Origin: Amycolatopsis palatopharyngis
GTDB taxonomy: Bacteria > Actinomycetota > Actinomycetes > Mycobacteriales > Pseudonocardiaceae
Reading direction: 5' to 3'
DNA: 64,000 bases
NCBI RefSeq assembly: GCF_003385185.1
Contig: NZ_PQHZ01000024.1
Location: forward strand, 1-64,000
Each line of letters begins with the position of its first letter. The stretch's first letter is position 1. The position numbers were made by a program, and so were the translations under genes. Shown one piece after another: positions 1-64,000 of this stretch. Under the pieces are notes generated by a model. That model was given only the letters and a program-made list of their open reading frames with translations, was not told where the DNA came from and did no database searches.

Positions 1-571
1 ACAACTCCAGGAAAACCTGCCACTCCTCCGGATCATCGGACTCCGACGACGGCACCACCCCAGCACGCTCGAACTCCGCACCCTTGTGCACCAGCATCGT
101 CGCGTCCCCACCATCATCAAGAATCATGTTCGGGCCCTCGCCCTCCCACGACAACATCCGCTCAGTGCACCACCAATACTCCGGCAGCGACTCACCCTTC
201 CACGCGAACACCGGAACCCCCCTCGGCTCCTCCGGCGTCCCATGCGGACCCACCACCACCGCAGCCGCCGCATGATCCTGCGTCGAAAAAATATTGCACG
301 ACGCCCACCGCACCTCGGCACCCAACGACACCAACGTCTCGATCAACACCGCCGTCTGCACCGTCATATGCAACGACCCCGCCACCCGAGCACCCCGCAG
401 CGGAAACACCTCCGCATACTCCCGCCGCAACGCCATCAACCCCGGCATCTCATGCTCAGCAAGCCGGATCTCCTTACGGCCGAACTCCGCCGCACCCAGA
501 TCCGCCACCGCGAACTCCACCCCATTACGGGTCTGATGCAGTTCACGGGTGTTTACGCTTTCGGGGGTCAT
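1..571 (-). CDS. ahcY: S-adenosylhomocysteine hydrolase, N-terminal part (cut by window edge)
   Basis: Cytosolic NAD-dependent enzyme that splits S-adenosylhomocysteine into adenosine and homocysteine, removing the inhibitor left by SAM-dependent methylation. About 190 N-terminal residues are visible. They contain the family landmarks [45 protein letters not shown] and [14 protein letters not shown]. The ATG at 569-571 follows a TGGAGGAAAA Shine-Dalgarno stretch. The rest lies left of position 1. The codons strongly prefer G or T at the third position (GTG, GCG, TTG, CAT, GGT), unlike the C-ending preference of the following genes. In M. tuberculosis sahH sits in the same neighbourhood as manA, manB and whiB2. 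Identification is by reading the translation and is very secure. Confidence 0.96.
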
Positions 572-707
572 AAGGGTTTTCCTCCAAGGATCGACGACAG
601 TCAAACAGTACCGTTGTCCGTTCGACCTACGGTCCGTCATGTGAAACGGCGGACACCGGCGCCACCGCCGGAGCGGGTCTGCCAGATATTGTGAAGGAGA
701 TCACGTC
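572..707. promoter_or_regulatory. Divergent intergenic region between ahcY and the 796-aa membrane protein
   Basis: Short divergent spacer that must carry both promoters. It contains the SD sequences for each gene (TGGAGGAAAA for ahcY; GAAGGAG for the rightward gene, next to its GTG at 708). I looked for the conserved core of an SAH riboswitch in the ahcY direction and did not see it. Confidence 0.5.
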
Positions 708-3098
708 GTGCCACTCCCCGGTCCCGACACCCGCGTCGTCGAACTGCGCGTACCCGGGTTGATCGGTACGAGCGGTGAGACGCTGCTCGACTCGGTGGGG
801 GTCGTCGACGTCGCAGGCGACGGCATCGGACGGGTCATCCGCCCTTCGGACCGCCTGCGCAGGCCCGCGCCCGGCCCGGTACTCCAAGCTCTCGGCAGGG
901 CGATCCCCCGAACGCTCGAGGGTTACCTGTGGAGCGGAATGACCTCGGGCGGGGCCGCCAAGGCCGCGTGGGCCCTGCTGTTCCCGTTCTCCCTGGCCAA
1001 TGTCGCGTTCTGGATGCTGCCGCCGGCCGGCCCTTCGGGAACGGCACGCGGCAGGGCCGCCTCGATCTTCCGGGGCGCCTGCCGGGTCCTGCTCAGATTG
1101 GCCGCCCTGCTGCTGACCATGCTGCTGGTGAGTCAACTGGCCGTGGTCAGCCTCGACCTGCTCGCGACCCAATGCCTCGCGGCGGGGTCCGGCTGCCTTC
1201 CCTCAGCACCGTCCTGGCTGCGTGAACTCCCGCCCGCCCGGACGCTCGTCGGCGTGCTGCCGCTCCTGCTGCTGGTGTACGTCCTGTACCGGGTATCGCT
1301 CAAGGAATGGGCTGTGACGACCGAGGAAGGGCCGGCGAGGACCGGCTCCGCCCTGCCCGGCGACGAGCTGCGCAGTGACAGGGGCACACCAGTACTGCGC
1401 TGCCTGCACGTGGTGGGCGCGCTGGCGGTCATCGCCGTGCTGCTACTCGGCGGTCCGCTGCACGTTCCCGGAACGACGGCATCCGCCGTGGTCTGGTGGA
1501 CGTCGCTGGCACTGGCGCTGACCGCGCTGGTCGCGGCGGCCATGCCGATGTACCGGCTGATCGGGCGAACAGTCCGGGGCGCGCTGCTCCTGCTCGCACT
1601 GGCCGCGGTGACGGTCGCCGCGGTACTCGTCACTCCGCTGCCGCCCACACTCGCCGGCACGGACGCGACCGTGGAAGGTATCGGCGCCGCGCTCGTGGTC
1701 GTCTGCGCGTTGTTCTTCGTCCTGCTGGCGCCGGCAGCACTACTGGCAAGGCCGAGCTGGAGCGGGCTGCCCAGGCGGTTGCGACCGTGGGCAGGCGGCT
1801 GGCTCGCCGCGCCCGTACTCGCCCTTGCGGGTCTGCTCGGCGGCGGTTTCGGCGCGGGGCTCGCGGTGGCCGGGCAGCATCTGGTCGGACAGGATCTGCG
1901 GCTGCCGGAGTCCTACGAACTGATCACCATGCTGTGGGGCGGCGGCCTCGCGGTGTCGGCGGTGCTCGGGCTGCTGGGTTTCGCGGTTGCCGTCCCGTTG
2001 CGCCGGATCCGCAGAGGAATCCCCGAGGTGGTGCGGATGCTGCAGCCCGACGAGCGCGACCAGGAAGCGGCGGCCACCGCCTGGGCGCGCTCCAGCTGGG
2101 AGCGCAGGCATCTGCACCGGATCGTGCTCGCGGTCGCACTGGCGATGTCCGCTGGAGCCGCCGCACTGGTGATCGTCAGGTACGGCTTCGGAGCGGTACC
2201 GTCGTGGCTCACTCCGCTGTCCGGGGTCGGGGTCCTGACCCTCGGCGCACTCGCCGCCGGACTGCTGCGCGTGGTGTACACGGCGGCGACGGGCCCGGAG
2301 CGCAGCAGGCACCTCGGCGCACTGGCCGATCTCGTGTCGTTCTGGCCCCGCGCGTCACACCCGGTGGTGCCGCCCTGTTACGCACTGAAGGTGATGCCGG
2401 AACTCGCCGCTCGGGCTCGCGAACACCTGGCCGAGCCGAATACGCGCGTGGTGCTGGCCGGGTACCACCTCGGTGGGCTGCTGGCCGTGATCGCGGCGGG
2501 CAGGCTCGCTGCGGACCTGACGGAGGCCGAGCGCGAACGTCTCGGGGTGCTCACCGCAGGCTCCCCGCTGCAGTGGGGGTACCAACGCGCGTTCCCCGCG
2601 GTGTTGCCGCACGAGACCCTCGCCGGCCTGTTCGGCAGGCTGGACGGCCGGTGGCGCGGACTGTGCCGCGGTACCGACACGTTCGGCGGTGGAGCCACCA
2701 CCTGGCGCCACCAGGTGGCTGCGGGGCGGTTACTCGGTGTCGGTTACCAGGCTGATGGCGGGGTCGGGCCGCTGCCGCCCGCCGCTCAGGGGCCTACCGG
2801 TGCACTACTGCTCGGCGGTGATCACTGGCTTCCCGATCCCATGCGGGCACCGATCGTGGGACGCAGGTGGGTCGCCGGGGTTCGCAAGCACGCCGACTAC
2901 GTCGCGGACCCGGAATGGGACCGGGCGGTGGCGATGGCCGCAGGACTGGAGACACCTGGCAAGCCGCCGAGGTCGCTGGCCGAGCAGGTGCCGTTGTTCG
3001 GCGACCTACCCGGCCAGGGGCGACCTCGGCGGCGTTCCGTGTCAGGCGTTGCGGCGGATGCGCAGCAGGACGAGAACGGCGGCGCCACCCAGCACTAG
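708..3098 (+). CDS. Large integral membrane protein with a C-terminal alpha/beta-hydrolase-like domain
   Basis: 796-residue membrane protein of unknown function. A GTG start follows GAAGGAGATCAC. Residues about 80-470 hold roughly ten hydrophobic segments. The soluble C-terminal third (about 540-720) looks like a lipase/hydrolase fold of the type seen in other actinobacterial membrane proteins (LAGYHLGGLLAVIAAGRL followed by LGVLTAGSPLQWGYQRAFP). Where such proteins carry the nucleophile elbow G-H-S-x-G, this one reads G-Y-H-L-G, so the catalytic serine appears to be replaced by histidine. It may be an inactive or altered hydrolase. Its 3' end overlaps the convergent sortase substrate gene by 57 bp. 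The family assignment is inference from motif layout; the function is unknown. Confidence 0.8.
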   Translation: MPLPGPDTRVVELRVPGLIGTSGETLLDSVGVVDVAGDGIGRVIRPSDRLRRPAPGPVLQALGRAIPRTLEGYLWSGMTSGGAAKAAWALLFPFSLANVAFWMLPPAGPSGTARGRAASIFRGACRVLLRLAALLLTMLLVSQLAVVSLDLLATQCLAAGSGCLPSAPSWLRELPPARTLVGVLPLLLLVYVLYRVSLKEWAVTTEEGPARTGSALPGDELRSDRGTPVLRCLHVVGALAVIAVLLLGGPLHVPGTTASAVVWWTSLALALTALVAAAMPMYRLIGRTVRGALLLLALAAVTVAAVLVTPLPPTLAGTDATVEGIGAALVVVCALFFVLLAPAALLARPSWSGLPRRLRPWAGGWLAAPVLALAGLLGGGFGAGLAVAGQHLVGQDLRLPESYELITMLWGGGLAVSAVLGLLGFAVAVPLRRIRRGIPEVVRMLQPDERDQEAAATAWARSSWERRHLHRIVLAVALAMSAGAAALVIVRYGFGAVPSWLTPLSGVGVLTLGALAAGLLRVVYTAATGPERSRHLGALADLVSFWPRASHPVVPPCYALKVMPELAARAREHLAEPNTRVVLAGYHLGGLLAVIAAGRLAADLTEAERERLGVLTAGSPLQWGYQRAFPAVLPHETLAGLFGRLDGRWRGLCRGTDTFGGGATTWRHQVAAGRLLGVGYQADGGVGPLPPAAQGPTGALLLGGDHWLPDPMRAPIVGRRWVAGVRKHADYVADPEWDRAVAMAAGLETPGKPPRSLAEQVPLFGDLPGQGRPRRRSVSGVAADAQQDENGGATQH

Positions 3099-3815
3099 GA
3101 GCGCACCGACCCACAGCAGCCAGCTGCTGCCGAATCCGGTGGAGGCGAGGTCGTCGTTGTCGCTCGCGTTCTCCACGACCATCGGAGCCGAGGTCGTGGT
3201 CGTGTCGGTGCCGCCGGGGGTCGAGACACTGCTCGGCGCGGTGCTCTGCCCTGGGGTGCTGGGCTTGGACTCGGTCGGCTCTGTCGACTCGGTCGGCTCG
3301 GTGGAGCTGGTTTCCGGCGGCGCTGTCGTCGAGGAGTCGGTGGTCGGCGCCGTGCTGCTGGTGGAGGGGACCGTAACCGTGCCGCAGGCAAACCAGTGGC
3401 TGATGGCCGGGATTTCGCCGCCCGGGTTCAAGGGCGAACGAAGCTCCGTCCACGGCGGGACATCGGACAAGCCGTTCTCGCCGGGCACGTACACGTTGTA
3501 GGCGGGGCCGCCCTTGACCACGATGCCGCTCACGGTGACGCCTTCGCCGACCCCGGTGATGGTCAGGTATTGGTCCACGTTCTCTTGGCCACCGGTGAAG
3601 TCCAGGTCGTCTTCGTTCAGCGGCTCCCCAGCCAGACCCGCTCGCTCGCAGGCTTCCTTCTGCCCCGCGTCCACATTCTTCTCGCTCCCAATGGTGGCGC
3701 GAGGGTCTTCGTCATAGGTGGCGTGCGCGACGCCGGCGGTGCCGAGTGTGACGGCGAGAGCCATCGGGACCACGGCCAGAGCGGCACGGATCGAAGACTT
3801 CCGGGCAACGGGCAT
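3042..3815 (-). CDS. Secreted LAxTG cell-wall-anchored protein
   Basis: 257-residue surface protein. A signal peptide (AALAVVPMALAVTLGTAGVAHA) is followed by a globular region of about 120 residues with two cysteines, then a long Ser/Thr/Pro-rich stalk (STSSTAPTTDSSTTAPPETSS...). It ends with the sorting signal LASTG, a hydrophobic helix (WLLWVGALLVLGGAAVLVLL) and the positive tail RIRRNA. LAxTG is the motif recognised by class E sortases of high-GC Gram-positives, so the protein is expected to be linked to the cell wall with the globular head displayed outside. The ATG follows GGAGTCCAAGA. No sortase gene is in the window. The ligand or function of the head domain is not recognised. Confidence 0.9.
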   Translation of the reverse strand: MPVARKSSIRAALAVVPMALAVTLGTAGVAHATYDEDPRATIGSEKNVDAGQKEACERAGLAGEPLNEDDLDFTGGQENVDQYLTITGVGEGVTVSGIVVKGGPAYNVYVPGENGLSDVPPWTELRSPLNPGGEIPAISHWFACGTVTVPSTSSTAPTTDSSTTAPPETSSTEPTESTEPTESKPSTPGQSTAPSSVSTPGGTDTTTTSAPMVVENASDNDDLASTGFGSSWLLWVGALLVLGGAAVLVLLRIRRNA

Positions 3816-4131
3816 TCTTGGACTCCTGTGCAGGTGGGGACGAGAGATCGGGAACGCCGAAGCGCACCCCCAGTGGTGCGCGGCGCGCGAAGACTACCTC
3901 ACACGGTCTACACAGCCACACTTTCTGTAGCCCTTGAGCCCGATCGACTCACAACGGTGATCTTTTCGAGTCCTGATCGGTCGTTTTTGGACACTGAGAG
4001 TGAGCATCCTTACTGGACGTACAGGGAGCGGCGTTTGGCGCGCAAACGTCGCCGCCTTCCGCTGCCGGGTTGGGCTGTTGGCAGCGGAAAGCGGCGACTT
4101 CGATCTTGCTTGGTGGTACTTGCAGACGCTC
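3816..4131. other. Intergenic region between sortase substrate and amino-acid permease
   Basis: 316 bp without a convincing gene. It should hold the leftward promoter of the surface-protein gene. It is more AT-rich than its surroundings between about 3890 and 4020. A GC-rich hairpin near its right end (4050-4096) is listed separately. Confidence 0.6.
4050..4096 (-). terminator. GC-rich hairpin downstream of the amino-acid permease
   Basis: CGCCGCCTTCCGCTGCC and GGCAGCGGAAAGCGGCG form a 17-bp stem with one mismatch around a 13-nt loop, about 35 nt beyond the permease stop. There is no clear U-tract. A terminator role is likely from its position. Confidence 0.6.
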
Positions 4132-5703
4132 CTACTCCGGGGGCTGGGAGGTGCCTGGAGTGGATGCTGCGGGAGGCTCGGTGGAGTTTTCGTCGGTGGG
4201 ATTGTGCTCGGCGGTGCGGTGGCGTTGGCCGAGCAGGGAGTGTCGCCTGCTGTACGCGAAGTAGACGACCACGCCGAGCACCATCCAGCCGAGGAAGCGC
4301 AGCCAGGTCAGCACCGTGAGGTTCAGCATCAGCCACGCACACGCGGCGATCGCCAGGATCGGGACGAGCGGCACCAGTGGAACGCGGAAGCCGCGCGGCA
4401 GGTCGGGCCGCTTCTTCCGCAGCACCATCACCCCCGCCGAGACCAGGATGAACGCGAACAGGGTGCCGACGTTCACCATCTCCTCGAGCTTGTCCGCCTC
4501 GAAGAAGGTGGCCGCGAGCGCGACCACGACGCCGACCAGGATGTTGACCCGCACCGGCGTGCCGTGGGTACCGGTCTTGGCCAGCGCCTTGGGCAGCAAC
4601 CCGTCCCTGGACATGGCGAACAGCACGCGCTGCTGACCGAGCATCAGCACCATCACGACCGTGGTGAGCCCGGCGAGCGCACCCACCGAAATCACGTTCG
4701 CCGCCCAGTCCACGCCGTTCGCGGAGAAGGCCGTGGCCAGTGTCTTGCGCCCCTCCGGCTCCGCATCGGTGGCCAGGGATTCGAAGGGCACCATCCCGGA
4801 CACCACCAGCGAGGTCGCCACGTACAGCACGGTGACGATCACCAGCGAGCCGAGGATGCCGCGCGGAACGTTGCGCTGCGGGTTCCTCGTCTCCTCCGCG
4901 GTGGTGGCGACGATGTCGAAGCCGATGAACGCGAAGAACACCAGCGAAGCGCCGGCCAGCAGGCCGAAACCGCCGTAGACACTGCCCTCGCTGCCGAACA
5001 GTGCGGAGAGCAGCGACTGCTCGACACCGCCGCCCGCGGCTGCACCCTCCGCGGCGGGCGGGATGAACGGGGTGTAGTTGTCGGGGTTGATGTAGGCGAT
5101 CCCCAGCACGATCACGAAGAGCACGATCAGCACCTTGATCAGGGTGATGATCAGGCTGAATCGGGACGAGAGCTTGGTCCCCATGGTGAGGATCGTCGCG
5201 AGCACGATCACCAGTAGTAGTGCACCCCAGTCGGCGGTGAGCCAGCCGATCTCCACCCGCGTGCTGACGTCCTCGCCGAACACCGTCCGCAGAACCGTCT
5301 GCAGGTAGACAGACCAACCCTTGCCGACGGCCGCGGCCGCGACGGAGAACTCGAGAATTAGGTCCCAGCCGATGATCCAGGCCAAGAACTCGCCGAAGGT
5401 CGCGTAGGAGAACGTGTAAGCGCTACCGGCGACAGGGACCGTCGAGGCGAACTCCGCGTAACACAGTGCGGCCAACGCACAGGCGATGCCGGCGAAGACG
5501 AACGCAAGGGAAACTGACGGCCCGGCGAGATCTCCTGCCGTACGCGCCGTCAGGGTGAAGATCCCCGCACCGATCATCACCGCTACCCCGAAGACCGTGA
5601 GGTCCCAGGCGCTCAGATTTCGGCGTAACTTGGTATCCGGTTCGTCAGTGTCCGCTATGGACTGTTCGACCGATTTTGTCCGCCATATACCGGTTCCGGG
5701 CAA
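4132..5703 (-). CDS. APC-family (cationic) amino acid permease
   Basis: 523-residue integral membrane transporter of the amino acid-polyamine-organocation superfamily, CAT-like subgroup. It imports an amino acid by proton-coupled or exchange transport. The N-terminal motif LSAWDLTVFGVAVMIGAGIF carries the substrate-binding GAGIF loop of TM1. SVSLAFVFAGIACALAALCYAEFASTVPVAGSAY follows, then about 12 further hydrophobic helices and a polar C-terminal tail. The start is TTG, with AGGAGG six bases upstream; no better in-frame start exists. M. tuberculosis Rv3253c, a cationic amino-acid transporter, occupies the equivalent place beside manA. Substrate specificity cannot be read from sequence. Confidence 0.93.
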   Translation of the reverse strand: MPGTGIWRTKSVEQSIADTDEPDTKLRRNLSAWDLTVFGVAVMIGAGIFTLTARTAGDLAGPSVSLAFVFAGIACALAALCYAEFASTVPVAGSAYTFSYATFGEFLAWIIGWDLILEFSVAAAAVGKGWSVYLQTVLRTVFGEDVSTRVEIGWLTADWGALLLVIVLATILTMGTKLSSRFSLIITLIKVLIVLFVIVLGIAYINPDNYTPFIPPAAEGAAAGGGVEQSLLSALFGSEGSVYGGFGLLAGASLVFFAFIGFDIVATTAEETRNPQRNVPRGILGSLVIVTVLYVATSLVVSGMVPFESLATDAEPEGRKTLATAFSANGVDWAANVISVGALAGLTTVVMVLMLGQQRVLFAMSRDGLLPKALAKTGTHGTPVRVNILVGVVVALAATFFEADKLEEMVNVGTLFAFILVSAGVMVLRKKRPDLPRGFRVPLVPLVPILAIAACAWLMLNLTVLTWLRFLGWMVLGVVVYFAYSRRHSLLGQRHRTAEHNPTDENSTEPPAASTPGTSQPPE

Positions 5704-5792
5704 CGCCGACCTCCTGGGTGTCCTGGATCTCAGGGTTGGAGGTCACCCTAACGGTTGACGGAAAGTTTCCCACGCCGGGACTGGCCGGCCAG

Positions 5793-6704
5793 TCACCGGC
5801 TGCGATCGAGGTCGGGTTCGAGGTAGATGAGCCTGGCGGCGGGCACCCTGGCGCGTACCCGACCCTCGACCTCATCGATGGCAGCGGCGATCTCCGCGGT
5901 CTGCATTCCAGGTGTCAGCGCGAGTTTCGCGGCGACCAGCAACTCGTCCGGGCCGAGGTACTGGGTGCGGATGTGAATGACGCGCTCCACGTTGCCGCCG
6001 GTCAACTCGTCGACGATCATTTCGTGCTCGCTCGGAGTGGCACCCTCACCGATCAGCAGGCTCTTCATCTCGATGATCAGGACGATCGCGATGACGCCGA
6101 GCAGGATGCCGATCATGATCGTGCCGATACCGTCCCAGATCGGCTCCCCGGTGATCACCGAGAGACCGACACCCATGAGCGCGAACACCAGGCCGAACAG
6201 CGCGCCCGCGTCCTCGAGGAGCACCACAGGCAACTCCGGCGTGCGGGACTGCCGGATGAATCCCCACCAGGTGGCATCGCCCTTGATCTTCTTCGACTCG
6301 ACGATCGCCGTGCGGAAGCTGTAGGTCTCCAGGGCGATGGCGACCACCAGGATCACCACCGCGACGATTGCCGAACTCAGCTCCTCCGGATGCTGAACCT
6401 TGTGGATGCCCTCGTACAGCGCGAAAGCCGAGCCGAGCGTGAACAGCATCAGCGCGACGATGAACGAGTAGAAGTACCGGTCGCGACCGAACCCGAAGGG
6501 GTGTTGCTTGGTGGCCGCGCGCTTGGAGGTCTTCTGCCCCAGCAGCAGCAGTCCCTGGTTCGTCGTATCGGCCACCGAGTGCACGGACTCGGCGAGCATC
6601 GATGACGAGCCGGTGATCAGGAAGCCGACGAACTTGGCCACCGCGATACCGGCGTTGGCGAACAGTGCCGCCAGGATCGCTTTGGTCCCACCGTTTGCCG
6701 CCAC
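5793..6704 (-). CDS. Cation diffusion facilitator (CDF) metal efflux transporter
   Basis: 303-residue membrane protein that exports divalent metals such as Zn, Fe, Co or Mn in exchange for protons. TM2 carries the CDF metal-binding signature S-S-S-M-L-A-E-S-V-H-S-V-A-D. The GFGRDRYFYSF loop, further TM segments (SAFALYEGIHKV, SSAIVAVVILVVAIALETYSFR, IWDGIGTIMIGILLGVIAIVLIIE) and a C-terminal cytoplasmic domain (EMIVDELTGGNVERVIHIRTQYLGPDELLVAAKLAL) complete the fold. The family usually has six helices. GTG start after GGGGGACAT. No metal regulator is adjacent, so the specific metal is open. Confidence 0.92.
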   Translation of the reverse strand: MAANGGTKAILAALFANAGIAVAKFVGFLITGSSSMLAESVHSVADTTNQGLLLLGQKTSKRAATKQHPFGFGRDRYFYSFIVALMLFTLGSAFALYEGIHKVQHPEELSSAIVAVVILVVAIALETYSFRTAIVESKKIKGDATWWGFIRQSRTPELPVVLLEDAGALFGLVFALMGVGLSVITGEPIWDGIGTIMIGILLGVIAIVLIIEMKSLLIGEGATPSEHEMIVDELTGGNVERVIHIRTQYLGPDELLVAAKLALTPGMQTAEIAAAIDEVEGRVRARVPAARLIYLEPDLDRSR

Positions 6705-6817
6705 ATGTCCCCCTGGGAATCCGTGCCCACATCGTCCGCGTGCAGCCTAGAGGGAGGCGGCGATCGTCGCCGTGCGGGGCGGCGATTCGCCGGCGAGATT
6801 TCCCAAGGATCGGCGCG

Positions 6818-8056
6818 TCAGTCGGGACAGGTTCCCGGGGTCGCGCGGAACAATCGTGCGCCCGTGGCGGCCCGCTGCCGGACGGTCACCGCCGGATCCG
6901 CCGCGGAGAGCCACATCGACTGTCCCCTGTGCAGTTCGAACTCCGGCCCGTCGTCGGCGCTCACCAGCAGTTCACCCTGGGTGCAGAGCAGGATCTGCGG
7001 TCCGGTGCAGTCGAGTTCGATCGCGGCGCCGTCGTTGTCCGCCCACTCGATCCTGGCGAGTTCGAACTCCGGTGCGTCCGTGCGGTAGACGGCCATCCGC
7101 GCGTCCGGTTCGGTCGCCTCCCCGAGCAGCACCGGCATCTCGCCACAGGCGAAGTCCACGACGCGCAGCAGTTCCGGCACGTCCACGTGTTTCGGGGTCA
7201 GCCCGCAACGCAGGATGTTGTCCGAGTTGGCCAGGATCTCCACCGCGGTCCCATGGAGGTACAGGTGCAGGTTTCCGGCGGGAAGGTAGATCGCCTCGCC
7301 CGCGCTCAGCGTCAGCCGGTTCAGCAGCAGGGCGGCGAGCACACCCGCGTCGCGCGGGTGGGTCTCGCCGAGTTCCAGCACCGTCCTGCACTCCGTGTCG
7401 AATTCACCGTGGTCCTTCACGTGCAGGACACAGGCGTCCAGCACCTCGGGCAACAGATCGTCCAGTGCGGACTGGGGCAGCGTGATCCAGGTGGTGAACA
7501 GCGCGCGCAGCCCGTCGGGATCAGGCTGTCCCGCCAGCAGTTCCGTGTACTTGGTCAACCCCGGCGTATCGATGGCGCGGAGCAACGCGACCGTGCGGTG
7601 CGGATCACGGAATCCGGCCAGCGCGTGGAACTCGGTCAGCGCGCAGACGAGCTCCGGCTTCGCTGTGGGGTCCGGGTAGTTACGGTTCGGCGCGTCCCTG
7701 GGGATGCCTGCCGACTCCTCCCGGCGGTATCCCTCGGCCGCCTGCGCGGCGGAAGGATGTGCCTGCATGGACAGCGGCTCCTCGGCCGCGAGAATCTTCA
7801 GCAGGAACGGCAAGCGGCCGCCCCAGTGATTCGCGCAGCGTTCACCGAGCTGACCGACCGGATCCGCCTCGACGAGTTCGAGCAGGTTGCGTTCGGTTCC
7901 GGCGGAGTCGACGAGCCAGGACGGGTCACCGGGATGGGCTCCCATCCACAGCTCCGCCTCGGGGTGCGGTGCCGGAACCGGTCGGCCAAGCAGCTCGGGA
8001 ATCGTCGTTCTCGATCCCCACGCGTACGGCCGCACGGCGCCTCGCAGCAGCTCCAC
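6818..8056 (-). CDS. manA: Mannose-6-phosphate isomerase, class I
   Basis: 412-residue zinc enzyme that interconverts fructose-6-phosphate and mannose-6-phosphate, the entry point to GDP-mannose for glycolipids and glycans. Recognisable parts are the N-terminal RPYAWGSRTTIPELLG, AELWMGAHPGDPSWL, the zinc-site block PFLLKILAAEEPLSMQAHPS and the active-site region GEAIYLPAGNLHLYLHGTAVEILANSDNILRCGLTPKHVDV. GTG start with GAGGTGAGAA just upstream. It lies 64 bp downstream of the SIS-like gene and in the same direction as Trm112 and manB, as in the mycobacterial Rv3255c-Rv3257c cluster, so these genes probably act together in mannose activation. Confidence 0.96.
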   Translation of the reverse strand: MELLRGAVRPYAWGSRTTIPELLGRPVPAPHPEAELWMGAHPGDPSWLVDSAGTERNLLELVEADPVGQLGERCANHWGGRLPFLLKILAAEEPLSMQAHPSAAQAAEGYRREESAGIPRDAPNRNYPDPTAKPELVCALTEFHALAGFRDPHRTVALLRAIDTPGLTKYTELLAGQPDPDGLRALFTTWITLPQSALDDLLPEVLDACVLHVKDHGEFDTECRTVLELGETHPRDAGVLAALLLNRLTLSAGEAIYLPAGNLHLYLHGTAVEILANSDNILRCGLTPKHVDVPELLRVVDFACGEMPVLLGEATEPDARMAVYRTDAPEFELARIEWADNDGAAIELDCTGPQILLCTQGELLVSADDGPEFELHRGQSMWLSAADPAVTVRQRAATGARLFRATPGTCPD

Positions 8057-8120
8057 TTCTCACCTCAACTCTTCGCCGGCAGCTCGCCGGCCCAGCACTG
8101 GTCTCGCCGGTCCGCCTCGG

Positions 8121-9224
8121 TCAGGCCGGGGCGTACCGGCCGGCCCCGCCGATGGTTCCCGCCGCGAGACCGAGGTAGACGGCGGCCAACTCGAAGCGCA
8201 GTGCGAGCACCGCTGCCCTGCCCGCCACATCGGCCTGGATCTGCTCCGCGGGGGCGATGACCTCCACGCCGGGCAGCACCTCCGCCATGCGGTGCCGAGC
8301 CGTGTCCGCCGCGGGCCCGGTCTGCACGGCCAGCAACAACACCCTCGGATCCAACCCCACCGAGCCGGACTCTTCGTCCGGATCGGCGAAAATGTTGTGC
8401 TCGGCACTACCTTCGACCGCGGTTCGCAACAGCGCGGGACGAGCCAGTGCCTGGTGGTAGTCCGCGACATCACAGGTTCGTGCGGCATGGGTGGCGAACG
8501 CGTGCGCCGCATGCTTCCCGACCGCGACGGCCACCTGGTCCAGGCCCCAGAGCAGCGGAGTTCGGTCGGCAAGGCGGAGCGCGAGCATCTTCGCGGGGTT
8601 CACGAAGGACTCGTGCGTGGGATGCCCGCGTTCGGCCTCGCCGTCGAGCTGATCGGCGAGCGATTCGACATCGGCGACCAGCAGGCCCAGGGTGTTCGCG
8701 GTGAGCAGTCCCGCGGTCAGCGCCCGGGGGAAACCCAGCTCGGGCGGCACCGGCAAGCGCGGCGCCAGCAGGAGTCCTCGCCCGGCCACCGACGAGGCAA
8801 CGGGGCCCTCCGGCGGCGCGGAGAGCACGACCGTCGCACCGAACCTGGCTGCTCGTTCCAGGGACGCGGCCAGCTCGCGATCGTGCGGATCGTCGGTGTG
8901 GGCGAACACCACGTCCAGCGCCCCGATCCAGCTGGGCACGACGGGGCAGACCACCACGGGGACCGGACAGCCAGGACCGAGCAGGCTCGTGAGCAGGTCC
9001 ACCGCCGGCTTGCCGACACCGGGGCGGGCCACCAGCACCAGTGCTCGTGGCCTGCCCAGATCCAGTCGATCGCTCAGTTCCAGCTCGGCTGCGGCCTCGA
9101 CCGTCGCACGCACCTGCGCTCCAGCCATTGCGACCGCGCGCAACAGCCCGGCGACATCGGCCTCCGCGAGGCGGGCCGGGTCGTCGAGCAGCGAGTCGTC
9201 AAGCGCCGTCGACACTGGAGTCAT
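8121..9224 (-). CDS. SIS-domain (TobH-like / phosphosugar-binding) protein of the manA-manB cluster
   Basis: 367-residue soluble protein that corresponds by position to Rv3256c. The N-terminal half (RALVLVARPGVGKPAVDLL, VPVVVCPVVPSWIGALDVVFAHTDD, ATVVLSAPPEGPVA) reads like a SIS fold with a phosphosugar-isomerase-like alternation. The C-terminal part has HNIFADPDEES and a phosphoglucose-isomerase-like tail. The start is chosen at ATG 9222-9224, giving a 26-bp overlap with the Trm112 gene and probable translational coupling. Lying between manA and manB suggests a sugar-phosphate function, but no catalytic assignment can be made. Confidence 0.8.
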   Translation of the reverse strand: MTPVSTALDDSLLDDPARLAEADVAGLLRAVAMAGAQVRATVEAAAELELSDRLDLGRPRALVLVARPGVGKPAVDLLTSLLGPGCPVPVVVCPVVPSWIGALDVVFAHTDDPHDRELAASLERAARFGATVVLSAPPEGPVASSVAGRGLLLAPRLPVPPELGFPRALTAGLLTANTLGLLVADVESLADQLDGEAERGHPTHESFVNPAKMLALRLADRTPLLWGLDQVAVAVGKHAAHAFATHAARTCDVADYHQALARPALLRTAVEGSAEHNIFADPDEESGSVGLDPRVLLLAVQTGPAADTARHRMAEVLPGVEVIAPAEQIQADVAGRAAVLALRFELAAVYLGLAAGTIGGAGRYAPA

Positions 9225-9432
9225 CCTGCTTTCCCTCGGCGTCCGGCCCCGCCACGACCTCGTCCAGCAGCAGGACGGGGATGCCGTCGCGCACCGGGTA
9301 GACCCGGCCACAGGACGTACAGGTCAGGGCATCGGCCTGGGGATCGCCGGGCGCACCGACGCGCAGCGGGGCGTGATCCGGCGCGGGGCAAGCGAGGATC
9401 TCCAGCAACTGCTCGTCAAGAGTGACAGCCAT
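9199..9432 (-). CDS. Trm112-family small zinc-binding protein
   Basis: 77-residue protein. LEILACPAPDHAPLRV and LTCTSCGRVYPVRDGIPVLLLDE are the hallmarks of bacterial Trm112-like (YcaR/UPF0434) proteins, with cysteines placed as in a small zinc-ribbon fold. Relatives stabilise partner methyltransferases or glycosyltransferases. ATG start with GGAGGAACC directly before it; a longer reading frame upstream lacks an SD. It overlaps the SIS-like gene. A role in the mannose operon is inference from context. Confidence 0.9.
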   Translation of the reverse strand: MAVTLDEQLLEILACPAPDHAPLRVGAPGDPQADALTCTSCGRVYPVRDGIPVLLLDEVVAGPDAEGKQDDSSVDGA

Positions 9433-9616
9433 GGTTCCTCCATACCATTGCTTCCAGCGCCGCAAACGCGTCGTTACGTGCATGAGACGCAAGGGCGCCG
9501 CTGTTCGTGGCCGTGTGATCGCTGCCCGTGTTCAGTTCCTGCGGGGAGACGCTTCGGGAGCGAACCCCACCGGCACAGGCCAGTTCGGTTCTCAGACGCA
9601 CTGTCAGCATGAACGA
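9433..9616. other. Intergenic region, Trm112 to manB
   Basis: 184 bp between co-directional genes. I see no convincing gene and no strong hairpin. It may contain a promoter for the Trm112-SIS-manA group. Confidence 0.4.
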
Positions 9617-10975
9617 TCACGCACGGACGATCGCCAGCACTTCCTCCGTGAGTGCCCGCACCGCGTCCTCGGTTGGCGCCTCGGCGTTCAACCGGAGCAG
9701 CGGTTCGGTGTTGGATGGACGCAGGTTGAACCAGCGTCCGTCGCCGAGGTCGATCGTCAGTCCGTCGAGCTCGTCGATGCTGACACCGTCACGGCCGGCG
9801 AACGCGTCCTTGACCGCCAACTGGCGCGCGACCTGGTCGTCCACCATCGAGTTGATCTCGCCGGACGCCGCGTAACGCTGGTACTCGGCGGTCAGCTGGG
9901 ACAACGGGCCATTCTGCTCGCCGAGCGCGGCCAGCACATGCAACGCGGCCAGCATTCCGGTGTCGGCGCGCCAGAAGTCGCGGAAGTAGTAGTGCGCGGA
10001 GTGCTCCCCGCCGAAGATCGCCCCGGTCTCGGCCATCTTCTCCTTGATGAAGGAGTGCCCGACGCGCGTCCGAACCGGTTTTCCGCCGTGCTCGGCGACG
10101 ATCTCGGGCACCGACTTCGAGGTGATCAGGTTGTGGATGACCGCGCTGCCCGGCTCCTTGGCCAGTTCCCTGACCGCGACCAGCGCCGTGACCGCACTCG
10201 GCGAAACCGGGTCGCCGTTTTCGTCGACGACGAAACAACGATCCGCGTCGCCGTCGAAGGCAAGGCCGAGATCGGCCCCCACCTCGCGCACCTTGGCCTG
10301 CACATCCACCAGGTTGGCCGGATCGAGCGGGTTCGCCTCGTGGTTCGGGAAGTTGCCGTCGAGCTCGAAGTACATCGGCACGATCTCGATGGGACCGGTC
10401 GAGCCGAACACCTCGGGCACCGTGTGCCCGCCCATCCCGTTGCCCGCGTCGACGACGACCTTCAGTGGCCTGCTTCCGGAGAGGTCGACCAGGTTGCGCA
10501 GGTAGTCAGCGTAGTCGGCGAGGACGTCGCGTTCGGTGACCGTGCCGTGCTGGCCGGCGAACTCGGGCACGCCCTGCTCCACGGTGTCCCTGATCTCGGC
10601 GAGACCGGAGTCCTGGCCCACAGGCGAGGCACCGGAGCGGCACAGCTTGATTCCGTTGTACTTCGCCGGGTTGTGACTGGCGGTGAACATCGCACCGGGC
10701 ATGTTCATCGAGCCGGACGCGAAGTAGAGCTCGTCCGTGCTTGCCAGGCCGATCGAGATGACGTCCAGCCCCTGCGAGGTGACACCCTCCGCGAAAGCGC
10801 TCGACAGCTCGGGGGACGAGTCCCGCATGTCGTGTCCGATCACCACCGACGGTGAGTCGGGCTTGATCAGCAGCGCGAACGCCGCGCCGAAGTCGCGGAC
10901 CAGCTCCGCGTGCAACTGCTCACCGACGACACCGCGAATATCGTAGGCCTTGACGATCCCCGACAGGTCTGTCAC
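9617..10975 (-). CDS. manB: Phosphomannomutase/phosphoglucomutase
   Basis: 452-residue alpha-D-phosphohexomutase that converts mannose-6-phosphate to mannose-1-phosphate (often also glucose phosphates) before GDP-mannose synthesis. The four expected loops are visible: the catalytic phosphoserine loop MFTASHNPAKYNG, the Mg loop AFDGDADRCF, the sugar loop GGEHSAHYYF and the phosphate loop RPSNTEPLLRL. The N-terminus VKAYDIRGVVGEQL is typical. A GTG at 10975 is preferred because GGGGAGAAGG precedes it; an ATG 15 bases earlier has no SD. It is the ortholog by position of Rv3257c. Confidence 0.96.
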   Translation of the reverse strand: MTDLSGIVKAYDIRGVVGEQLHAELVRDFGAAFALLIKPDSPSVVIGHDMRDSSPELSSAFAEGVTSQGLDVISIGLASTDELYFASGSMNMPGAMFTASHNPAKYNGIKLCRSGASPVGQDSGLAEIRDTVEQGVPEFAGQHGTVTERDVLADYADYLRNLVDLSGSRPLKVVVDAGNGMGGHTVPEVFGSTGPIEIVPMYFELDGNFPNHEANPLDPANLVDVQAKVREVGADLGLAFDGDADRCFVVDENGDPVSPSAVTALVAVRELAKEPGSAVIHNLITSKSVPEIVAEHGGKPVRTRVGHSFIKEKMAETGAIFGGEHSAHYYFRDFWRADTGMLAALHVLAALGEQNGPLSQLTAEYQRYAASGEINSMVDDQVARQLAVKDAFAGRDGVSIDELDGLTIDLGDGRWFNLRPSNTEPLLRLNAEAPTEDAVRALTEEVLAIVRA

Positions 10976-11116
10976 GCCTTCTCCCCGCATTGTCCGTTAC
11001 CGGCCCTTGTGAGCCGTTCTTTTGCGACGCCGGAAAGCCTACCGGCGAGGTACGACGAGCCGAGGACGCACGTCCGGTAACAGCCACGGGGCCAGGGAAG
11101 GCGCGCGGGAGTTCGG

Positions 11117-11470
11117 TCAGCTTCGGCCGGGCAGAACGCGCAGGTGACCACGGCGGCCGGACGGACCGTCCGGTTCGGCCTGTGGCGCCGGGCGATCGGA
11201 GCGTCCGGCCTCCCGAACCGCCTCGGCGAGCGCGGTCAACTCGTCGCTCGAGGGTTCGGGCGCGGAGAAGTCGCCCTCGTGTCGCACGACCTCCCAGCCC
11301 TTGGGCACGGTCAGCCGCAGCGCATGCTCCTCGCACAGGTCATAGGAGTGCGGCTCCGACGCCGTCGCCAACGGCCCGACCACAGCGGTCGAATCGCTGT
11401 AGGCGTAGGTCAGCGTGGCGACAGCGGGCTCGAGGCAGCCCGTCCGCGAACACTTCCGTACGCTCGGCAC
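11117..11470 (-). CDS. DUF3499 family protein
   Basis: 117-residue conserved actinobacterial protein, equivalent to Rv3258c next to manB. It has a Cys-rich N-terminus (VRKCSRTGCLEPAVATLTYAYSDSTAVVGPLA) and a second half-site (SYDLCEEHALRLTVPKGWEVVRHEG), suggesting a small metal-binding domain formed by C-x4-C and C-x2-H. The C-terminal 40 residues are polar and low-complexity. GTG start. The family has no established function. Confidence 0.9.
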   Translation of the reverse strand: MPSVRKCSRTGCLEPAVATLTYAYSDSTAVVGPLATASEPHSYDLCEEHALRLTVPKGWEVVRHEGDFSAPEPSSDELTALAEAVREAGRSDRPAPQAEPDGPSGRRGHLRVLPGRS

Positions 11471-11627
11471 GGTTGATCACGATAGCCGCTCCCTGCGCAG
11501 GAGTGGCGCAGGCGCACCGGCGACACAGTATTTTTGATAAGTGTCCACGTTTGCCCGCCGTTCGGACCATCCCCGTCGCCCCGTGCAGGTTCCAGGCCAC
11601 TCCCGCGTACCCTTTCCGTTCGTGGCG
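11471..11627. promoter_or_regulatory. Divergent spacer between DUF3499 gene and zincin-like gene
   Basis: 157-bp divergent spacer containing a local AT-rich stretch (AGTATTTTTGATAA near 11526-11540) that is a plausible promoter element. An in-frame GTG at 11541 could extend the rightward gene but has no SD. Confidence 0.4.
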
Positions 11628-12092
11628 ATGGCTCGTGGTTCTCGTGGCTCCCGGAAGCGGATGCGGCGGGACAGGCACGGGCGCGGACTCCGCGGCCCGC
11701 TGTACCCGGCCTCTCTGCCTGCCGCCTCCAGCAGGGCGGAGCGCTTCGACGCGCTGGTACTGGACGCGCTGGAACCGATCGAGGCCCGCTGGCGGCACGA
11801 ACTCACCAAACTCGACGTCGCGGTGGACGACGTACCCGAGGTCCCGCGCGGCACACGACCGGTGCCTCCGGAAGGTGTGCTGCTCGACGGCCTGGTGCCC
11901 CTGTCGCGGCTGGTGCCCGCCGGGGTCGACCGGGCGGGACTGCCCACCATGGCGCGCATCGTGCTCTACCGGCGCCCGCTCGAGGCACGGGCGAAGGATC
12001 CCGCCGAGCTCGCCGAACTCGTCCACGAGGTGCTGGTCGAACAGGTCGCCGGTTACCTCGGGGTGGAACCGGACATCATCGAGGGCGGCTGA
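11628..12092 (+). CDS. Metallopeptidase-like (minimal zincin family) protein, Rv3259 type
   Basis: 154-residue protein of the same family as mycobacterial Rv3259, next to the DUF3499 gene as in M. tuberculosis. Conserved blocks are RGPLYPASLPAASSRAERFDALVLDALEPIEARW, LVPAGVDRAGLPTMARIVLYRRPLE and ELAELVHEVLVEQVAGYLGVEPDIIE. The family is related to small zincins with HExxH, but here the segment reads H-E-V-L-V, so the second zinc histidine is absent and protease activity is doubtful. The ATG at 11628 is chosen because homology begins just after it. The 3' end overlaps the convergent glycosyltransferase gene by 40 bp. Confidence 0.85.
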   Translation: MARGSRGSRKRMRRDRHGRGLRGPLYPASLPAASSRAERFDALVLDALEPIEARWRHELTKLDVAVDDVPEVPRGTRPVPPEGVLLDGLVPLSRLVPAGVDRAGLPTMARIVLYRRPLEARAKDPAELAELVHEVLVEQVAGYLGVEPDIIEGG

Positions 12093-15000
12093 GAGCTCGC
12101 CGGCCACCGCTGGTCCCCGCGCCGAGCCGGGATCGCCGTCAGCAAGGTGAACAGCACGGCGGCCACCTGGCCGAGCAGCAACAGGTCCCGCAGGGCCGAA
12201 GGATGCTCGGCAACGACCTCGGCCTCCCGGGTCGGTACCGCCACCGCGACCTGATGACCCCATGCGCGAACGATCGGCACCGGTTCGGAGTCCACCGTTG
12301 CCTGCCAGCCGGGTTCCAGGTTCGCGGCGAGGACCAGCAATCTGCCCGCCGGGCCGTCGGAAACCAGTACCCGCACGACGGGCAGATCGGCCTCGACCGG
12401 AGCGACCGAAGCGCCGGTCATCAGCTCGTCGCTTGGTGCCTGGTCGCTGATCGCCCGTCGCGCCTGCTCCGGGGACACGAGTACGACCTGCCCGGCCGCC
12501 GGCGTGAGCCGGAGCACCTGCCTGCCGTCGGCCGCCGGTGGCGCTTCGGTGACCAGATCCCCTGCGGACTGCCGCAGCGCCGCCCCGTTCTCCCCCGGCG
12601 GGAGCACGACGAAGAGCACGCCCGAGGCTGCCGCGGAGGTCACGGCCGCCCGCGATCCCCCGAGGAGGTCACGCTGCCAGGTCGCGAGCCGTTCGGGAGT
12701 TCCGGCGACCGGCGCGAGCGCGTCGTCCCCGTAGTGCGGCATCCTGCCGCCGACCTGGCGTACCCGCTCGCCCGCAGGAGCGAGCACCAGTACGTACCTG
12801 CCGGTGTCGGCGATCTCGGCGGACAGGGAGGAGGCGAGTTCCAGACCGCCATCCGCGCGCAGCGGCCCCTGCCTGCCGAGCACCACATCGGTCGCGGCAA
12901 GCGCGAGCAGGCACACCACGCCGCCCGCGGCCAGCAAGCGCGGGATCAGCACGGGCACCGGGGCCGCATCCCGGCTGACAGGGCCGGCGACACAGGCCGA
13001 GAGCACGATCCAGAGCAGGCCCGTCCCGGCGAACAGCAGTGGCACGCCCGCGTATCCGGAAGCAGGCTGGCCGCCGGACAGGGGGGTGACCTCGAGCAGG
13101 CGCACGGTCACCACCCCGGCCACTCCGAGCGCGAGTACTCCGAGCCCGGCCACGGCCGCCTTCCTCGGCCTTGCCACCAGCGCGACGAGTGCGGCCACGA
13201 CCACAACGGCACCGATCGGCCAGGCACCCGGTCCTCCGGGGTCGAGCCCGAGCAGTTCAGCCGCCGTGACCGGACCCCGATCGGGTCCTGCCAATCCGTG
13301 CAGCAGCAGGGCCGGGTGGGCGAACAGCGCGGGTAGCCACGGCAGCAGCAGGGCGAGCGGGAGCAGGACGACGATCGCGATCGACGAGACGCGACGTGCC
13401 GTCGTGCCGGTCGACGGCAGCAGCACGAAGCCGATGATCAGACCAGCCAGCGCCAGCGCGTGCGCCTGCGGCGCGAACGCCGCGATGACGGCGAGGGTCA
13501 GCGCCGTCAGCACCGCGGTGCTCAGCCAACGGACGCCGGTCCGGGTGAGGACCGCGAGCAGCCCGGCGATCAACGCGGGCAGCAGGATATGCGCCACCAC
13601 GACGTCGAGCCGCCCCTGTACGGCACCCGCCACGCCCGCGGGCAGCAGGGCATACGCGGTGGCGACGCCGGCCCTGACCCACCGGCCGACCCGGATGCGG
13701 CGCGTCGCGGCGTAAGCGACCAACGCGGCCAGTGGCAACTGGCCGATCAGCAGCAGTGACACCAGAGCCGCGGGACCACCGATCGGTTCGACGAGGACGC
13801 CGAGCGCGCCGAGCACGGCCAGCGCGACCGGCGCGGGCGCGGCGGCGCCGCCGCCGACCGGGTGCCAGGTCGACAGGTACGTGGACCAGGTCTCACCGAG
13901 GCTGCCGACCGGGAGCAGCTCTCCGCCGGAGTGGTCGAGGCCGAGCCTGCCCGCGTGCAGCAGCAGACCGAGCCCGGTCAGCGCGAGGAACAGGACGACC
14001 GGCGGCGAGAACAGTGTCGCCGCGAGGATCCGGCGCCGGTCCACCTCGACGAAGACGAGGTCGTTCTCCCTGCCTCCGGCGTCGCCGCGGCGAACGGGCG
14101 AGGGTCTGGCAGAGCGCTCGTCGGAGGTGAGACTCTTCGCGTCAGCTGTGGCCTGCTCGTCCGGCAGCGCGACGGCGACGGTACGAATGCCGTGTCCCGG
14201 GCGGCGCAGTCCGGAACCGCGGGTCGCCCCAGCTCGCAACGCGCCCGCGGGCAGTGCATCCGGGCCGACAGGTCGCGGAAGTTGCTCGTCCAGCCCAGCC
14301 TGTGCCGACTCGGGCGGAATCCACGCCGAAGCACCTGACGTGCCCGCCACCGCGTCCGGCAGGCGCCCGAGTGCCGCCTCCCGCTCAACGCCACGCCGCA
14401 CCAGGTGCACGACCCCACCGCGCAGCGCGTTGCGCAAACGGGTAACGCGGCTGGTGAACAGGCCGCGTACCGAGGCCGCCGCACCTGCGCGCCTGCTCCG
14501 GCGTTCGACACGCGCCGAACGCAATCCACCGCGCCCGCCGACGAGGTAGCCGATGGCGGCGAACTCGGCATGTGCGCGTGCACCATCGCGCACCACCGCG
14601 AAGGCCAGCCCCCGCAGCAGGCACAGCAGAACCAGCCGGGGCAGCCCGAACACGAACGAGAACCCGGAGCAGTTGACCAGGAAGGTCCGCAGGCCGTACG
14701 CACGATCGGCCGCCGCCAGCGAACCCGGCAACGCGGCACCGTGCCTGCGACCGGTGGTCAAGGCGCGGGCATGCCGGATGCGGGCCCTGGGTACGGAGAG
14801 CACGAGTGAGCCGGCGGCGTTGGCCCGCCAGCCGAAGTCCACGTCCTCGCGAAGCAGTGGCAGCTCCGGATCGAAACCGCCGACCGAGTCCCAGAGGTCG
14901 CGAGCGATGAGCGCTCCCGCACTCGGGACGGCGAGGACCTCGGTGCTCTGTTCCGGCGACTGTGCTTCGGCAGCCCCGCGCTCGCCGAACACGTGTTGCC

Positions 15001-15493
15001 GATGTCCGGAAGCATCCGTGGAAAGGCCTGCTTCCACGATCAGCCGTGGGTCCGCCCAGTCCACCGCCAGCGGTCCGAGCACACCGGCCGATGGTGCCGC
15101 GTCGGCGGCCCGCAGCAGTGTGTCGAGGCAGTCGGGTTCAGGGGCGGAGTCGTCGTGCAGGACCCAGAGCCAGGCACCGGGGTCGCCCCAGCGCTCGGTG
15201 GCGTGGCGCACGGCTTCGGCGACCGCGCCGGGGAAGCCGGTTCGCGCGTCCAGGGTGATCACCCCGGAGAGCACTGGATCCACACCCGCGCTCTCGTCAC
15301 CTGCGGCCTCCGCGAGCAACGCGGCCGTGCGATCGGTAGATCCGGTGTCGACGGCGAGTACGTGTCTTGGCCGGATGGTGCTGCGGCGCAGAGCCGACAG
15401 GGTGAGGGGTAGCCACGCCTCACCGTTGTGACACACCAGGATCGCCAGGACGGGCGCGCTGCGCAGCGCCGGTGATGCGGGAGTGCGGGGCAA
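12053..15493 (-). CDS. Giant membrane glycosyltransferase (GT2 domain plus multi-pass C-terminus)
   Basis: 1146-residue protein. Residues about 14-330 are a family 2 glycosyltransferase: VLAILVCHNGEAWLPLTLSAL, the nucleotide-binding DTGSTDRT, the DxD-like LHDDSAPEPDCLDTLL and GGFDPELPLLREDVDFGWRANAAG. A polar linker (about 380-460) leads to a C-terminal half with about a dozen hydrophobic helices, ending in a short extracellular-type domain. Such enzymes transfer sugars from lipid or nucleotide carriers at the membrane for cell-wall or envelope polysaccharides. TTG start with GGAGGGG six bases upstream. Lying between the manA/manB group and whiB2 suggests mannose-linked envelope synthesis. 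Donor and acceptor are unknown. Confidence 0.9.
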   Translation of the reverse strand: MPRTPASPALRSAPVLAILVCHNGEAWLPLTLSALRRSTIRPRHVLAVDTGSTDRTAALLAEAAGDESAGVDPVLSGVITLDARTGFPGAVAEAVRHATERWGDPGAWLWVLHDDSAPEPDCLDTLLRAADAAPSAGVLGPLAVDWADPRLIVEAGLSTDASGHRQHVFGERGAAEAQSPEQSTEVLAVPSAGALIARDLWDSVGGFDPELPLLREDVDFGWRANAAGSLVLSVPRARIRHARALTTGRRHGAALPGSLAAADRAYGLRTFLVNCSGFSFVFGLPRLVLLCLLRGLAFAVVRDGARAHAEFAAIGYLVGGRGGLRSARVERRSRRAGAAASVRGLFTSRVTRLRNALRGGVVHLVRRGVEREAALGRLPDAVAGTSGASAWIPPESAQAGLDEQLPRPVGPDALPAGALRAGATRGSGLRRPGHGIRTVAVALPDEQATADAKSLTSDERSARPSPVRRGDAGGRENDLVFVEVDRRRILAATLFSPPVVLFLALTGLGLLLHAGRLGLDHSGGELLPVGSLGETWSTYLSTWHPVGGGAAAPAPVALAVLGALGVLVEPIGGPAALVSLLLIGQLPLAALVAYAATRRIRVGRWVRAGVATAYALLPAGVAGAVQGRLDVVVAHILLPALIAGLLAVLTRTGVRWLSTAVLTALTLAVIAAFAPQAHALALAGLIIGFVLLPSTGTTARRVSSIAIVVLLPLALLLPWLPALFAHPALLLHGLAGPDRGPVTAAELLGLDPGGPGAWPIGAVVVVAALVALVARPRKAAVAGLGVLALGVAGVVTVRLLEVTPLSGGQPASGYAGVPLLFAGTGLLWIVLSACVAGPVSRDAAPVPVLIPRLLAAGGVVCLLALAATDVVLGRQGPLRADGGLELASSLSAEIADTGRYVLVLAPAGERVRQVGGRMPHYGDDALAPVAGTPERLATWQRDLLGGSRAAVTSAAASGVLFVVLPPGENGAALRQSAGDLVTEAPPAADGRQVLRLTPAAGQVVLVSPEQARRAISDQAPSDELMTGASVAPVEADLPVVRVLVSDGPAGRLLVLAANLEPGWQATVDSEPVPIVRAWGHQVAVAVPTREAEVVAEHPSALRDLLLLGQVAAVLFTLLTAIPARRGDQRWPASSQPPSMMSGSTPR

Positions 15494-15666
15494 GAACCCC
15501 TCCGGTCAACGAGTCGGTCGGTGGATGACGATCACCCTACGACCTAGTAGGTCGGTACCGGGTGACCGACCAGACACACAACGAGGCCGCCTGATCGAGG
15601 CAGGCAGGTCCTGGGGCGCGGAAACGTCGAAACCAGCTGGTCCGCCCGCGCGCTCCCAGGTCCTCG

Positions 15667-15990
15667 TCAAACAGCGCGTTTCTTCAGCTTGCGACGCTCC
15701 CGTTCGGACAGTCCGCCCCAGATACCGAAGCGTTCGTCGTGCGCGAGGGCGTACTCGAGGCAGTCGTCCTTGACCTCACAGCCCTGGCAGATCCGCTTGG
15801 CCTCGCGGGTGGATCCGCCCTTCTCCGGGAAGAAGGCTTCCGGATCCGTCTGCGCGCACAGCGCACGGTCCTGCCACTCCTGCTCTTCCGGCTCGTCGAA
15901 CAGATCGGTCAGAACACCCAGTTCCTGCTCCGGGCGCTCTCCCCAATCCATGACGTGCCCCCATTCCTTACCATCTGCTTCCAACCGCAC
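15667..15990 (-). CDS. whiB2: WhiB-family iron-sulfur transcription factor (WhiB2/WhmD type)
   Basis: 107-residue regulator of septation and sporulation-type differentiation. It has the four-cysteine cluster site (RALCAQTDPEAFFPEKGGSTREAKRICQGCEVKDDCLEYALAH) followed by the turn motif GIWGG and the basic tail ERERRKLKKRAV that contacts DNA. The sequence is close to M. smegmatis WhmD and its position equals Rv3260c. GTG at 15990 is chosen because AGGAGG sits five bases upstream; a GTG eight codons further out and an ATG 13 codons further in are weaker. An essential role in cell division is known for WhiB2 orthologs. Confidence 0.94.
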   Translation of the reverse strand: MRLEADGKEWGHVMDWGERPEQELGVLTDLFDEPEEQEWQDRALCAQTDPEAFFPEKGGSTREAKRICQGCEVKDDCLEYALAHDERFGIWGGLSERERRKLKKRAV

Positions 15991-16292
15991 GTCCGCCTCC
16001 TCGCTTCCACGCACTCCCCAGGCTGGCGGTGTTGAATCGGCACCGGAAAAATGGCGTTCTCCCGGTGCTGTGCAACACCTTCGGCGGGCCGCTTACGCGG
16101 AGTTCACGCCCTGCTCCCGCCTCCGGTGGTGCCACTCGACGCCCCCCTTCCGGCGACGAATGACATCAATGTGATTACACCCGTGTCATGGGGCTAGGTC
16201 AAGCGGAGTAGCAAGTTTGGGGGATACCTGAGGCCCGACACGCAAGCGGACACGCCGGGCAGTACCCAACCGGGATACGGAAGACTGGAGTC
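15991..16292. promoter_or_regulatory. Divergent intergenic region whiB2 / site-2 protease
   Basis: About 300 bp upstream of both genes, so it should contain both promoters. A less GC-rich stretch lies near 16150-16215 (GACATCAATGTGATTACACC and nearby). No known operator or small gene was recognised. Confidence 0.4.
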
Positions 16293-17066
16293 GTGCAACG
16301 TTCAGCAGTCCGCCCCAGCCCCCTGTTCTTCGCGATCCTGGCCGTCACCACGGCGGCAGGCGTGCTGGCAGCCTTCGTCGACCCGGTCACCCAGTCCTTC
16401 GAACGCGATCCCCTCGGCACCGCGGGGGTGTTCTTTCTCGTCATCGGCGGCTGGGCTTTGTCGCTGATACTGCACGAATTCGGTCACGCGATCGTGGCGT
16501 ATCGGGGCGGCGACCACTCGGTCGCGGCCAAGGGCTATCTGACGATGGACATCCGCCGGTACACCGACCCGGTGCTCTCCCTCGTGCTACCGCTGCTGAT
16601 CCTCGCAATCGGCGGTATCCCGCTGCCAGGTGGCGCGGTCTGGATCAACCGGGGGATGCTGCGCTCCCGCAACGTCTCGTCGTGGGTGTCACTGGCCGGG
16701 CCGCTGAGCAATCTGGCGCTCGGCATCGTGCTGACGATGGTGATCGCGTTCGTGCAGATGCCGGTCGGGCTCACCGTGGGACTGTCCTACCTGGCCTCGG
16801 TGCAGATCCTCGCCTTTGTGATCAACATCCTGCCCGTTCCCGGCCTCGACGGGTACGGAGCGATTGAGCCCTACCTGTCCCCACAGGCGCGCGAACTGGG
16901 CGCGAAGGCCCGGCCGTGGGCGCCCCTGGTGCTGTTCGCCGTGATCATCGGGATCCCCGGTATCGGCAGGCTGCTCTTCGACTTCACCGATACGGTCTTC
17001 GGCGCCATCGGCGGCGAGGCGGCGTACGCCGACCTCGGCCGCGCCGTCTTCATGTTCTGGCGCTGA
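16293..17066 (+). CDS. Site-2 protease (M50) family membrane metalloprotease
   Basis: 257-residue intramembrane zinc protease candidate. The zinc motif HEFGH (in LSLILHEFGHAIVAYRGGD) and the second motif VPGLDGYGAIEPYL, which supplies the aspartate ligand, are both present within hydrophobic segments. About six helices are predicted, and no PDZ or CBS domain is attached. Small S2P-like proteins of this kind are common in actinobacteria; substrates are usually unknown. GTG start. The gene ends at the palindromic repeat array and faces the convergent 271-residue protein gene. Confidence 0.9.
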   Translation: MQRSAVRPSPLFFAILAVTTAAGVLAAFVDPVTQSFERDPLGTAGVFFLVIGGWALSLILHEFGHAIVAYRGGDHSVAAKGYLTMDIRRYTDPVLSLVLPLLILAIGGIPLPGGAVWINRGMLRSRNVSSWVSLAGPLSNLALGIVLTMVIAFVQMPVGLTVGLSYLASVQILAFVINILPVPGLDGYGAIEPYLSPQARELGAKARPWAPLVLFAVIIGIPGIGRLLFDFTDTVFGAIGGEAAYADLGRAVFMFWR

Positions 17067-17089
17067 CCCCCAGGCCCCGAACCCCCTCC

Positions 17090-17396
17090 CGCACTTTCCC
17101 GGAAAAGCGCAGCTCCCCAAATCGCACTTTCCCGGGAAAGCGCGACACCCACGCACTCCCGCACCAGGTCACAGGGTTCCCCACCCGCACTTTCCCGGGA
17201 AAGCGCGACACCTCCACGCTCCCGCACCAGGTCACGGGGTTTCCCTTGCGCACTTTCCCGGAAAAGTGCGACGCCTGCGCGCTCGCGCACCAGGTCGCGG
17301 CGTTTCCCTCGCGCGCTTTCCCGGGAAAGTGCGAGGCCTGCGCGCTCGCGTACCAGGTCGCGGGGTTCCCCTCGCGCACTTTCCCGGGAAAGTGCG
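17090..17396. repeat. Array of six 22-bp palindromes with 63-bp period
   Basis: Six copies of a palindrome made of CGCACTTTCCC and GGGAAAGTGCG start at 17090, 17123, 17186, 17249, 17312 and 17375. The last four intervals are exactly 63 bp and the first is 33 bp. The intervening sequences also resemble one another (GCACCAGGTCRCGGGGTT), so the whole 63-bp unit is tandemly repeated. It fills the space between convergent genes. Variants replace one arm base (AAAGCGCG or CGCGCTTT), which is G-U compatible in one transcript direction. The array stays open in frame on both strands only because 63 is a multiple of 3; I do not regard it as coding. Confidence 0.95.
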
Positions 17397-17404
17397 AGGT
17401 GCTT

Positions 17405-18220
17405 CTAGCGGGGGGCGGGTCGTCCGGGCTGCTGTTGTTCCAGCCACCTACGCGCCCTGCGGGCCACCCGCTTGAGTCCGGAACGTTCGCCGAAGTAGTC
17501 GGCCACCATGCCCACTACCGGCAGCATGCCGAAGAACCGGTGGTAGAGCCGCCCCCTCGGCCGCTTCTCCAACTCGCCGGGGAAAGCCAGCAGCGAGCGG
17601 CCGAGTCGCCAGAGCGTGCGTCCGCAGGCACGGATGGTCACCTTGCCGTGCTTACGGGATGACTCCGAGAGCTCCTCGGTCAACTCGTCGGCCTTGGCGT
17701 CCTCGGCGGCGGCGTCGTGTTCGCCGGTACGGCCGGCCGCCAGTTCCGGGTCCACATCGCGTTCGAACAGCACCCAGGCCAGCAGTCGCACCCGATCACC
17801 GACTTCGGTGACGCCGTGCTCGCCCGCTATCGCACAGAGCAGCAGCCCCTGCGCGGCCGCGCCGAGTGCGTCCTGGACCGGCAACCGGTCCGCGAGCGCC
17901 CCGCCGAGCCCGGGGATCGCGGTGAGCAACGACGTGAACCGGCCCACCCTGTTGATCCACCAGTTCGTGCGCTGATCCGGGCCCATGTCCGCCCATGCCG
18001 AGGTACCCGGCACCTTGACGGAGGTCAGCGCGTTGAGCAGCTTCTCCCTGGTGCCCGGATCGACCTTGTCCAGGTCCTCGTTGCCGTCGGCCTGGTGCGC
18101 CGCCCGTGCCCGCAGGCCGAGCGGGTCGGATTCGCGCAGGGCGTCGAGCAACGACCCTGTCGCCCGCACGAACGGTCGGAGGACGCCCACCACCTGGGCG
18201 TCGCTGATCGCCTCAGCCAC
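17405..18220 (-). CDS. Conserved hypothetical protein
   Basis: 271-residue soluble-looking protein that I cannot assign. Visible features are an acidic stretch near the middle (GRTGEHDAAAEDAKADELTEELSESS), a Trp-rich helix (RTNWWINRVGRFTSLLTAIPGLGGALADRLP), a segment AAAQGLLLCAIAGEHGVTEVGDRVRLLAWVLF and a basic C-terminus with Arg/Gln repeats. The GTG at 18220 is chosen because it overlaps the stop of the upstream membrane-protein gene by 8 bp and AGGAG lies before it. It probably forms an operon with mshB and the small membrane protein. Confidence 0.75.
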   Translation of the reverse strand: MAEAISDAQVVGVLRPFVRATGSLLDALRESDPLGLRARAAHQADGNEDLDKVDPGTREKLLNALTSVKVPGTSAWADMGPDQRTNWWINRVGRFTSLLTAIPGLGGALADRLPVQDALGAAAQGLLLCAIAGEHGVTEVGDRVRLLAWVLFERDVDPELAAGRTGEHDAAAEDAKADELTEELSESSRKHGKVTIRACGRTLWRLGRSLLAFPGELEKRPRGRLYHRFFGMLPVVGMVADYFGERSGLKRVARRARRWLEQQQPGRPAPR

Positions 18221-18650
18221 CGCGCCCCGCTCCTCTCGTCCCAGCCTGTCCGCGTCCCACCGCACCACCGAGCACCATTGCCGCGGGCAAGGCTCCCCCG
18301 GCGAGCAACAGCAGTGTGCGCCAGTCTGGCAGGAGCACCCGGTCTCCGCCCGGTCCGAACACGCCGATCACGACGAGGGTGGCGATCCACACCACCAACG
18401 GCAGCATCGCTGCGCGCCGGTGCACCAGCCGCGCCGCGAGGAAGACCAGCAGGGGGGTCGTCACGGCGGCGAGCAGCACCGTCGCCGGGACGGGAGCATC
18501 CTCCAACCGGGGCAGGATGGTCCCGTCCAGGCGTAGTGGGAGGTAGAACAACTCAAGGGCGGCGAGCACGACGGTGTCCACGAGCAGCACCGCGAGCAGT
18601 AGTCCACGCCATACGACGCCCTCGTTCCCTGTTTCGACCACGCCGTTCAC
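18213..18650 (-). CDS. Small four-helix membrane protein downstream of mshB (Rv1171-like position)
   Basis: 145-residue protein with four hydrophobic segments (RGLLLAVLLVDTVVLAALEL, TVLLAAVTTPLLVFLAARLV, LPLVVWIATLVVIGVFG, LLLLAGGALPAAMVLGG). The GTG start overlaps the mshB stop (GTGA), and the stop overlaps the next gene, so translation is coupled. M. tuberculosis has a small membrane protein, Rv1171, directly after mshB (Rv1170). Function unknown. Confidence 0.8.
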   Translation of the reverse strand: MNGVVETGNEGVVWRGLLLAVLLVDTVVLAALELFYLPLRLDGTILPRLEDAPVPATVLLAAVTTPLLVFLAARLVHRRAAMLPLVVWIATLVVIGVFGPGGDRVLLPDWRTLLLLAGGALPAAMVLGGAVGRGQAGTRGAGRGG

Positions 18651-19489
18651 GCGTCGAGTCCGCCGAACAGGTCGTTCTCCGCGCCATCGCCACGGCCGTG
18701 GGCGAGCACGAAGTACTCGGTGCTCAGCAACGGCTGTGCGATGCCGTTGGACAGCGCGAAACAACGGGGGTCATCCAGCACGGTGACCTGCGTCGTATGT
18801 GCCCGCAGCGCGGCCACCTTCGCTCCGAGATGCCCCTCGACGTCGATGGCCGTACCGGCGTGCTCGTCGGGGACGGTGGGCAGCTCGCCGTCGTCGGGGA
18901 TCCGGAAGGGGTTCTCGCCAGCCGCCCGCAACGCCGCGAGCCCGCGCCGGGTCGCCCCCTCGGGTGCCGCCGTGTGAAATATCCGCCGGACGGAGGCCGC
19001 CGAGGTGGCAGCGGCCATGGTGACCTCATGCGCCCTGATGTGATCCGGATGCCCGTAGCCGCCGGATGCGTCGTAGGTGACGACGACCTGGGGCCGCACC
19101 TCGTCGAGCACCATCGCGAGCTGGTCTGCCTGTTCACTCACCGATCCCCGGGTGAAAGCGCGTGGGTGCGCCGCCGAGGCGGTACCGGCCATGCCGGAGT
19201 CCCGCCAGCGGCCGATCCCGCCGAGGTAGTGGTGGCGCGTTACTCCCAGCTTCGCGCAGGCTGCCGCCAGTTCCCCAGACCGATAGCCGCCGAGCTGGTC
19301 GGCCGCCCAGGCGCCCAGCTGTTCCAGAGCCGGCGGGATGACCTCACCCTCCTCACCAAGCGTGCAGGTCACCAGCGTCACCTCCACCTCTTCGGCCGCG
19401 TACCTGGCCATCGTCGCGCCCGTCGTCAGGCTTTCGTCGTCGGGGTGCGCGTGGACAAGCAACAGCCTGCGAGTTTCTCCAGAGATCAC
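18647..19489 (-). CDS. mshB: Mycothiol biosynthesis deacetylase MshB
   Basis: 280-residue zinc deacetylase that removes acetate from GlcNAc-inositol, the second committed step of mycothiol synthesis (the actinobacterial counterpart of glutathione). It carries the LmbE-family zinc motif AHPDDES near residue 14, VTCTLGEEGEVIPP, GIGRWRDSGMAGT and the second metal block YDASGGYGHPDHIRAHEV. ATG start. It heads the leftward gene set with two coupled downstream genes. The neighbourhood (mshB, lpqW, typA) matches Rv1170-Rv1165 with an oligopeptide transporter inserted. Confidence 0.95.
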   Translation of the reverse strand: MISGETRRLLLVHAHPDDESLTTGATMARYAAEEVEVTLVTCTLGEEGEVIPPALEQLGAWAADQLGGYRSGELAAACAKLGVTRHHYLGGIGRWRDSGMAGTASAAHPRAFTRGSVSEQADQLAMVLDEVRPQVVVTYDASGGYGHPDHIRAHEVTMAAATSAASVRRIFHTAAPEGATRRGLAALRAAGENPFRIPDDGELPTVPDEHAGTAIDVEGHLGAKVAALRAHTTQVTVLDDPRCFALSNGIAQPLLSTEYFVLAHGRGDGAENDLFGGLDA

Positions 19490-19599
19490 GGGTTAAGATT
19501 AATTCTTTCGTCGCTGGTCACACCCGGCGGTGCCTCGGTTATCCTCGCGCGAGTCACGCTTACCTTCCGTGACATGTGTACCCCCACGAAGGGCAACTG

Positions 19600-21375
<1,776 letters not shown>

Positions 21376-21400
21376 CGCCAGCGATAAGTGAACTGAGCTC

Positions 21401-21450
21401 AAAAAGAAGCCATACGGGGACCCGCTGCGAGTCCCCGTATGGCTTCTTTT
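21401..21450. terminator. Strong bidirectional rho-independent terminator
   Basis: AAAGAAGCCATACGGGGAC and GTCCCCGTATGGCTTCTTTT form a perfect stem of about 19 bp around a short loop. It is preceded by A-rich and followed by T-rich sequence, so it can stop transcription from both sides (the ATPase gene and the convergent secreted-protein gene). Confidence 0.95.
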
Positions 21451-21476
21451 ACCGAACTACTGTCACCTGAACGACG

Positions 21477-21983
21477 CTAGCCGCGTGGCTTGATGAACCA
21501 GTCGTTCGACCCTTCCGCGCCGCACGCCGCGTTGCCGACCAAGATACCTTGAGCCCATTGCATGTTTTCGCCACCGAGGTGGCGATCAATCCGAAGTCTT
21601 GTACTTTGGTAGTTTTTGAGGCTTCGCGTAGGCAACTCCAGCCGGAAGTCCTTGTCATACATTCGGCTAAAGTGCTGGTAGAAGACATACCCAGGCGTTC
21701 TGTTCTCGATGAAGATGTCATGGATGTAAGCCTTGCGACCGACAGCCCAGGTGCCCCGAATAATATACGTCACGTAGCCACTCGGAATAGGTGCGCACTC
21801 GGCGTCGGAGTCGAGTATGATTGTCACCTTTGTCCAGCCTTCAGAATCCTTACCGTAAACTGAGGCGTCAAATACTTTCTGCCCACTGCCGGACTCGATT
21901 TCGGCAGATGCAGAAGTCATGGCCGACGATAGAAAAATAGCGCAAAAGACAACTGCGGCCAGGCCTCTCAGTACTCTTTTCAT
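21477..21983 (-). CDS. Secreted protein of unknown function, atypical base composition
   Basis: 168-residue exported protein: a signal peptide (KRVLRGLAAVVFCAIFLSSAMTSASA) followed by a mature domain of about 140 residues rich in aromatic and beta-type segments (GWTKVTIILDSDAECAPI, YVTYIIRGTWAVGRKAYIHDIFIENRTPGYVFYQHFSRMYDK). Two mature cysteines could form a disulfide. GGGGGGAG SD before the ATG. The gene and its upstream region are visibly AT-richer, with rare codons (ATA, TTT, AAA, AGA), unlike all neighbours. It sits between two perfect hairpin terminators within an otherwise conserved transporter locus, pointing to recent acquisition. No family recognised. Confidence 0.82.
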   Translation of the reverse strand: MKRVLRGLAAVVFCAIFLSSAMTSASAEIESGSGQKVFDASVYGKDSEGWTKVTIILDSDAECAPIPSGYVTYIIRGTWAVGRKAYIHDIFIENRTPGYVFYQHFSRMYDKDFRLELPTRSLKNYQSTRLRIDRHLGGENMQWAQGILVGNAACGAEGSNDWFIKPRG

Positions 21984-22114
21984 AACTCCCCCCTGGAAGT
22001 CCTATGATCAAGTAAGTTCCAGTAAGTTACCATGTGAATACTGTGCGTGCCTAGCAGTCGTTCGCCGCGCCGGTCCTCGCAGATCCGGCGGGAGGCAGGG
22101 CCAGTGCAAGCAAA
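21984..22114 (-). promoter_or_regulatory. AT-rich upstream region of the secreted-protein gene
   Basis: Contains a short direct repeat (AGTAAGTT twice, 22010-22028) about 30 bp before the start codon, a possible regulator site or promoter feature. Base composition matches the atypical gene rather than the neighbours. Confidence 0.4.
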
Positions 22115-22149
22115 CGGCCCGTGGTTGTTCCGACAACAACCACGGGCCG
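22115..22149. terminator. Perfect hairpin terminator downstream of the permease gene
   Basis: CGGCCCGTGGTTGTT and AACAACCACGGGCCG form a perfect 15-bp stem with a 5-nt loop, 27 bp beyond the stop of the DppC-type permease. It also shields that operon from the secreted-protein gene. Confidence 0.9.
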
Positions 22150-22175
22150 ATAGCGCTCAGTACGCTACTTTCTTA

Positions 22176-23105
22176 TCACTTCATGCGCTTCTGCCTGGGA
22201 TCGAATGCGTCCCGCAGACCGTCACCGATGAAGTTGATCGACAGCGAGATCAGTACCAGCACCACGAACGGTCCCCAGAACAACCAGGGCCGAGAGCCAA
22301 GTTCGGCATAGTTCTCGAAGATGACCCGGCCCAGCGAGGTGTCCGGCAACTGGACACCGAGACCGATGAACGACAGCGCTGCCTCGGCCAGTACGGCCTG
22401 CGCGACCGTGAGCGTCGCGTTCACCGTGATGCTGCCGACCATGTTGGGCACCAGGTGCTTGAACACGATGCGGCCTGTGCCCGCCCCCGAAGCCCGTGCG
22501 GACTCGATGAACTCCCGCTGGGACAACGACATCGACTCGGCACGAGTGATCCTGGCGATCTGCATCCAGCCGAATGCCGCGAGCACCAATGCCACGACGT
22601 ACCAGCTACCGCTGAACACCTTGACCAGGATCGCTGCAGCGGCGATCTGCGGCACGATCAGGAAGAGGTCGGTCAGCCGGGAGATCGCTGAATCAGTGAT
22701 CCCCTGCAAGTAACCTGCGACCGCACCGAACACCACGCCGAGGGCGGTGGCCACGATCGACACAGTCAGCGCAATGATCAGTGAGTACTGGGTACCCCGC
22801 AGGACCTGCGAGACCATGTCCTTGCCGACCTGGGTGGTACCAAGAGGGTGATCGGCGCTCGGTTCGAGGAAACCGCCGACCGTCTCGGTGTAGCTGTACG
22901 GCCAGAAGATCGGCATGAGCGTGACGATCAGCACGATCAGCAGAAGCACCGCCGTGCTCGCCATGGCCAGCTTGTGCCGGAGAAACTTGCGCAGAACAAG
23001 CTGGCCCTGGCTCCGAGGCTTCGGAAAGTGCTCAGGTTCCTGGTCGCCAGGCCCCGCAGGGTGGTCTGTACTGGCGCCAGCGAGTAATGAATTGATGTCA
23101 GCCAA
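22176..23105 (-). CDS. Oligopeptide ABC transporter permease (DppC type)
   Basis: 309-residue inner-membrane subunit. A cytoplasmic N-terminus of about 45 residues is followed by TM1 (MASTAVLLLIVLIVTLMPIFWPY), the OppC-type periplasmic segment HPLGTTQVGKDMVSQVLRGTQYSL, four more helices, and the coupling (EAA) loop RAESMSLSQREFIESARASGAG. It ends with LSINFIGDGLRDAFDPRQKR, typical of the subfamily. TTG start with GAGGATTCGCG; it overlaps dppB by 8 bp. It pairs with the neighbouring permease and the fused ATPase encoded on the opposite strand. Confidence 0.95.
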   Translation of the reverse strand: MADINSLLAGASTDHPAGPGDQEPEHFPKPRSQGQLVLRKFLRHKLAMASTAVLLLIVLIVTLMPIFWPYSYTETVGGFLEPSADHPLGTTQVGKDMVSQVLRGTQYSLIIALTVSIVATALGVVFGAVAGYLQGITDSAISRLTDLFLIVPQIAAAAILVKVFSGSWYVVALVLAAFGWMQIARITRAESMSLSQREFIESARASGAGTGRIVFKHLVPNMVGSITVNATLTVAQAVLAEAALSFIGLGVQLPDTSLGRVIFENYAELGSRPWLFWGPFVVLVLISLSINFIGDGLRDAFDPRQKRMK

Positions 23106-24114
23106 CGCGAATCCTCGGGTCCAGGATGCCGTACAGAAGGTCGGCGATCAGATTGAAGGCGACCACAGTCGTCGCGACGAGGACCATCCAGCCCATCATG
23201 ACGTTCGGGTCGTTCTTGTTCACCGCTTCCACGAGCAGCGTGCCCATACCGTTCCAGCTGAACACTCGTTCGGTGATGATCGCGCCGGTCAGCACCAGCG
23301 CGAAGTTCAGTGAGAACAGCGTCGTGACCGGAATCAGGGCGTTTCGGAACGCATGCCGGAAGACGACCCGCGAGGAGGAGAGGCCCTTCGCTCGTGCCGT
23401 GCGCACGTAGTCCGAGTTCAGCGTGTCCAACATCGACGCACGCTGGAACCGGCTGTAGGCGGCGAAACTGATCGCGGCGATGGAAAGCGTGGGCAGCAGG
23501 AACGCGCCTGTGTAGTCGACGACGAAGTCACCGAAGCCATCGAACTTCAGGTTCTCCGGACTCGTCGTCCGCAGCCAGGGGTTACCCAGCCAGTCGCTCA
23601 ATCCGAGGTCACGGACCACGGCGTTCAGCTCGATCGCGTACTGCTTGAGCACGATCGCGACGCAGAAGATCGGCATCGAGAACATCAGGAAGGCCAGCGT
23701 CGTCGCCACGTAGTCCACGATGGAGTACTGCTTGACCGCGGCCAGCACGCCGACCACGACACCAAGGACAATCGCGACGAACTCGGCGCCGATGACCAGC
23801 TTGATGGTCACCTCGTAGGCGCTGATGACCTTGGGAAACACTTCCTCCCGGGCAGAGCCCTGCGCGATGGAAATTCCCCAGTCGCCGGTCAGAAAGCTAC
23901 CGAGCCAGTCGAAGTATCTCGGCACCAGTGGCTTGTCGAGGCCCAGTTCGCTCGCCGTGGCCGCGATGGCCTCCGGGCTCACGCCGGGCAATGAGTACAG
24001 CTGCGCAAGTGGGTCGCCCGCGCCGGCGACCATCAGGAAAACGCCGAAGGTACCGATCAGCAAAATTGGAATTGAGATCGCCACACGGCGTAGTACGTAC
24101 AAAACCAGATTCAA
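23098..24114 (-). CDS. Oligopeptide ABC transporter permease (DppB type)
   Basis: 338-residue permease. It has the N-terminal LYVLRRVAISIPILLIGTFGVFLMV helix, the large periplasmic loop with WLGSFLTGDWGISI typical of DppB/OppB, and the coupling motif LNSDYVRTARAKGLSSSRVVFRHAFRNALIPV. TTG start with GGAGCACTCCG. It lies upstream of and overlaps the DppC-type gene. A strong hairpin separates it from the upstream binding-protein gene, so its expression may be set independently or by partial read-through. Confidence 0.95.
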   Translation of the reverse strand: MNLVLYVLRRVAISIPILLIGTFGVFLMVAGAGDPLAQLYSLPGVSPEAIAATASELGLDKPLVPRYFDWLGSFLTGDWGISIAQGSAREEVFPKVISAYEVTIKLVIGAEFVAIVLGVVVGVLAAVKQYSIVDYVATTLAFLMFSMPIFCVAIVLKQYAIELNAVVRDLGLSDWLGNPWLRTTSPENLKFDGFGDFVVDYTGAFLLPTLSIAAISFAAYSRFQRASMLDTLNSDYVRTARAKGLSSSRVVFRHAFRNALIPVTTLFSLNFALVLTGAIITERVFSWNGMGTLLVEAVNKNDPNVMMGWMVLVATTVVAFNLIADLLYGILDPRIRVG

Positions 24115-24204
24115 CGGAGTGCTCCTCGTCCAGGCCGGAGCTGGATTTCACGCCCACGCCCGGTTGTCCACCGTAGTGGCGGTCGGCCCACGGTCAACAG
24201 CTAC

Positions 24205-24257
24205 TTCCGGAGGGGATCGAAACCAGGCTGTTGGCCCGGTTCCGATCCCCTCCGGAA
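24205..24257 (-). terminator. Hairpin between binding-protein gene and permease gene
   Basis: TTCCGGAGGGGATCG and CGATCCCCTCCGGAA form a perfect 15-bp stem 32 bp past the binding-protein stop. It may act as a terminator or as a stabiliser that keeps binding-protein mRNA more abundant than permease mRNA, a common arrangement in ABC operons. Confidence 0.85.
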
Positions 24258-24288
24258 CATTCAGTCAGCAGAAGCGGACAGGAAGTGA

Positions 24289-26058
24289 CTACTCAGTCTT
24301 TTCCCACTCGCCGACGTTCCACAGCGCACCGTTGTACGACTGCATGTACACCCGGTCGATACCGCGGAAGGCCCACATGGACGGGGTCGCGAACAGCGGC
24401 ACCGTCGCGTAGGACTCGGCGAGCGCGGCGTCGGCGGCCTGGTAGGCCTCCAGCGCGACCTGCTCATCCGTGGCCGACACGGCGGTTTCATAGGCAGCGT
24501 CGATGTCCGGGTTGGACAGACCCTGCCAGTTCTGGTTGCCTCCGGTGGTGTAGATCGCCTTGCTCTCGGCGTGGAACGGTGCCGAGGACCAGCCGAAGAG
24601 CGCGACGTCGTAGTCGCCCTTGTCGACGCGACCCTTCAGGAAGTTGGCGTCGGTGTCGTCCTTGACCTCGATGCCCGCTGCCTTCATCTGCGGAATGAGG
24701 ATCTCCACGGTCTGGCTACGACGGGCGTTCTCGTTGTGCGAGATCTCGACCGACAGGCGCTTGCCGTCCTTGACGTAGATACCGTCCTCGCCCAGCTTCC
24801 AGCCGCCCTCCTCGAGGGTCTTCTTGGCTGCCTCGGCGCCCTGGTTGGTCTTGTCGCTGTAGACGTCCTTCGCGCCCGGCTCACCCTCGAAGAAGATGAC
24901 GTTGTTCTTCGGCTCGGCATCGGCCTGGACCGGCTTGATCAGCTTGTCCACGATCTCCTGCCGGTTGATCGCCTGGAAGAACGCCTTGCGGGCGGCGTCG
25001 TCGGCGAAGATCCGGTTGAAGTTCAGGTCGAAGTGCTCATAGGTGAGCTGCGGGGCCGAACCGTAGACAACGCCCTGCGAGGACAGACCCTTGAGCGTCG
25101 AGGCAGCGGTGGCGTCCGGCTGGGTCGAAGCGGCGACGTCGATCTCGCCGTTCTGCAGCGCGGTGGCCATCGCCTTGGTGTCCGGGATCGCCCGGACGGT
25201 GATCTTGTCCGGACCACCCTTGGCGCCGATCCACTCGGGGTTGCGCTCCAGGACGATCTGCTCGGTGTTCGCGTCGAAGGACGCGATCTTGTACGGGCCC
25301 GAACCCGGCATGGTCTCGGCGTTGAAGCCGCCCCACTCCTTGGTCCAGAAGTCACCAGCGGCCTTGAGCTTGGCGGCGTCGCCACCCGGCTTCAGGGCGG
25401 TGATGTCCTCGACGCCTGCCTGCTTCTCCACGATGTGGGCGGGCAGCAGCATCTGGTCGCTGAACATGCCCTTGTAGTCCAGGTACGGCTCGCTGTACTT
25501 GGTCTCGAAGGTCAGGTCGTCCTTGCAGGTGACGTCCATGAGCTCGTAGCCGGTGGTCGAGGCCGAGGTGAAAGATTCGACCTTGCCACTGTGCGAGAGC
25601 CAGCCGAGGTAGAAGTCGTCGCAGTCCCAAGCCTCGCCGTCGGACCACTTGACGCCCGGCTTGATCTTGTACTCGACGACCTGCGGATCCTGGGAGGTGA
25701 CCTCCACCGACTCCATCACGTCGGCGTTGAGCAGGACCTTGTTGTTGCCGTCCAGGACGAACGGGCCGGTGATCGCAGCGGTCAGCACGTAGTTGTTGTA
25801 CGAGCTGTTCGCATCCGGCGTCTTGTTGTTGTACGCCGAGAAGCCGTCATCGATCGCGACAATGGCCTCGTCGAACGGCTCCGCCTCGGCCAGCTTGAAC
25901 TGGTCGCCGTCCTGTGCCTTGCCCGTAGCCATGCTTTTGACATCGCTGGTCGAGCCGTTGTTCGAGTCGCCGCCGTCGTCGCCGCCACCACAAGCGCTCA
26001 GAACGAGCGCAGAGGCCGCGACGATCGATGCAGCGGAGACAACCTTGGATCTCCTCAT
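24289..26058 (-). CDS. Oligopeptide-binding lipoprotein, copy 1 (SBP_bac_5 family)
   Basis: 589-residue extracellular solute-binding protein. The N-terminus MRRSKVV leads to the lipobox ALVLSAC-GGG, so it is lipid-anchored outside the membrane. Family markers include YKIKPGVKWSDGEAWDCDDFYLGW, GSGPYKIASFDANTEQIVLERNPEWIG and the C-terminal SYATVPLFATPSMWAF. ATG with AGGAGGGCACAC upstream. It lies immediately before the permease pair and is presumably their dedicated binding protein. The next gene upstream is a close paralog, similar over its full length, so a tandem duplication created the pair. The peptide ligand is unknown. Confidence 0.95.
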   Translation of the reverse strand: MRRSKVVSAASIVAASALVLSACGGGDDGGDSNNGSTSDVKSMATGKAQDGDQFKLAEAEPFDEAIVAIDDGFSAYNNKTPDANSSYNNYVLTAAITGPFVLDGNNKVLLNADVMESVEVTSQDPQVVEYKIKPGVKWSDGEAWDCDDFYLGWLSHSGKVESFTSASTTGYELMDVTCKDDLTFETKYSEPYLDYKGMFSDQMLLPAHIVEKQAGVEDITALKPGGDAAKLKAAGDFWTKEWGGFNAETMPGSGPYKIASFDANTEQIVLERNPEWIGAKGGPDKITVRAIPDTKAMATALQNGEIDVAASTQPDATAASTLKGLSSQGVVYGSAPQLTYEHFDLNFNRIFADDAARKAFFQAINRQEIVDKLIKPVQADAEPKNNVIFFEGEPGAKDVYSDKTNQGAEAAKKTLEEGGWKLGEDGIYVKDGKRLSVEISHNENARRSQTVEILIPQMKAAGIEVKDDTDANFLKGRVDKGDYDVALFGWSSAPFHAESKAIYTTGGNQNWQGLSNPDIDAAYETAVSATDEQVALEAYQAADAALAESYATVPLFATPSMWAFRGIDRVYMQSYNGALWNVGEWEKTE

Positions 26059-26329
26059 GTACGTGTGCCCTCCTAGCACTGGGCCCTGACATCGGACCAT
26101 GGACCCACAAGGCTCCGGTTAGATGAGCCGGAGCCTACGACACGCCAACCGACACTCATTTGGCGCACTGATCGAGCACGCTAGAAACCTTCAGCACTAT
26201 CAGTCACCATTTCCAGCGCGATCGTGACCAAAGGGTGACATCTGGCTTGCTTCTGGAAATGCGCCGGTTACCTGCTGGAATCACCCAGACGCCTGACCGA
26301 CCGAACGTTCAGGTCCCGATCACCCCAGC
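26059..26329 (-). promoter_or_regulatory. Promoter region of binding-protein gene 1
   Basis: About 270 bp upstream of the first binding-protein gene. It contains ATCGTGACCAAAGGGTGAC at 26221-26239, identical to an element upstream of the paralog (28265-28283). The bounding terminator of the upstream gene lies at 26330-26370. Confidence 0.6.
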
Positions 26330-26370
26330 ATGTCCGCTTCGGTAGCGTCGAACGCCACCGAAGCGGACAT
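26330..26370 (-). terminator. Long hairpin terminator after binding-protein gene 2
   Basis: ATGTCCGCTTCGGT and ACCGAAGCGGACAT pair perfectly, with an inner GCGT/ACGC extension, giving a stem of about 18 bp starting 14 bp past the stop codon at 26384. Confidence 0.9.
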
Positions 26371-26383
26371 GGCACCGCCATTC

Positions 26384-28156
26384 CTAGCTCGTTTTCTCCC
26401 ATTCCCCGAGGTTCCACATGGGGCCGTAGTAAGACTGCATGTAAACCCGGTCAATACCCCGGAATCCCCACATCGAGGGAGTCTGGAACAACGGAATCGA
26501 GGCGTACTGCTCGGCGAGCGCCTTGTCCGCCGCCTGGTAGGCCTGGATGGCCGCGGCCTCGTCAGTCGCCGACACGGCCGCCCCGAAGGACTTGTCGATC
26601 GTCGGATCCGCCAGTCCCTGCCAGTTCTGACTGCCGTCGGAGGTGTAGATCGGCTGTTGCGAGGACTTGAACGGGGTGGAGGACCAGCCGAACAAGGCGA
26701 CGTCGTAGTCACCCTTGTCGACCCGGCCCTTCAGGAAGTTGGCGTCGGTGTCGTCCTTGACCTCGATACCGGCCGCCTTCGCCTGTGCGATGATGATCTC
26801 CACCGTCTGGCTGCGGCGGGCGTTGTCGTTATGCGAGATCTCGAACGACAGCCGTTTGCCGTCCTTGGCATAGATGCCGTCCGATCCCTTGGTCCAGCCA
26901 CCGTCTTCCAGGGTCTTCATGGCCGCCTCGGCGCCCTGACCGGCCTTGTCGCCGTAGAGGTCGACGAAGCCTTCCTCGCCCGGGAAGAAGATGATGCTGT
27001 TCAGCGGGATCGCGTCGGCCTGGACCGGCTTGATCAACTTGTCCACGATCTCCTGCCGGCCGACCACCTGGAAGAACGCCTTGCGCGCGGCGTCGTCGGC
27101 GAAAATCCGGTCGTAGTTCAGATCGAGATGCTCGAACGAAAGGCGCGGGGCCGACCCGTACGTCACGCCCTGAGAGGACAGACTCTGCAACGTGGCCGCG
27201 GCGGTCGCGTCCGGCTGCACCGAGCCGATTACATCCACCTCGCCGTTCTGCAGGGCCGTCGCCATGGCCTTGGTGTCGGGGATCGCCCGCACGATGACCT
27301 TGTTCGGTCCGCCCTTCGCACCGGCCCACTCCGGGTTCTTCTCCAGCGTCACCTGGTCGGAGTTCTGGTCGAACGCGGTCAACATGTACGGACCCGAACC
27401 CGGCATCGTGGCCGGGTCGAAGGCCTTCCACTCATTGCTCCAGAACTCACCGGCGGTCTGCAACTGGCCGGCGTCGCCGCCCGGCTTCAAAGTCGTGATG
27501 TCGGCGATTCCGGTCTTCTGCTCCAGAATGTGCGCCGGCATGATCGCGGTCGGCTGGAACAGGTCCTTGTAGTCGAGGTACGGCTCGGCGTACTTCGTTT
27601 CGAACGTGAGGTCGTCCTTGCAGGTTCCGTCGGCGATCAACTCGTAGCCCGCCGTCTGCGCCGCGGTGAACGACTCGACCTTGGCGGTATGCGACAACCA
27701 CGCGAGGTGGAAGTCGTCGCAGTCCCAGGCCTGCCCGTCCGACCACTTCACGTCCGGCTTGATCTTGTACTCGACGATCTGCGGATCCTGGGAGGTGACC
27801 TCCACCGACTCCATCACATCGCCGTTGAGCAGGACCTTGTTGTTGCCGTCGAGGACGAAGGCACCGGCCAGCACCGGGACGAGAACGAACGTGTTGTAGG
27901 ACGTGTTCGTATCCGGGGTGTCGTTGTTGTACCCCGAATAGCCCTGGTCGATCGCCACAATGGCCTGGTCGAACGCGGCGGCCGCACCGACCTTGAACGT
28001 ATCGCCCTGTTGCCCCTTGCTCGTCGCCATGCTCTTCACGTCGGTATCGATCCCGGCGCTCGAATCGCCGCCCTCGTCATCCCCTCCGCACGCGCTGAGC
28101 ACCAAGGCCGAAACAGCCGCCAGCGACAAGACGGAGAATGCTCTGGATCTCCTCAT
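26384..28156 (-). CDS. Oligopeptide-binding lipoprotein, copy 2 (paralog)
   Basis: 590-residue lipoprotein with lipobox ALVLSAC-GGD and the same domain plan as the downstream paralog. Compare YKIKPDVKWSDGQAWDCDDFHLAW, GSGPYMLTAFDQNSDQVTLEKNPEWAG and YASIPLFQTPSMWGF. The two share long identical stretches such as WSDG.AWDCDDF and VKDDTDANFLKGRVDKGDYDVALFGW. ATG with AGGAGGGCACAGG upstream. It has its own promoter region and terminator, so it forms an independent unit that could broaden ligand range for the shared permeases. Differences concentrate in the middle lobe, consistent with diverged specificity. Confidence 0.95.
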   Translation of the reverse strand: MRRSRAFSVLSLAAVSALVLSACGGDDEGGDSSAGIDTDVKSMATSKGQQGDTFKVGAAAAFDQAIVAIDQGYSGYNNDTPDTNTSYNTFVLVPVLAGAFVLDGNNKVLLNGDVMESVEVTSQDPQIVEYKIKPDVKWSDGQAWDCDDFHLAWLSHTAKVESFTAAQTAGYELIADGTCKDDLTFETKYAEPYLDYKDLFQPTAIMPAHILEQKTGIADITTLKPGGDAGQLQTAGEFWSNEWKAFDPATMPGSGPYMLTAFDQNSDQVTLEKNPEWAGAKGGPNKVIVRAIPDTKAMATALQNGEVDVIGSVQPDATAAATLQSLSSQGVTYGSAPRLSFEHLDLNYDRIFADDAARKAFFQVVGRQEIVDKLIKPVQADAIPLNSIIFFPGEEGFVDLYGDKAGQGAEAAMKTLEDGGWTKGSDGIYAKDGKRLSFEISHNDNARRSQTVEIIIAQAKAAGIEVKDDTDANFLKGRVDKGDYDVALFGWSSTPFKSSQQPIYTSDGSQNWQGLADPTIDKSFGAAVSATDEAAAIQAYQAADKALAEQYASIPLFQTPSMWGFRGIDRVYMQSYYGPMWNLGEWEKTS

Positions 28157-28264
28157 GGACCTGTGCCCTCCTGACACCGAAAGAACACGCCAGAGATTGT
28201 GGCCTGGCGTGTTGCGGGGCAACGCTAGGAACTACCTGTGTGCCCGGTCACTCTTCTGGAGGCA

Positions 28265-28283
28265 ATCGTGACCAAAGGGTGAC
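28265..28283 (-). promoter_or_regulatory. Shared 19-bp upstream element (copy before binding-protein gene 2)
   Basis: ATCGTGACCAAAGGGTGAC is identical to 26221-26239 before the paralog. It contains a GTGAC-N6-GTGAC direct repeat, about 110-160 bp before the start codons. A regulator site or promoter element is likely. Confidence 0.6.
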
Positions 28284-28301
28284 GCACAGGTAGCGGACCT
28301 A

Positions 28302-30041
28302 CTACTTGGCGCCGCGAGTCCAGTTGACCGCTGCTCCGAACGGACCAGCCAGCGGTGGTCCAGGTGCGACACCGATGACACCGTCTCCCACAGCCAGCGT
28401 GTCGGCCAGTTGGAAGAGTGGGATGACAACGTTCTGCCGCCAAAGTTCCGGTTCCAGCTCGGCGAGTGCCTCGGCGGGCTCGGTCGCACCGGTGAGCGCG
28501 GCCTCGATCGAGGGTTGCAGGCTTTCGACGCAGAACGCGGCCGGGTTCGCCGGCATGTCCGGGGCGTTCTCCGTCTGCTCTTCCCGGTCAAGCCCGCAAC
28601 CGAACAGCGACGCCAGCGTGGAAGCGGGGTCACCACCGGTCGGTTGCGGCACCACGGCGATATCCACCCCGACATTGCCAGTGTTGGTCGCATTGCCCTG
28701 ACCGGACTCCACGGGCATCGCGAGTTGGCTCGCGAACAGTTCCCGCGCGGGTGGGGTCACCAGCCGCACCTCCACCCCGGCTGCGACCAGCTGGCGCTGC
28801 AGTTCCTGGGCGATGGTGGTGTAGGGCCGCTCTTCCCGCGGCGCTGCCAGCACGACGGACAGTGTCTCACCGTCCCGGCTCCAGGTGCCGGCCTCGCGCT
28901 CGTAACCGGCCGCGGTGAGCAGTCGCTCCGCCTCGGTGGAGTTCGCCTCGGCGATGGGCGCTCCGTCGTCACCGGTCGGCAGTGTCGGGGTGTATGCGGG
29001 ATCCGACGGGGGCGTCACCTGAGCGTCCGCCCGCAGTGTGGCCGAGGGGCCACCGTCGATCCCTTCCTCGATCAGCTTTGTCCTGTCGATGAGGGCGGCG
29101 ATACCGGCCCTGACCTGGTCGTCGGTCAGGGCGCCGACCGGCCGAAGCAGCAACGAAGCCGTCCTGGGCCTGGCGATCCGATGCAGGTCGATCTCCTGCC
29201 CCAGTTCACCGAACAGGTTGAGGCCGGTGGCGTCGGTACGGGCTATCGCGAACTGGTCGTTGCCACTGCGCAGCGCCGCGGCCATCCCAGCCTGGTCCGC
29301 ACTGCGCAGCACCAGCCGATCGACCGCCGCGGGCTTCTCCCAGTACCGCTCGTTGCGTTCCAGGATGATCTCGCCGCGACCCTTGTCCAGCGTCTTGATC
29401 GAGAACGGGCCACCGTAGGCTGGGAAGCTTTCGGCGAGGGCGCCCCGCCAGCCGCCGGGGGCGTCCTTGAGCAGGTGTGCGGGCAGCAGGTTGTCGAACA
29501 GCGTGCGCCAGCCCGGGTACGCCTCGGCGAAGGTGACCTCGACCCGCTTGCCACCCTCCCTGGACTCGATGCCGGAGATCAGCCGGTAACCCGCGGGCTG
29601 CACCACACCTGGCTCGGTGCGCATCGCATCGGCGAGATAGATGAAGTCCTCGGCGGCGATCGGCGCCCCATCCGACCAGGAGGCATCGGGACGGATCTCG
29701 TACGCGACCGTGAACGGGGATCGGCTGGTGACCTCGGCCGAGACCATCAACGTCTCGTCCAGAGCGAGGCTGCCGTCGTCCTCCGGCCGGAACACCGAAG
29801 GGAGCAACAGCTGTGACAGCGCCGAGGTCACGGTGGAACCGTCCGCGATGTTGTGCGGGTTGTACCCACCGCTGATGTCGTTCACGCCGACGACGATCTG
29901 CGACGCGGTCTCCTCCGGTGCGGGAGACGATTCGGCGACGGGGGTGGTCACCACCGGCGGAGGCGGAGCGTTGGTGCAGCCGGTAAGTGCGGCCAGACCC
30001 AGGGCAAGGCCCAGTCCCGCACGTGACAATCTCGTCCGCAC
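28302..30041 (-). CDS. lpqW: LpqW-like lipoprotein (peptide-binding-protein fold)
   Basis: 579-residue lipoprotein with lipobox GLAALTGC-TN, then a Pro/Thr-rich spacer and a type 5 solute-binding fold (ASQIVVGVNDISGGYNPHNIADGST, VAYEIRPDASWSDGAPIAAEDFIYLADAM, GPFSIKTLDKGRGEIILERNERYWEKP). Lying next to typA makes it the positional equivalent of Rv1166 (LpqW). In mycobacteria that protein is not a transporter subunit but controls partitioning of phosphatidylinositol-mannoside and lipoarabinomannan synthesis. GTG at 30041 after AGGAGGGACG is preferred; the frame stays open 31 codons further. No permease belongs to it here. Confidence 0.88.
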   Translation of the reverse strand: MRTRLSRAGLGLALGLAALTGCTNAPPPPVVTTPVAESSPAPEETASQIVVGVNDISGGYNPHNIADGSTVTSALSQLLLPSVFRPEDDGSLALDETLMVSAEVTSRSPFTVAYEIRPDASWSDGAPIAAEDFIYLADAMRTEPGVVQPAGYRLISGIESREGGKRVEVTFAEAYPGWRTLFDNLLPAHLLKDAPGGWRGALAESFPAYGGPFSIKTLDKGRGEIILERNERYWEKPAAVDRLVLRSADQAGMAAALRSGNDQFAIARTDATGLNLFGELGQEIDLHRIARPRTASLLLRPVGALTDDQVRAGIAALIDRTKLIEEGIDGGPSATLRADAQVTPPSDPAYTPTLPTGDDGAPIAEANSTEAERLLTAAGYEREAGTWSRDGETLSVVLAAPREERPYTTIAQELQRQLVAAGVEVRLVTPPARELFASQLAMPVESGQGNATNTGNVGVDIAVVPQPTGGDPASTLASLFGCGLDREEQTENAPDMPANPAAFCVESLQPSIEAALTGATEPAEALAELEPELWRQNVVIPLFQLADTLAVGDGVIGVAPGPPLAGPFGAAVNWTRGAK

Positions 30042-30234
30042 CGAGTCGTCCCTCCTCGCCTCACTTGCCGGCGGGGACCCGTCCTGCTCCACGCGGATCT
30101 CCTGCCAGCGGTACCGAGAGTGCCAGACAGGCATACGCTCCGGCTTTCGGTACCGCTAACTGGCGGACGTTTCACACCCCGTCCAGGTTCCCTTCACCGT
30201 GAGTTCGCGCCTTGGGAGACCGCATCACAGCAGG

Positions 30235-32178
30235 TCAGGAAGCGTTGTCGCGGCTCTTCGCGCGCGAGCGCTCCTTGGCCCTGGTGTTGACGTCCAACGT
30301 CACCTTGCGCACCCGGACGACCTCGGGCGCCACCTCGACGCATTCGTCGACCGAGCAGAACTCCAGCGCCTCTTCCAGACCGAGCTTGCGCGGCCTGGCC
30401 AGCCGCTCCAGCTCGTCACCTGTGGAGGAACGCATGTTCGTGAGCTTCTTCTCCTTGGTGATGTTGATGTCGAGGTCCTCGGCGCGCGGGTTCTCCCCCA
30501 CGACCATGCCCTCGTACACCTCGGCACCAGGCTCGACGAAGAAGGTGCCGCGGTCGGCGAGCTGGATCATCGCGTAGGCGGTGATCGGGCCCGACCGGTC
30601 GGCGACCAGCGAGCCGCTGTGCCTGGTGCGAATCTCGCCCGCCCAGGGGAAGTAGCCCTCGAACACGTGGTTCGCGATTCCGGTGCCGCGGGTCTCGGTG
30701 AGGAAGTCCGTGCGGAATCCGATCAGTCCGCGTGCGGGCAGGACGTACTCCAGCTTGATCCGGCCGGTGCCGTGCCCGCCCATGTGCCCCATCTTGCCCT
30801 TGCGGGCGGCGAGGAGCTGGGTGATCGCGCCGAGGTACTCCTCGGGCGAGTCGATGTAGAGGCGCTCGTACGGCTCGTGCAGCTTGCCGTCGATGGTCTT
30901 GGTGACCACCTGCGGCTTGCCGACGGTGAGCTCGAAGCCCTCCCGGCGCATCTGCTCGACGAGGATGGCCAGCGCCAGCTCACCTCGGCCCTGCACCTCC
31001 CAGGTGTCCGGGCGCTCGGTGGGCAGCACGCGGATGCTGACGTTACCGATGAGCTCCTGGTCGAGACGGGCCTTGACCAGCCGGGCGGTGACCTTGTCGC
31101 CGCCACCGCGGCCCGCGAGGGGCGAGGTGTTGACGCCGATGGTCATCGAGATCGCCGGCTCGTCCACGGTGATCCGCGGCAACGCCTCGGGGTCCTCCGG
31201 GTCGGCCAGCGTGTCGCCGATGGTGATGTCGGGGATACCCGCGATCGCCACGAGGTCGCCAGCGGAGGCCTCCTGAGCGGGCACGCGAGTGAGGGCCTCG
31301 GTGACCAGCAGCTCGGAGATGCGGACGGACTGGATCGTGCCGTCCTCCCGCATCCAGGCCACGTTCTGCCCCTTGCGCAGTTTGCCGGAGTGGATGCGGA
31401 TGAGCGCGATGCGGCCGAGAAAGTTGGACGCGTCAAGGTTCGTCACCAGCGCGCGCAGCGGGCCTTCGGGATCGGCCACCGGCTCGGGGACGTGCTCGAG
31501 CAGGGTCTCGAACAGCGGGTCGAGGTTCTCGCTGTCGGGCTGGCCACCGTCGGCGGGCTGGGTCAGGCTCGCCCTGCCGTCGCGGGCCGCGGCGTAGACC
31601 ACCGGCAGCGTCAGCAGCGCGTCGAGCGCGTCGTCGTCGATGCCCTCGATGTCACCCGCCAGGTCCAGCAGCAGGTCGTGGGTTTCGTCGACCACCTCGG
31701 AGATACGAGCGTCGGGACGGTCGACCTTGTTCACCACGAGCATCACCGGGAGGCTCGCCTCCAGTGCCTTACGCAGCACGAACCGTGTCTGCGGCAGCGG
31801 GCCCTCGCTGGCGTCCACCAGCAGCACGACACCGTCGACCATGGCCAGACCGCGCTCCACCTCGCCACCGAAGTCAGCGTGGCCAGGAGTGTCGATCACG
31901 TTGATCGTGATCGGGCCGTCAGCGGTCTGCCTGCGGATGGCCGTGTTCTTCGCGAGAATCGTGATGCCCTTTTCCCGCTCCAGCTCACCGGAGTCCATCA
32001 CGCGGTCAACGAGTTCGGCCCGCTCCGCGAAGGCGCCGGACTGGCGGAGCATCGCGTCGACGAGCGTGGTCTTGCCGTGGTCGACGTGCGCCACGATCGC
32101 GACGTTGCGCAGATCGGGTCGGGTCCTGCCGGACGTCGACTCCTCGGCGCGTGCTGCGGTTACGCTGGCTGCGGGCAC
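30235..32178 (-). CDS. typA: Ribosome-associated GTPase TypA/BipA
   Basis: 647-residue translational GTPase related to EF-G/LepA that assists ribosome assembly and stress translation. It has the G motifs AHVDHGKTT, DTPGHADF and NKVDRPDA, the switch region DSGELEREKGITI, and the BipA C-terminal domain (GLIGFRTDFLTETRGTGI, NPRAEDLDINITKEKKLTNMRSS). GTG at 32178 with AGGAGCTCATTC is chosen, although the frame opens 16 codons earlier. Rv1165 in M. tuberculosis has the same neighbour lpqW. It is divergent from a small Cys/Lys-rich protein gene. Confidence 0.97.
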   Translation of the reverse strand: MPAASVTAARAEESTSGRTRPDLRNVAIVAHVDHGKTTLVDAMLRQSGAFAERAELVDRVMDSGELEREKGITILAKNTAIRRQTADGPITINVIDTPGHADFGGEVERGLAMVDGVVLLVDASEGPLPQTRFVLRKALEASLPVMLVVNKVDRPDARISEVVDETHDLLLDLAGDIEGIDDDALDALLTLPVVYAAARDGRASLTQPADGGQPDSENLDPLFETLLEHVPEPVADPEGPLRALVTNLDASNFLGRIALIRIHSGKLRKGQNVAWMREDGTIQSVRISELLVTEALTRVPAQEASAGDLVAIAGIPDITIGDTLADPEDPEALPRITVDEPAISMTIGVNTSPLAGRGGGDKVTARLVKARLDQELIGNVSIRVLPTERPDTWEVQGRGELALAILVEQMRREGFELTVGKPQVVTKTIDGKLHEPYERLYIDSPEEYLGAITQLLAARKGKMGHMGGHGTGRIKLEYVLPARGLIGFRTDFLTETRGTGIANHVFEGYFPWAGEIRTRHSGSLVADRSGPITAYAMIQLADRGTFFVEPGAEVYEGMVVGENPRAEDLDINITKEKKLTNMRSSTGDELERLARPRKLGLEEALEFCSVDECVEVAPEVVRVRKVTLDVNTRAKERSRAKSRDNAS

Positions 32179-32311
32179 GAATGAGCTCCTGAGACTGGGT
32201 ATCGGGTAGTCGATCGCGACAAGCACTTGAAGCCCGGTGACCGACTCTGGTCACACGCGATCTCGTACCAGGATACCTGGTGCCCGGCTGTGACGAGGCC
32301 CACGCCCAAAA

Positions 32312-32330
32312 GTCGGTTAGCCTCACCTAA
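32312..32330. promoter_or_regulatory. Iron-box-like operator (IdeR/DmdR type)
   Basis: GTCGGTTAGCCTCACCTAA matches the 19-bp actinobacterial iron-regulator consensus TTAGGTTAGCCTAACCTAA at 16 positions. It lies 51 bp before the start of the small Cys/Lys-rich gene and about 135 bp before typA on the other strand. Whether it is bound is untested. Confidence 0.6.
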
Positions 32331-32381
32331 CGTGGGAACCCGTCCCGGACAGCGGGGAGACGCCTAGATCAGGAGTGTGGC

Positions 32382-32534
32382 GTGGGTAAGAAGCACGACG
32401 GCGACGACCCACAGGCAGTGGTGCGCAAACTGGTCAAGTCCGGCAAGGTCAAGAAGAAGTGCTGCAAGTCGAAGCCGCGCTGCAAGAAATGTCCGGTGCT
32501 CGCCCTGAAGAAGGCGAAGGCCAAGGCGGCCTGA
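32382..32534 (+). CDS. Small Lys/Cys-rich protein
   Basis: 50-residue protein starting at GTG after AGGAGTGTGGC. It has an acidic N-terminus (MGKKHDGDDPQAVVRKLVKSGK) followed by the Cys cluster KKKCCKSKPRCKKCPV and a basic Lys/Ala tail. The four cysteines (C-C-x5-C-x2-C) could bind a metal or iron-sulfur cluster. The gene is too short to be found by length-filtered gene calling, but its SD and codon use are convincing. An iron-box-like site precedes it. I do not recognise a family; a role in iron handling or ribosome/nucleic-acid binding would be speculation. Confidence 0.8.
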   Translation: MGKKHDGDDPQAVVRKLVKSGKVKKKCCKSKPRCKKCPVLALKKAKAKAA

Positions 32535-32543
32535 TCTGCGCCG

Positions 32544-32843
32544 CTAGTGCGCGACCGCCTCGTTGAGGGCGTGCAGTTCGTGGGCCGTTCTGGTCGCCAC
32601 GAACTCGATCACCTCGTAGTGCACCAGGTGCCCCACCACGAACGGATCCGTGGCGAGGATGGCGTCCAGCTTGCCCCGTGACATCGGCTTGGCGATGATC
32701 ACCCCGCCGGTCCGCGGCTCGCGCCTGCCCGAGGCCAGGAAGTTGCCGCGCTCGTACTGTTTCGCCAGCCACTCCGCGTGATCTGGCAGAACCAGGTCGA
32801 TCTCCTCGACGGGCGCGATATGAGTCAGCAGTACGACGAACAT
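32544..32843 (-). CDS. YciI-family protein
   Basis: 99-residue ferredoxin-fold-like protein of the YCII family (FVVLLTHIAPVEEIDLVLPDHAEWLAKQYERGNFLASGRREPRTGGVIIA...DPFVVGHLVHYEVIEF). It contains the conserved His and Asp pair typical of the family (H in LPDHAEWL, D in ATDPF). Biochemical roles in the family are mostly unknown. The ATG is preceded by TATGGTATAGGGC, a -10-like hexamer so close that a leaderless transcript is likely. It converges on the small Lys/Cys-rich gene with a 9-bp gap. Confidence 0.9.
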   Translation of the reverse strand: MFVVLLTHIAPVEEIDLVLPDHAEWLAKQYERGNFLASGRREPRTGGVIIAKPMSRGKLDAILATDPFVVGHLVHYEVIEFVATRTAHELHALNEAVAH

Positions 32844-32954
32844 GCCCTATACCATAAACCTTCTGCGCCTGGATTCGGGCCTCGAGAACAACACGATCGC
32901 TCATCAACGGCCAGCGATTCATCGCCGGGACCGCCCGCGGCTACACTCCGACCC

Positions 32955-33014
32955 GTGCACACCTGTCTCGCCCAGTGGTGGCCGCCAGCAGGCGGCAACC
33001 GAACTGTGCACTGA
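32955..33014 (+). CDS. trpS leader peptide (Trp-Trp)
   Basis: 19-residue leader MHTCLAQWWPPAGGNRTVH beginning with GTG, probably read from a leaderless transcript. Tandem Trp codons lie just before the first attenuator stem. Ribosome stalling there under low charged tRNA-Trp would favour the antiterminator and raise synthetase expression. An auxiliary trpS of Streptomyces coelicolor is known to be controlled by this type of ribosome-mediated attenuation. Confidence 0.8.
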   Translation: MHTCLAQWWPPAGGNRTVH

Positions 33015-33022
33015 CACAACAG

Positions 33023-33046
33023 ATGGCCGCCCAGGAGGGCGGCCGT
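33023..33046 (+). terminator. Attenuator terminator stem of trpS
   Basis: GGCCGCCC-AGGA-GGGCGGCC, perfect 8-bp GC stem with tetraloop followed by GTCTCGG. The U-tract is weak, as is common in high-GC actinobacteria. Confidence 0.75.
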
Positions 33047-33101
33047 CTCGGTAGCGAAACGAAGCCCTTTCCCGGGCGGCACGACCAGGGAAAGGCATTC
33101 G

Positions 33102-34154
33102 ATGACCAGGCTCTCCGGCATCACCCCGTCCGGCCGTGTTCAGCTCGGGAACTACCTCGGCGCGATCCGGCACTGGGCTGAGCGGTCGTCTGAGAACGGC
33201 GACCTGCGCGCCCACGGTGATCCGAGTTCTCGGACAAGCCCCGGCAACGGCGACGATCTGTACTTCGTCTCGGACCTGCACGCGATGACGACGCCACACA
33301 ACCCCGCTCGACTGCGCTCACTCACCGCGGAACAACTGGCGGTGCTGATCGCCGCCGGAATCCCGGTGGACTCGGTCTTCGTTCAGTCGGATCTGACCCG
33401 GGAACTGGGCGCGCTCGCCTGGATCCTGGAATGCACCTGCACGTACGGGGAAGCGGCCCGGATGATCCAGTTCAAGGAGAAGGCTCGGGCCAAATCGAGC
33501 AAAGGGCGGACGGGCGCACGGCTGAGCCTGCTCACATACCCGGTGCTGATGGCCGCCGACATCCTGCTGCAGGGCGCTTCGGAGGTACCGGTCGGCGAGG
33601 ACCAGCGCCAGCACGTCGAACTGGCCAGGGCACTGGCCAGGAGGTTCAACGCCACCTACGGGGAGGTCTTCACGGTCCCCCGCGCGGTTCTGCCGCCGGT
33701 CGCGGCGCGGGTACGGGACCTGAGCGACCCTTCGCGCAAGATGTCGAAATCCGCCCACGACTCGGCGGGCGTCGTCTTCGTGCTCGACGAACCCGATCTG
33801 GTCCGCCGCAAGATCCGCCGCGCGATCACCGACGGCGGCACCGCGACCGAGACGATCGGTGTCTCCAGCGATCCGGCTCACGCCGGGGTGACGAACCTGG
33901 TCGAGATCCTCGCCGCCTGCACTGCCACCGCGCCGGAAACCGCGGCGGACGGGATCGGCTCGTACCGGGAACTCAAGGAGACGGTGACCGAAGCCGTGCT
34001 CGAAACCCTGCGACCGGTGCGCGAGTCCGCGCTGGCCCTGCTCGCCGATCCCGCCGAACTCGGCAGGGTGCGCAAGGGCGGAGCGGTACGCGCTGCGGAA
34101 CGGGGCGAGCACCGGCTGAACGCCGCGCTACGACTGGCCGGCGCCGGCCAGTAG
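33102..34154 (+). CDS. trpS: Tryptophanyl-tRNA synthetase (attenuator-regulated, TrpRS1-like)
   Basis: 350-residue class I aminoacyl-tRNA synthetase that charges tRNA-Trp. Key motifs are TPSGRVQLGNYLGAI (HIGH region), ADILLQGASEVPVGEDQRQHVELARALARRFN and KMSKS. Compared with usual TrpRS it carries a polar insertion of about 20 residues after AIRHWAERSS (residues about 27-48). Its reading is closest to the auxiliary, indolmycin-resistant type of Streptomyces (LSLLTYPVLMAADIL..., QFKEKARAKSSKGRTGARL). ATG with AGGGAAAGG upstream. Attenuator control supports a second, inducible enzyme rather than the housekeeping copy, but that needs the rest of the genome. Confidence 0.93.
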   Translation: MTRLSGITPSGRVQLGNYLGAIRHWAERSSENGDLRAHGDPSSRTSPGNGDDLYFVSDLHAMTTPHNPARLRSLTAEQLAVLIAAGIPVDSVFVQSDLTRELGALAWILECTCTYGEAARMIQFKEKARAKSSKGRTGARLSLLTYPVLMAADILLQGASEVPVGEDQRQHVELARALARRFNATYGEVFTVPRAVLPPVAARVRDLSDPSRKMSKSAHDSAGVVFVLDEPDLVRRKIRRAITDGGTATETIGVSSDPAHAGVTNLVEILAACTATAPETAADGIGSYRELKETVTEAVLETLRPVRESALALLADPAELGRVRKGGAVRAAERGEHRLNAALRLAGAGQ

Positions 34155-34538
34155 CGCGCCAAGATCGGGAAGTAACACCCGGTCGGCCGGTAGCCACTCC
34201 ACGGTGTCCAGTTCGGCGGCGGTGAGCCAGCGCAGTGCCCGGTGCTCCACCGGATGCGGCTCACCGTCGCCGGCCATCTCGGCCGCGTAGATCCGCAGCA
34301 CGGAGCCCCCTGGCAGGTCGACCTCCGGCCCGACCCGGCTGCCCACCCGCACGGTCACGCCGAGTTCCTCCGCGCACTCCCTGCGCAGCGCGAGCGCATC
34401 GGACTCACCGGGTTCGACCCGCCCGCCTGGCAGTTCCCACAGACCCGCGGCCTCGGCCGGGTAGGAACGTTGCTGAGCGAGCACCGAACCGGAGCGCACG
34501 ATCGCGGCTCCGACGATCACACGAGTCGTCACGAGCAC
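34128..34538 (-). CDS. Nudix hydrolase (MutT-like)
   Basis: 136-residue pyrophosphohydrolase with a complete Nudix box GGRVEPGESDALALRRECAEELGV. The context WELPGG before it and the size of about 130 residues resemble MutT/CTP-pyrophosphohydrolase (NudG-like) enzymes that clean oxidised nucleotides (GSVLAQQRSYPAEAAGLWELPGG). GTG start. The 3' end overlaps the convergent trpS by 27 bp. Exact substrate cannot be read from sequence. Confidence 0.92.
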   Translation of the reverse strand: MLVTTRVIVGAAIVRSGSVLAQQRSYPAEAAGLWELPGGRVEPGESDALALRRECAEELGVTVRVGSRVGPEVDLPGGSVLRIYAAEMAGDGEPHPVEHRALRWLTAAELDTVEWLPADRVLLPDLGALLAGAGQS

Positions 34539-34590
34539 GGCACCCTACCTGGGCCCGGCGACCAGCACTTCGACGCCGAACACAGAATGC

Positions 34591-35928
34591 TCAGACCCGC
34601 ACGGCCGGCCAGATCACCTGGAACCGGGCGCCACCTTCCGGGGACTCACCGACCACCACCCTGCCGCCCCTTCGCCGTACCGCCTCCGCGACCATCGCCA
34701 GCCCCAACCCGGCACCACCGGACGAACGGGCTCGGTCGTCGCCGACCCGATAGAAGCGGTCGAAGACGCGGTCGCGATGCTCCGGCGGGATTCCGGGGCC
34801 GTCGTCGTCGACCACGACCCGAACCGTGGAGCGGGAGGCGAGCACCGAGAGCACGATCTGGCCCTCGGCGTAGCGGCAGGCGTTGCGCAGCAGGTTGTTC
34901 AGCACCAGCTCGACCTCCGCATGGGTGGCCCGAGCCCACGCGCGGGGCACCACACCGCTGACTCGTGCGTCCGGCGAGCCCTGCGGAAGCCTGGCCACGG
35001 CAGCATGCGCCTCGGAGATCAACTCCACCGGCTCGGCAGGCGGCAGCTCACCCGCATCGGCCCGAGCCAGTGCGAGCAGCCCGTCGAGCAGGGCGGACAG
35101 CCGTTCGGACTCCTCCAGGATGTCGGCCAGCGTCTCCTGCGCCAGTTCCGGATCCGGCGCCGCGACAGCCACCTCTGCCTGCACCCGGATCGACGCGACC
35201 GGCGAGCGCAGCTCGTGCGCCGCGTCCCCGGTGAACCGGCGCAGCCGCTCGCTCACCTCCTCGTGCCTGGCGAGCAAGCCGTTGAAATCCACCGCCAGTG
35301 CGCGCAACTCGTCGCGCGCCTCGGGCACCGGCAACCGCCCTCCCTGTGGCAGTCCGCGCACCGATCGCCGCATCCGGCCGACCGGCCGCAGCGCCGAGCC
35401 GACACCGAACCAGGTGGCCAGCCCCGCGGCCAGGGCACTGACCAACGCGACCAGCAACAGCCAGCGCGAGCCGTCGACGACAGCCGTGGTGAACCCCACC
35501 AGCGGCGTTCCGGCGATCACCAACCGCGGTGCGCCGTCCGGCGCGGGTACGACCTCGCCACGCCACCGCCAGCTGACACCCTCAGCGGATTCACTGTGCG
35601 CGGGAAGACCCGACTTCAGATTCCGGACAGCGTCCTCGCCGAGATCGGTGGGCGGCCCACCGTCCAGGGGCGTTCCGGCGGTGTCGACCACTCGCACCAG
35701 TGCCGAAGCGATCTCGGCAGGCTGCGCGCCCGCCGAGATCGCGGCCGTGGCGGGTGCCAGGGCGGCGTCGAGTTCCTCGTCCACCGAGTCGACGAGCAGG
35801 GGTCCGAGCAGTTTCCCGGCCAGCAGCGCGAGCCCGACCAGGAAACCAAGGGTGATCGTGGCCGCGATCAGGGTGATCCGGAACCGGAGGCTCCGGCCGC
35901 GCCACCACTGGCGTGGCGAGCGGGTCAC
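34591..35928 (-). CDS. Sensor histidine kinase
   Basis: 445-residue membrane kinase of a two-component system. TM1 (ITLIAATITLGFLVGLALLAG) and TM2 (LLLVALVSALAAGLATWFGVG) bracket a sensor domain of about 115 residues. HAMP, the H-box FTGDAAHELRSPVASIRVQAEV, the N-box NNLLRNACRYA, and the G boxes DDGPGIPPEHRDRVFDRF and GGAGLGLAMV follow. The GTG start overlaps the regulator stop (GTGA), so the two are co-translated. The signal is unknown. The divergent LolA-like/ABC operon is the likely target or partner. Confidence 0.93.
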   Translation of the reverse strand: MTRSPRQWWRGRSLRFRITLIAATITLGFLVGLALLAGKLLGPLLVDSVDEELDAALAPATAAISAGAQPAEIASALVRVVDTAGTPLDGGPPTDLGEDAVRNLKSGLPAHSESAEGVSWRWRGEVVPAPDGAPRLVIAGTPLVGFTTAVVDGSRWLLLVALVSALAAGLATWFGVGSALRPVGRMRRSVRGLPQGGRLPVPEARDELRALAVDFNGLLARHEEVSERLRRFTGDAAHELRSPVASIRVQAEVAVAAPDPELAQETLADILEESERLSALLDGLLALARADAGELPPAEPVELISEAHAAVARLPQGSPDARVSGVVPRAWARATHAEVELVLNNLLRNACRYAEGQIVLSVLASRSTVRVVVDDDGPGIPPEHRDRVFDRFYRVGDDRARSSGGAGLGLAMVAEAVRRRGGRVVVGESPEGGARFQVIWPAVRV

Positions 35929-36632
35929 CCTGCCCCGGTCCCGGTGGCCGCGGTGTTGTCGGAAGCGAGGTAACCGTGTCCCCGGACGGTGCGCAGCAGC
36001 GCACCCGCACCTGCCGCGTCGAGCTTGCGCCGGACGTAACCCACGTACACCTCGACGACGTTGCGGGTAGCGGCCTGTTCGTCGCCCCAGACCGCCCGCA
36101 GCAGCTCGTCCTTGGTCACCACGGTGCCGGCCCTGCCGACCAGCACCTCCAACAGCGCGAACTCGCGGGGGCTCAGCGCTATCCGCTCTTCGCGCCACCG
36201 GACGTCCCTGGTCGCCCTGTCCACGACGAGCCCACCGAGGCGTAGCGGCCCGCGGACGCCTTTCACCGCCGCCCTGCGCAGTACCGCGCGGACCTGCGCG
36301 ACCAGCACCACGAACGAGAACGGCTTCACCAGATATCCGTCGGCGCCGAGGTCGAGTCCGTCGGCCTGGTCCACCTCGCCGTCCTTGGCGGAGATCAGCA
36401 GCACCGGGGTGCTGATCCCGTCGGCGCGCAGGTGCTGCAGGACGCGGTACCCGGAGAGGCCGGGCAGCATGATGTCGAGCAGCAGCACGTCGAACGAGCC
36501 GGTGCGCGCCAGTCGCAGCGCCGTTGGTCCGTCCGCGGCGGTGACGACGTCCATGCCCTCCGAGCGCAGGCCGCGATCCAGCGCCTTACGCACTCCGGGC
36601 TCGTCGTCCACGACGAGTACTCGAGGTTTCAC
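35925..36632 (-). CDS. OmpR-family response regulator
   Basis: 235-residue regulator. The receiver domain has the acidic pair VVDDEP, phosphoacceptor LLLDIMLPGLSGY, and conserved Ser and Lys in LLISAKDGE and GYLVKPFSFVVL. The C-terminal winged helix reads LSPREFALLEVLVGRAGTVVTKDELLRAVWG...NVVEVYVGYVRRKLDAAG. GTG at 36632 is chosen at the first residue of the receiver (VKPRVLVVDDEP). It is the first gene of the operon with the kinase. A 22-bp palindrome of the repeat family sits in the divergent promoter region. Confidence 0.94.
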   Translation of the reverse strand: MKPRVLVVDDEPGVRKALDRGLRSEGMDVVTAADGPTALRLARTGSFDVLLLDIMLPGLSGYRVLQHLRADGISTPVLLISAKDGEVDQADGLDLGADGYLVKPFSFVVLVAQVRAVLRRAAVKGVRGPLRLGGLVVDRATRDVRWREERIALSPREFALLEVLVGRAGTVVTKDELLRAVWGDEQAATRNVVEVYVGYVRRKLDAAGAGALLRTVRGHGYLASDNTAATGTGAG

Positions 36633-36838
36633 GTTCTCAGCATGCCGTCTCCGCCGTTTTCGCGCGCCCACTCTCAGCGCACTCTCAGCCCCGCCCGGCC
36701 CCCGACCTCGCACTTTCCCGGGAAAGTGCGAGGTTCGGCGCGGGCGCCGCGGCGTTCTCAGGGTCATCTCAGGACGAGGGGAGCAGCCTCAGAGGTGGGA
36801 AACACGCACACTGGTTGCGTCGACACAGGGAGAGAATC
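36633..36838. promoter_or_regulatory. Divergent promoter region of two-component system and LolA/ABC operon
   Basis: 206 bp containing both promoters and one copy of the 22-bp palindrome (36707-36728). Direct repeats CACTCTCAG at about 36667 and 36679 and (T)CTCAG near 36756 and 36766 could be binding sites of the regulator; this is a guess. Confidence 0.4.
36707..36728. repeat. 22-bp palindrome, single copy
   Basis: Perfect copy of CGCACTTTCCC/GGGAAAGTGCG, the same family as the array at 17090-17396, here in a divergent promoter region. Confidence 0.95.
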
Positions 36839-37882
36839 GTGAATCCGAAGAAGAGAGCGATCACCGTGGCCGTAGCGGGGACGGCCGCAGGAGCCCTCGG
36901 GCTCGGCCTGATCGCGATGCCCGCGGGGGCGGGCGACGATCCGCAGCTTCCCGCCATCACCGCCGAGGAACTCGTCGAGTCCACGCTGCGGGCGGAAACG
37001 CCTGAGCTGGCGGGCACGGTCGAGGTGGACAACGGTCTCGGCATTCCTTCGGTACCGGGGGTACCCGCGCTGGACCTCGACTCGGCGAAGGTCTTCAGCG
37101 ACGGCGAGGGACGCAGCAAGCTCATGCTGCGACAGGGCAACAGTGACCACACGATCGTGCAGGACGGGGCGACGATCTGGTCCTACGACTCCGCGGACAA
37201 CGCCGCGACGCGGATGCGGCTCGCAAAGGATGGACAGCGTCCCGAGTCCGCGCGGCAGAGCGCCGATCCGGCCGCGATCGCCGCGGAAGTACTCGGCGCG
37301 ATCCGGGAGAGCAGCACGGTTTCCGTCGACGGGACAGCCACGGTCGCGGGCCGCGCCGCCTACGAGCTCGTGCTCACTCCCAACCCCGACGAGCGCACGC
37401 TGCTGCGCGAGGTTCGCGTCGCGGTGGACTCGGGTACACGGCTGCCGCTGCGCCTCGATGTCATGGTCAACGGCACGACCGAGCCAGTGCTCGGCGTCGG
37501 CTTCAGCGAGATCACCTTCGGCGACCAGCCGGAGGAGCTGTTCCGCTTCACCCCGCCACCGGGCGCGACCGTGACCGAGAAGAGCACCGGGACCGATCCG
37601 GAGCAGCGGCGTGCCGCAGGCGCGGCAGCGGAGAACACCCGATTCGTCGGCGACGGCTGGGACACGGTGCTCGTGACCGAACTCCCGGCAGGCGTCACCG
37701 AGTCCGAGGCAGGGGAAACCGACGTGCGCGGCCTCCTCGACCAGATCGGCAGGCCGGTCTCCGGTCCGTTCGGCAGCGGCCACGTGATCAGCACGAACGC
37801 TGTCACCGCGCTGGTCACCGCGGACGGCAGGGTCGCCGCGGGTGCGGTTCCGGAGCAGGTGCTCATGGAGGCATTGACGTAA
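36839..37882 (+). CDS. Secreted LolA/RseB-like protein
   Basis: 347-residue exported protein. The signal peptide VNPKKRAITVAVAGTAAGALGLGLIAMPAGAG is followed by a fold like outer-membrane lipoprotein carrier/sigma-factor regulator domains (SAKVFSDGEGRSKLMLRQGNSDHTIVQDGATIWSYDSADN, PEELFRFTPPPGATV). In actinobacteria such proteins occur beside two-component systems or ABC exporters and may bind lipids or act as signal receptors. GTG with AGGGAGAGAATC. Its TAA stop overlaps the ATG of the 26-codon mini-gene (TAATG), which in turn overlaps the ABC ATPase. Confidence 0.85.
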   Translation: MNPKKRAITVAVAGTAAGALGLGLIAMPAGAGDDPQLPAITAEELVESTLRAETPELAGTVEVDNGLGIPSVPGVPALDLDSAKVFSDGEGRSKLMLRQGNSDHTIVQDGATIWSYDSADNAATRMRLAKDGQRPESARQSADPAAIAAEVLGAIRESSTVSVDGTATVAGRAAYELVLTPNPDERTLLREVRVAVDSGTRLPLRLDVMVNGTTEPVLGVGFSEITFGDQPEELFRFTPPPGATVTEKSTGTDPEQRRAAGAAAENTRFVGDGWDTVLVTELPAGVTESEAGETDVRGLLDQIGRPVSGPFGSGHVISTNAVTALVTADGRVAAGAVPEQVLMEALT

Positions 37883-37962
37883 TGAGCGACCGGCACCGTG
37901 ACCGAGTCGGGTACGGCACTGAGCGATGTGCGGCCCGCCTGCGAATGAGGCAAGAGACATGA
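37882..37962 (+). CDS. Mini-gene cassette copy A (26 codons), linking LolA-like gene and ABC ATPase
   Basis: ORF beginning MSDRHRDRVGYGTERCAARL and ending RMRQET. Its ATG overlaps the previous stop (TAATG), and its TGA overlaps the next ATG (ACATGAG). It belongs to a family with copies at 44043, 54133 and 54210. The end of the unit (AGGCAAGAG) supplies the Shine-Dalgarno site of the downstream gene. Nucleotide identity with the other copies is highest in GGCACTGAGCGATGTGC. No known peptide family recognised. It could be a translated coupling leader. Confidence 0.75.
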   Translation: MSDRHRDRVGYGTERCAARLRMRQET

Positions 37963-38954
37963 GCACCACCCTCGGCACTCCGGGCGCGGGCGTTCTCCAG
38001 GGGGAGACGCCCGCGTCCGGGGTCGCACCAGGCGCACTCGCCGCCCGAACCAGGGGCCTGCGCAAGACCTACGGCGAGACGGTCGCGGTCGACAACGTCG
38101 ACCTCGACGTCCCGACCGGCGCGGTCCTCGGCATGCTCGGCCCTAACGGTTCGGGCAAGACGACCACCATCCGAATGCTGCTCGGCCTCGTGCGCCCCAC
38201 CGGCGGCGAGGTCGAACTCCTCGGACACTCGATGCCCGATGGTGCGGGCAAGGCGCTGCCGGAGGTGGGCGCGCTGGTGGAGGGGCCAGGATTCCATCCG
38301 TTCCTGTCCGGCAGGGAGAACCTGCTCCGGCTCGGGGCCGCCGAACCGGGACTCTCGGGCACCGGCATCGCCGACGCGGTGAGCACGGCCCTGGAGCGCG
38401 TGGGGCTCAGCGAGGCCGCCCACCGTCGTTACCGCGGCTACTCACTCGGCATGAAACAACGACTCGGACTGGCCGGTGCGCTGCTCGCCCCGCGCAGGAT
38501 GGTCGTGCTCGACGAACCGACCAACGGCCTCGACCCGGCGGGCACTCGGGAGGTACGGCGGATCATCGCCGAGCTGCACACTGCGGGCGTCACCGTTCTG
38601 GTCTCCTCACACCTGCTCGCCGAGGTGGAGGCCACCTGCACGCACGTGGCTGTGCTGAACGCAGGAAGCGTGGTCGCCCAGGGCGAGCTCGGTGAGCTGC
38701 TGGAGTCCGGCTCCCCCGCCCTGCTTGTGTCCACACCGGACGGCGAGGATGCGGTGAACGCACTGCGGGAGAAGAGGATCCCCAGCCGCTTGACCCCTGC
38801 GGGCGTGCGGGTGGACCTGAGCGCCACCACCGCGCCCGAGGTGCTCGCGGCGCTCGTGCACGCCGAAGTTCCGGTGTACGAGGCGAATCGGGCCCGGACC
38901 GGGCTCGAGGACCTGTTCGCCAGGCTGACACAGAACGGCGAGGAGCAGCCATGA
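37959..38954 (+). CDS. ABC exporter ATPase (CcmA/NatA type)
   Basis: 331-residue ATPase with Walker A GPNGSGKTT, signature YSLGMKQRLGLAGALLAPR, Walker B MVVLDEPTNGLDP and the H-loop VSSHLLAEVE. The first about 25 residues are an unusual N-terminal extension (STTLGTPGAGVLQGETPAS...). It pairs with the permease that overlaps it by ATGA. ATG is preceded by the mini-gene's AGGCAAGAG. Resembles antibiotic- or lipid-exporting ABC-2 systems; the divergent two-component system suggests signal-induced expression. Substrate unknown. Confidence 0.93.
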   Translation: MSTTLGTPGAGVLQGETPASGVAPGALAARTRGLRKTYGETVAVDNVDLDVPTGAVLGMLGPNGSGKTTTIRMLLGLVRPTGGEVELLGHSMPDGAGKALPEVGALVEGPGFHPFLSGRENLLRLGAAEPGLSGTGIADAVSTALERVGLSEAAHRRYRGYSLGMKQRLGLAGALLAPRRMVVLDEPTNGLDPAGTREVRRIIAELHTAGVTVLVSSHLLAEVEATCTHVAVLNAGSVVAQGELGELLESGSPALLVSTPDGEDAVNALREKRIPSRLTPAGVRVDLSATTAPEVLAALVHAEVPVYEANRARTGLEDLFARLTQNGEEQP

Positions 38955-39820
38955 CTCAGAGGGTTTCGGAGAGCGCGCCGCCTTCCAGGACGACGGTTCC
39001 GCTGGTCCGGCTGCTGCGCGCGGAGCTGCGCTGGGTGTTCCGCAGGCCGCGCACGCTGATCGTGCTCGGGCTGATCGCGGCACTGCCGATCGCGATCGGT
39101 GTCGGGCTGACACTGGTCGACTCGTCCGGGCCCGGTCCGAACAGCGACCGCGAAGGTGCGGCGCTGCTCGCCGCCGCGGCAGGTAACGCGTTCGTGCTGC
39201 CCATCGCGGCACTCACGTTCAGCATGGGACTACTGCTGCCGTTGGCGGCCGCCATGGCAGGCGGGGACGCAATCGCGGGCGAACTGTCACACGGCACGCT
39301 GCGCGGCTGGATGCTGGCACCGGTGAGCCGCGGCAGGTTGCTCGTGGTGAAGGCCTTCGGTGTCGCGGTGGTGACGTTGACGGCGGTGGCCGCACTGGCG
39401 ACGACAGGTGTGCTGACCGGCCTGGTGATCAACGGCACGGATGCCCTTTTCACCCTGTCCGGGACCAGCCTTTCCCTGCTGGACACGCTCGGCAGGGTCG
39501 CGGTGGCCGTGGGCTGGGTGAGCTTGCACGTCTGGGCGATCGGGGCAGTCGCACTGGCGATCTCCGCGTGTACGGAACACCCCATGCTCGTGGTGGCATC
39601 GGTGCTGGGCGGGACCGTCGTCTTCTCGGTACTCGGCCTGCTCGAGGCACTGAGCTGGCTGCACCCGTTCCTGCTCACCGAGTCTTACCCGGCGCTCGCC
39701 GACATCCTGCGTGACCCGATACCCGGCGCCGAACTGTCCGAGGGCGCGCTGCGTGCGGCCTGCTACGTCGTCATCGGACTCTCGCTGGCCTACGCCAGGA
39801 TCACGACGCGGGACGGCTGA
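38951..39820 (+). CDS. ABC-2 type permease
   Basis: 289-residue membrane partner of the preceding ATPase. About six helices (TLIVLGLIAALPIAIGVGLTL, FVLPIAALTFSMGLLLPLAAAMAG, TLTAVAALATTGVLTGLVI, IGAVALAISACTEHPMLVVAS, LGGTVVFSVLGLLEALSWL, CYVVIGLSLAYARI). The cytoplasmic motif GGDAIAGELSHGTLRGWMLAPVSRGRLL is typical of ABC-2 permeases. Start codon overlaps the ATPase stop. The end overlaps the convergent thiQ by 20 bp. Confidence 0.93.
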   Translation: MTQRVSESAPPSRTTVPLVRLLRAELRWVFRRPRTLIVLGLIAALPIAIGVGLTLVDSSGPGPNSDREGAALLAAAAGNAFVLPIAALTFSMGLLLPLAAAMAGGDAIAGELSHGTLRGWMLAPVSRGRLLVVKAFGVAVVTLTAVAALATTGVLTGLVINGTDALFTLSGTSLSLLDTLGRVAVAVGWVSLHVWAIGAVALAISACTEHPMLVVASVLGGTVVFSVLGLLEALSWLHPFLLTESYPALADILRDPIPGAELSEGALRAACYVVIGLSLAYARITTRDG

Positions 39821-40841
39821 GCACCGCGACTCCGTCCGGGTCCAGCGCGAGCCGGACGTGGTCACCGCCGCGCAGGTCGGCGGCAACGGGGGCGATGGCG
39901 TCCAACGTGTCCACAGTGTCCATACCGGACACGTTCAGCGGTCGTACGCGCAGCCGCGCGTGGTCGCGGCGGTGCACGCTCGACAACACCTCCGCGGGCA
40001 CGCCGGTATCGCGCACCCGGACCCCGGACGGGCGCAGCCCGAGGCGCACCGGTCCGTCGGGGTGACCGGCGAGCGGCACCTCGCCGAGCGCCGAGCGGGC
40101 GATGCCACCACTGACCTCCGCGTCCAGCACCGTGGTGACGCCGAGGAACCGGGCCACGCCCTCGTCGACCGGCCGCGTCCACACCTCGTGCACACTGCCC
40201 ACCTGGCGAATGCGGCCACCGTCCAGCACCGCGACGCGGTCGGCGAGCGTGAACGCCTCCTCCTGGTCGTGCGTGACCAGCAGCGTGGTGATCTTCGCGG
40301 TGCGCAGCAGGTCGGCGAGGTCGATGGCGAGCTGTTCCCGCAGCCCGGCGTCGAGCCCGGACAGCGGCTCGTCCAGCAGCAGCAGGCGCGGCTCCGGCGC
40401 CAGGGCCCTGGCCAGCGCGACACGCTGAGCCTCACCACCGGACAGGCCGGTCACCCGCCTGCGCTCGTAGCCGGAAAGACCCACCAGCCCGAGGAGTTCG
40501 GTGGTCCGGCTGGCCCGCCGTTCGGCGGCGACGCCGTGCATCCGCAGCCCGAAGGCGATGTTCCCGGCGACGTCTCGGTGCGGGAACAACTGGCCGTCCT
40601 GGAACACCAGGCCGAAGCCACGCCGGTGCACCGGGACCGCCGAGAGGTCGGCGCCGTCCCACCGGACCGCGCCCGCCGTCAACGGCTCCAGACCGGTGAT
40701 CGCGCGCAGCAGCGTGGATTTGCCGGACCCCGAGGGGCCAAGCAGGGCGAGCACCTCGGCGTCGGCGATCTCCAGCCGCACGTCCTCGACGGCGGTGAAG
40801 GCGCCGTACCGCACGGTCGCCCCGTCAACGAGCAGCGACAT
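39801..40841 (-). CDS. thiQ: Thiamine ABC transporter ATPase
   Basis: 346-residue ATPase of the ThiBPQ importer. Walker A GPSGSGKST, signature LSGGEAQRVALARAL, Walker B LLLLDEPLSGLD and the H-loop VTHDQEEAF are followed by a C-terminal regulatory (TOBE-like) domain. ATG overlaps the permease stop (TGATG). The operon is headed by a TPP riboswitch, so the substrate is thiamine or a phosphate ester or precursor. The protein is longer than E. coli ThiQ because of the extra C-terminal domain, as usual in actinobacteria. Confidence 0.9.
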   Translation of the reverse strand: MSLLVDGATVRYGAFTAVEDVRLEIADAEVLALLGPSGSGKSTLLRAITGLEPLTAGAVRWDGADLSAVPVHRRGFGLVFQDGQLFPHRDVAGNIAFGLRMHGVAAERRASRTTELLGLVGLSGYERRRVTGLSGGEAQRVALARALAPEPRLLLLDEPLSGLDAGLREQLAIDLADLLRTAKITTLLVTHDQEEAFTLADRVAVLDGGRIRQVGSVHEVWTRPVDEGVARFLGVTTVLDAEVSGGIARSALGEVPLAGHPDGPVRLGLRPSGVRVRDTGVPAEVLSSVHRRDHARLRVRPLNVSGMDTVDTLDAIAPVAADLRGGDHVRLALDPDGVAVLSRPAS

Positions 40842-42472
40842 CAGAACTCCCCCAGTGTCGAACCGGCTCGCAACCGGTCGATGACCGCCACGACGAGCGC
40901 GGTGACCACCATCAGCATTGCGCAGGCCGCGTAGGCCATCTGGTTGTTGAGGATCCCCGGCCTGCTGATCAGCGTGGCGATGGCGACCGGCAGTGTCGGC
41001 GCGTCCGGCCTGGCCAGAAAGCTGGTCGCGCCGAACTCGCCGAGCGCGACGACGTATCCGAACGCCGCGGCGGCCACGACCGACCTGGCCGTGAGCGGCA
41101 GGTCGATCTCCCGCCACACCCGGAGTGGGCGCGCGCCGAGCGTGGCAGCGGCCTGGCGCAACCGTTCGTCCACCGAACGCAGGACGGGTAGCACCATCCG
41201 AACTATGAGCGGAATGATCACCAGCGCCTGCGCGAACGGGACCAGCAGCGGCGAGGTGCGCAGATCCCCTGGCAGCGCGTCGAGGCTGATCAGATACCCG
41301 AACCCGACCGTCACCGCGGAGACCCCGAGCGGGAGCATCAGTGCCGCGTCCAGCGTCTCCCCGGCGGCTCTGGCCGACCTGGCCGGGGTGCGGCGCAGCG
41401 AGACGAGCACCACGCAGGCCAGCAGGCCGACGGTCATCGCGAGCACGGTGGCGTCGGATGCGGTGCGCAACGAGTTCAGCGTGGCGTCCCAGCCGGAGAC
41501 CGCGAGCGCACCGTTCTCGCCGGTGCCCGAGAGGGCGCGGTACCCGTCAAGACTCCAGCCCTCCGGACCGCTCACGGATCTCAGCAGTAGCGCGACGATG
41601 GGTGTCAGCAGCAGTACGAGAACGACCACGCCCGCGCCTGCCGCCCACCGTTCGGCACCCTCCGGTCTGCGCGCGGTCTCGACCCTGGCCCGCAGGCGAA
41701 CCGCGCTCTCCCTGCGCTTGCGGGCCATCGCCCCAACGACCAGCGCGGCCACCACGGCGGCGAACTGGACCAGGGAGAGCGCCGCCGCACCGGAGAGGTC
41801 GAGCAGGTTGACCGTGCGCAGGTAGATCTCGGTCTCCAGGGTCCGGTACCTGGAACCGCCGAGCATCAGCACGACACCGAAGCTGGTGGCACTGAAGAGA
41901 AAGACCACGGCGGCCGAGGAGGTGAGCGCCGGAACCAGCGCGGGCAGGGTGACCGTGCGGAACGCCCGCCACGGCGAGGCACCCAGTGCCCGGGCCGCGT
42001 CCTCGGTCCGGCGATCGGTATGCGCCCACAGACCGGCGACCGTGCGGGCGACCACGGCCACGTTGAAGAACGCGTTCGCGAGCACGATCGAGAAGACCCC
42101 GCCGTCCGGGATCAGCGCGCGAAACGCGAGCCCGACCACCACCGTCGGGAGGACGAACGGAACGAGGATCAGGATGCGGACGGCGGCGACGCCGCGCAGC
42201 CGCACCCTGGCCAACAGGAACGCCACCGGCATCCCGGCGACGACCGCGACCGCGGTGGAGGCGGCGGCCTGCGCGACGGTGAAACCGGCCAACTCCCAGG
42301 TCTGCGCCTCGGCGAGGGTCTCCGCGACACCGCCGCTGGAGAAGCCGAGTCCGACGATGGCGACCACCGGCCAGGCGAAGAAGACGGCCAGAAATCCGAC
42401 CGGGAGCAGGGCCAGCAGCGCAAGGCCCGCGACACGCCGCCGAGTGCCGGTCAGATACCCAGCGCGCGCCAC
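40841..42472 (-). CDS. thiP: Thiamine ABC transporter permease (fused ThiP type)
   Basis: 543-residue permease with two copies of the binding-protein-dependent transport domain and about twelve helices. The coupling loops read EDAARALGASPWRAFRTVTLPALVPAL and RQAAATLGARPLRVWREIDLPLTARSV. GTG start overlapping the end of thiB by 22 bp. Works with ThiB outside and ThiQ inside; expression is controlled by the upstream TPP riboswitch. Confidence 0.92.
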   Translation of the reverse strand: MARAGYLTGTRRRVAGLALLALLPVGFLAVFFAWPVVAIVGLGFSSGGVAETLAEAQTWELAGFTVAQAAASTAVAVVAGMPVAFLLARVRLRGVAAVRILILVPFVLPTVVVGLAFRALIPDGGVFSIVLANAFFNVAVVARTVAGLWAHTDRRTEDAARALGASPWRAFRTVTLPALVPALTSSAAVVFLFSATSFGVVLMLGGSRYRTLETEIYLRTVNLLDLSGAAALSLVQFAAVVAALVVGAMARKRRESAVRLRARVETARRPEGAERWAAGAGVVVLVLLLTPIVALLLRSVSGPEGWSLDGYRALSGTGENGALAVSGWDATLNSLRTASDATVLAMTVGLLACVVLVSLRRTPARSARAAGETLDAALMLPLGVSAVTVGFGYLISLDALPGDLRTSPLLVPFAQALVIIPLIVRMVLPVLRSVDERLRQAAATLGARPLRVWREIDLPLTARSVVAAAAFGYVVALGEFGATSFLARPDAPTLPVAIATLISRPGILNNQMAYAACAMLMVVTALVVAVIDRLRAGSTLGEF

Positions 42473-43512
42473 TGTTCGATCCAGCCTTCCCGGCCCGCTT
42501 CTACCCGCTCACCGGGCAGCGCGGCGGGATCCTGCGGCAGCGGGGCCACCTCGGCCCAGCCGGCAGGCAGGTCGACGCCCTCCCGGGCCGGGTAGACGTA
42601 CATGTTCTCCGCGACCGTCGCCTGGAACTGCTGGGACAGCAGGAAGTCGATGACCCGTCCTGCTTCCTCCTTCTGATCGCTGCCCTCGAGGACGCCGGCG
42701 TACTCCACCTGCCGATAACAGGTGTCGAGCAGTGCGCTCGTGCGTGGCTTGCCGTCCTCGCCGATCTCGGCGGCGGGTGAGGAGGCGTAGGAGACCACGA
42801 TCGGCCGTGGCCCCGCACCGGACGAGCCGGAGAACTCCTGCGTGTACGCCTCGGTCCAGCCGCTGACGGACTTGACGCCGTTGTCCTTGAGTTCGGCCCA
42901 GTACTTCTGCCAGCCGTCCGCGCCGTACTCGGTAACGGTCGCCAGCAGGAACGCGAGCCCCGGCGACGAGGTGGCGGGGTTCTCCACGACGAGCAGGTCG
43001 CGATAGCGCGGGTCAGTGAGGTCCTCGAAGGTCTCCGGTTCCGGAATGTCCTGCTCGGCGAACCAGGTGGTGTCGATGTTCACGCAGACGTCGCCGAGGT
43101 CGACGGCGGAGAGCCGGTGTTCGGAGTCGATCGCATAGCGCTGTGGGCCGCGGTCGGCCTCGGGGCTGGTGTACGAAGCGAAGACGCCTTCGGCCAGCGC
43201 GCGCGAGGCGAACGTCGAGTCGACGCCATAGGCCACGTCGGCGATCGGGTTGGCCTTCGTGAGTACGAGCTTGTTGGTCAACTCGCCCGCGTCGCCCTCC
43301 TGGCGGACGACGAGGTCGATGCCGGACTGCTGCTCGAAGGCCTCGAGCACCTCCGGCGGGACAGCCCAGGACTGGTGCGTCACCAGGGTGACCTTGGTCG
43401 GCCCCCCTGGCTGCTCGTCGTCCCCGGCGAACAACGTACAGCCAGTGGCGAGCACTCCGGTGAGTGCGACCGCGACGGCGGCACGTGTCCTGCGCAGCGA
43501 GGTGTGAATCAT
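42451..43512 (-). CDS. thiB: Thiamine-binding lipoprotein
   Basis: 353-residue substrate-binding protein with lipobox GVLATGC-TL. Mature motifs fit ThiB (KVTLVTHQSWAVPPEVLEAFEQQSGIDLVVRQEGDAGELTNKLVLTKANPIADVAYGVDSTFASRAL; VVENPATSSPGLAFLLATV; YASSPAAE). ATG with AAGGAGCGTC. The SD CAAGGAG (43517-43523) is complementary to CTCCTTG in the leader (43537-43543), consistent with translational control by the riboswitch. Confidence 0.94.
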   Translation of the reverse strand: MIHTSLRRTRAAVAVALTGVLATGCTLFAGDDEQPGGPTKVTLVTHQSWAVPPEVLEAFEQQSGIDLVVRQEGDAGELTNKLVLTKANPIADVAYGVDSTFASRALAEGVFASYTSPEADRGPQRYAIDSEHRLSAVDLGDVCVNIDTTWFAEQDIPEPETFEDLTDPRYRDLLVVENPATSSPGLAFLLATVTEYGADGWQKYWAELKDNGVKSVSGWTEAYTQEFSGSSGAGPRPIVVSYASSPAAEIGEDGKPRTSALLDTCYRQVEYAGVLEGSDQKEEAGRVIDFLLSQQFQATVAENMYVYPAREGVDLPAGWAEVAPLPQDPAALPGERVEAGREGWIEQWRALGI

Positions 43513-43516
43513 GACG

Positions 43517-43636
43517 CTCCTTGTTCCCGCCGAGGCCAAGGAGGGGGCCCTCCCTGCGCCGGCATGATCCGGATCAGGTGCGAACGGTCGCGGGCTGGCG
43601 CCCGCCTCTCAGCCCGGCACTGCCGGACTCCCGTGG
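43517..43636 (-). promoter_or_regulatory. TPP (thi-box) riboswitch with SD-sequestering helix
   Basis: On the minus strand the conserved thi-box elements appear in order: GGGCTGAGAG (about 43606-43615), the P4/P5 core ACCTGATCCGGATCATGCCG and the closing CGCAGGGAGG. CTCCTTG after the aptamer can pair with the thiB SD CAAGGAG, while CCCTCC can pair with GGAGGG. This gives mutually exclusive folds for ligand-dependent translation control. Sits directly upstream of thiBPQ. Confidence 0.95.
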
Positions 43637-43676
43637 CGAATGTGCAGCGTACCTGTGTAGGTACCACCATGGGGAC

Positions 43677-43967
43677 ATGGCCGAATTACTGAGCGAGGAC
43701 GCGATCAACGAAGCGCTCGAGCACCTCCCCGAATGGACGCGGGAGGGGGAAGTACTGGAACGCACCGCGAAGCTCGACAGCTTCCCGCAGGCGATCCAGG
43801 TGGTGAATCGCATCGCCGAGATCGCCGAGAACGAAAACCACCACCCCGACATCGACATCCGTTGGCGCACCTTGATCTTTCGGTTGAGCACCCACTCCGA
43901 GGGTGGCCTCACCGGCAAGGACACGGCGATGGCCGCGGAGATCGACGGAGTCATCTCCGCCGTGTGA
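43677..43967 (+). CDS. Pterin-4a-carbinolamine dehydratase
   Basis: 96-residue protein with the active-site block NENHHPDIDIRWRTLIFRLSTHSEGGLT typical of the family (H-H-P-D...W...H). It recycles 4a-hydroxytetrahydrobiopterin, or in bacteria may act in molybdopterin or folate side reactions. ATG at 43677; an earlier in-frame opening is less likely. It diverges from the thiamine operon. The cassette-fused membrane protein begins 75 bp downstream. Confidence 0.93.
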   Translation: MAELLSEDAINEALEHLPEWTREGEVLERTAKLDSFPQAIQVVNRIAEIAENENHHPDIDIRWRTLIFRLSTHSEGGLTGKDTAMAAEIDGVISAV

Positions 43968-44042
43968 TCTCGCCGACCCGAGGCAACACTGCTAGGGGGC
44001 TCACGCGTTTCGCGTATGGGAGACACGCGAGGAGGGAGCGCT

Positions 44043-44408
44043 ATGAGCGACCGGCACTGTGAGCGAGTCGGGTACGGCACTGAGCGATGTGCAGCCCGCT
44101 GGCGAGTGAGGCAAGAGGCGAGCAACAGTGTGCACAGGGGGCACCGATCGAGTGCGGTGGCCGTTCAGCGGGTTACCTCGTTCGTGGCGGCAGCGGGCAT
44201 GGTGCTCGCGGTGCTGCTCGGATCGGTACCGCAGGCGGCAGCGTCACCTGCGGATCAGCAGCGCGAACGCGCCGCCGTGCAGCAGAGCGGCGAGACGCAG
44301 GCGTTCGTCGTCGGCGGCCTCGCCTTCGTGCTGATGGTCGGTGCCGCGGGGGCGGTGCTGTGGTTCACCGCGAAGGGCCGCAACCACTCGAGCCACGGAC
44401 ACAACTGA
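44043..44408 (+). CDS. Two-helix membrane protein fused in frame to mini-gene cassette copy B
   Basis: 121-residue ORF. The first 25 codons are the cassette (MSDRHCERVGYGTERCAARW RVRQE), but the terminal stop has changed (GCGAGC instead of ACATGA), so it reads into a protein with a signal-like helix (TSFVAAAGMVLAVLLGSVPQAAASP), a short polar loop, a TM helix (AFVVGGLAFVLMVGAAGAVLWFTA) and a His-rich tail (NHSSHGHN). A strong SD AGGAGGGAGCG precedes the cassette ATG. Translation could alternatively begin at GTG 44130. The membrane part is of unknown function; the fusion is the notable feature. Confidence 0.7.
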   Translation: MSDRHCERVGYGTERCAARWRVRQEASNSVHRGHRSSAVAVQRVTSFVAAAGMVLAVLLGSVPQAAASPADQQRERAAVQQSGETQAFVVGGLAFVLMVGAAGAVLWFTAKGRNHSSHGHN

Positions 44409-44409
44409 T

Positions 44410-44526
44410 CGCACTTTCCCGGGAAAGCGCGGGTCCCCGATTCGCACTTTCCCGGGAAAGCGCTCGCAGGAAAACTCTCGTCCCAGGTCACCGGCCTTGC
44501 CCCTCGCACTTTCCCGGGAAAGTGCG
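44410..44526. repeat. Three 22-bp palindromes (33- and 62-bp spacing)
   Basis: Copies start at 44410, 44443 and 44505. The 33 then about 63 spacing repeats the pattern at the left end of the 17-kb array, and CCAGGTCACCGG before the third copy matches the 63-bp unit there. Lies between convergent genes. Confidence 0.95.
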
Positions 44527-44631
44527 AGGAAGGTGATCTTGATCACAAGTGGCCGGGGATGCTAACGACGGTCATGATCGTGGCGTTGTTTCCGTCGACA
44601 GACCTCGACGACCTGCAGGGAACCCGCCGCC

Positions 44632-44739
44632 ATGAACCGCACCGCACCCGCTCTCACCCCCATCCAACAGGCCTGGGTCGCGGTCCTCGCGGCGACCGTG
44701 ACACTCGTGCTGGTGTTCCTGCTGGGCGCCGTGGCCTAG
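44632..44739 (+). CDS. Tiny single-helix membrane protein
   Basis: 35-residue ORF: MNRTAPALTPIQQA followed by one TM helix (WVAVLAATVTLVLVFLLGAVA). It ends in TAG overlapping the purC stop on the opposite strand (shared CTAG). The SD is weak (AGGGAA, distant). Composition is plausible for a real actinobacterial small membrane protein, but support is only from ORF content. Confidence 0.45.
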   Translation: MNRTAPALTPIQQAWVAVLAATVTLVLVFLLGAVA

Positions 44740-45581
44740 TCGGTGCTCGGCTGCCAGGTGTTGCCGGTGATCCGCTCGTAGACCTCGGCGTAGCGCTGCC
44801 TGGTCGCCTGGACGATCTCCTCCGGCACCTCCGGGCCCGGCGCGGTCTTGTCCCAACCGGTGCCTGCCGCCCAGTCGCGCACGTACTGCTTGTCGAAGGC
44901 GTACTGCGGACGGCCGGGCTCCCACTGGTCCGCGGGCCAGAAGCGGGAGGAATCGGAAGTCAGCACCTCGTCGCCCAGATTGAGCACGCCGTCGGCGTCC
45001 CGGCCGAACTCGAACTTCGTGTCGGCGACGATGATGCCCTTGCTCGCGGCGTGCTCCGCGCCCCTGCTGTAGATCTCCAGGGTGAGGTCCCGCAGCCGCT
45101 CCGCCGTCTCCCGGCCCTCCTGGTCGACGACGTCCTGGAAGGTGATGAACTCGTCGTGCCCGGTGTCGGATTCCTTCGTCGTCGGCGTGAAGATCGGCTC
45201 GGGCAGCCTGCTCCCCTCGACCAGCCCGGGCGGGAGCGCGACGCCGGACACTGTGCCGTACTTCTGGTACTCGCGAAGGCCGAGACCGGCCAGATAGCCG
45301 CGGGCGATGCATTCGACCTTGACCATCTCGAGCTGCTTGCACCGGATCGCCCGCCCGGCGAAGTCCGCGGGCACGTCAGTGGCCGACAGGAGGTGGTTGG
45401 GCACGACGCCGGCGAACTGCTCGAACCACCACACGGACAGCTGCGTCAGGAGCGCGCCCTTGTCCGGGATCGGTGTCGGCAGGGAGACGTCGTAGACCGA
45501 GACCCGATCCGACGCCACGAGCAGGATGTCGCCCCTGTCCTCGTAAAGGTCGCGCACCTTGCCCGCGTGGATGTGCTTCAT
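44736..45581 (-). CDS. purC: SAICAR synthetase
   Basis: 281-residue purine biosynthesis enzyme that joins aspartate to CAIR. Motifs KHIHAGKVRDLYEDRGDILLVASDRVSVYDV, VECIARGYLAGLG, IIVADTKFEFGRDADG and DEVLTSDSSRFWPADQWEPG are diagnostic. ATG start. Followed upstream by a decayed accessory patch. It converges with the small membrane protein. Confidence 0.97.
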   Translation of the reverse strand: MKHIHAGKVRDLYEDRGDILLVASDRVSVYDVSLPTPIPDKGALLTQLSVWWFEQFAGVVPNHLLSATDVPADFAGRAIRCKQLEMVKVECIARGYLAGLGLREYQKYGTVSGVALPPGLVEGSRLPEPIFTPTTKESDTGHDEFITFQDVVDQEGRETAERLRDLTLEIYSRGAEHAASKGIIVADTKFEFGRDADGVLNLGDEVLTSDSSRFWPADQWEPGRPQYAFDKQYVRDWAAGTGWDKTAPGPEVPEEIVQATRQRYAEVYERITGNTWQPSTD

Positions 45582-45594
45582 CGCCCGCCCTCCA

Positions 45595-45781
45595 TCATGT
45601 CCTCGCCGCGCTCAACGTGACCTCGCTACCAGCGCGAACGTTCGCCTGAAGCCGCACTGTAACCAGCGGGACGGCACGCCGGTGCCTCGGGTGGGAGTCG
45701 CCCGTGAGCAGCAGCCGAGCGAGTAGGGAAACGTAACGCCCCAGGCGCTGCCTGCCGTGGTCGCGCGGGAAACAGGTGTCA
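45595..45781 (-). pseudogene. AbiEii toxin remnant
   Basis: The ATG overlaps the AbiEi stop (CTATGACACC), as in AbiE operons. It reads MTPVSRATTAGSAWG, then diverges; a neighbouring frame continues with YVSLLARLLLTGDSHP, resembling the LARL segment of AbiEii nucleotidyltransferases. Frame is broken and the rest is missing. Assignment is tentative. Confidence 0.4.
45705..45723. repeat. 19-bp direct repeat, left copy
   Basis: TGAGCAGCAGCCGAGCGAG, identical to 46241-46259, 536 bp apart, flanking the truncated AbiEi reading frame. May mark an insertion/deletion or duplication. Confidence 0.85.
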
Positions 45782-46240
45782 TAGAAGAACCTCCAAGGCA
45801 TGACGCAGCGCGGGCGCACCCTTGCGGAACTGGGTGGCCATCCGCAGCAGGGTTGATGGTTGTCCACCCCTGCGCAGCCAGCGGCGCAGCGCCTCGTTAC
45901 CCATTTCTGGCCCCTCGTGTTCACGGAACCGGAAGGCGTCGATGATCGACCGTTCAGGGTTGTAGGTCCCGATGCTCGTCGCCTCATCCAGGTCAATGAC
46001 TCCCCTGCCGATGTCGAAAGTGTCTGGATCGAACTGATGCCAGGCAACGGGGGCTGCGGTGTCAGCAGGGCGGGTTCCGCGCGGCAACGCGACGTCAAGC
46101 TGTGCGGGTATGTCGTCGATCAGGTCGTGCCGCGCCAACGCGGTACGCAGGCAGAGTGTGGCGCGAGGTCGTTGAGCCGCGATCTCGATTAGATCCTCGT
46201 CGCCAGCTGCACCGGCCTTGCGTTCGCCTATGCAGCCCAA
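45779..46240 (-). pseudogene. AbiEi antitoxin/regulator, N-terminally truncated
   Basis: 153-codon frame whose body matches the C-terminal domain of AbiEi family antitoxins (RATLCLRTALARHDLIDDIPAQLDVALPRGTRPADTAAPVAWHQFDPDTFDIG; TYNPERSIIDAFRFREHEGPEMGNEALRRWLRRGG). The N-terminal winged-helix domain that should precede EDLIEIAAQRP is absent. The frame begins abruptly at TTG directly beside the 19-bp repeat at 46241. AbiE operons are type IV toxin-antitoxin/abortive infection systems. This copy is probably non-functional, as its toxin partner is also broken. Confidence 0.75.
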
Positions 46241-46259
46241 TGAGCAGCAGCCGAGCGAG
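46241..46259. repeat. 19-bp direct repeat, right copy
   Basis: TGAGCAGCAGCCGAGCGAG; see 45705-45723. It abuts the 5' end of the AbiEi fragment. Confidence 0.85.
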
Positions 46260-46331
46260 CCTCAGAGCAGCCCGTCCGTATCGACGGGACCCGTTGCGGG
46301 CTCTGCGCTGACTGCCCCTGGGCCCGAACGC

Positions 46332-46362
46332 GCCAGACTAGACGTTGAAGCGGAACTCGACC
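46332..46362. repeat. Duplicated ychF 3'-end segment (left copy, at doc 3' end)
   Basis: GCCAGA then AGACGTTGAAGCGGAACTC and ACC, matching 47470-47500 at 28 of 31 positions. It encodes VEFRFNV-stop in both doc and ychF. 1138 bp apart in the same orientation. Confidence 0.9.
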
Positions 46363-46754
46363 GGGTTCCGTGGTTGGGCAACTTCAGCGCGAGTCCACCC
46401 AGAAAGGCATTCGGCGACTTCCCGGTAGGCCATCGCCCCGGTTGTTGTCGCGATCACCAGGTCATACGCGTCGTCCTCCGGCGCCTCCAGATCTACGTCA
46501 TTGAGACCGTAGAAGACGAAGACCGCCATCCAGCCCAGCCGCTTGTTACCGTCGACGAGGGAATGATTGCGGACGATCGATTCCAGGAGAACCGCGGCTT
46601 TCTCATGCAGGCTCGGATAAGCGTCCTGCCCCATCAGCGAAAACTGTGGCCGGTGCACCGCCGCGTCGAGCAAACCCAGGTCCCGCACTCGGGAAACACC
46701 CAGATCGGTCGCAAGAGTGAGCAAGTCGTCCAGCGTCAGGTACTCGATCTTCAC
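46338..46754 (-). CDS. doc: Doc/Fic-family toxin
   Basis: 138-residue death-on-curing-type protein. Motif HSLVDGNKRLGWMA is the Doc version of the Fic motif (H-x-x-x-D-G-N-K-R), which phosphorylates or AMPylates targets such as EF-Tu. GTG start overlaps the antitoxin stop (GTGA). The last residues NPVEFRFNV duplicate the C-terminus of YchF encoded 1.1 kb away, and the protein is about 10 residues longer than usual Doc. So the 3' end was replaced or supplied by a ychF-derived segment. It is still open and may be functional. Confidence 0.88.
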   Translation of the reverse strand: MKIEYLTLDDLLTLATDLGVSRVRDLGLLDAAVHRPQFSLMGQDAYPSLHEKAAVLLESIVRNHSLVDGNKRLGWMAVFVFYGLNDVDLEAPEDDAYDLVIATTTGAMAYREVAECLSGWTRAEVAQPRNPVEFRFNV

Positions 46755-46954
46755 TGCGCCAGCCGGTCGAGCAACGACGCGTACCGTTCGCGACCATCCC
46801 GCGACAGGGCACGAACCCGATCGTCACGGACCGAGCGGGCAGCGGCCTCGGTGATCGCCCGCACAACCGCTTCGTGCTTGCTCACTCCTTCGGCCTCGGC
46901 GAGCATGGCGAGGGCACGCTCCTGCTCCGCGTTCAACCTCAACGTCATCGCCAT
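46751..46954 (-). CDS. Antitoxin partner of Doc
   Basis: 67-residue protein with an N-terminal ribbon-helix-helix look (MAMTLRLNAEQERALAMLAEAEGVSKHEAVVRAITEAAARS) and a helical C-terminus (RDDRVRALSRDGRERYASLLDRLAQ) that should neutralise the toxin. It precedes and overlaps doc by 4 bp. An inverted repeat overlaps its 5' region and is the probable operator for autoregulation. An in-frame ATG nine codons earlier lies inside this operator. Confidence 0.85.
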   Translation of the reverse strand: MAMTLRLNAEQERALAMLAEAEGVSKHEAVVRAITEAAARSVRDDRVRALSRDGRERYASLLDRLAQ

Positions 46955-46960
46955 GAGCCC

Positions 46961-46981
46961 ATGATACCACTTCGGTATCAT
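46961..46981. promoter_or_regulatory. Operator of the Doc/antitoxin operon
   Basis: ATGATACC-ACTTC-GGTATCAT, a perfect 8-bp inverted repeat 6 bp upstream of the antitoxin ATG. Typical position for ribbon-helix-helix antitoxin autorepression. Confidence 0.8.
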
Positions 46982-47486
46982 GATCGATCGCGAGAACCGG
47001 ACCCGCGTGAACGCGCTCCGCCAGTGCACGGCCGGGGTCGGCGAGGAGCTAAGGAACACGCGACGGACCGCGTTCGTGACTTGTCAATGCCAACTGCCAT
47101 GCTTATGTCGTGCCCGAGGATGCCCCGCAGAAGACGGACAACCGCCATTCGCTGAGCCGATTCGGCTCGTCGGTGGGCATGTCAGCGCCCCGGTCTCGAT
47201 TGATGCCGTGTTGCGCGATGCCGTGTTGCGCGAGGACCTGCTAGGGATCGACCTCGTCGCCCGAGTCCCGAAAGGGATCCCCAAACACGAGTGGTCGCTT
47301 GACCTCGGCGATGCCCTCCACAACCTCCGAAGCGCGTTCGATGCTGTGGCCTGGGGCATGGCGCACTTCAACGACGTCACCGCCGTTTGGTCGCTGCGTG
47401 TGAGACTCGGCCGTCTGCCACCCGGCAGCAATACGAATCCGTGCGCCACACGAATCACTTCTTGCCGCTGCCAGATCAGACGTTGA
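46980..47486 (+). pseudogene. Fragment of a phage/ICE-type protein
   Basis: Only a central stretch is recognisable: VPKGIPKHEWSLDLGDALHNLRSAFDAVAWGMAHFND. It resembles proteins with the 'GDxLHNLRSALDxxxW' signature often found on mobile elements. Both ends lack similarity: the N-terminal part reads as non-coding and the C-terminal part runs into the ychF duplication. Probably a remnant. Confidence 0.45.
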
Positions 47487-47500
47487 AGCGGAACTCCACC
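47470..47500. repeat. Duplicated ychF 3'-end segment (right copy, genuine ychF end)
   Basis: Partner of 46332-46362. Includes the YchF stop and last codons. The pair resembles attachment-site duplication at a gene 3' end. Confidence 0.85.
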
Positions 47501-48558
47501 ACGTCGCCGTCGTGCATGACGTAGTCCTTGCCCTCGATTCGCACCTTGCCCGCGGACTTGGCGGTCGCCATCGAACCCGCCTCGATCAGGTCGTCGTAGG
47601 AGACCACCTCGGCCTTGATGAAGCCGCGCTCGAAGTCGGTGTGGATGACGCCGGCGGCCTGTGGCGCCGTCGCGCCCTTCGACACGGTCCACGCGCGGGC
47701 CTCCTTCGGGCCCGCCGTGAGGTACGTCTGCAGTCCGAGGGTGTGGAATCCGGCCCTGGCCAGCGCGTGCAGGCCCGGCTCCTCCTGCCCGACGGACTCC
47801 AGCAGCTCGCGGACCGACTCCTCGTCGTCCAGTTCCAGCAGCTCGGACTCGACCTTGGCGTCGAGGAAGACGGCATCGGCGGGGGCGACCATCTTGACCA
47901 GCTCCGCGCGGCGAGCCTCGTCGGTCAGCACGCCCTCGTCGGCGTTGAACACGTACAGGAACGGCTTGGTGGTGAGCAGACTCAGCTCGCGCAGCACCTC
48001 GCCGTCGATCTCCTTCTGTGCGGAGAACAGCGTCCGGCCCTCGTCCAGAATCTCCTTGGCCCGCTGGGCGTTCTCCAGCGCGGGCCGGTTCTCCTTCTTG
48101 GTCCTGGCTTCCTTCTCCATCCGCGGCAGCGCCTTCTCCAGCGTCTGCAGGTCGGCCAGGATGAGCTCGGTGTTGATCGTCTCGATGTCGGACATCGGAT
48201 CGATCCGGCCGTCGACGTGCACCACGTCCGGGTCGTCGAAGACCCGGATCACCTGGCAGATCGCGTTGGCCTCGCGGATGTTCGCCAGGAACTTGTTACC
48301 GAGCCCGGCCCCCTCGGAAGCACCTTTGACAATGCCCGCGATGTCCACGAAGGACACGACGGCGGGCACGGTCTTGGCCGACGCGAACAGCTCGGCGAGC
48401 TTGTCGAGGCGAGGATCCGGCAGTGGGACCACACCTACGTTGGGCTCGATCGTGGCGAACGGGTAGTTCGCCGCGAGGGCGTCGTTCCGGGTCAGCGCGT
48501 TGAACAACGTGGACTTGCCGACATTGGGCAGGCCGACGATACCGAGGGTGAGGCTCAC
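47476..48558 (-). CDS. ychF: Redox-responsive ATPase YchF (Obg family)
   Basis: 360-residue P-loop ATPase that binds ribosomes and takes part in stress responses. G1 GLPNVGKSTLFNALT, DIAGIVKGASEGAGLGNKFL, and the C-terminal TGS-like region (LQTYLTAGPKEARAWTVSKGATAPQAAGVIHTDFERGFIKAEVVSYDDL...VVEFRFNV) are all present. ATG start, full length. Rv1112 occupies the same neighbourhood with ispH. The 3' end is duplicated in doc. Confidence 0.97.
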   Translation of the reverse strand: MSLTLGIVGLPNVGKSTLFNALTRNDALAANYPFATIEPNVGVVPLPDPRLDKLAELFASAKTVPAVVSFVDIAGIVKGASEGAGLGNKFLANIREANAICQVIRVFDDPDVVHVDGRIDPMSDIETINTELILADLQTLEKALPRMEKEARTKKENRPALENAQRAKEILDEGRTLFSAQKEIDGEVLRELSLLTTKPFLYVFNADEGVLTDEARRAELVKMVAPADAVFLDAKVESELLELDDEESVRELLESVGQEEPGLHALARAGFHTLGLQTYLTAGPKEARAWTVSKGATAPQAAGVIHTDFERGFIKAEVVSYDDLIEAGSMATAKSAGKVRIEGKDYVMHDGDVVEFRFNV

Positions 48559-48594
48559 GGCCGCGCAGTCTACGTGGCCGCGCCGGCGGCTCGA

Positions 48595-48816
48595 TCAGCC
48601 GTCGTCCTCGCCGCCGTCTCCGCCGTAGCCGCCACCTTCACCCTCTTCGCCGCCACCCTCCTCGTCCTGCTGTTCGCCACCGCCGTCCTCCTGCTGGGTA
48701 CCACCGTCCTCACCAGGGGACGTCTCGTCGCAGGCGGCAAGAAAACCGATGGATCCGGCCGCCGCCAGTGCGGCCGCGAACAGACGGACAGATCGGGAAC
48801 GCGCAGTAGACCTCAT
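48595..48816 (-). CDS. Small acidic Gly-rich lipoprotein
   Basis: 73-residue protein with signal peptide and lipobox (AALAAAGSIGFLAAC-DE) followed by a disordered acidic Gly/Glu/Gln tail (GEDGGTQQEDGGGEQQDEEGGG). Likely an outer-leaflet-anchored tether of unknown role. No SD before the ATG; TACCGT eight bases upstream suggests a leaderless message. Confidence 0.75.
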   Translation of the reverse strand: MRSTARSRSVRLFAAALAAAGSIGFLAACDETSPGEDGGTQQEDGGGEQQDEEGGGEEGEGGGYGGDGGEDDG

Positions 48817-48857
48817 ACCGGAAACGGTAGTGACAATCCCGGCTCCCCGCAGCGCGT

Positions 48858-48931
48858 CGCACTTTCCCGGGAAAGCGCGAAGGGCTCCGAGGTGGCGGGG
48901 GTACCGACTCGCACTTTCCCGGGAAAGTGCG
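48858..48931. repeat. Two 22-bp palindromes
   Basis: Copies at 48858-48879 and 48910-48931 (52 bp apart), same family as elsewhere, here in the divergent region between the lipoprotein gene and the AdaA-AlkA gene. Confidence 0.95.
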
Positions 48932-49038
48932 ACATCTTGTGGGTGATGGAGGTGCGCGGCGGCGACCGGATCCGGGCATGGACGGTCGCGGCGGATTTCC
49001 GCCAGTCGACGTCCTCACCTGGTGGCAGTATCGAGGGC

Positions 49039-50598
49039 ATGGCACAGGCGAGCACGGCACTGAACCCGGTGGACCGCATCGGCACCAAGGGCATCTGGCG
49101 GGACACCGAACGGTGCTACCGGGCCGTCATGTCCCGTGACTCCAGGTTCGACGGTCAGTTCATCACCGCGGTGCGCACCACCGGCATCTACTGCCGTCCG
49201 TCCTGCCCTGCCCTGACTCCCAAGCCGCAGAACGTGCGGTTCTTCCCGACCTCGGCGGCCGCACAGGCCGGTGGCTACCGAGCCTGCCGCCGCTGCCTGC
49301 CCGACGCCGTGCCCGGATCGCCGGAGTGGAACGTCCGCGCCGATCTCGCCGCTCGCGCGATGCGGCTGATCTCCGACGGTGTCGTCGAACGCGATGGCGT
49401 TCCCGGCCTCGCAAGGCAGCTCGGCTACTCCGAGCGCCAGCTCGGCAGGGTGCTGACGGCGGAACTCGGTGCGGGCCCGCTCGCACTGGCCAGGGCCCAT
49501 CGGGCGCATTCGGCACGGCTGCTCATCGAACGCTCCGCCCTGCCCCTGACCGACGTCGCATTCGCGGCGGGTTTCGCCAGCGTCCGGCAGTTCAACGACA
49601 CGATCCGCGAGGTGTTCGCCACCACCCCGTCGCAGCTGCGCGCCGGAACCCGCAGGGCAACCGGCGGCGGGATCGAGAACGGCACCGGTGAGGACGCCCA
49701 CCGAGGCACTCGGCTCACCCTGCGCCTGCCCTTCCGGCCGCCGTTCGACGCCGCGGGCACGCTCGAGTTCCTCGCGACACGCGCGGTGTCCGGAGTCGAG
49801 CAGATCGAGCGGGACGAACAGACCGGCCAGATCAACGCCTACCTCCGCACACTGCGCCTGCCCCAGGGCATCGGCGCCGTCCGGCTCACCCCCGCCGATC
49901 GGCACGTCCAGTGCGATCTACGGCTCACCGACGTCCGTGATCTCGGCAGCGCGGTATCCAGGGTGCGCAGGCTGCTGGACCTCGACGCCGACCCAGCCGC
50001 CGTCGTGGCGACGTTGAACACCGACCCCCTGCTGGCACCGCTGGTCGCAAAGACGCCGGGCATCCGCGTTCCGGGCGCGGTCGACGGCGCGGAACTCGTC
50101 CTGCGAGCCATGCTGGGACAGCAGGTGTCGGTGGCCGCGGCGCGCACGGCCGCGGGCAGGCTCACCGCCGCACTGGGCGAACACGTCGCGATGGCCGACG
50201 AGGACGCTCCACACCTGCTTTTCCCGTCCGCACAGGCCGTCGCCGAGGGCGGGATGGATGTGCTCCGCGGCCCGCGCAAGCGGTCCGAGGCCATCACACA
50301 GGTGGCAACCATGCTGGCCGACGGCAGCCTGGACCTGCATGTCGGCCGGGACGCTTCCGAGTTGCGGGCCGATCTGCTCGCGACCCCCGGCATCGGGCCG
50401 TGGACCGCCGACTACGTGCTGATGCGCCTGCTCGGCGACCCCGATGTGCTCCTCGACGGCGACCTGGTCCTGCGCAAGGGTGCTGCCGCCCTCGGCATCC
50501 CCGCCGACCGCCTCACCGGTCACTCCCAGTCGTGGCGGCCATGGCGCACCTACGCGGGGATGTATCTATGGCGTGCCGCCGAACACGCCACCCCCTGA
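49039..50598 (+). CDS. alkA: AdaA-AlkA fusion: methyl-responsive regulator plus 3-methyladenine DNA glycosylase
   Basis: 519-residue repair protein. Residues 20-95 form the Ada N-terminal zinc domain with Cys ligands (FITAVRTTGIYCRPSCPALTPKPQNVRFF; GYRACRRCLP), which takes methyl groups from DNA phosphotriesters. About 100-200 form an AraC-type DNA-binding domain (PGLARQLGYSERQLGRVLTAELG; PLTDVAFAAGFASVRQFNDTIREVFATTPSQLR). The rest is AlkA glycosylase with the helix-hairpin-helix LLATPGIGPWTADYVLMRLLGDPD and Asp-containing DGDLVLRKG. It sits directly before ogt, as in the mycobacterial Rv1317c-Rv1316c pair. The adaptive response to alkylation is the expected function. ATG at 49039 assumed. 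Confidence 0.94.
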   Translation: MAQASTALNPVDRIGTKGIWRDTERCYRAVMSRDSRFDGQFITAVRTTGIYCRPSCPALTPKPQNVRFFPTSAAAQAGGYRACRRCLPDAVPGSPEWNVRADLAARAMRLISDGVVERDGVPGLARQLGYSERQLGRVLTAELGAGPLALARAHRAHSARLLIERSALPLTDVAFAAGFASVRQFNDTIREVFATTPSQLRAGTRRATGGGIENGTGEDAHRGTRLTLRLPFRPPFDAAGTLEFLATRAVSGVEQIERDEQTGQINAYLRTLRLPQGIGAVRLTPADRHVQCDLRLTDVRDLGSAVSRVRRLLDLDADPAAVVATLNTDPLLAPLVAKTPGIRVPGAVDGAELVLRAMLGQQVSVAAARTAAGRLTAALGEHVAMADEDAPHLLFPSAQAVAEGGMDVLRGPRKRSEAITQVATMLADGSLDLHVGRDASELRADLLATPGIGPWTADYVLMRLLGDPDVLLDGDLVLRKGAAALGIPADRLTGHSQSWRPWRTYAGMYLWRAAEHATP

Positions 50599-50638
50599 CC
50601 CCGTCCTGCCAACCCGAAAACCTCAGGAGAAGCGAACG

Positions 50639-51142
50639 ATGAGTACCGCGCACTGGTCCACTCAGCAGACCCCGATCGGGCCGTTCACCGCGGTCGTCGC
50701 CACGGACGGCGCCGTACTGGGCTCCGGCTGGACCGACGATCCGCACCTGCTGACCGCGGTGATGTCGCCGTCACTGCGCCCTGGCGAGCTGTCCCACAAG
50801 CGGGATCTGGGTGCGGTCACCGCCGCCGTCCGCCGTTATCACCAGGGCGAACTCGGTGCCGTGGACGAGATCGTGGTGCGGCAACGCTCGGGTGAGTTCA
50901 TGCAGCAGGCCTGGGAAGTGCTGCGCACGGTGCCCGCCGGAAAGCCGGTGACCTACAGCGACTACGCCGCGCTCGCCGGCAGGCCCGCCGCCGTCCGTGC
51001 CGCGGCGGCCGCCTGCGCCCGCAACGCGGCGGCACTCTTCGTCCCTTGCCATCGGGTGCTGCGCATCGGCGGGGCACTCGGCGGCTTCCGCTGGGGGCTG
51101 CAGACAAAACGTTGGCTGCTCGACCACGAGACGGCAGCCTGA
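50639..51142 (+). CDS. ogt: Methylated-DNA--protein-cysteine methyltransferase
   Basis: 167-residue suicide repair enzyme that removes methyl from O6-methylguanine. Active-site PCHRVL is preceded by the helix-turn-helix region PAGKPVTYSDYAALAGRPAAVRAAAAACARNAAALFV. In most relatives this region reads YG..A...G....RAVG.A...NP; here the usual N-P before the active site is N-A. ATG with AGGAGAAGCGAACG. Operon with the AdaA-AlkA fusion 40 bp upstream. Confidence 0.93.
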   Translation: MSTAHWSTQQTPIGPFTAVVATDGAVLGSGWTDDPHLLTAVMSPSLRPGELSHKRDLGAVTAAVRRYHQGELGAVDEIVVRQRSGEFMQQAWEVLRTVPAGKPVTYSDYAALAGRPAAVRAAAAACARNAAALFVPCHRVLRIGGALGGFRWGLQTKRWLLDHETAA

Positions 51143-51154
51143 GCTGCGAAAATC

Positions 51155-54136
51155 TCAGGCCAGGAGTTCGAGGGTGGACCCGGCCCGGGCCTTGCGGACA
51201 CGCAACCGGGTCGGGATCCGCTGCCGGAGTTCCTCGACGTGGGAGACCAGGCCGACGACACGGCCACCCGCCCGCAGCTCGTCCAGCACGTCCATCACGA
51301 TGTCGAGCGTCTCGGCGTCGAGGGTGCCGAACCCCTCGTCGACGAACAGCGTGTCCAGCAGTGCTCCACCGGTCTCCGCCGCGACGACGTCAGCGAGGCC
51401 GAGCGCCAGCGCCAGTGACGCCAGGAAGCTCTCGCCGCCGGAGAGCGTCTTGGCCGGGCGCACCGACCCGGAGTAGTCGTCGAGGACGTCGAGCCCGAGA
51501 CCACCCCTGGTGCCCCGCGAGCCCGCGGCGTCGGAGTGGACGAACGAGTAACGGCCCTGGCTCATCGTCCTGAGCCGGGCGGTCGCCGCCACGGCGACCT
51601 CCTCGAGCCGGGCGGCCAGCACGTACGAACGCAATGACATCTTTCGGCTGTTCTGGCCCCTGCCGTTGACCACGTCGGTCAGGGCGTCCAGTTCCGCGTA
51701 CTCCGCCTCGGCGGGCCCGAGTTCGGCATCCACGACGGCGTAATGCCCCGCCAACTCGGCCACGTTCCGTTCCCGATAGGCAGCCGCCCGGTGTGCCGAT
51801 ACCGCGGATTCCGCCTCGGCCCGCGCCCGGTTGACCTCCGCGATCGCCGCATCGAGGTCGACCTCGGTGTCCGGCGAGATCGAAGCCAGTTCCGGTTCGG
51901 CCAGCACAGCCCGCGCCGCGGCCTCGGCAGTACGCGCCTCGGTGAGCCTGCGCTCCAGCTCCGTCCGCACGGAGTTCGGCCGCGCGGCCTCCCGCGCCGA
52001 CTCCACCGAGTCGAACTCGGCCGACACCAGGGCCTCCCGAAGAGCCGCGCGCTGTTCCGCCAACCGGTCCTCGACACCGATCCGAGCCGACCTCGCCTCA
52101 GCCAGCGCCTCGAGCGCCTCCAGCACGGACACGAGGTGTGCGCGCCGGGCGGCGACGTCCTGGTGTTCGCCCCTGGCCTCGGTGAGCCTGCGCCGCCGCT
52201 CCTCGATCTGCGCGGCCAGCGAAGTGCGCTCGGCGTGCGCCGCCGCTGCCCGCTGCTCGGCCTCCGCCCTCCGGGTGTGCAACTCCTCGGCCTCGGCCTC
52301 GGCAGCTGCCACCGCCCGCTCCAGCTGTGGCTTGCGCTCTGCCGTCTCTGCCAGGCCCGCGATCTCGGCCCGGACCTCCGCGAGCAGGCGGTCGAGTTCC
52401 TCGGCCGTGCGCCCCGCGAGCCGTTCCCGCACGGCTGCCAGCGCGGCGTCGGCCTCGTGCCGGAGCGCGACCGCCTGCTGCCTGCGGCGGTCCGCGGACT
52501 GTTCCGATTCGGTGGCCGCACGCTCGTCCTGCTCACCAACGGAGTCAGCCACCGGTTCCGCCGGGACCGGGTGCTCGGCAGAGCCGCACACCGGGCACGG
52601 CGACCCACTGTCCAGTCGCGCGGCGAGTTCCGCGGCCATCCCGTTGAGCCTGCGCTCGCGCAGGTCGAGCAGCTGTTGCCGGATGCGCTGATGCTCGTCG
52701 ACGGCTGCCCGCTCGCCCTCGGCCGCCCGCTCCAGCTCGCCGATGAGGCCGGGCAGCCGGTTCGCCTCCACCAGCAACGCGGCCAATTCCCGCTCCCTCG
52801 GCCGGAGACCGCCGAGAGCCACCTCCGCCTCGGCTGCGGAGTCCCGATCGGCGCGCAGCCGGCGTATCCGCTCCGGCAGCGCGTCGCGTTCCGCCGCGAG
52901 CGCCGACGCTCGGGCGGTGGCCTCCTCGGCCGTGGTGGCCAGCTCGGCCACGCGCAACTCGTCACGGTCCTGTTGCTCCGCCTCTGCGACGAGGCCGGCC
53001 AGCGCTCCGGCTTCCTCACGCAGCACGCCAGCCCTGGCACGCAGGGCGGGCACACCAGTCGTCGTGAGTTCGAGATCGTCGGGATCGCCCGCCCTTGCCG
53101 TCGCCCTGACCAGCTCGAGCCGGTCCGCTTCCGAGGCCAGAGCGTGGCGGAGCCGCTCCGCGAGCCGGTCGGTCTCGGTGGCCACGTCCGTCACCGTCCC
53201 GGCACGGCGCGCGGCGGCCAGTTCGCTTTCCCACCTGGCTCGGTCGTCGGCCTGCTCGGCCACCTCGGCAAGGCGTGCGTGTGCCGAACGCACGCGGCGG
53301 ACCCGCTCGGCCAGAGTGCGGCGTTCCTGCAGGTCCCGATCCGCACGTTCCCGGGACTCGTTGGCCACCAGCTCGGCCTTCTCCGCCTCGGCGAGGGCTC
53401 CGCTGACCCGCGACCGCAGCTCGGTCAACCACTCCTGCCCCGGTTCCTCGGGGGGCTCCTCTCCCGCCGCCTGCGCCAGGCGTGCGGCCAGCTCCCGAAC
53501 CCCCTGCCTGGCCGTCTCGACCTCCCTGCCCCTGCGCACCCGGAGGTCGCGGAACCAGCGCTCGACTTCGCCGAAACGCCGGGTGCCGAAAAGCCGCTCC
53601 AGCAGCTGTTCCCGCTCGGCCGTGTCGGCTCGGAGGAAGCGGGCGAACTCACCCTGTGGCAACAGCACGACCTGGAAGAACTGCTCCGCGCTCATGCCGA
53701 GCAGTCGCTGCACGGTCCGGGCGACCTCGTCGATCCTGGTCAGCCCGTCCGGCGGCTGGCCCTGCGGTGGCGGCCCGATCCAGGTCAACGATGCCTTCGC
53801 CTGCTGGGTGGTGGTGCCATCGCCCCTGCGCTTCGGGCGTTGATACTCGGGGCTGCGCACGAGCCGCAGCCGCTGTCCCTGGACAGTGAGCTCGAGCACG
53901 ACCTCGGTGACCGCATCAGCGCCCGCGAGATCGCAGCGCAGGCGCTTCACCTGCCCGCGAGCCCCCGGTACGGCTCCGAACAGCGCGAACGCGATCGCGT
54001 CGAGCAGGGTGGTCTTCCCAGCGCCGGTGTCGCCGTGCAGCAGGAAGAGACCGTCGGCTCCCAGCGCGTCGAAATCGACGGTCTCGCGCCGCACGTACGG
54101 ACCGAAGGCCTCGACCTCAAGACTGTGCAGTCTCAT
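51155..54136 (-). CDS. sbcC: Exonuclease SbcC (Rad50-like ATPase)
   Basis: 993-residue SMC-like subunit of the SbcCD nuclease that cleaves hairpins and DNA ends. N-terminal Walker A GDTGAGKTTLL, long Glu/Arg/Ala-rich coiled coils, the zinc hook CPVCG near residue 515, and the C-terminal signature LSGGESFLASLALALGLADVV with Walker B DTLFVDEGFGTLD are all present. The true start is taken at MRLHSLEVEAFGPYVR, whose ATG overlaps the mini-gene stop (ATATGAGA). Two mini-gene cassettes separate it from sbcD. Confidence 0.96.
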   Translation of the reverse strand: MRLHSLEVEAFGPYVRRETVDFDALGADGLFLLHGDTGAGKTTLLDAIAFALFGAVPGARGQVKRLRCDLAGADAVTEVVLELTVQGQRLRLVRSPEYQRPKRRGDGTTTQQAKASLTWIGPPPQGQPPDGLTRIDEVARTVQRLLGMSAEQFFQVVLLPQGEFARFLRADTAEREQLLERLFGTRRFGEVERWFRDLRVRRGREVETARQGVRELAARLAQAAGEEPPEEPGQEWLTELRSRVSGALAEAEKAELVANESRERADRDLQERRTLAERVRRVRSAHARLAEVAEQADDRARWESELAAARRAGTVTDVATETDRLAERLRHALASEADRLELVRATARAGDPDDLELTTTGVPALRARAGVLREEAGALAGLVAEAEQQDRDELRVAELATTAEEATARASALAAERDALPERIRRLRADRDSAAEAEVALGGLRPRERELAALLVEANRLPGLIGELERAAEGERAAVDEHQRIRQQLLDLRERRLNGMAAELAARLDSGSPCPVCGSAEHPVPAEPVADSVGEQDERAATESEQSADRRRQQAVALRHEADAALAAVRERLAGRTAEELDRLLAEVRAEIAGLAETAERKPQLERAVAAAEAEAEELHTRRAEAEQRAAAAHAERTSLAAQIEERRRRLTEARGEHQDVAARRAHLVSVLEALEALAEARSARIGVEDRLAEQRAALREALVSAEFDSVESAREAARPNSVRTELERRLTEARTAEAAARAVLAEPELASISPDTEVDLDAAIAEVNRARAEAESAVSAHRAAAYRERNVAELAGHYAVVDAELGPAEAEYAELDALTDVVNGRGQNSRKMSLRSYVLAARLEEVAVAATARLRTMSQGRYSFVHSDAAGSRGTRGGLGLDVLDDYSGSVRPAKTLSGGESFLASLALALGLADVVAAETGGALLDTLFVDEGFGTLDAETLDIVMDVLDELRAGGRVVGLVSHVEELRQRIPTRLRVRKARAGSTLELLA

Positions 54137-54213
54137 ATCTCCTGCCTCACTCGCCGACAGGCTGCACATCGCTCAGTGCCGTCCCCAACTCGCACCCGGC
54201 GCCAGTCGCTCAT
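54133..54213 (-). CDS. Mini-gene cassette copy C (adjacent to sbcC)
   Basis: 26 codons, MSDWRRVRVGDGTERCAACR then RVRQEI. Stop overlaps the sbcC ATG, and start overlaps the stop of copy D. Compared with copy D only two bases differ (GTT/GTC, TGT/TGC), both synonymous. AGGCAGGAG near its end serves as SD of sbcC. Confidence 0.75.
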   Translation of the reverse strand: MSDWRRVRVGDGTERCAACRRVRQEI

Positions 54214-54290
54214 ATCTCCTGCCTCACTCGCCGGCAGGCTGCACATCGCTCAGTGCCGTCCCCGACTCGCACCCGGCGCCAGTCGCTCAT
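54210..54290 (-). CDS. Mini-gene cassette copy D (adjacent to sbcD)
   Basis: Same 26-residue peptide as copy C. Its ATG overlaps the sbcD stop (ATATGAGC), and the stop overlaps the ATG of copy C, so unit length is 77 bp. The sbcD tail itself (GAGGCAGGAGATATGA) equals the cassette tail, supplying an identical SD-start junction. This suggests tandem amplification at this junction. Confidence 0.75.
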   Translation of the reverse strand: MSDWRRVRVGDGTERCAACRRVRQEI

Positions 54291-55444
54291 ATCTCCTGCC
54301 TCGCGTCGGCCTTGCCCGCGGACTCCAGTGCCAGTGCGAGCATCGCGAACTCGCCTTCGGTGGGCGCCGACCCCCTGCAGTCGTCCAGGAACCGCTCGGC
54401 GATCTCGGCATCGCTGCGGCCCCTGACCGCCTCCGCGTATCGCAACTCGGCGCCGGAACCGCCCTCCGGTTGCCAGTCGAGCCGCACCGCGTACGGGAAG
54501 CGCTCGCGCAGCTTGCGCATGGCGTCGACCGGACGCACGCGGTCGACCAGCGTCACCGACAGATAGCAGTCGACGAGATCCGCGAACCGCTCGCCGCAGA
54601 GGAGGTCCTCGAGGTAGCCCTCCGCGGTCGCCAGTCGGCGGGGCACCGGAAGCTCCACCCGTGTGACGTCCGAGAGCCCGTCCGCGTCGAGATCGACCAA
54701 CCAGGCGGACTTGCGCTGGGTGGCCTCGGAGAAGGAGTACGCGAGCGGGCTGCCCGAGTACCGCAGGTGCGGGGCCAGTGTTTGCGGGCCGTGGAGGTGG
54801 CCGAGCGCCACGTAATCCACCCCGTCGAAGACCGTGCCGGGCACCTGTTCGACGCCGCCGACGGCGATAGTGCGTTCGGAGTCACTTCCGGCACCACCGG
54901 TGACGAAGGCGTGCGCGAGCACCACGGAACGCGTTCCGGCCGGTTGCTCAGCCAGATCGGCGCGGATCCGGCGCATCGCCTCGGTGAGTACGCCGGTGTG
55001 CCCTCTCGCCTCGGGGACGCCGAGGGCGTGCCGAGCCGGATCCGGCTCGAGGTAAGGGATCCCGTAGAGGGCCACCGGGCCGTGTTCGTCCTCCAACAGC
55101 GCCGGTTCCCTTAGCCCGTCGATCGTCGTGCGCAGGTGCAGTCCACCCGCGGCGGCGAATTCGGCGAACGCGCCGAGCCGGGCGGCGGAATCGTGGTTTC
55201 CCGAGGTCAGCACAAGTTGTGCCCCCGCGTCCCTGAGCCGGGACAGCGCGGCGGTCGCGACGCGGACGGCCTCGGCAGAGGGCACCGCGCGGTCGTAGAT
55301 GTCACCTGCGACGGCCACCACGTCGACGCGCTGCGCCGTAACGACCTCCGCGAGGTGCGCGAGCACCGCGTCCTGCTCGGCGAGCAGGTCCGCGCCGTGG
55401 AACGTCCGTCCCACGTGCCAGTCGGAGGTGTGCAGAATTCTCAC
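54287..55444 (-). CDS. sbcD: Exonuclease SbcD (Mre11-like)
   Basis: 385-residue metallophosphoesterase nuclease. Conserved motifs HTSDWHVGRTFHG, VAGDIYDRAVPS, LTSGNHDSA, LAHAFVTGG and YVALGHLHGPQTL are present. GTG at 55444 is preferred (HTSDWHVG follows at residue 5). It forms the SbcCD complex with the downstream sbcC through two interposed mini-genes. A LexA box lies 59 bp upstream. Confidence 0.96.
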   Translation of the reverse strand: MRILHTSDWHVGRTFHGADLLAEQDAVLAHLAEVVTAQRVDVVAVAGDIYDRAVPSAEAVRVATAALSRLRDAGAQLVLTSGNHDSAARLGAFAEFAAAGGLHLRTTIDGLREPALLEDEHGPVALYGIPYLEPDPARHALGVPEARGHTGVLTEAMRRIRADLAEQPAGTRSVVLAHAFVTGGAGSDSERTIAVGGVEQVPGTVFDGVDYVALGHLHGPQTLAPHLRYSGSPLAYSFSEATQRKSAWLVDLDADGLSDVTRVELPVPRRLATAEGYLEDLLCGERFADLVDCYLSVTLVDRVRPVDAMRKLRERFPYAVRLDWQPEGGSGAELRYAEAVRGRSDAEIAERFLDDCRGSAPTEGEFAMLALALESAGKADARQEI

Positions 55445-55502
55445 GTGCCCCAAGTTAAGGGGCAGCGCCGACGAAACGGCGCAGACACCCCGACAGATTA
55501 GC

Positions 55503-55518
55503 TCGAACGTGTGTTCGA
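55503..55518. promoter_or_regulatory. LexA (SOS) box
   Basis: TCGAAC-GTGT-GTTCGA, a perfect 6-bp inverted repeat of the actinobacterial LexA type TCGAAC-N4-GTTCGA, in the divergent region of sbcD (59 bp before its GTG) and rmuC (109 bp before its GTG). Predicts damage-inducible expression of sbcDC and possibly rmuC. Confidence 0.85.
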
Positions 55519-55626
55519 GATCATGGATCTGGGTTTTCTGTCGGTGCCGTCGGCCATGATGCGCGGAGGCGATCGACCACGAGCCGGATCAGGCCACGAT
55601 CAGCACGAGCAGAAGGGAGCGCACTG

Positions 55627-56544
55627 GTGGGTTCGACGGTGCTCAGCACGGCAGCGGTGGTGGTGGCGTTGCTGCTGGCGGCCGCGGTCTTCCTGTTGTG
55701 GCGGTTGTACACCGACAGCGTGCGACGGGCCGATGCCGCGGCGAGGCAGGTCGACCTCGAGCGCTCCAGGGTGGATGAGCAGCAGGCCGCGTTGCGCCGG
55801 TACGAGGTGGCGTTCGCCTCGATCAGCGGCCGGGGCGAACTCGGCGAACAGGTACTCGTGGAGACGGCTCGAGCACTGGGACTGCGGGAGGGCCTGCACT
55901 TCACGGTGCAGACCGACCTGGCCGGTGGCGGTGCGGCCAAGCCCGACATGGTGCTGCGGGTGGGCGGCGATCGCAGCGTTCCGGTCGACGCCAAGGCGAG
56001 CATGGCCTGCTGGGCCGAGGCTGTGGAGACCGACGACGCGGCAGAACGGCTGGACGCGCTCCGGGTACACGTACGGAACCTGCGCTCGCGGGCGACCGAG
56101 TTGGCGGCCAAGGGATACCAGCGCTGGGCCGACGCGATCTACGGCACGATCATGTTCGTCCCTTCGGACGCGGCGGTGGTCGCGGCATTGGACACCGACC
56201 CGGAACTCCTGCGGTGGATGCTCGATCGCCGGGTGTTCCTGTGCGGCCCCACCGGTTTCGCGGTGATCGCATCGGGCGCGTTGTTCGCGGCGAGTGAGCG
56301 CGCACTCGTCGAGGACGTGGAGAACGTGCGCAACCGCGCCGCGTCCGCGCACCGGGCAGCCGGTAACGCGGTGGACGCCCTCAACCTGTCCACCACACAC
56401 CTGCAGCGGTTCCTGTCCGCTCGGCGCAGGGAACTGGACGCGCTGGAGAGCTTCCGCGCCTCTGTCGCCCCGCTGACGGAGGCGTCGGGCAGTCCGTCCG
56501 CACTCACCACCATCAGGAAGGGAGACGAGATAGCCGCCAGCTGA
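55627..56544 (+). CDS. rmuC: DNA recombination protein RmuC family
   Basis: 305-residue membrane-anchored nuclease-like protein. An N-terminal TM helix (LSTAAVVVALLLAAAVFLLW) and a short coiled coil are followed by the RmuC domain (SGRGELGEQVLVETARALGLREG; the PVDAKASM motif with the restriction-endonuclease-like Asp/Lys; DAIYGTIMFVPSDAAVVAAL). Relatives limit rearrangements between repeats. GTG start after AGAAGGGAG. LexA box nearby. Confidence 0.92.
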   Translation: MGSTVLSTAAVVVALLLAAAVFLLWRLYTDSVRRADAAARQVDLERSRVDEQQAALRRYEVAFASISGRGELGEQVLVETARALGLREGLHFTVQTDLAGGGAAKPDMVLRVGGDRSVPVDAKASMACWAEAVETDDAAERLDALRVHVRNLRSRATELAAKGYQRWADAIYGTIMFVPSDAAVVAALDTDPELLRWMLDRRVFLCGPTGFAVIASGALFAASERALVEDVENVRNRAASAHRAAGNAVDALNLSTTHLQRFLSARRRELDALESFRASVAPLTEASGSPSALTTIRKGDEIAAS

Positions 56545-56828
56545 CGCTCCGGGAGCGAGTTTTTCCAGGTCAACGCCAGAACTGGCCGAGTGCCCGTTGC
56601 ACGCTTCCGGGTGCGAAATCGGACAGCTTGCGGAGTGGCACCCGCACACGGGTCCGAACCGGATACGGTGACGCCTATGTGCACGTCCGCTTGCCCCAGC
56701 AGATCAGGTCCGAGAACCGGCCGAGAGTTCCCGTCGACCGGGCCTCGTCCACATGGTTCTCGTGGGGTCAGCGCGACCACCGCACGAGTTCCAGCGGGTT
56801 GGTGTCCGTCCGGCTCCGGCGAGATGTC
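56545..56828. other. Intergenic region rmuC to DUF6542 gene
   Basis: 284 bp. An open frame upstream of 56829 continues but its codons are not gene-like. No RNA or hairpin recognised. Likely promoter for the downstream gene. Confidence 0.4.
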
Positions 56829-57827
56829 GTGACCGACGTTCGCAACAGGCCGGACGACAAGGAAGCCGACGACACCGAGGTGCCGTGGGACGAGCTGCCC
56901 ATCTACGGCGACAGGCGCGGCCTGCCCTGGTGGGGAGCCGTACTGCTGGCGTTCGGTCTCGCCATTCTCGGCGCGGGGATGAACCTGCAGATGCAGGACA
57001 CGCTGGGCATCCTGTTCCAGGGCTGCTACTTCGTCGGCTCGGTGGTCGCCGTCGCCGCGGTCCGCAGGCGCAACCTGTTCGGGCCGATGGTGCAGCCACC
57101 GCTCGTCCTCGGATTCACCGTCCCCGCCGTGGTACTTCTCGGATCTGGTCTGCCGGAGAACAGCGACACCCTGGCCAAGGCGCTGGCGATCGGTACGCCG
57201 TTGATCAACGGCTTTCCGACCATGGCGATCACGACCGGGGTGACACTGGCCATCGGCATCTTCCGCCTCTACCGGGAGCGAGACCCGGACGCCCCGGTGA
57301 AGGTGCGTTCGAGTGGGAAACGCGCGAGCAAACCGGAACCCAAGGCCGCGAAGGGGCCGAGAGAGCCGAAGCCGCGAGCGGAAGCGGCAGGCAGGGCCGC
57401 CGGCGCGGCAGCCGGAAAACCGGCCAAGACCTCGAAAGAACCTCCACGCAAAGGCGGGCGCACCCCAGCGGACAGCCGTCCGGACGCGCCGAAACGCGGC
57501 GAGGTCAGGGGACGCCCGGGCGCCGGGGAACCCGCGCGCCGGCCTCGCCAGGAGGACCAGTCACGACGCGGTGGCCCCACGGAGCGGGACCCAGGCGCCC
57601 GCGGCCCGCGCCAGCCGCGTCAACCCAGCGGCGAGCGGCGGCCACGAGGCGAAGGCACCCCTGACTCTCCGGGTGCGGGCCGGCCACGCAGGACCCCACC
57701 CCCGCCACGAGGTGACGTTCCGAGGGGCGGGCGCCCGGACGCGCCACGACGTGGTCCCGCGCCAGGTGGGCGTCCAGCCAGAAAAAGGCCGTGGAACGAC
57801 GAGCCACCACCAAGGTCCACCCGATAA
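56829..57827 (+). CDS. DUF6542-type membrane protein with long basic tail
   Basis: 332-residue protein equivalent by position to Rv1111c. The N-terminus VPWDELPIYGDRRGLPWWGAVLLAFGLAILGAGMNLQ opens a module of about 150 residues with four helices (LGILFQGCYFVGSVVAVAAV, VLGFTVPAVVLLG, TMAITTGVTLAIGIF). The C-terminal about 190 residues are disordered, rich in Pro, Arg and Gly (RRPRQEDQSRRGGPTERD). GTG at 56829 is chosen as the start of similarity. Function unknown. Confidence 0.85.
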   Translation: MTDVRNRPDDKEADDTEVPWDELPIYGDRRGLPWWGAVLLAFGLAILGAGMNLQMQDTLGILFQGCYFVGSVVAVAAVRRRNLFGPMVQPPLVLGFTVPAVVLLGSGLPENSDTLAKALAIGTPLINGFPTMAITTGVTLAIGIFRLYRERDPDAPVKVRSSGKRASKPEPKAAKGPREPKPRAEAAGRAAGAAAGKPAKTSKEPPRKGGRTPADSRPDAPKRGEVRGRPGAGEPARRPRQEDQSRRGGPTERDPGARGPRQPRQPSGERRPRGEGTPDSPGAGRPRRTPPPPRGDVPRGGRPDAPRRGPAPGGRPARKRPWNDEPPPRSTR

Positions 57828-57866
57828 CCCAAAGCCGTCACCCGGCGAAGGCCGGTGCGGAACATG

Positions 57867-57948
57867 TCCCCAATGTGGCATTCGGGAACCTGAAGTTCCC
57901 CAATGTGGCATTCGGGAACTTCAACGTCCCCAATGTGGCATTGGGGAC
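57867..57948. repeat. Three tandem 30-bp repeats (imperfect palindromes)
   Basis: Units start at 57867, 57897 and 57927, exactly 30 bp apart, each TCCCCAATG-TGG-CATT(C/G)GGGA. The third is a perfect 9-bp hairpin; the first two carry one mismatch. Located between convergent genes (DUF6542 and ispH), so a termination role for both is possible. Confidence 0.95.
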
Positions 57949-57959
57949 ATCCGCGGGGC

Positions 57960-58997
57960 TCAGCGGACGCTGCTGCGGGCACCGCCCTCGGCCGTGCGGA
58001 GTTCCCTCGGCAGGGCGAAGGCGATCTTCTCGTTGGCGGTGGTGACCTCCTCGACGTCGGCCCAGCCGCGTTCGGCGAGCCACTCGAGCAGTTCCATCAC
58101 CAGGATGTCGGGGACCGAAGCACCGCTGGTGACGCCGACCGTTTGCACTCCGTCCAACCACTTCTCGTCGACCTCGCGGGCGAAGTCGATCAGGTGCGCG
58201 TCCCGCGCTCCCGCCTTCAACGCCACCTCGACAAGGCGTTTGGAGTTCGAGGAGTTGGTCGAGCCGACGACAAGCACCAGATCACACTCTGCCGCCATCG
58301 CCTTGACCGCGACCTGGCGGTTGGTGGTCGCATAACAAATGTCGTCACTCGGCGGATCGGAGATCTGCGGGAACCGTTCCTTCAGCTGGTCCACCCGCTC
58401 CATCGTCTCGTCGACGCTCAGTGTCGTCTGTGACAGCCAGATGACCTTCGACGGATCGCGGACGTCGACCTTGCCCACGTCCTCGGCCGTGTCCACCAGT
58501 TGCACGCGGTCGGGGGCCTCTCCGGCCGTACCCTCGACCTCCTCGTGGCCCTCGTGGCCGATCAACAGGATGTCGTAGTCGTCCTTGGCGAACCGGGTGA
58601 CCTCCTTGTGCACCTTCGTCACCAGGGGGCAGGTCGCGTCGATGGTGCGCAGGTTGCGCTGCTCGGCCTCGGTGTGCACAGCCGGGGAGACACCATGCGC
58701 GGAGAAGACGACAAGCGCGCCCTCCGGCACCTCGTCGGTTTCCTCGACGAAGATCACCCCGCGCTCCCGCAACGTGTCCACGACATGCCGGTTGTGCACG
58801 ATCTCCTTGCGCACGTACACCGGCGGGCCGTACAGCTCCAGTGCCTTTTCGACCGCGATCACGGCACGATCCACGCCCGCGCAGTAGCCGCGTGGCTTCG
58901 CCAGCAGCACGCGCTTTCCCTCCGCCGCTGATCCGTCCGGGCTCCCACCGATCGACACGTCGGTGGCCGGCTCGATTCCGGGGCTCGCTGCACTCAT
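57960..58997 (-). CDS. ispH: 4-hydroxy-3-methylbut-2-enyl diphosphate reductase
   Basis: 345-residue iron-sulfur enzyme, last step of the MEP isoprenoid pathway, giving IPP and DMAPP. The three cluster cysteines lie in [18 protein letters not shown] and [19 protein letters not shown] and [10 protein letters not shown] are also typical. ATG at 58995-58997 begins [10 protein letters not shown]; the frame opens earlier without SD. Same neighbour order as Rv1110. Confidence 0.96.
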
Positions 58998-59137
58998 ACC
59001 GTCCAGGGTACGGGCCGAGTCGAGACGCGAGCCTCGTGTACGCAGCCCGTTATGGCGGTTGTGCGGCGGGTCACCATCCGCCGCCACCTCGCCTCATCGG
59101 TTGGGCAGGATGGGGTATGTACGGCAGGCTAGGGGCC

Positions 59138-59899
59138 ATGAAGTCACTCCCGTTCCCGCTTCGGGTCGCCGCGGGCCTCGCCGTCACCACCGCAGAACGG
59201 GTTCGCGAGCTGCCGAAGCATGTCGCCGGGTTCCCCGTGACGGTCGCGAGCCAGGTACTACAGGCGTCGATGCGGGTGCAACAGCACATCACCGAACTGG
59301 CCATCAAGGGCGACGACGCACTCTCCGTTCTGCGCCCTGTCGAGGAGACACCCAGCTGGGCCACCTTCGACGAGGAACTGGACGACCTGACGCCACCCCC
59401 GGCGGCGCCGGACGTGCAGAACGTCACTCCGCTCGGCCGCCCACCGGTGGGGGTGAGTCCCGTTGACGGCACCACGGAGAACAACGGGCATCGACCCACC
59501 GGCGCGGCCGAACTCGATGCCGAGCGACTGGGTTCCGAGCAGGACGAGGACCCGTGGGCCCGGGAGGAACGCGCACTGGCGCAGGAGCACACCGACGGCG
59601 ATTTCGACAGCGCCCCGGCCGAGCCGCAGGAGGCAGAGCCACAACAGCCAGAGCCGCAGGCCGCGAGTTCCGGCGGTCCCGCGGGGCTGAACAACTACGA
59701 CGAGCTGACCCTGCCCCAGGTCAGGGCCCGGTTGCGCCATCTGAGCCTGGCGCAGCTCGAGGAGTTGCTGGCCTATGAGCGCGCGCACGCCGACCGCCCC
59801 TCGTTCGTCGGGATGCTGGCACGGCGGATCGGCAACGTTCGCGGCAAGGACAGCAGCGGCGAGGGCGGCACCGGAGCCGAGGGCTCGACGCAGCGGTGA
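59138..59899 (+). CDS. Lipid droplet-associated protein (Rv1109c-like)
   Basis: 253-residue protein with a conserved amphipathic N-terminus ([61 protein letters not shown]). The middle is acidic and disordered with Pro/Gln/Glu. The C-terminal helix ([40 protein letters not shown]) is also conserved. Homologs in mycobacteria and rhodococci coat lipid droplets. ATG start. Its stop overlaps the xseA start (GTGA). Confidence 0.85.
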
Positions 59900-61158
59900 G
59901 CAGCGGAACAGAGCAGTCGGCACGCGAGAACACCGGACAGAGCGCGGAGAACCCCTGGCCGGTCCGCACGGTGGCCAGAAAGATCGCGGACTGGATTCAT
60001 CGGCTGGGCGCGGTCTGGGTGGAGGGCCAGCTGACCCAGATCTCGGCCCGGCAGGGAACGCAGACGGCGTTTCTCACCCTGCGCGACCCATCGGCGGACG
60101 TCTCGATGACGGTGACCTGCCCGATGCGGATCCTGCGTTCGGTCGAGCCGCCGTTGCGCGAGGGCGCAAGCGTCGTCGTGCACGCCAAGCCGACGTTCTT
60201 CCTCGGCAGGGGGACACTGAGCCTGCGGGCGAACGAGATCCGCGCCGTAGGCGTCGGTGAACTGCTCGCCAGGATCGAACGGTTGCGCAAGCTGCTGGCA
60301 GCCGAGGGCCTGTTCGCGACGGAACGCAAGCGCAAGCTGCCGTTCCTGCCGCGCGGCATAGGTCTGATCACCGGCCGCGCGTCGGCAGCCGAGCGAGATG
60401 TACTGGTGAACACCAGCACCCGCTGGCCCGCCGCCAGGTTCCAGGTCATCAACACGGCCGTACAAGGCGCACAGGCAGTCCCGCAGATACTCAAAGCACT
60501 GTCCAAACTGGATGCCGACCCGGATATCGACGTGATCGTCATCGCCAGGGGCGGGGGCAGCGTCGAGGACCTGCTGCCGTTCTCCGACGAGGCTCTGTGC
60601 CGGGCCGTCTCCTCGGCGCGCACGCCCGTGGTGAGCGCGATCGGCCACGAGCCCGACACGCCATTGCTGGATCACGTCGCCGATCTGCGCTGCTCCACTC
60701 CCACCGATGCGGGCAAACGGATCGTGCCCGACGTCAAGGAGGAAACCGAGCGCGTGCACCAGATGCGCGACCGCGGCCGACGCGCGCTGCACGGTTGGGT
60801 CGACACCCAGTGCAGACTGCTCGACCAGTTGCGCAGCAGGCCTGCGCTGGCGGATCCGCTCGGCCCGGTCGAACGCCGCGCCGACGAGGTCGCACTGCAG
60901 GTGCAGCGCGGGCGCAGGGCCATGATGACGGTGCTGACCAGGGAACAGGCCGCGCTGACCTCGGCGCGGGCCCGGCTGGCCGCGCTGGGCCCCGCCGCGA
61001 CCCTGGCCAGGGGCTACGCGATCGTGCAGTATTCCGACCCCCAGGGCAACCTCCGGGTGCTCCGGTCAGTCTCTGAAGTCACGGAAGGAACTCCGCTTCG
61101 TGTTCGCGTTGCCGATGGCGTCACTCACGCCGTCGGAAACGGCGAGACCGGCGAATGA
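59896..61158 (+). CDS. xseA: Exodeoxyribonuclease VII large subunit
   Basis: 420-residue subunit of a single-strand-specific nuclease. The OB-fold domain ([37 protein letters not shown]) is followed by the catalytic region ([86 protein letters not shown]). GTG overlaps the previous stop. Works with xseB further downstream, here separated by one gene. Confidence 0.97.
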
Positions 61159-61186
61159 GACCAGTCCACGGCAGGAGGGAGAGGCG

Positions 61187-61711
61187 TTGCCCCCGAAGCA
61201 CAGACGGCACGGCAGGTCCTCGTCGCACACACCGCTCACGACACACTCCGTGCCATCGGCGCCTTCCCCCGCACCCACGACAACGTTCCTCCCACTGACG
61301 ACAGAAGCGGCCCTGCGGCTGTCGCGCACCGGCCCGGAGCACAACCGCGCCCTGGTGCTGCGCCATCGGGTGGCGGAGGCCGATGCCGCGGCGAGCAGGT
61401 GCTGGACCGCGCTGCTCGCGGGCTGCGATTCCACCGCGCGGCGGAGTCTCGGGCCGCGGCTGCGCCAGCTGTCCGAGGCGACCTCGCTCTACGTCGGCAC
61501 CCGCTGGTGGTTCAACGACGGCTCGGCCCACCGGCGCCGGGTAGCGCAGTCGCAGGTGCACATCGAGGACGCGATCGCGGACGGGGACGGGCAGGAGTTC
61601 GCGATGGCCTTCATCGGGTACGACCATGCGATGGCCAGCGCGGTAGTGTGCGGAGTTCGCCCACTCGACGAGATCCACCCACCACAGCACACTCGGAGTC
61701 CGACACAGTGA
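61187..61711 (+). CDS. Hypothetical protein between xseA and xseB
   Basis: 174-residue protein of unknown function. N-terminal about 55 residues are low-complexity (His/Ser/Pro/Thr). The core is helical ([102 protein letters not shown]). TTG at 61187 is favoured because AGGAGGGAG precedes it. It overlaps xseB by GTGA, which couples translation of the small subunit to it. Confidence 0.75.
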
Positions 61712-61971
61712 CCGAAAGCGCACCCGAAGGCGAGACCGCGGAACTCGGCTACGAGCAGGCCCGCGACCAGCTCATCGAGGTCGTGCGCGGCCTCGAGGCG
61801 GGCGGGCTGTCACTCGAGGAGTCGCTCGCGCTCTGGGAACGGGGTGAGGAGCTGGCCAAGCTCTGCGAACGGCACCTAGATGGTGCGCGCGAGCGGATCG
61901 AAGCCGCTCTGGCCTCTGTGGAGGACACCGAGGGCGCAGACGGTTCCGGAGCGGCCACGAACGCGGGGTGA
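61708..61971 (+). CDS. xseB: Exodeoxyribonuclease VII small subunit
   Basis: 87-residue helical subunit. Motif [56 protein letters not shown] is diagnostic of XseB. GTG overlaps the stop of the preceding gene (GTGA). Likely expressed with xseA in one operon. Confidence 0.95.
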
Positions 61972-62056
61972 CCCTTGCCATGCTCGCGCAAACGTGCACC
62001 CGGCGCTCTTTCTGAGAGAATCAGTGCACTCCGAGCACCGCACAACGGGAGGCACC

Positions 62057-63121
62057 ATGTCCACCGCAGGACAGTCCAGCAGCACGCCCCGACGCAGGGA
62101 GGCGCCGGACCGGAACCTGGCGATGGAACTGGTTCGGGTCACCGAAGCGGCTTCGATGGCCGCCGGAAGGTGGGTCGGCAAGGGCGACAAGATCGGCGGA
62201 GACGGCGCGGCCGTGGACGCGATGCGCCAGCTGGTCAGCACGGTGTCGATGCGCGGAGTCGTGGTGATCGGCGAGGGTGAGAAGGACGAAGCACCCATGC
62301 TGTTCAACGGCGAGGAGGTCGGCAACGGCGACGGCCCTGACTGCGATGTGGCGGTCGACCCGGTCGACGGAACCACGTTGATGGCCAAGGGCATGCCCAA
62401 CGCACTTGCGGTGCTGGCCGTCACCGAGCGCGGCGCCATGTTCGACCCGTCCGCCGTGTTCTACATGGAGAAACTGGCCGTTGGCCCCGAGGCCGCGGGC
62501 ATGGTGGATCTGTCCGCACCGATCGCGGAGAACATCCGCAGGGTCGCCAGGGCCAAGCACAGCGGTGTCTCCGACGTCACCGTCTGCATCCTGGATCGCC
62601 CTCGGCACGAACAGATCGTCAAGGAGGTCCGCGAGGCGGGCGCCCGCATCCGGTTCATCTCCGACGGTGACGTGGCCGGCGCGATCGCGGCAGCGCGGCC
62701 GACCACCGGTGTGGACATGTTGCTCGGGATCGGTGGCACACCGGAGGGCATCATCGCGGCGTGCGCCATGAAGTGCCTCGGCGGTGAGCTGCAGGGCAGG
62801 TTGTGGCCGAAGGACGAGGCCGAACGGGAGAAGGCACTCGCCGCTGGGCACGACCTGGACCGCGTGCTGAACACCGATGACCTGGTTCGCGGGGACAACA
62901 TCTTCTTCTGCGCCACCGGCGTGACCGACGGCGATCTGCTGCGCGGAGTGCACTATCGGGCAGGCGGGGCCACCACCCAGTCGATCGTCATGCGCTCCAA
63001 GTCCGGCACCGTACGGCTGATCGACGGTTACCACAGACTGAACAAGCTCCGCTCGTACTCGTCGGTGGATTTCGACGGCAGCCTCGACGAGGACGGCAAC
63101 GTCGTCCCGCCGCTGCCCTGA
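62057..63121 (+). CDS. glpX: Class II fructose-1,6-bisphosphatase
   Basis: 354-residue gluconeogenic phosphatase. [80 protein letters not shown] are typical GlpX metal- and substrate-binding blocks. ATG after GGGAGGCACC. Rv1099c is the ortholog and the only FBPase of mycobacteria. Its stop overlaps the next gene's ATG (TGATG). Confidence 0.97.
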
Positions 63122-63936
63122 TGAGGTACGGGCGCGGCGGTGCCGCTACCGTGCTGGCGCTGACCCTGACGCTGCTCGCCGCCGGTGTCCAGCAGGCGTC
63201 CGCGGCGCAGCCGCTGATCGTCGGCGGGACCGATGCCGACGAGCCGTATCCGTTCATGGTGTCCTTACAGGACCGCTCCGAGCAGCACTTCTGTGGCGGC
63301 TCGCTCCTGTCACCCAGCTGGATACTCACAGCGGCGCACTGCGTGGAGGGCAGGCAACCGCGAGCTGTGAACGCACGAATCGGCAGTGCGGACCGGACGC
63401 AGGGCGGGGAACTGCGCGCGGCGGCGGAGATCGTCGTGCACCCGGCCTATGACCCCAATGGGGCGGGCGGTGATCTGGCTATGGTGCGACTGACCGAACC
63501 CGCGAAGGCCGCGCCGGTACCCGTAGCCGCGACGACAGAGGTGGGCATGCCCGCCCGCATTCTCGGCTGGGGCCAGACCTGCCCGACCGAGGGCTGTGGG
63601 GACAGTCCGGTGCAGTTGCAGCAGCTGGACACCTCCCTCGTGGAGGGCAAGCTCTGCACCGCCCCGTTCGACGATGCGGCGGAGTTGTGCGTCGACAATC
63701 CTGGCGGTGATGCCGGTTCGTGCTACGGCGACTCCGGCGGTCCTGCGCTCCGGAAGGTGGAGGAGGGCCGGTGGGAGGTGCTCGCCGTGACCAGCCGGCC
63801 GGGCAACGGCGACCGCACCTGCGCGACAGGGCCCTCGATCTACACTTCGGCCACCGCCTACTCGTCCTGGATCACCGAGCAGATGGCACCGCCACCGGAG
63901 CCGGAACCCAAGCCGGGCAACCCGCCTGCCCGGTAG
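63121..63936 (+). CDS. Secreted trypsin-like serine protease (S1 family)
   Basis: 271-residue exported protease. A signal peptide (ATVLALTLTLLAAGVQQASAA) precedes the activation-type N-terminus LIVGGTDADEPYPFMVSLQ. Catalytic His in SWILTAAHC, Asp in GGDLAMVRL and Ser in GDSGGP are all present. Six cysteines can pair as in trypsins. A Pro-rich tail (PPPEPEPKPGNPP) ends the protein. ATG overlaps the glpX stop (TGATG), so translation is coupled to a housekeeping gene, which is unusual for an exported protease. Confidence 0.94.
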   Translation: MRYGRGGAATVLALTLTLLAAGVQQASAAQPLIVGGTDADEPYPFMVSLQDRSEQHFCGGSLLSPSWILTAAHCVEGRQPRAVNARIGSADRTQGGELRAAAEIVVHPAYDPNGAGGDLAMVRLTEPAKAAPVPVAATTEVGMPARILGWGQTCPTEGCGDSPVQLQQLDTSLVEGKLCTAPFDDAAELCVDNPGGDAGSCYGDSGGPALRKVEEGRWEVLAVTSRPGNGDRTCATGPSIYTSATAYSSWITEQMAPPPEPEPKPGNPPAR

Positions 63937-63948
63937 CGCGGCGCCGGG

Positions 63949-64000
63949 TCACTCCACATTGCTCGAATGCCCGGGGAACAGGTGGGCGTCGGGATTCAGC
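63949..64000 (-). CDS. C-terminal end of a leftward gene (partial)
   Basis: At the right edge the minus strand is open and reads LNPDAHLFPGHSSNVE then TGA at 63949-63951. Only 16 residues are visible, not enough to identify the product. It would be convergent to the protease gene. Confidence 0.3.
   Translation of the reverse strand, partial: LNPDAHLFPGHSSNVE

Follow-up and report, generated by a model that had tools for sequence, protein, structure and literature searches.

The window, that is, the whole 64,000-nucleotide stretch of Amycolatopsis palatopharyngis DNA analysed here, carries sbcD (54287..55444, minus strand, predicted start codon) and sbcC (51155..54136, minus strand, ATG at 54136), both identified by Pfam and NCBIfam matches, and between them two tandem mini-genes. 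Each is a 26-codon ORF within a repeat unit of the kind that we call type A, i.e. starting with NTGA. Unit 1 (54210..54290, minus strand) has its ATG overlapping the sbcD stop codon and unit 2 (54133..54213, minus strand) has its stop codon overlapping the sbcC ATG, in both cases as ATGA; reading along the minus strand, three ATGA overlaps link the stop of sbcD to unit 1, unit 1 to unit 2, and unit 2 to the start of sbcC. Either unit translates into the peptide MSDWRRVRVGDGTERCAACRRVRQEI; the units are spaced 77 bp apart and have two mismatches (GTC/GTT and TGC/TGT), both synonymous, and Tandem Repeats Finder gives the array a score of 328 with period 77 and 97% matches. The two 26-aa peptides tested had no Pfam or NCBIfam match at E<=1. 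Re-reading the sequence confirmed the overlaps, spacing and synonymous differences listed in the first-pass annotation, as well as its remark that sbcD ends like the units (tail GAGGCAGGAGATATGA; C-terminal ARQEI*).

That annotation saw in the mini-genes a coupling or peptide-signal cassette, for which it knew of no described family. The perfect ATGA overlaps, and the fact that the two units differ solely at synonymous sites, would fit a dedicated SbcDC cassette in which the peptide or the spacer is selected to balance SbcD and SbcC. We show below that both mini-genes belong to a dispersed repeat and make up one locus of a family that resembles the mycobacterial interspersed repetitive units (MIRUs) reportedly described by Supply et al. 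in 1997.

A dispersed repeat at start codons

With the unit as query, the whole genome (7.0 Mb, 131 contigs) yielded 54 matches at E<=10, so the sbcD-sbcC pair is not a chance occurrence. An iterated profile run over the fetched genome stretches gave 61 matches, or 55 distinct copies once six matches on contig C44 that form an exact mirror image were collapsed; this count leaves out C44:65967 (with its mirror) and C61:45483, which are later profile finds. Type A accounts for 40 of the 55 copies, and in 32 of these 40 the span between NTGA and ATGA, both included, is exactly 81 nt. Thirteen copies, type B, start with CGCGCGACC or a similar sequence and have no ATGA-to-ATGA frame, and the remaining two (on C84, and the second C41 unit) are irregular relatives of type A. 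Copies diverge by 4.2% inside arrays (14 pairs) versus 17.4% between loci (547 pairs). The earlier suggestion that the unit amplified in tandem is supported. Neither our plasmid nor our phage collection matched the repeat family, and spread by plasmids or phages was rejected as an explanation.

The window holds four type-A units, namely the sbcD-sbcC pair and two on the plus strand. One of the latter (37882..37962) lies at a gene start and runs from ATGA to ATGA, with a 5'-truncated copy at the orthologous place in the sister genome. The other (44043..44117) occupies what is an empty site in the sister; it lacks the AT at its 3' junction, and its frame therefore continues into the native ORF, which exceeds its sister counterpart by 25 codons near the N-terminus. 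This unit became an in-frame N-terminal insertion.

Throughout the genome the position of the units follows a simple rule. In 23 of the 28 NTGA-starting arrays a downstream ORF starts exactly at +77 from the start of the last unit. A further two arrays have it at +76 and +74, and the 23 ORFs include one of just 55 aa. An upstream open frame (at least 100 aa, stop to stop) ends on the unit's own TGA in 14 of the 28 arrays. By a script criterion under which CTGA junctions and one unit lacking a start codon also count, the small ORF overlaps its neighbours by 4 nt (ATGA) at its start and its stop in 36 of 42 coding-type units; the six exceptions comprise two frameshifts, a 1-nt deletion, the copy with TAA as its last codon, the first C41 unit, which has no junction, and unit 44043. 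A GAGG motif located 8 nt upstream of the final ATG is invariant.

The genes that flank the arrays share no common function, judging from 20 neighbour proteins (14 downstream, 6 upstream), 18 of which have a Pfam match. Those downstream include EPSP synthase, G6PD, glycerol-3-phosphate dehydrogenase, thioredoxin, an amidase, ABC ATPases, a permease, TetR, an FAD-linked oxidase and a glycosyltransferase, and those upstream a sigma factor, a PGI-like protein and ABC-transporter parts.

According to a review (PMC12548453), MIRUs appear mobile, insert at start codons and carry an ORF in a -4 overlap with the next gene, an overlap that likely limits the damage done by insertion; PMC2734929 counts 41 places with units of 40-100 bp and relates the length of the repeat to fpg1 mRNA. 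Our repeat is likewise a short unit (77 bp, 55 distinct copies at many sites of one genome), single or in tandem, at start codons, variable in copy number, and its small ORF shares 4 nt with the neighbouring one. The view that no described family exists is thus not sustained, as MIRUs form a described class with the same architecture (PMC12548453). In the open-licence PMC literature we did not find an earlier description of the present repeat itself.

As a test of kinship, a putative MIRU core was run against 397 genomes of the order; 19 genomes contained it, all of one genus of another family, presumably Mycobacterium. Four of the 12 loci that were read show the NTGA-ORF-NTGA design, with 17-18 codons instead of the 26 codons (77 bp) seen here; two of these four lie, in different genomes, in front of what is seemingly the same gene. 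With profiles of the present family, the best nhmmer E-values against these 12 loci were 1.1-1.3, so that no sequence similarity was detectable. Two further differences are the host lineage and the existence here of non-coding relatives with covarying helices. Judged by its architecture, the present family works like a MIRU; descent from MIRUs is not shown by sequence.

Empty sites and unit numbers in the closest relative

The closest relative, the sister genome G028, has 43 matches to the unit profile. Among the species genomes scanned, the exact type-A core pattern matched only Amycolatopsis marina (14 stretches), in a scan that may leave out records near the window's own genome, and G028 is therefore probably that species. 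Its sbcD-sbcC junction is free of units (GCGAGGCAGGAGTC-ATGAGGCTGCAC) and carries GAGGCAGGAGTCATGA (ARQES*) at the place of the sbcD tail, so that a unit-like tail can exist without units. No unit was found at 28 further same-genus sbcD-sbcC junctions (30 of 80 loci taken in), and sbcC starts with NTGA in all 28.

A role specific to SbcDC is not borne out by these data. There are 28 NTGA-type arrays at unrelated genes, the sister and the 28 other sbcD-sbcC junctions do without units, the peptide is free to vary between loci (see below), and neither tested peptide has a recognizable domain at the threshold given above. A cassette dedicated to balancing SbcD and SbcC is, in our judgement, extremely improbable. 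The architecture of the spacer does fit translational coupling, as a reason why the repeat is tolerated.

We sought 24 more arrays in G028 through their downstream flanks and located 22 of them, which, with sbcDC and four sites matched earlier, makes 27 comparable sites. In G028 the unit is missing from 17 of these, full units are present at seven, and truncated or remnant copies at three. Fifteen of the 17 unit-less sites are clean NTGA empty sites, e.g., ctgcagac-ATGA-gccgtagg, and two (C54 and C101) are unclear in detail. Insertion thus falls at start codons or start/stop junctions, as reported for MIRUs. At the site on contig C1, GTGA in the sister corresponds to GTGA-unit-ATGA in the own genome, an indication that the final ATGA owes its A to the element. 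The pattern is different at C88:33386, where the own unit begins with GTGA but the unit-free sister reads ATGA; not every difference between the two genomes is therefore a simple insertion. Gain in the own lineage would account for most of the empty-site differences, and mobility of the element would be their cause. Loss in the sister is the alternative site by site, except at sbcDC, where the 28 further junctions are unit-free.

At sites that carry units in both species, unit numbers also differ (e.g., 3 v 2, 1 v 2 and 2 v 1). Such arrays of one to three units could be read as an adaptive tuner, meaning that the element spreads by itself and that its copy number at given junctions is selected through downstream translation, as proposed for repeat length at M. 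tuberculosis fpg1, where longer repeats accompany higher fpg1 mRNA (PMC2734929). However, the array sites are functionally unrelated, and neutral slippage predicts the same turnover in copy number; we consider selection on copy number unlikely.

An open frame without a conserved peptide

The two synonymous differences at the sbcD-sbcC junction had been taken as a sign of selection on the peptide. Between loci, about 28% of pairwise differences are synonymous (871/3147); at this rate, both members of a pair of differences would be synonymous by chance in about 1 case in 13. We tested pN/pS and stop codons on the 32 of 40 NTGA copies that have the exact length, and then on one unit per locus (23 loci); the eight copies left out include frameshifted ones. 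With one unit for each of the 23 loci, pN/pS is 0.99 (bootstrap 0.84-1.22), and neutral simulation gives a mean of 0.84 (0.62-1.03). Variation is about equal at all three codon positions. The purifying selection on amino acids that would be expected of a functional small protein was not found among these units, selection on the peptide was rejected on the strength of the pN/pS value, and the synonymous pair at sbcD-sbcC lies within chance. A peptide-signal reading of the mini-genes is not supported.

The reading frame behaves differently from the peptide. Only one of the 32 full-length own copies has an in-frame stop, versus 10.1 (5-15) expected in simulations under the observed substitutions, and this stop, a TAA at C99:49155, occupies the last codon and adjoins the final ATG; no in-frame stop was present in the 11 full-length sister copies that were read. 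In the unit frame, one of ten stop-creating single changes is seen versus 4.5 expected, and the other two frames show no deficit (3/6 v 2.1 and 2/4 v 1.5). The lone stop-creating state, TTA, is not a stop owing to a second change. The strength of these stop tests is approximate, because they omit copies with indels and treat copies as independent. Five of the 16 sister units read are irregular, and three of these have an early stop after an indel. The first-pass annotation had tied the coding interpretation to synonymous bias and to freedom from frameshift decay; synonymous bias is absent and frameshifts have hit some of the copies, yet fewer point stops occur than would be expected. Since point stops are rare and the peptide is not conserved, translatability seems to be selected, and the peptide not.

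We propose that an element of about 77 bp is copied into NTGA start/stop junctions and start codons, converting them into NTGA-[unit]-ATGA. A ribosome arriving from upstream would stop at the first TGA, restart on the ATG of the unit, read 26 largely arbitrary codons and terminate inside the ATGA of the next gene, for which the GAGG could serve as Shine-Dalgarno sequence. If ribosomes pass across the unit to the next ATGA in this way, an insertion would be nearly neutral and tandem arrays could grow and shrink; selection would tend to hold the frame open and not to maintain the peptide, and the element would be tolerated because translational coupling is preserved. Translation of the units, coupling and the role of GAGG are predicted here from sequence. 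The mini-genes very probably represent such a dispersed MIRU-like minisatellite, present in the own genome and its sister, copied into NTGA junctions and start codons, nearly neutral by virtue of preserved coupling, and kept for its frame and not for its peptide.

As regards the means of movement, an IS200-like Y1 transposase or RAYT-type enzyme (PF01797) was not found in the own genome, the sister, G470 or G520, and is present in G442 and G631; RAYT-driven spread was rejected, since four of the six multicopy carriers examined yielded no such enzyme. In the sister, sequences resembling the tail of the unit occur without a unit in the sbcD tail (GAGGCAGGAG) and at the C44 junction (GGCGAGTGA), and homology-guided copying rather than transposition is therefore possible; that microhomology may guide it is a guess. 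A larger target-site duplication, considered since sbcD ends like the unit, was rejected because the sister has the tail without the unit and because at most of the other sites the shared sequence is confined to NTGA or goes just a few bases beyond it.

Relatives in other genera and a possible origin

A sequence profile detected relatives of the repeat in 17 of the 390 family genomes, which belong to 8 of 46 genera, in a survey where copy numbers per genome are to be read as "at least"; a structured model detected them in 14 of 390 genomes (6 of 46 genera). The copies read in other genera are non-coding, none running from ATGA to ATGA, and have in common GCGCGACC-GGCACCG ... GAGCGC ... GCCGGCGNGTGAGGC. 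By a mechanical ORF rule, the start of an ORF of at least 80 aa lies within 31 nt downstream of 29 of the 46 copies read, and in G442 ten of 11 copies precede an ORF start, at 13-18 nt. One sequence in another genus, G217 (L181), has the look of a gene-junction relic; the match G119 (L182), found at the level of the order, was judged to be due to chance.

In an alignment of 40 copies, two helices, P1 (5 bp) and the hairpin P2 (3 bp), are paired in 97.5% of cells and show compensatory changes in three of eight pairs. Their covariation score is 0.161 versus 0.064 in shuffles (none of 500 reach 0.161), for helices chosen on the same 40-copy alignment as was used for scoring; slid partners are paired in at most 57% and covary at no more than 0.068. 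As for further pair types, their number is nothing out of the ordinary, being reached by 115 of 500 shuffles. The folding stability of single non-coding copies is inconsistent (n=10, z +1.4 to -2.8, simple shuffles), and the case for structure is therefore one of covariation only. At the 16 loci and window positions 36000-56000 searched, no copy matched a known structured RNA of Rfam above the gathering score of its family.

Do the coding units, then, act as cis-acting RNA parts of a remnant regulatory leader that happen to hold an open frame? Non-coding relatives in other genera share the two covarying helices and often lie before start codons, and type A keeps P2 (31-32 of 32 per pair). On the other side, P1 is broken in type A, with three of its five pairs unpaired in at least 30 of 32 copies, and three single sequences, one of them a non-coding copy, are no stabler than dinucleotide shuffles (z +1.1, -0.1 and +1.5). 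Nor would a non-coding role lead one to expect so few point stops. For the type-A unit itself, RNA structure was rejected for want of excess stability and of any compensatory pair in the mixed alignment A1, and we hold the leader interpretation to be very unlikely.

Other repeats share traits with the translated start-codon repeat that we favour. REP/RAYT and BOX-type elements are intergenic repeats, and the non-coding relatives described here are likewise short, dispersed and multicopy, with conserved helices; unlike REP/RAYT, they come without a detectable RAYT-type enzyme in the four genomes named above. Rickettsia palindromic elements and similar in-frame repeats are palindromic and insert within genes; they too are dispersed repeats tolerated in or beside coding sequence by virtue of an open frame, but the insertion point in the present case is a start/stop junction. 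BOX and REP repeats are mentioned in PMC2267715.

Type A would be a recoded descendant of the non-coding form. We tentatively suggest, at slightly less than even chances, that a helix-bearing, non-coding repeat resembling a 5' leader, patchily distributed in Pseudonocardiaceae, was recoded in the lineage of the own and sister genomes into a translated rider of start codons. A few substitutions (CGCGC to TGAGC) would have made the ATGA and broken P1, giving rise to a second MIRU-like system that is independent of Mycobacterium and selected for translatability, not content.

If this is true, the MIRU way of life, in which a repeat survives in tight operons by keeping ribosomes moving over the start/stop overlap, arose at least twice. 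The present case would be the cleaner test of it, given precise empty sites in a sister genome, few point stops without peptide conservation, and possibly ancestral non-coding relatives. It also serves as a warning that tandem mini-ORFs with synonymous differences at operon junctions can mimic selected peptides, and that unit sites may lead annotation to report small proteins that do not exist or to lengthen real ones.

Other elements in the window

A near-palindrome of 22 bp, of the CGCACTTTCCCGGGAAAGTGCG type, occurs in six copies at window positions 17083-17397, five of which keep a 63-bp phasing; this region looks like a putative operator array or a similar binding site. A tandem repeat with a 30-bp period (2.7 copies, 88% matches), lies at 57866-57947. 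On the minus strand, Rfam identifies a TPP riboswitch at 43533-43644 (60.4 bits, exceeding the gathering score), approximately 400 bp from the type-A unit (a copy of the 77-bp repeat that begins with NTGA) at 44043.

Symmetry of a repeat-bearing contig

On C44, a contig of 277446 bases from the same genome, the repeat matches are mirror-symmetric around the contig middle, and exact reverse complements were found in both of the two pairs of stretches compared. The whole contig may be a palindrome, which is probably an assembly artefact.

Relatives of the repeat at gene boundaries

At locus L181 of genome G217, from another genus of the Pseudonocardiaceae, an ORF whose putative product is NuoI-like by eye ends in a relic of the repeat tail, at its GTGA junction with the next gene. 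Two loci of genome G631 (L203 and L183) carry copies, one of them tandem, whose end lies right against ATG codons; this may be a separate move in the direction of the form that rides start codons.

In genome G442 (L204-L212, L185), an ORF starts 13-18 nt after the repeat in 10 of the 11 copies read, in most cases with an intervening AAGGA/AAGGG-like stretch, and the downstream genes are apparently diverse. These copies could be a mobile leader, or the regulon of an undescribed putative cis-RNA.
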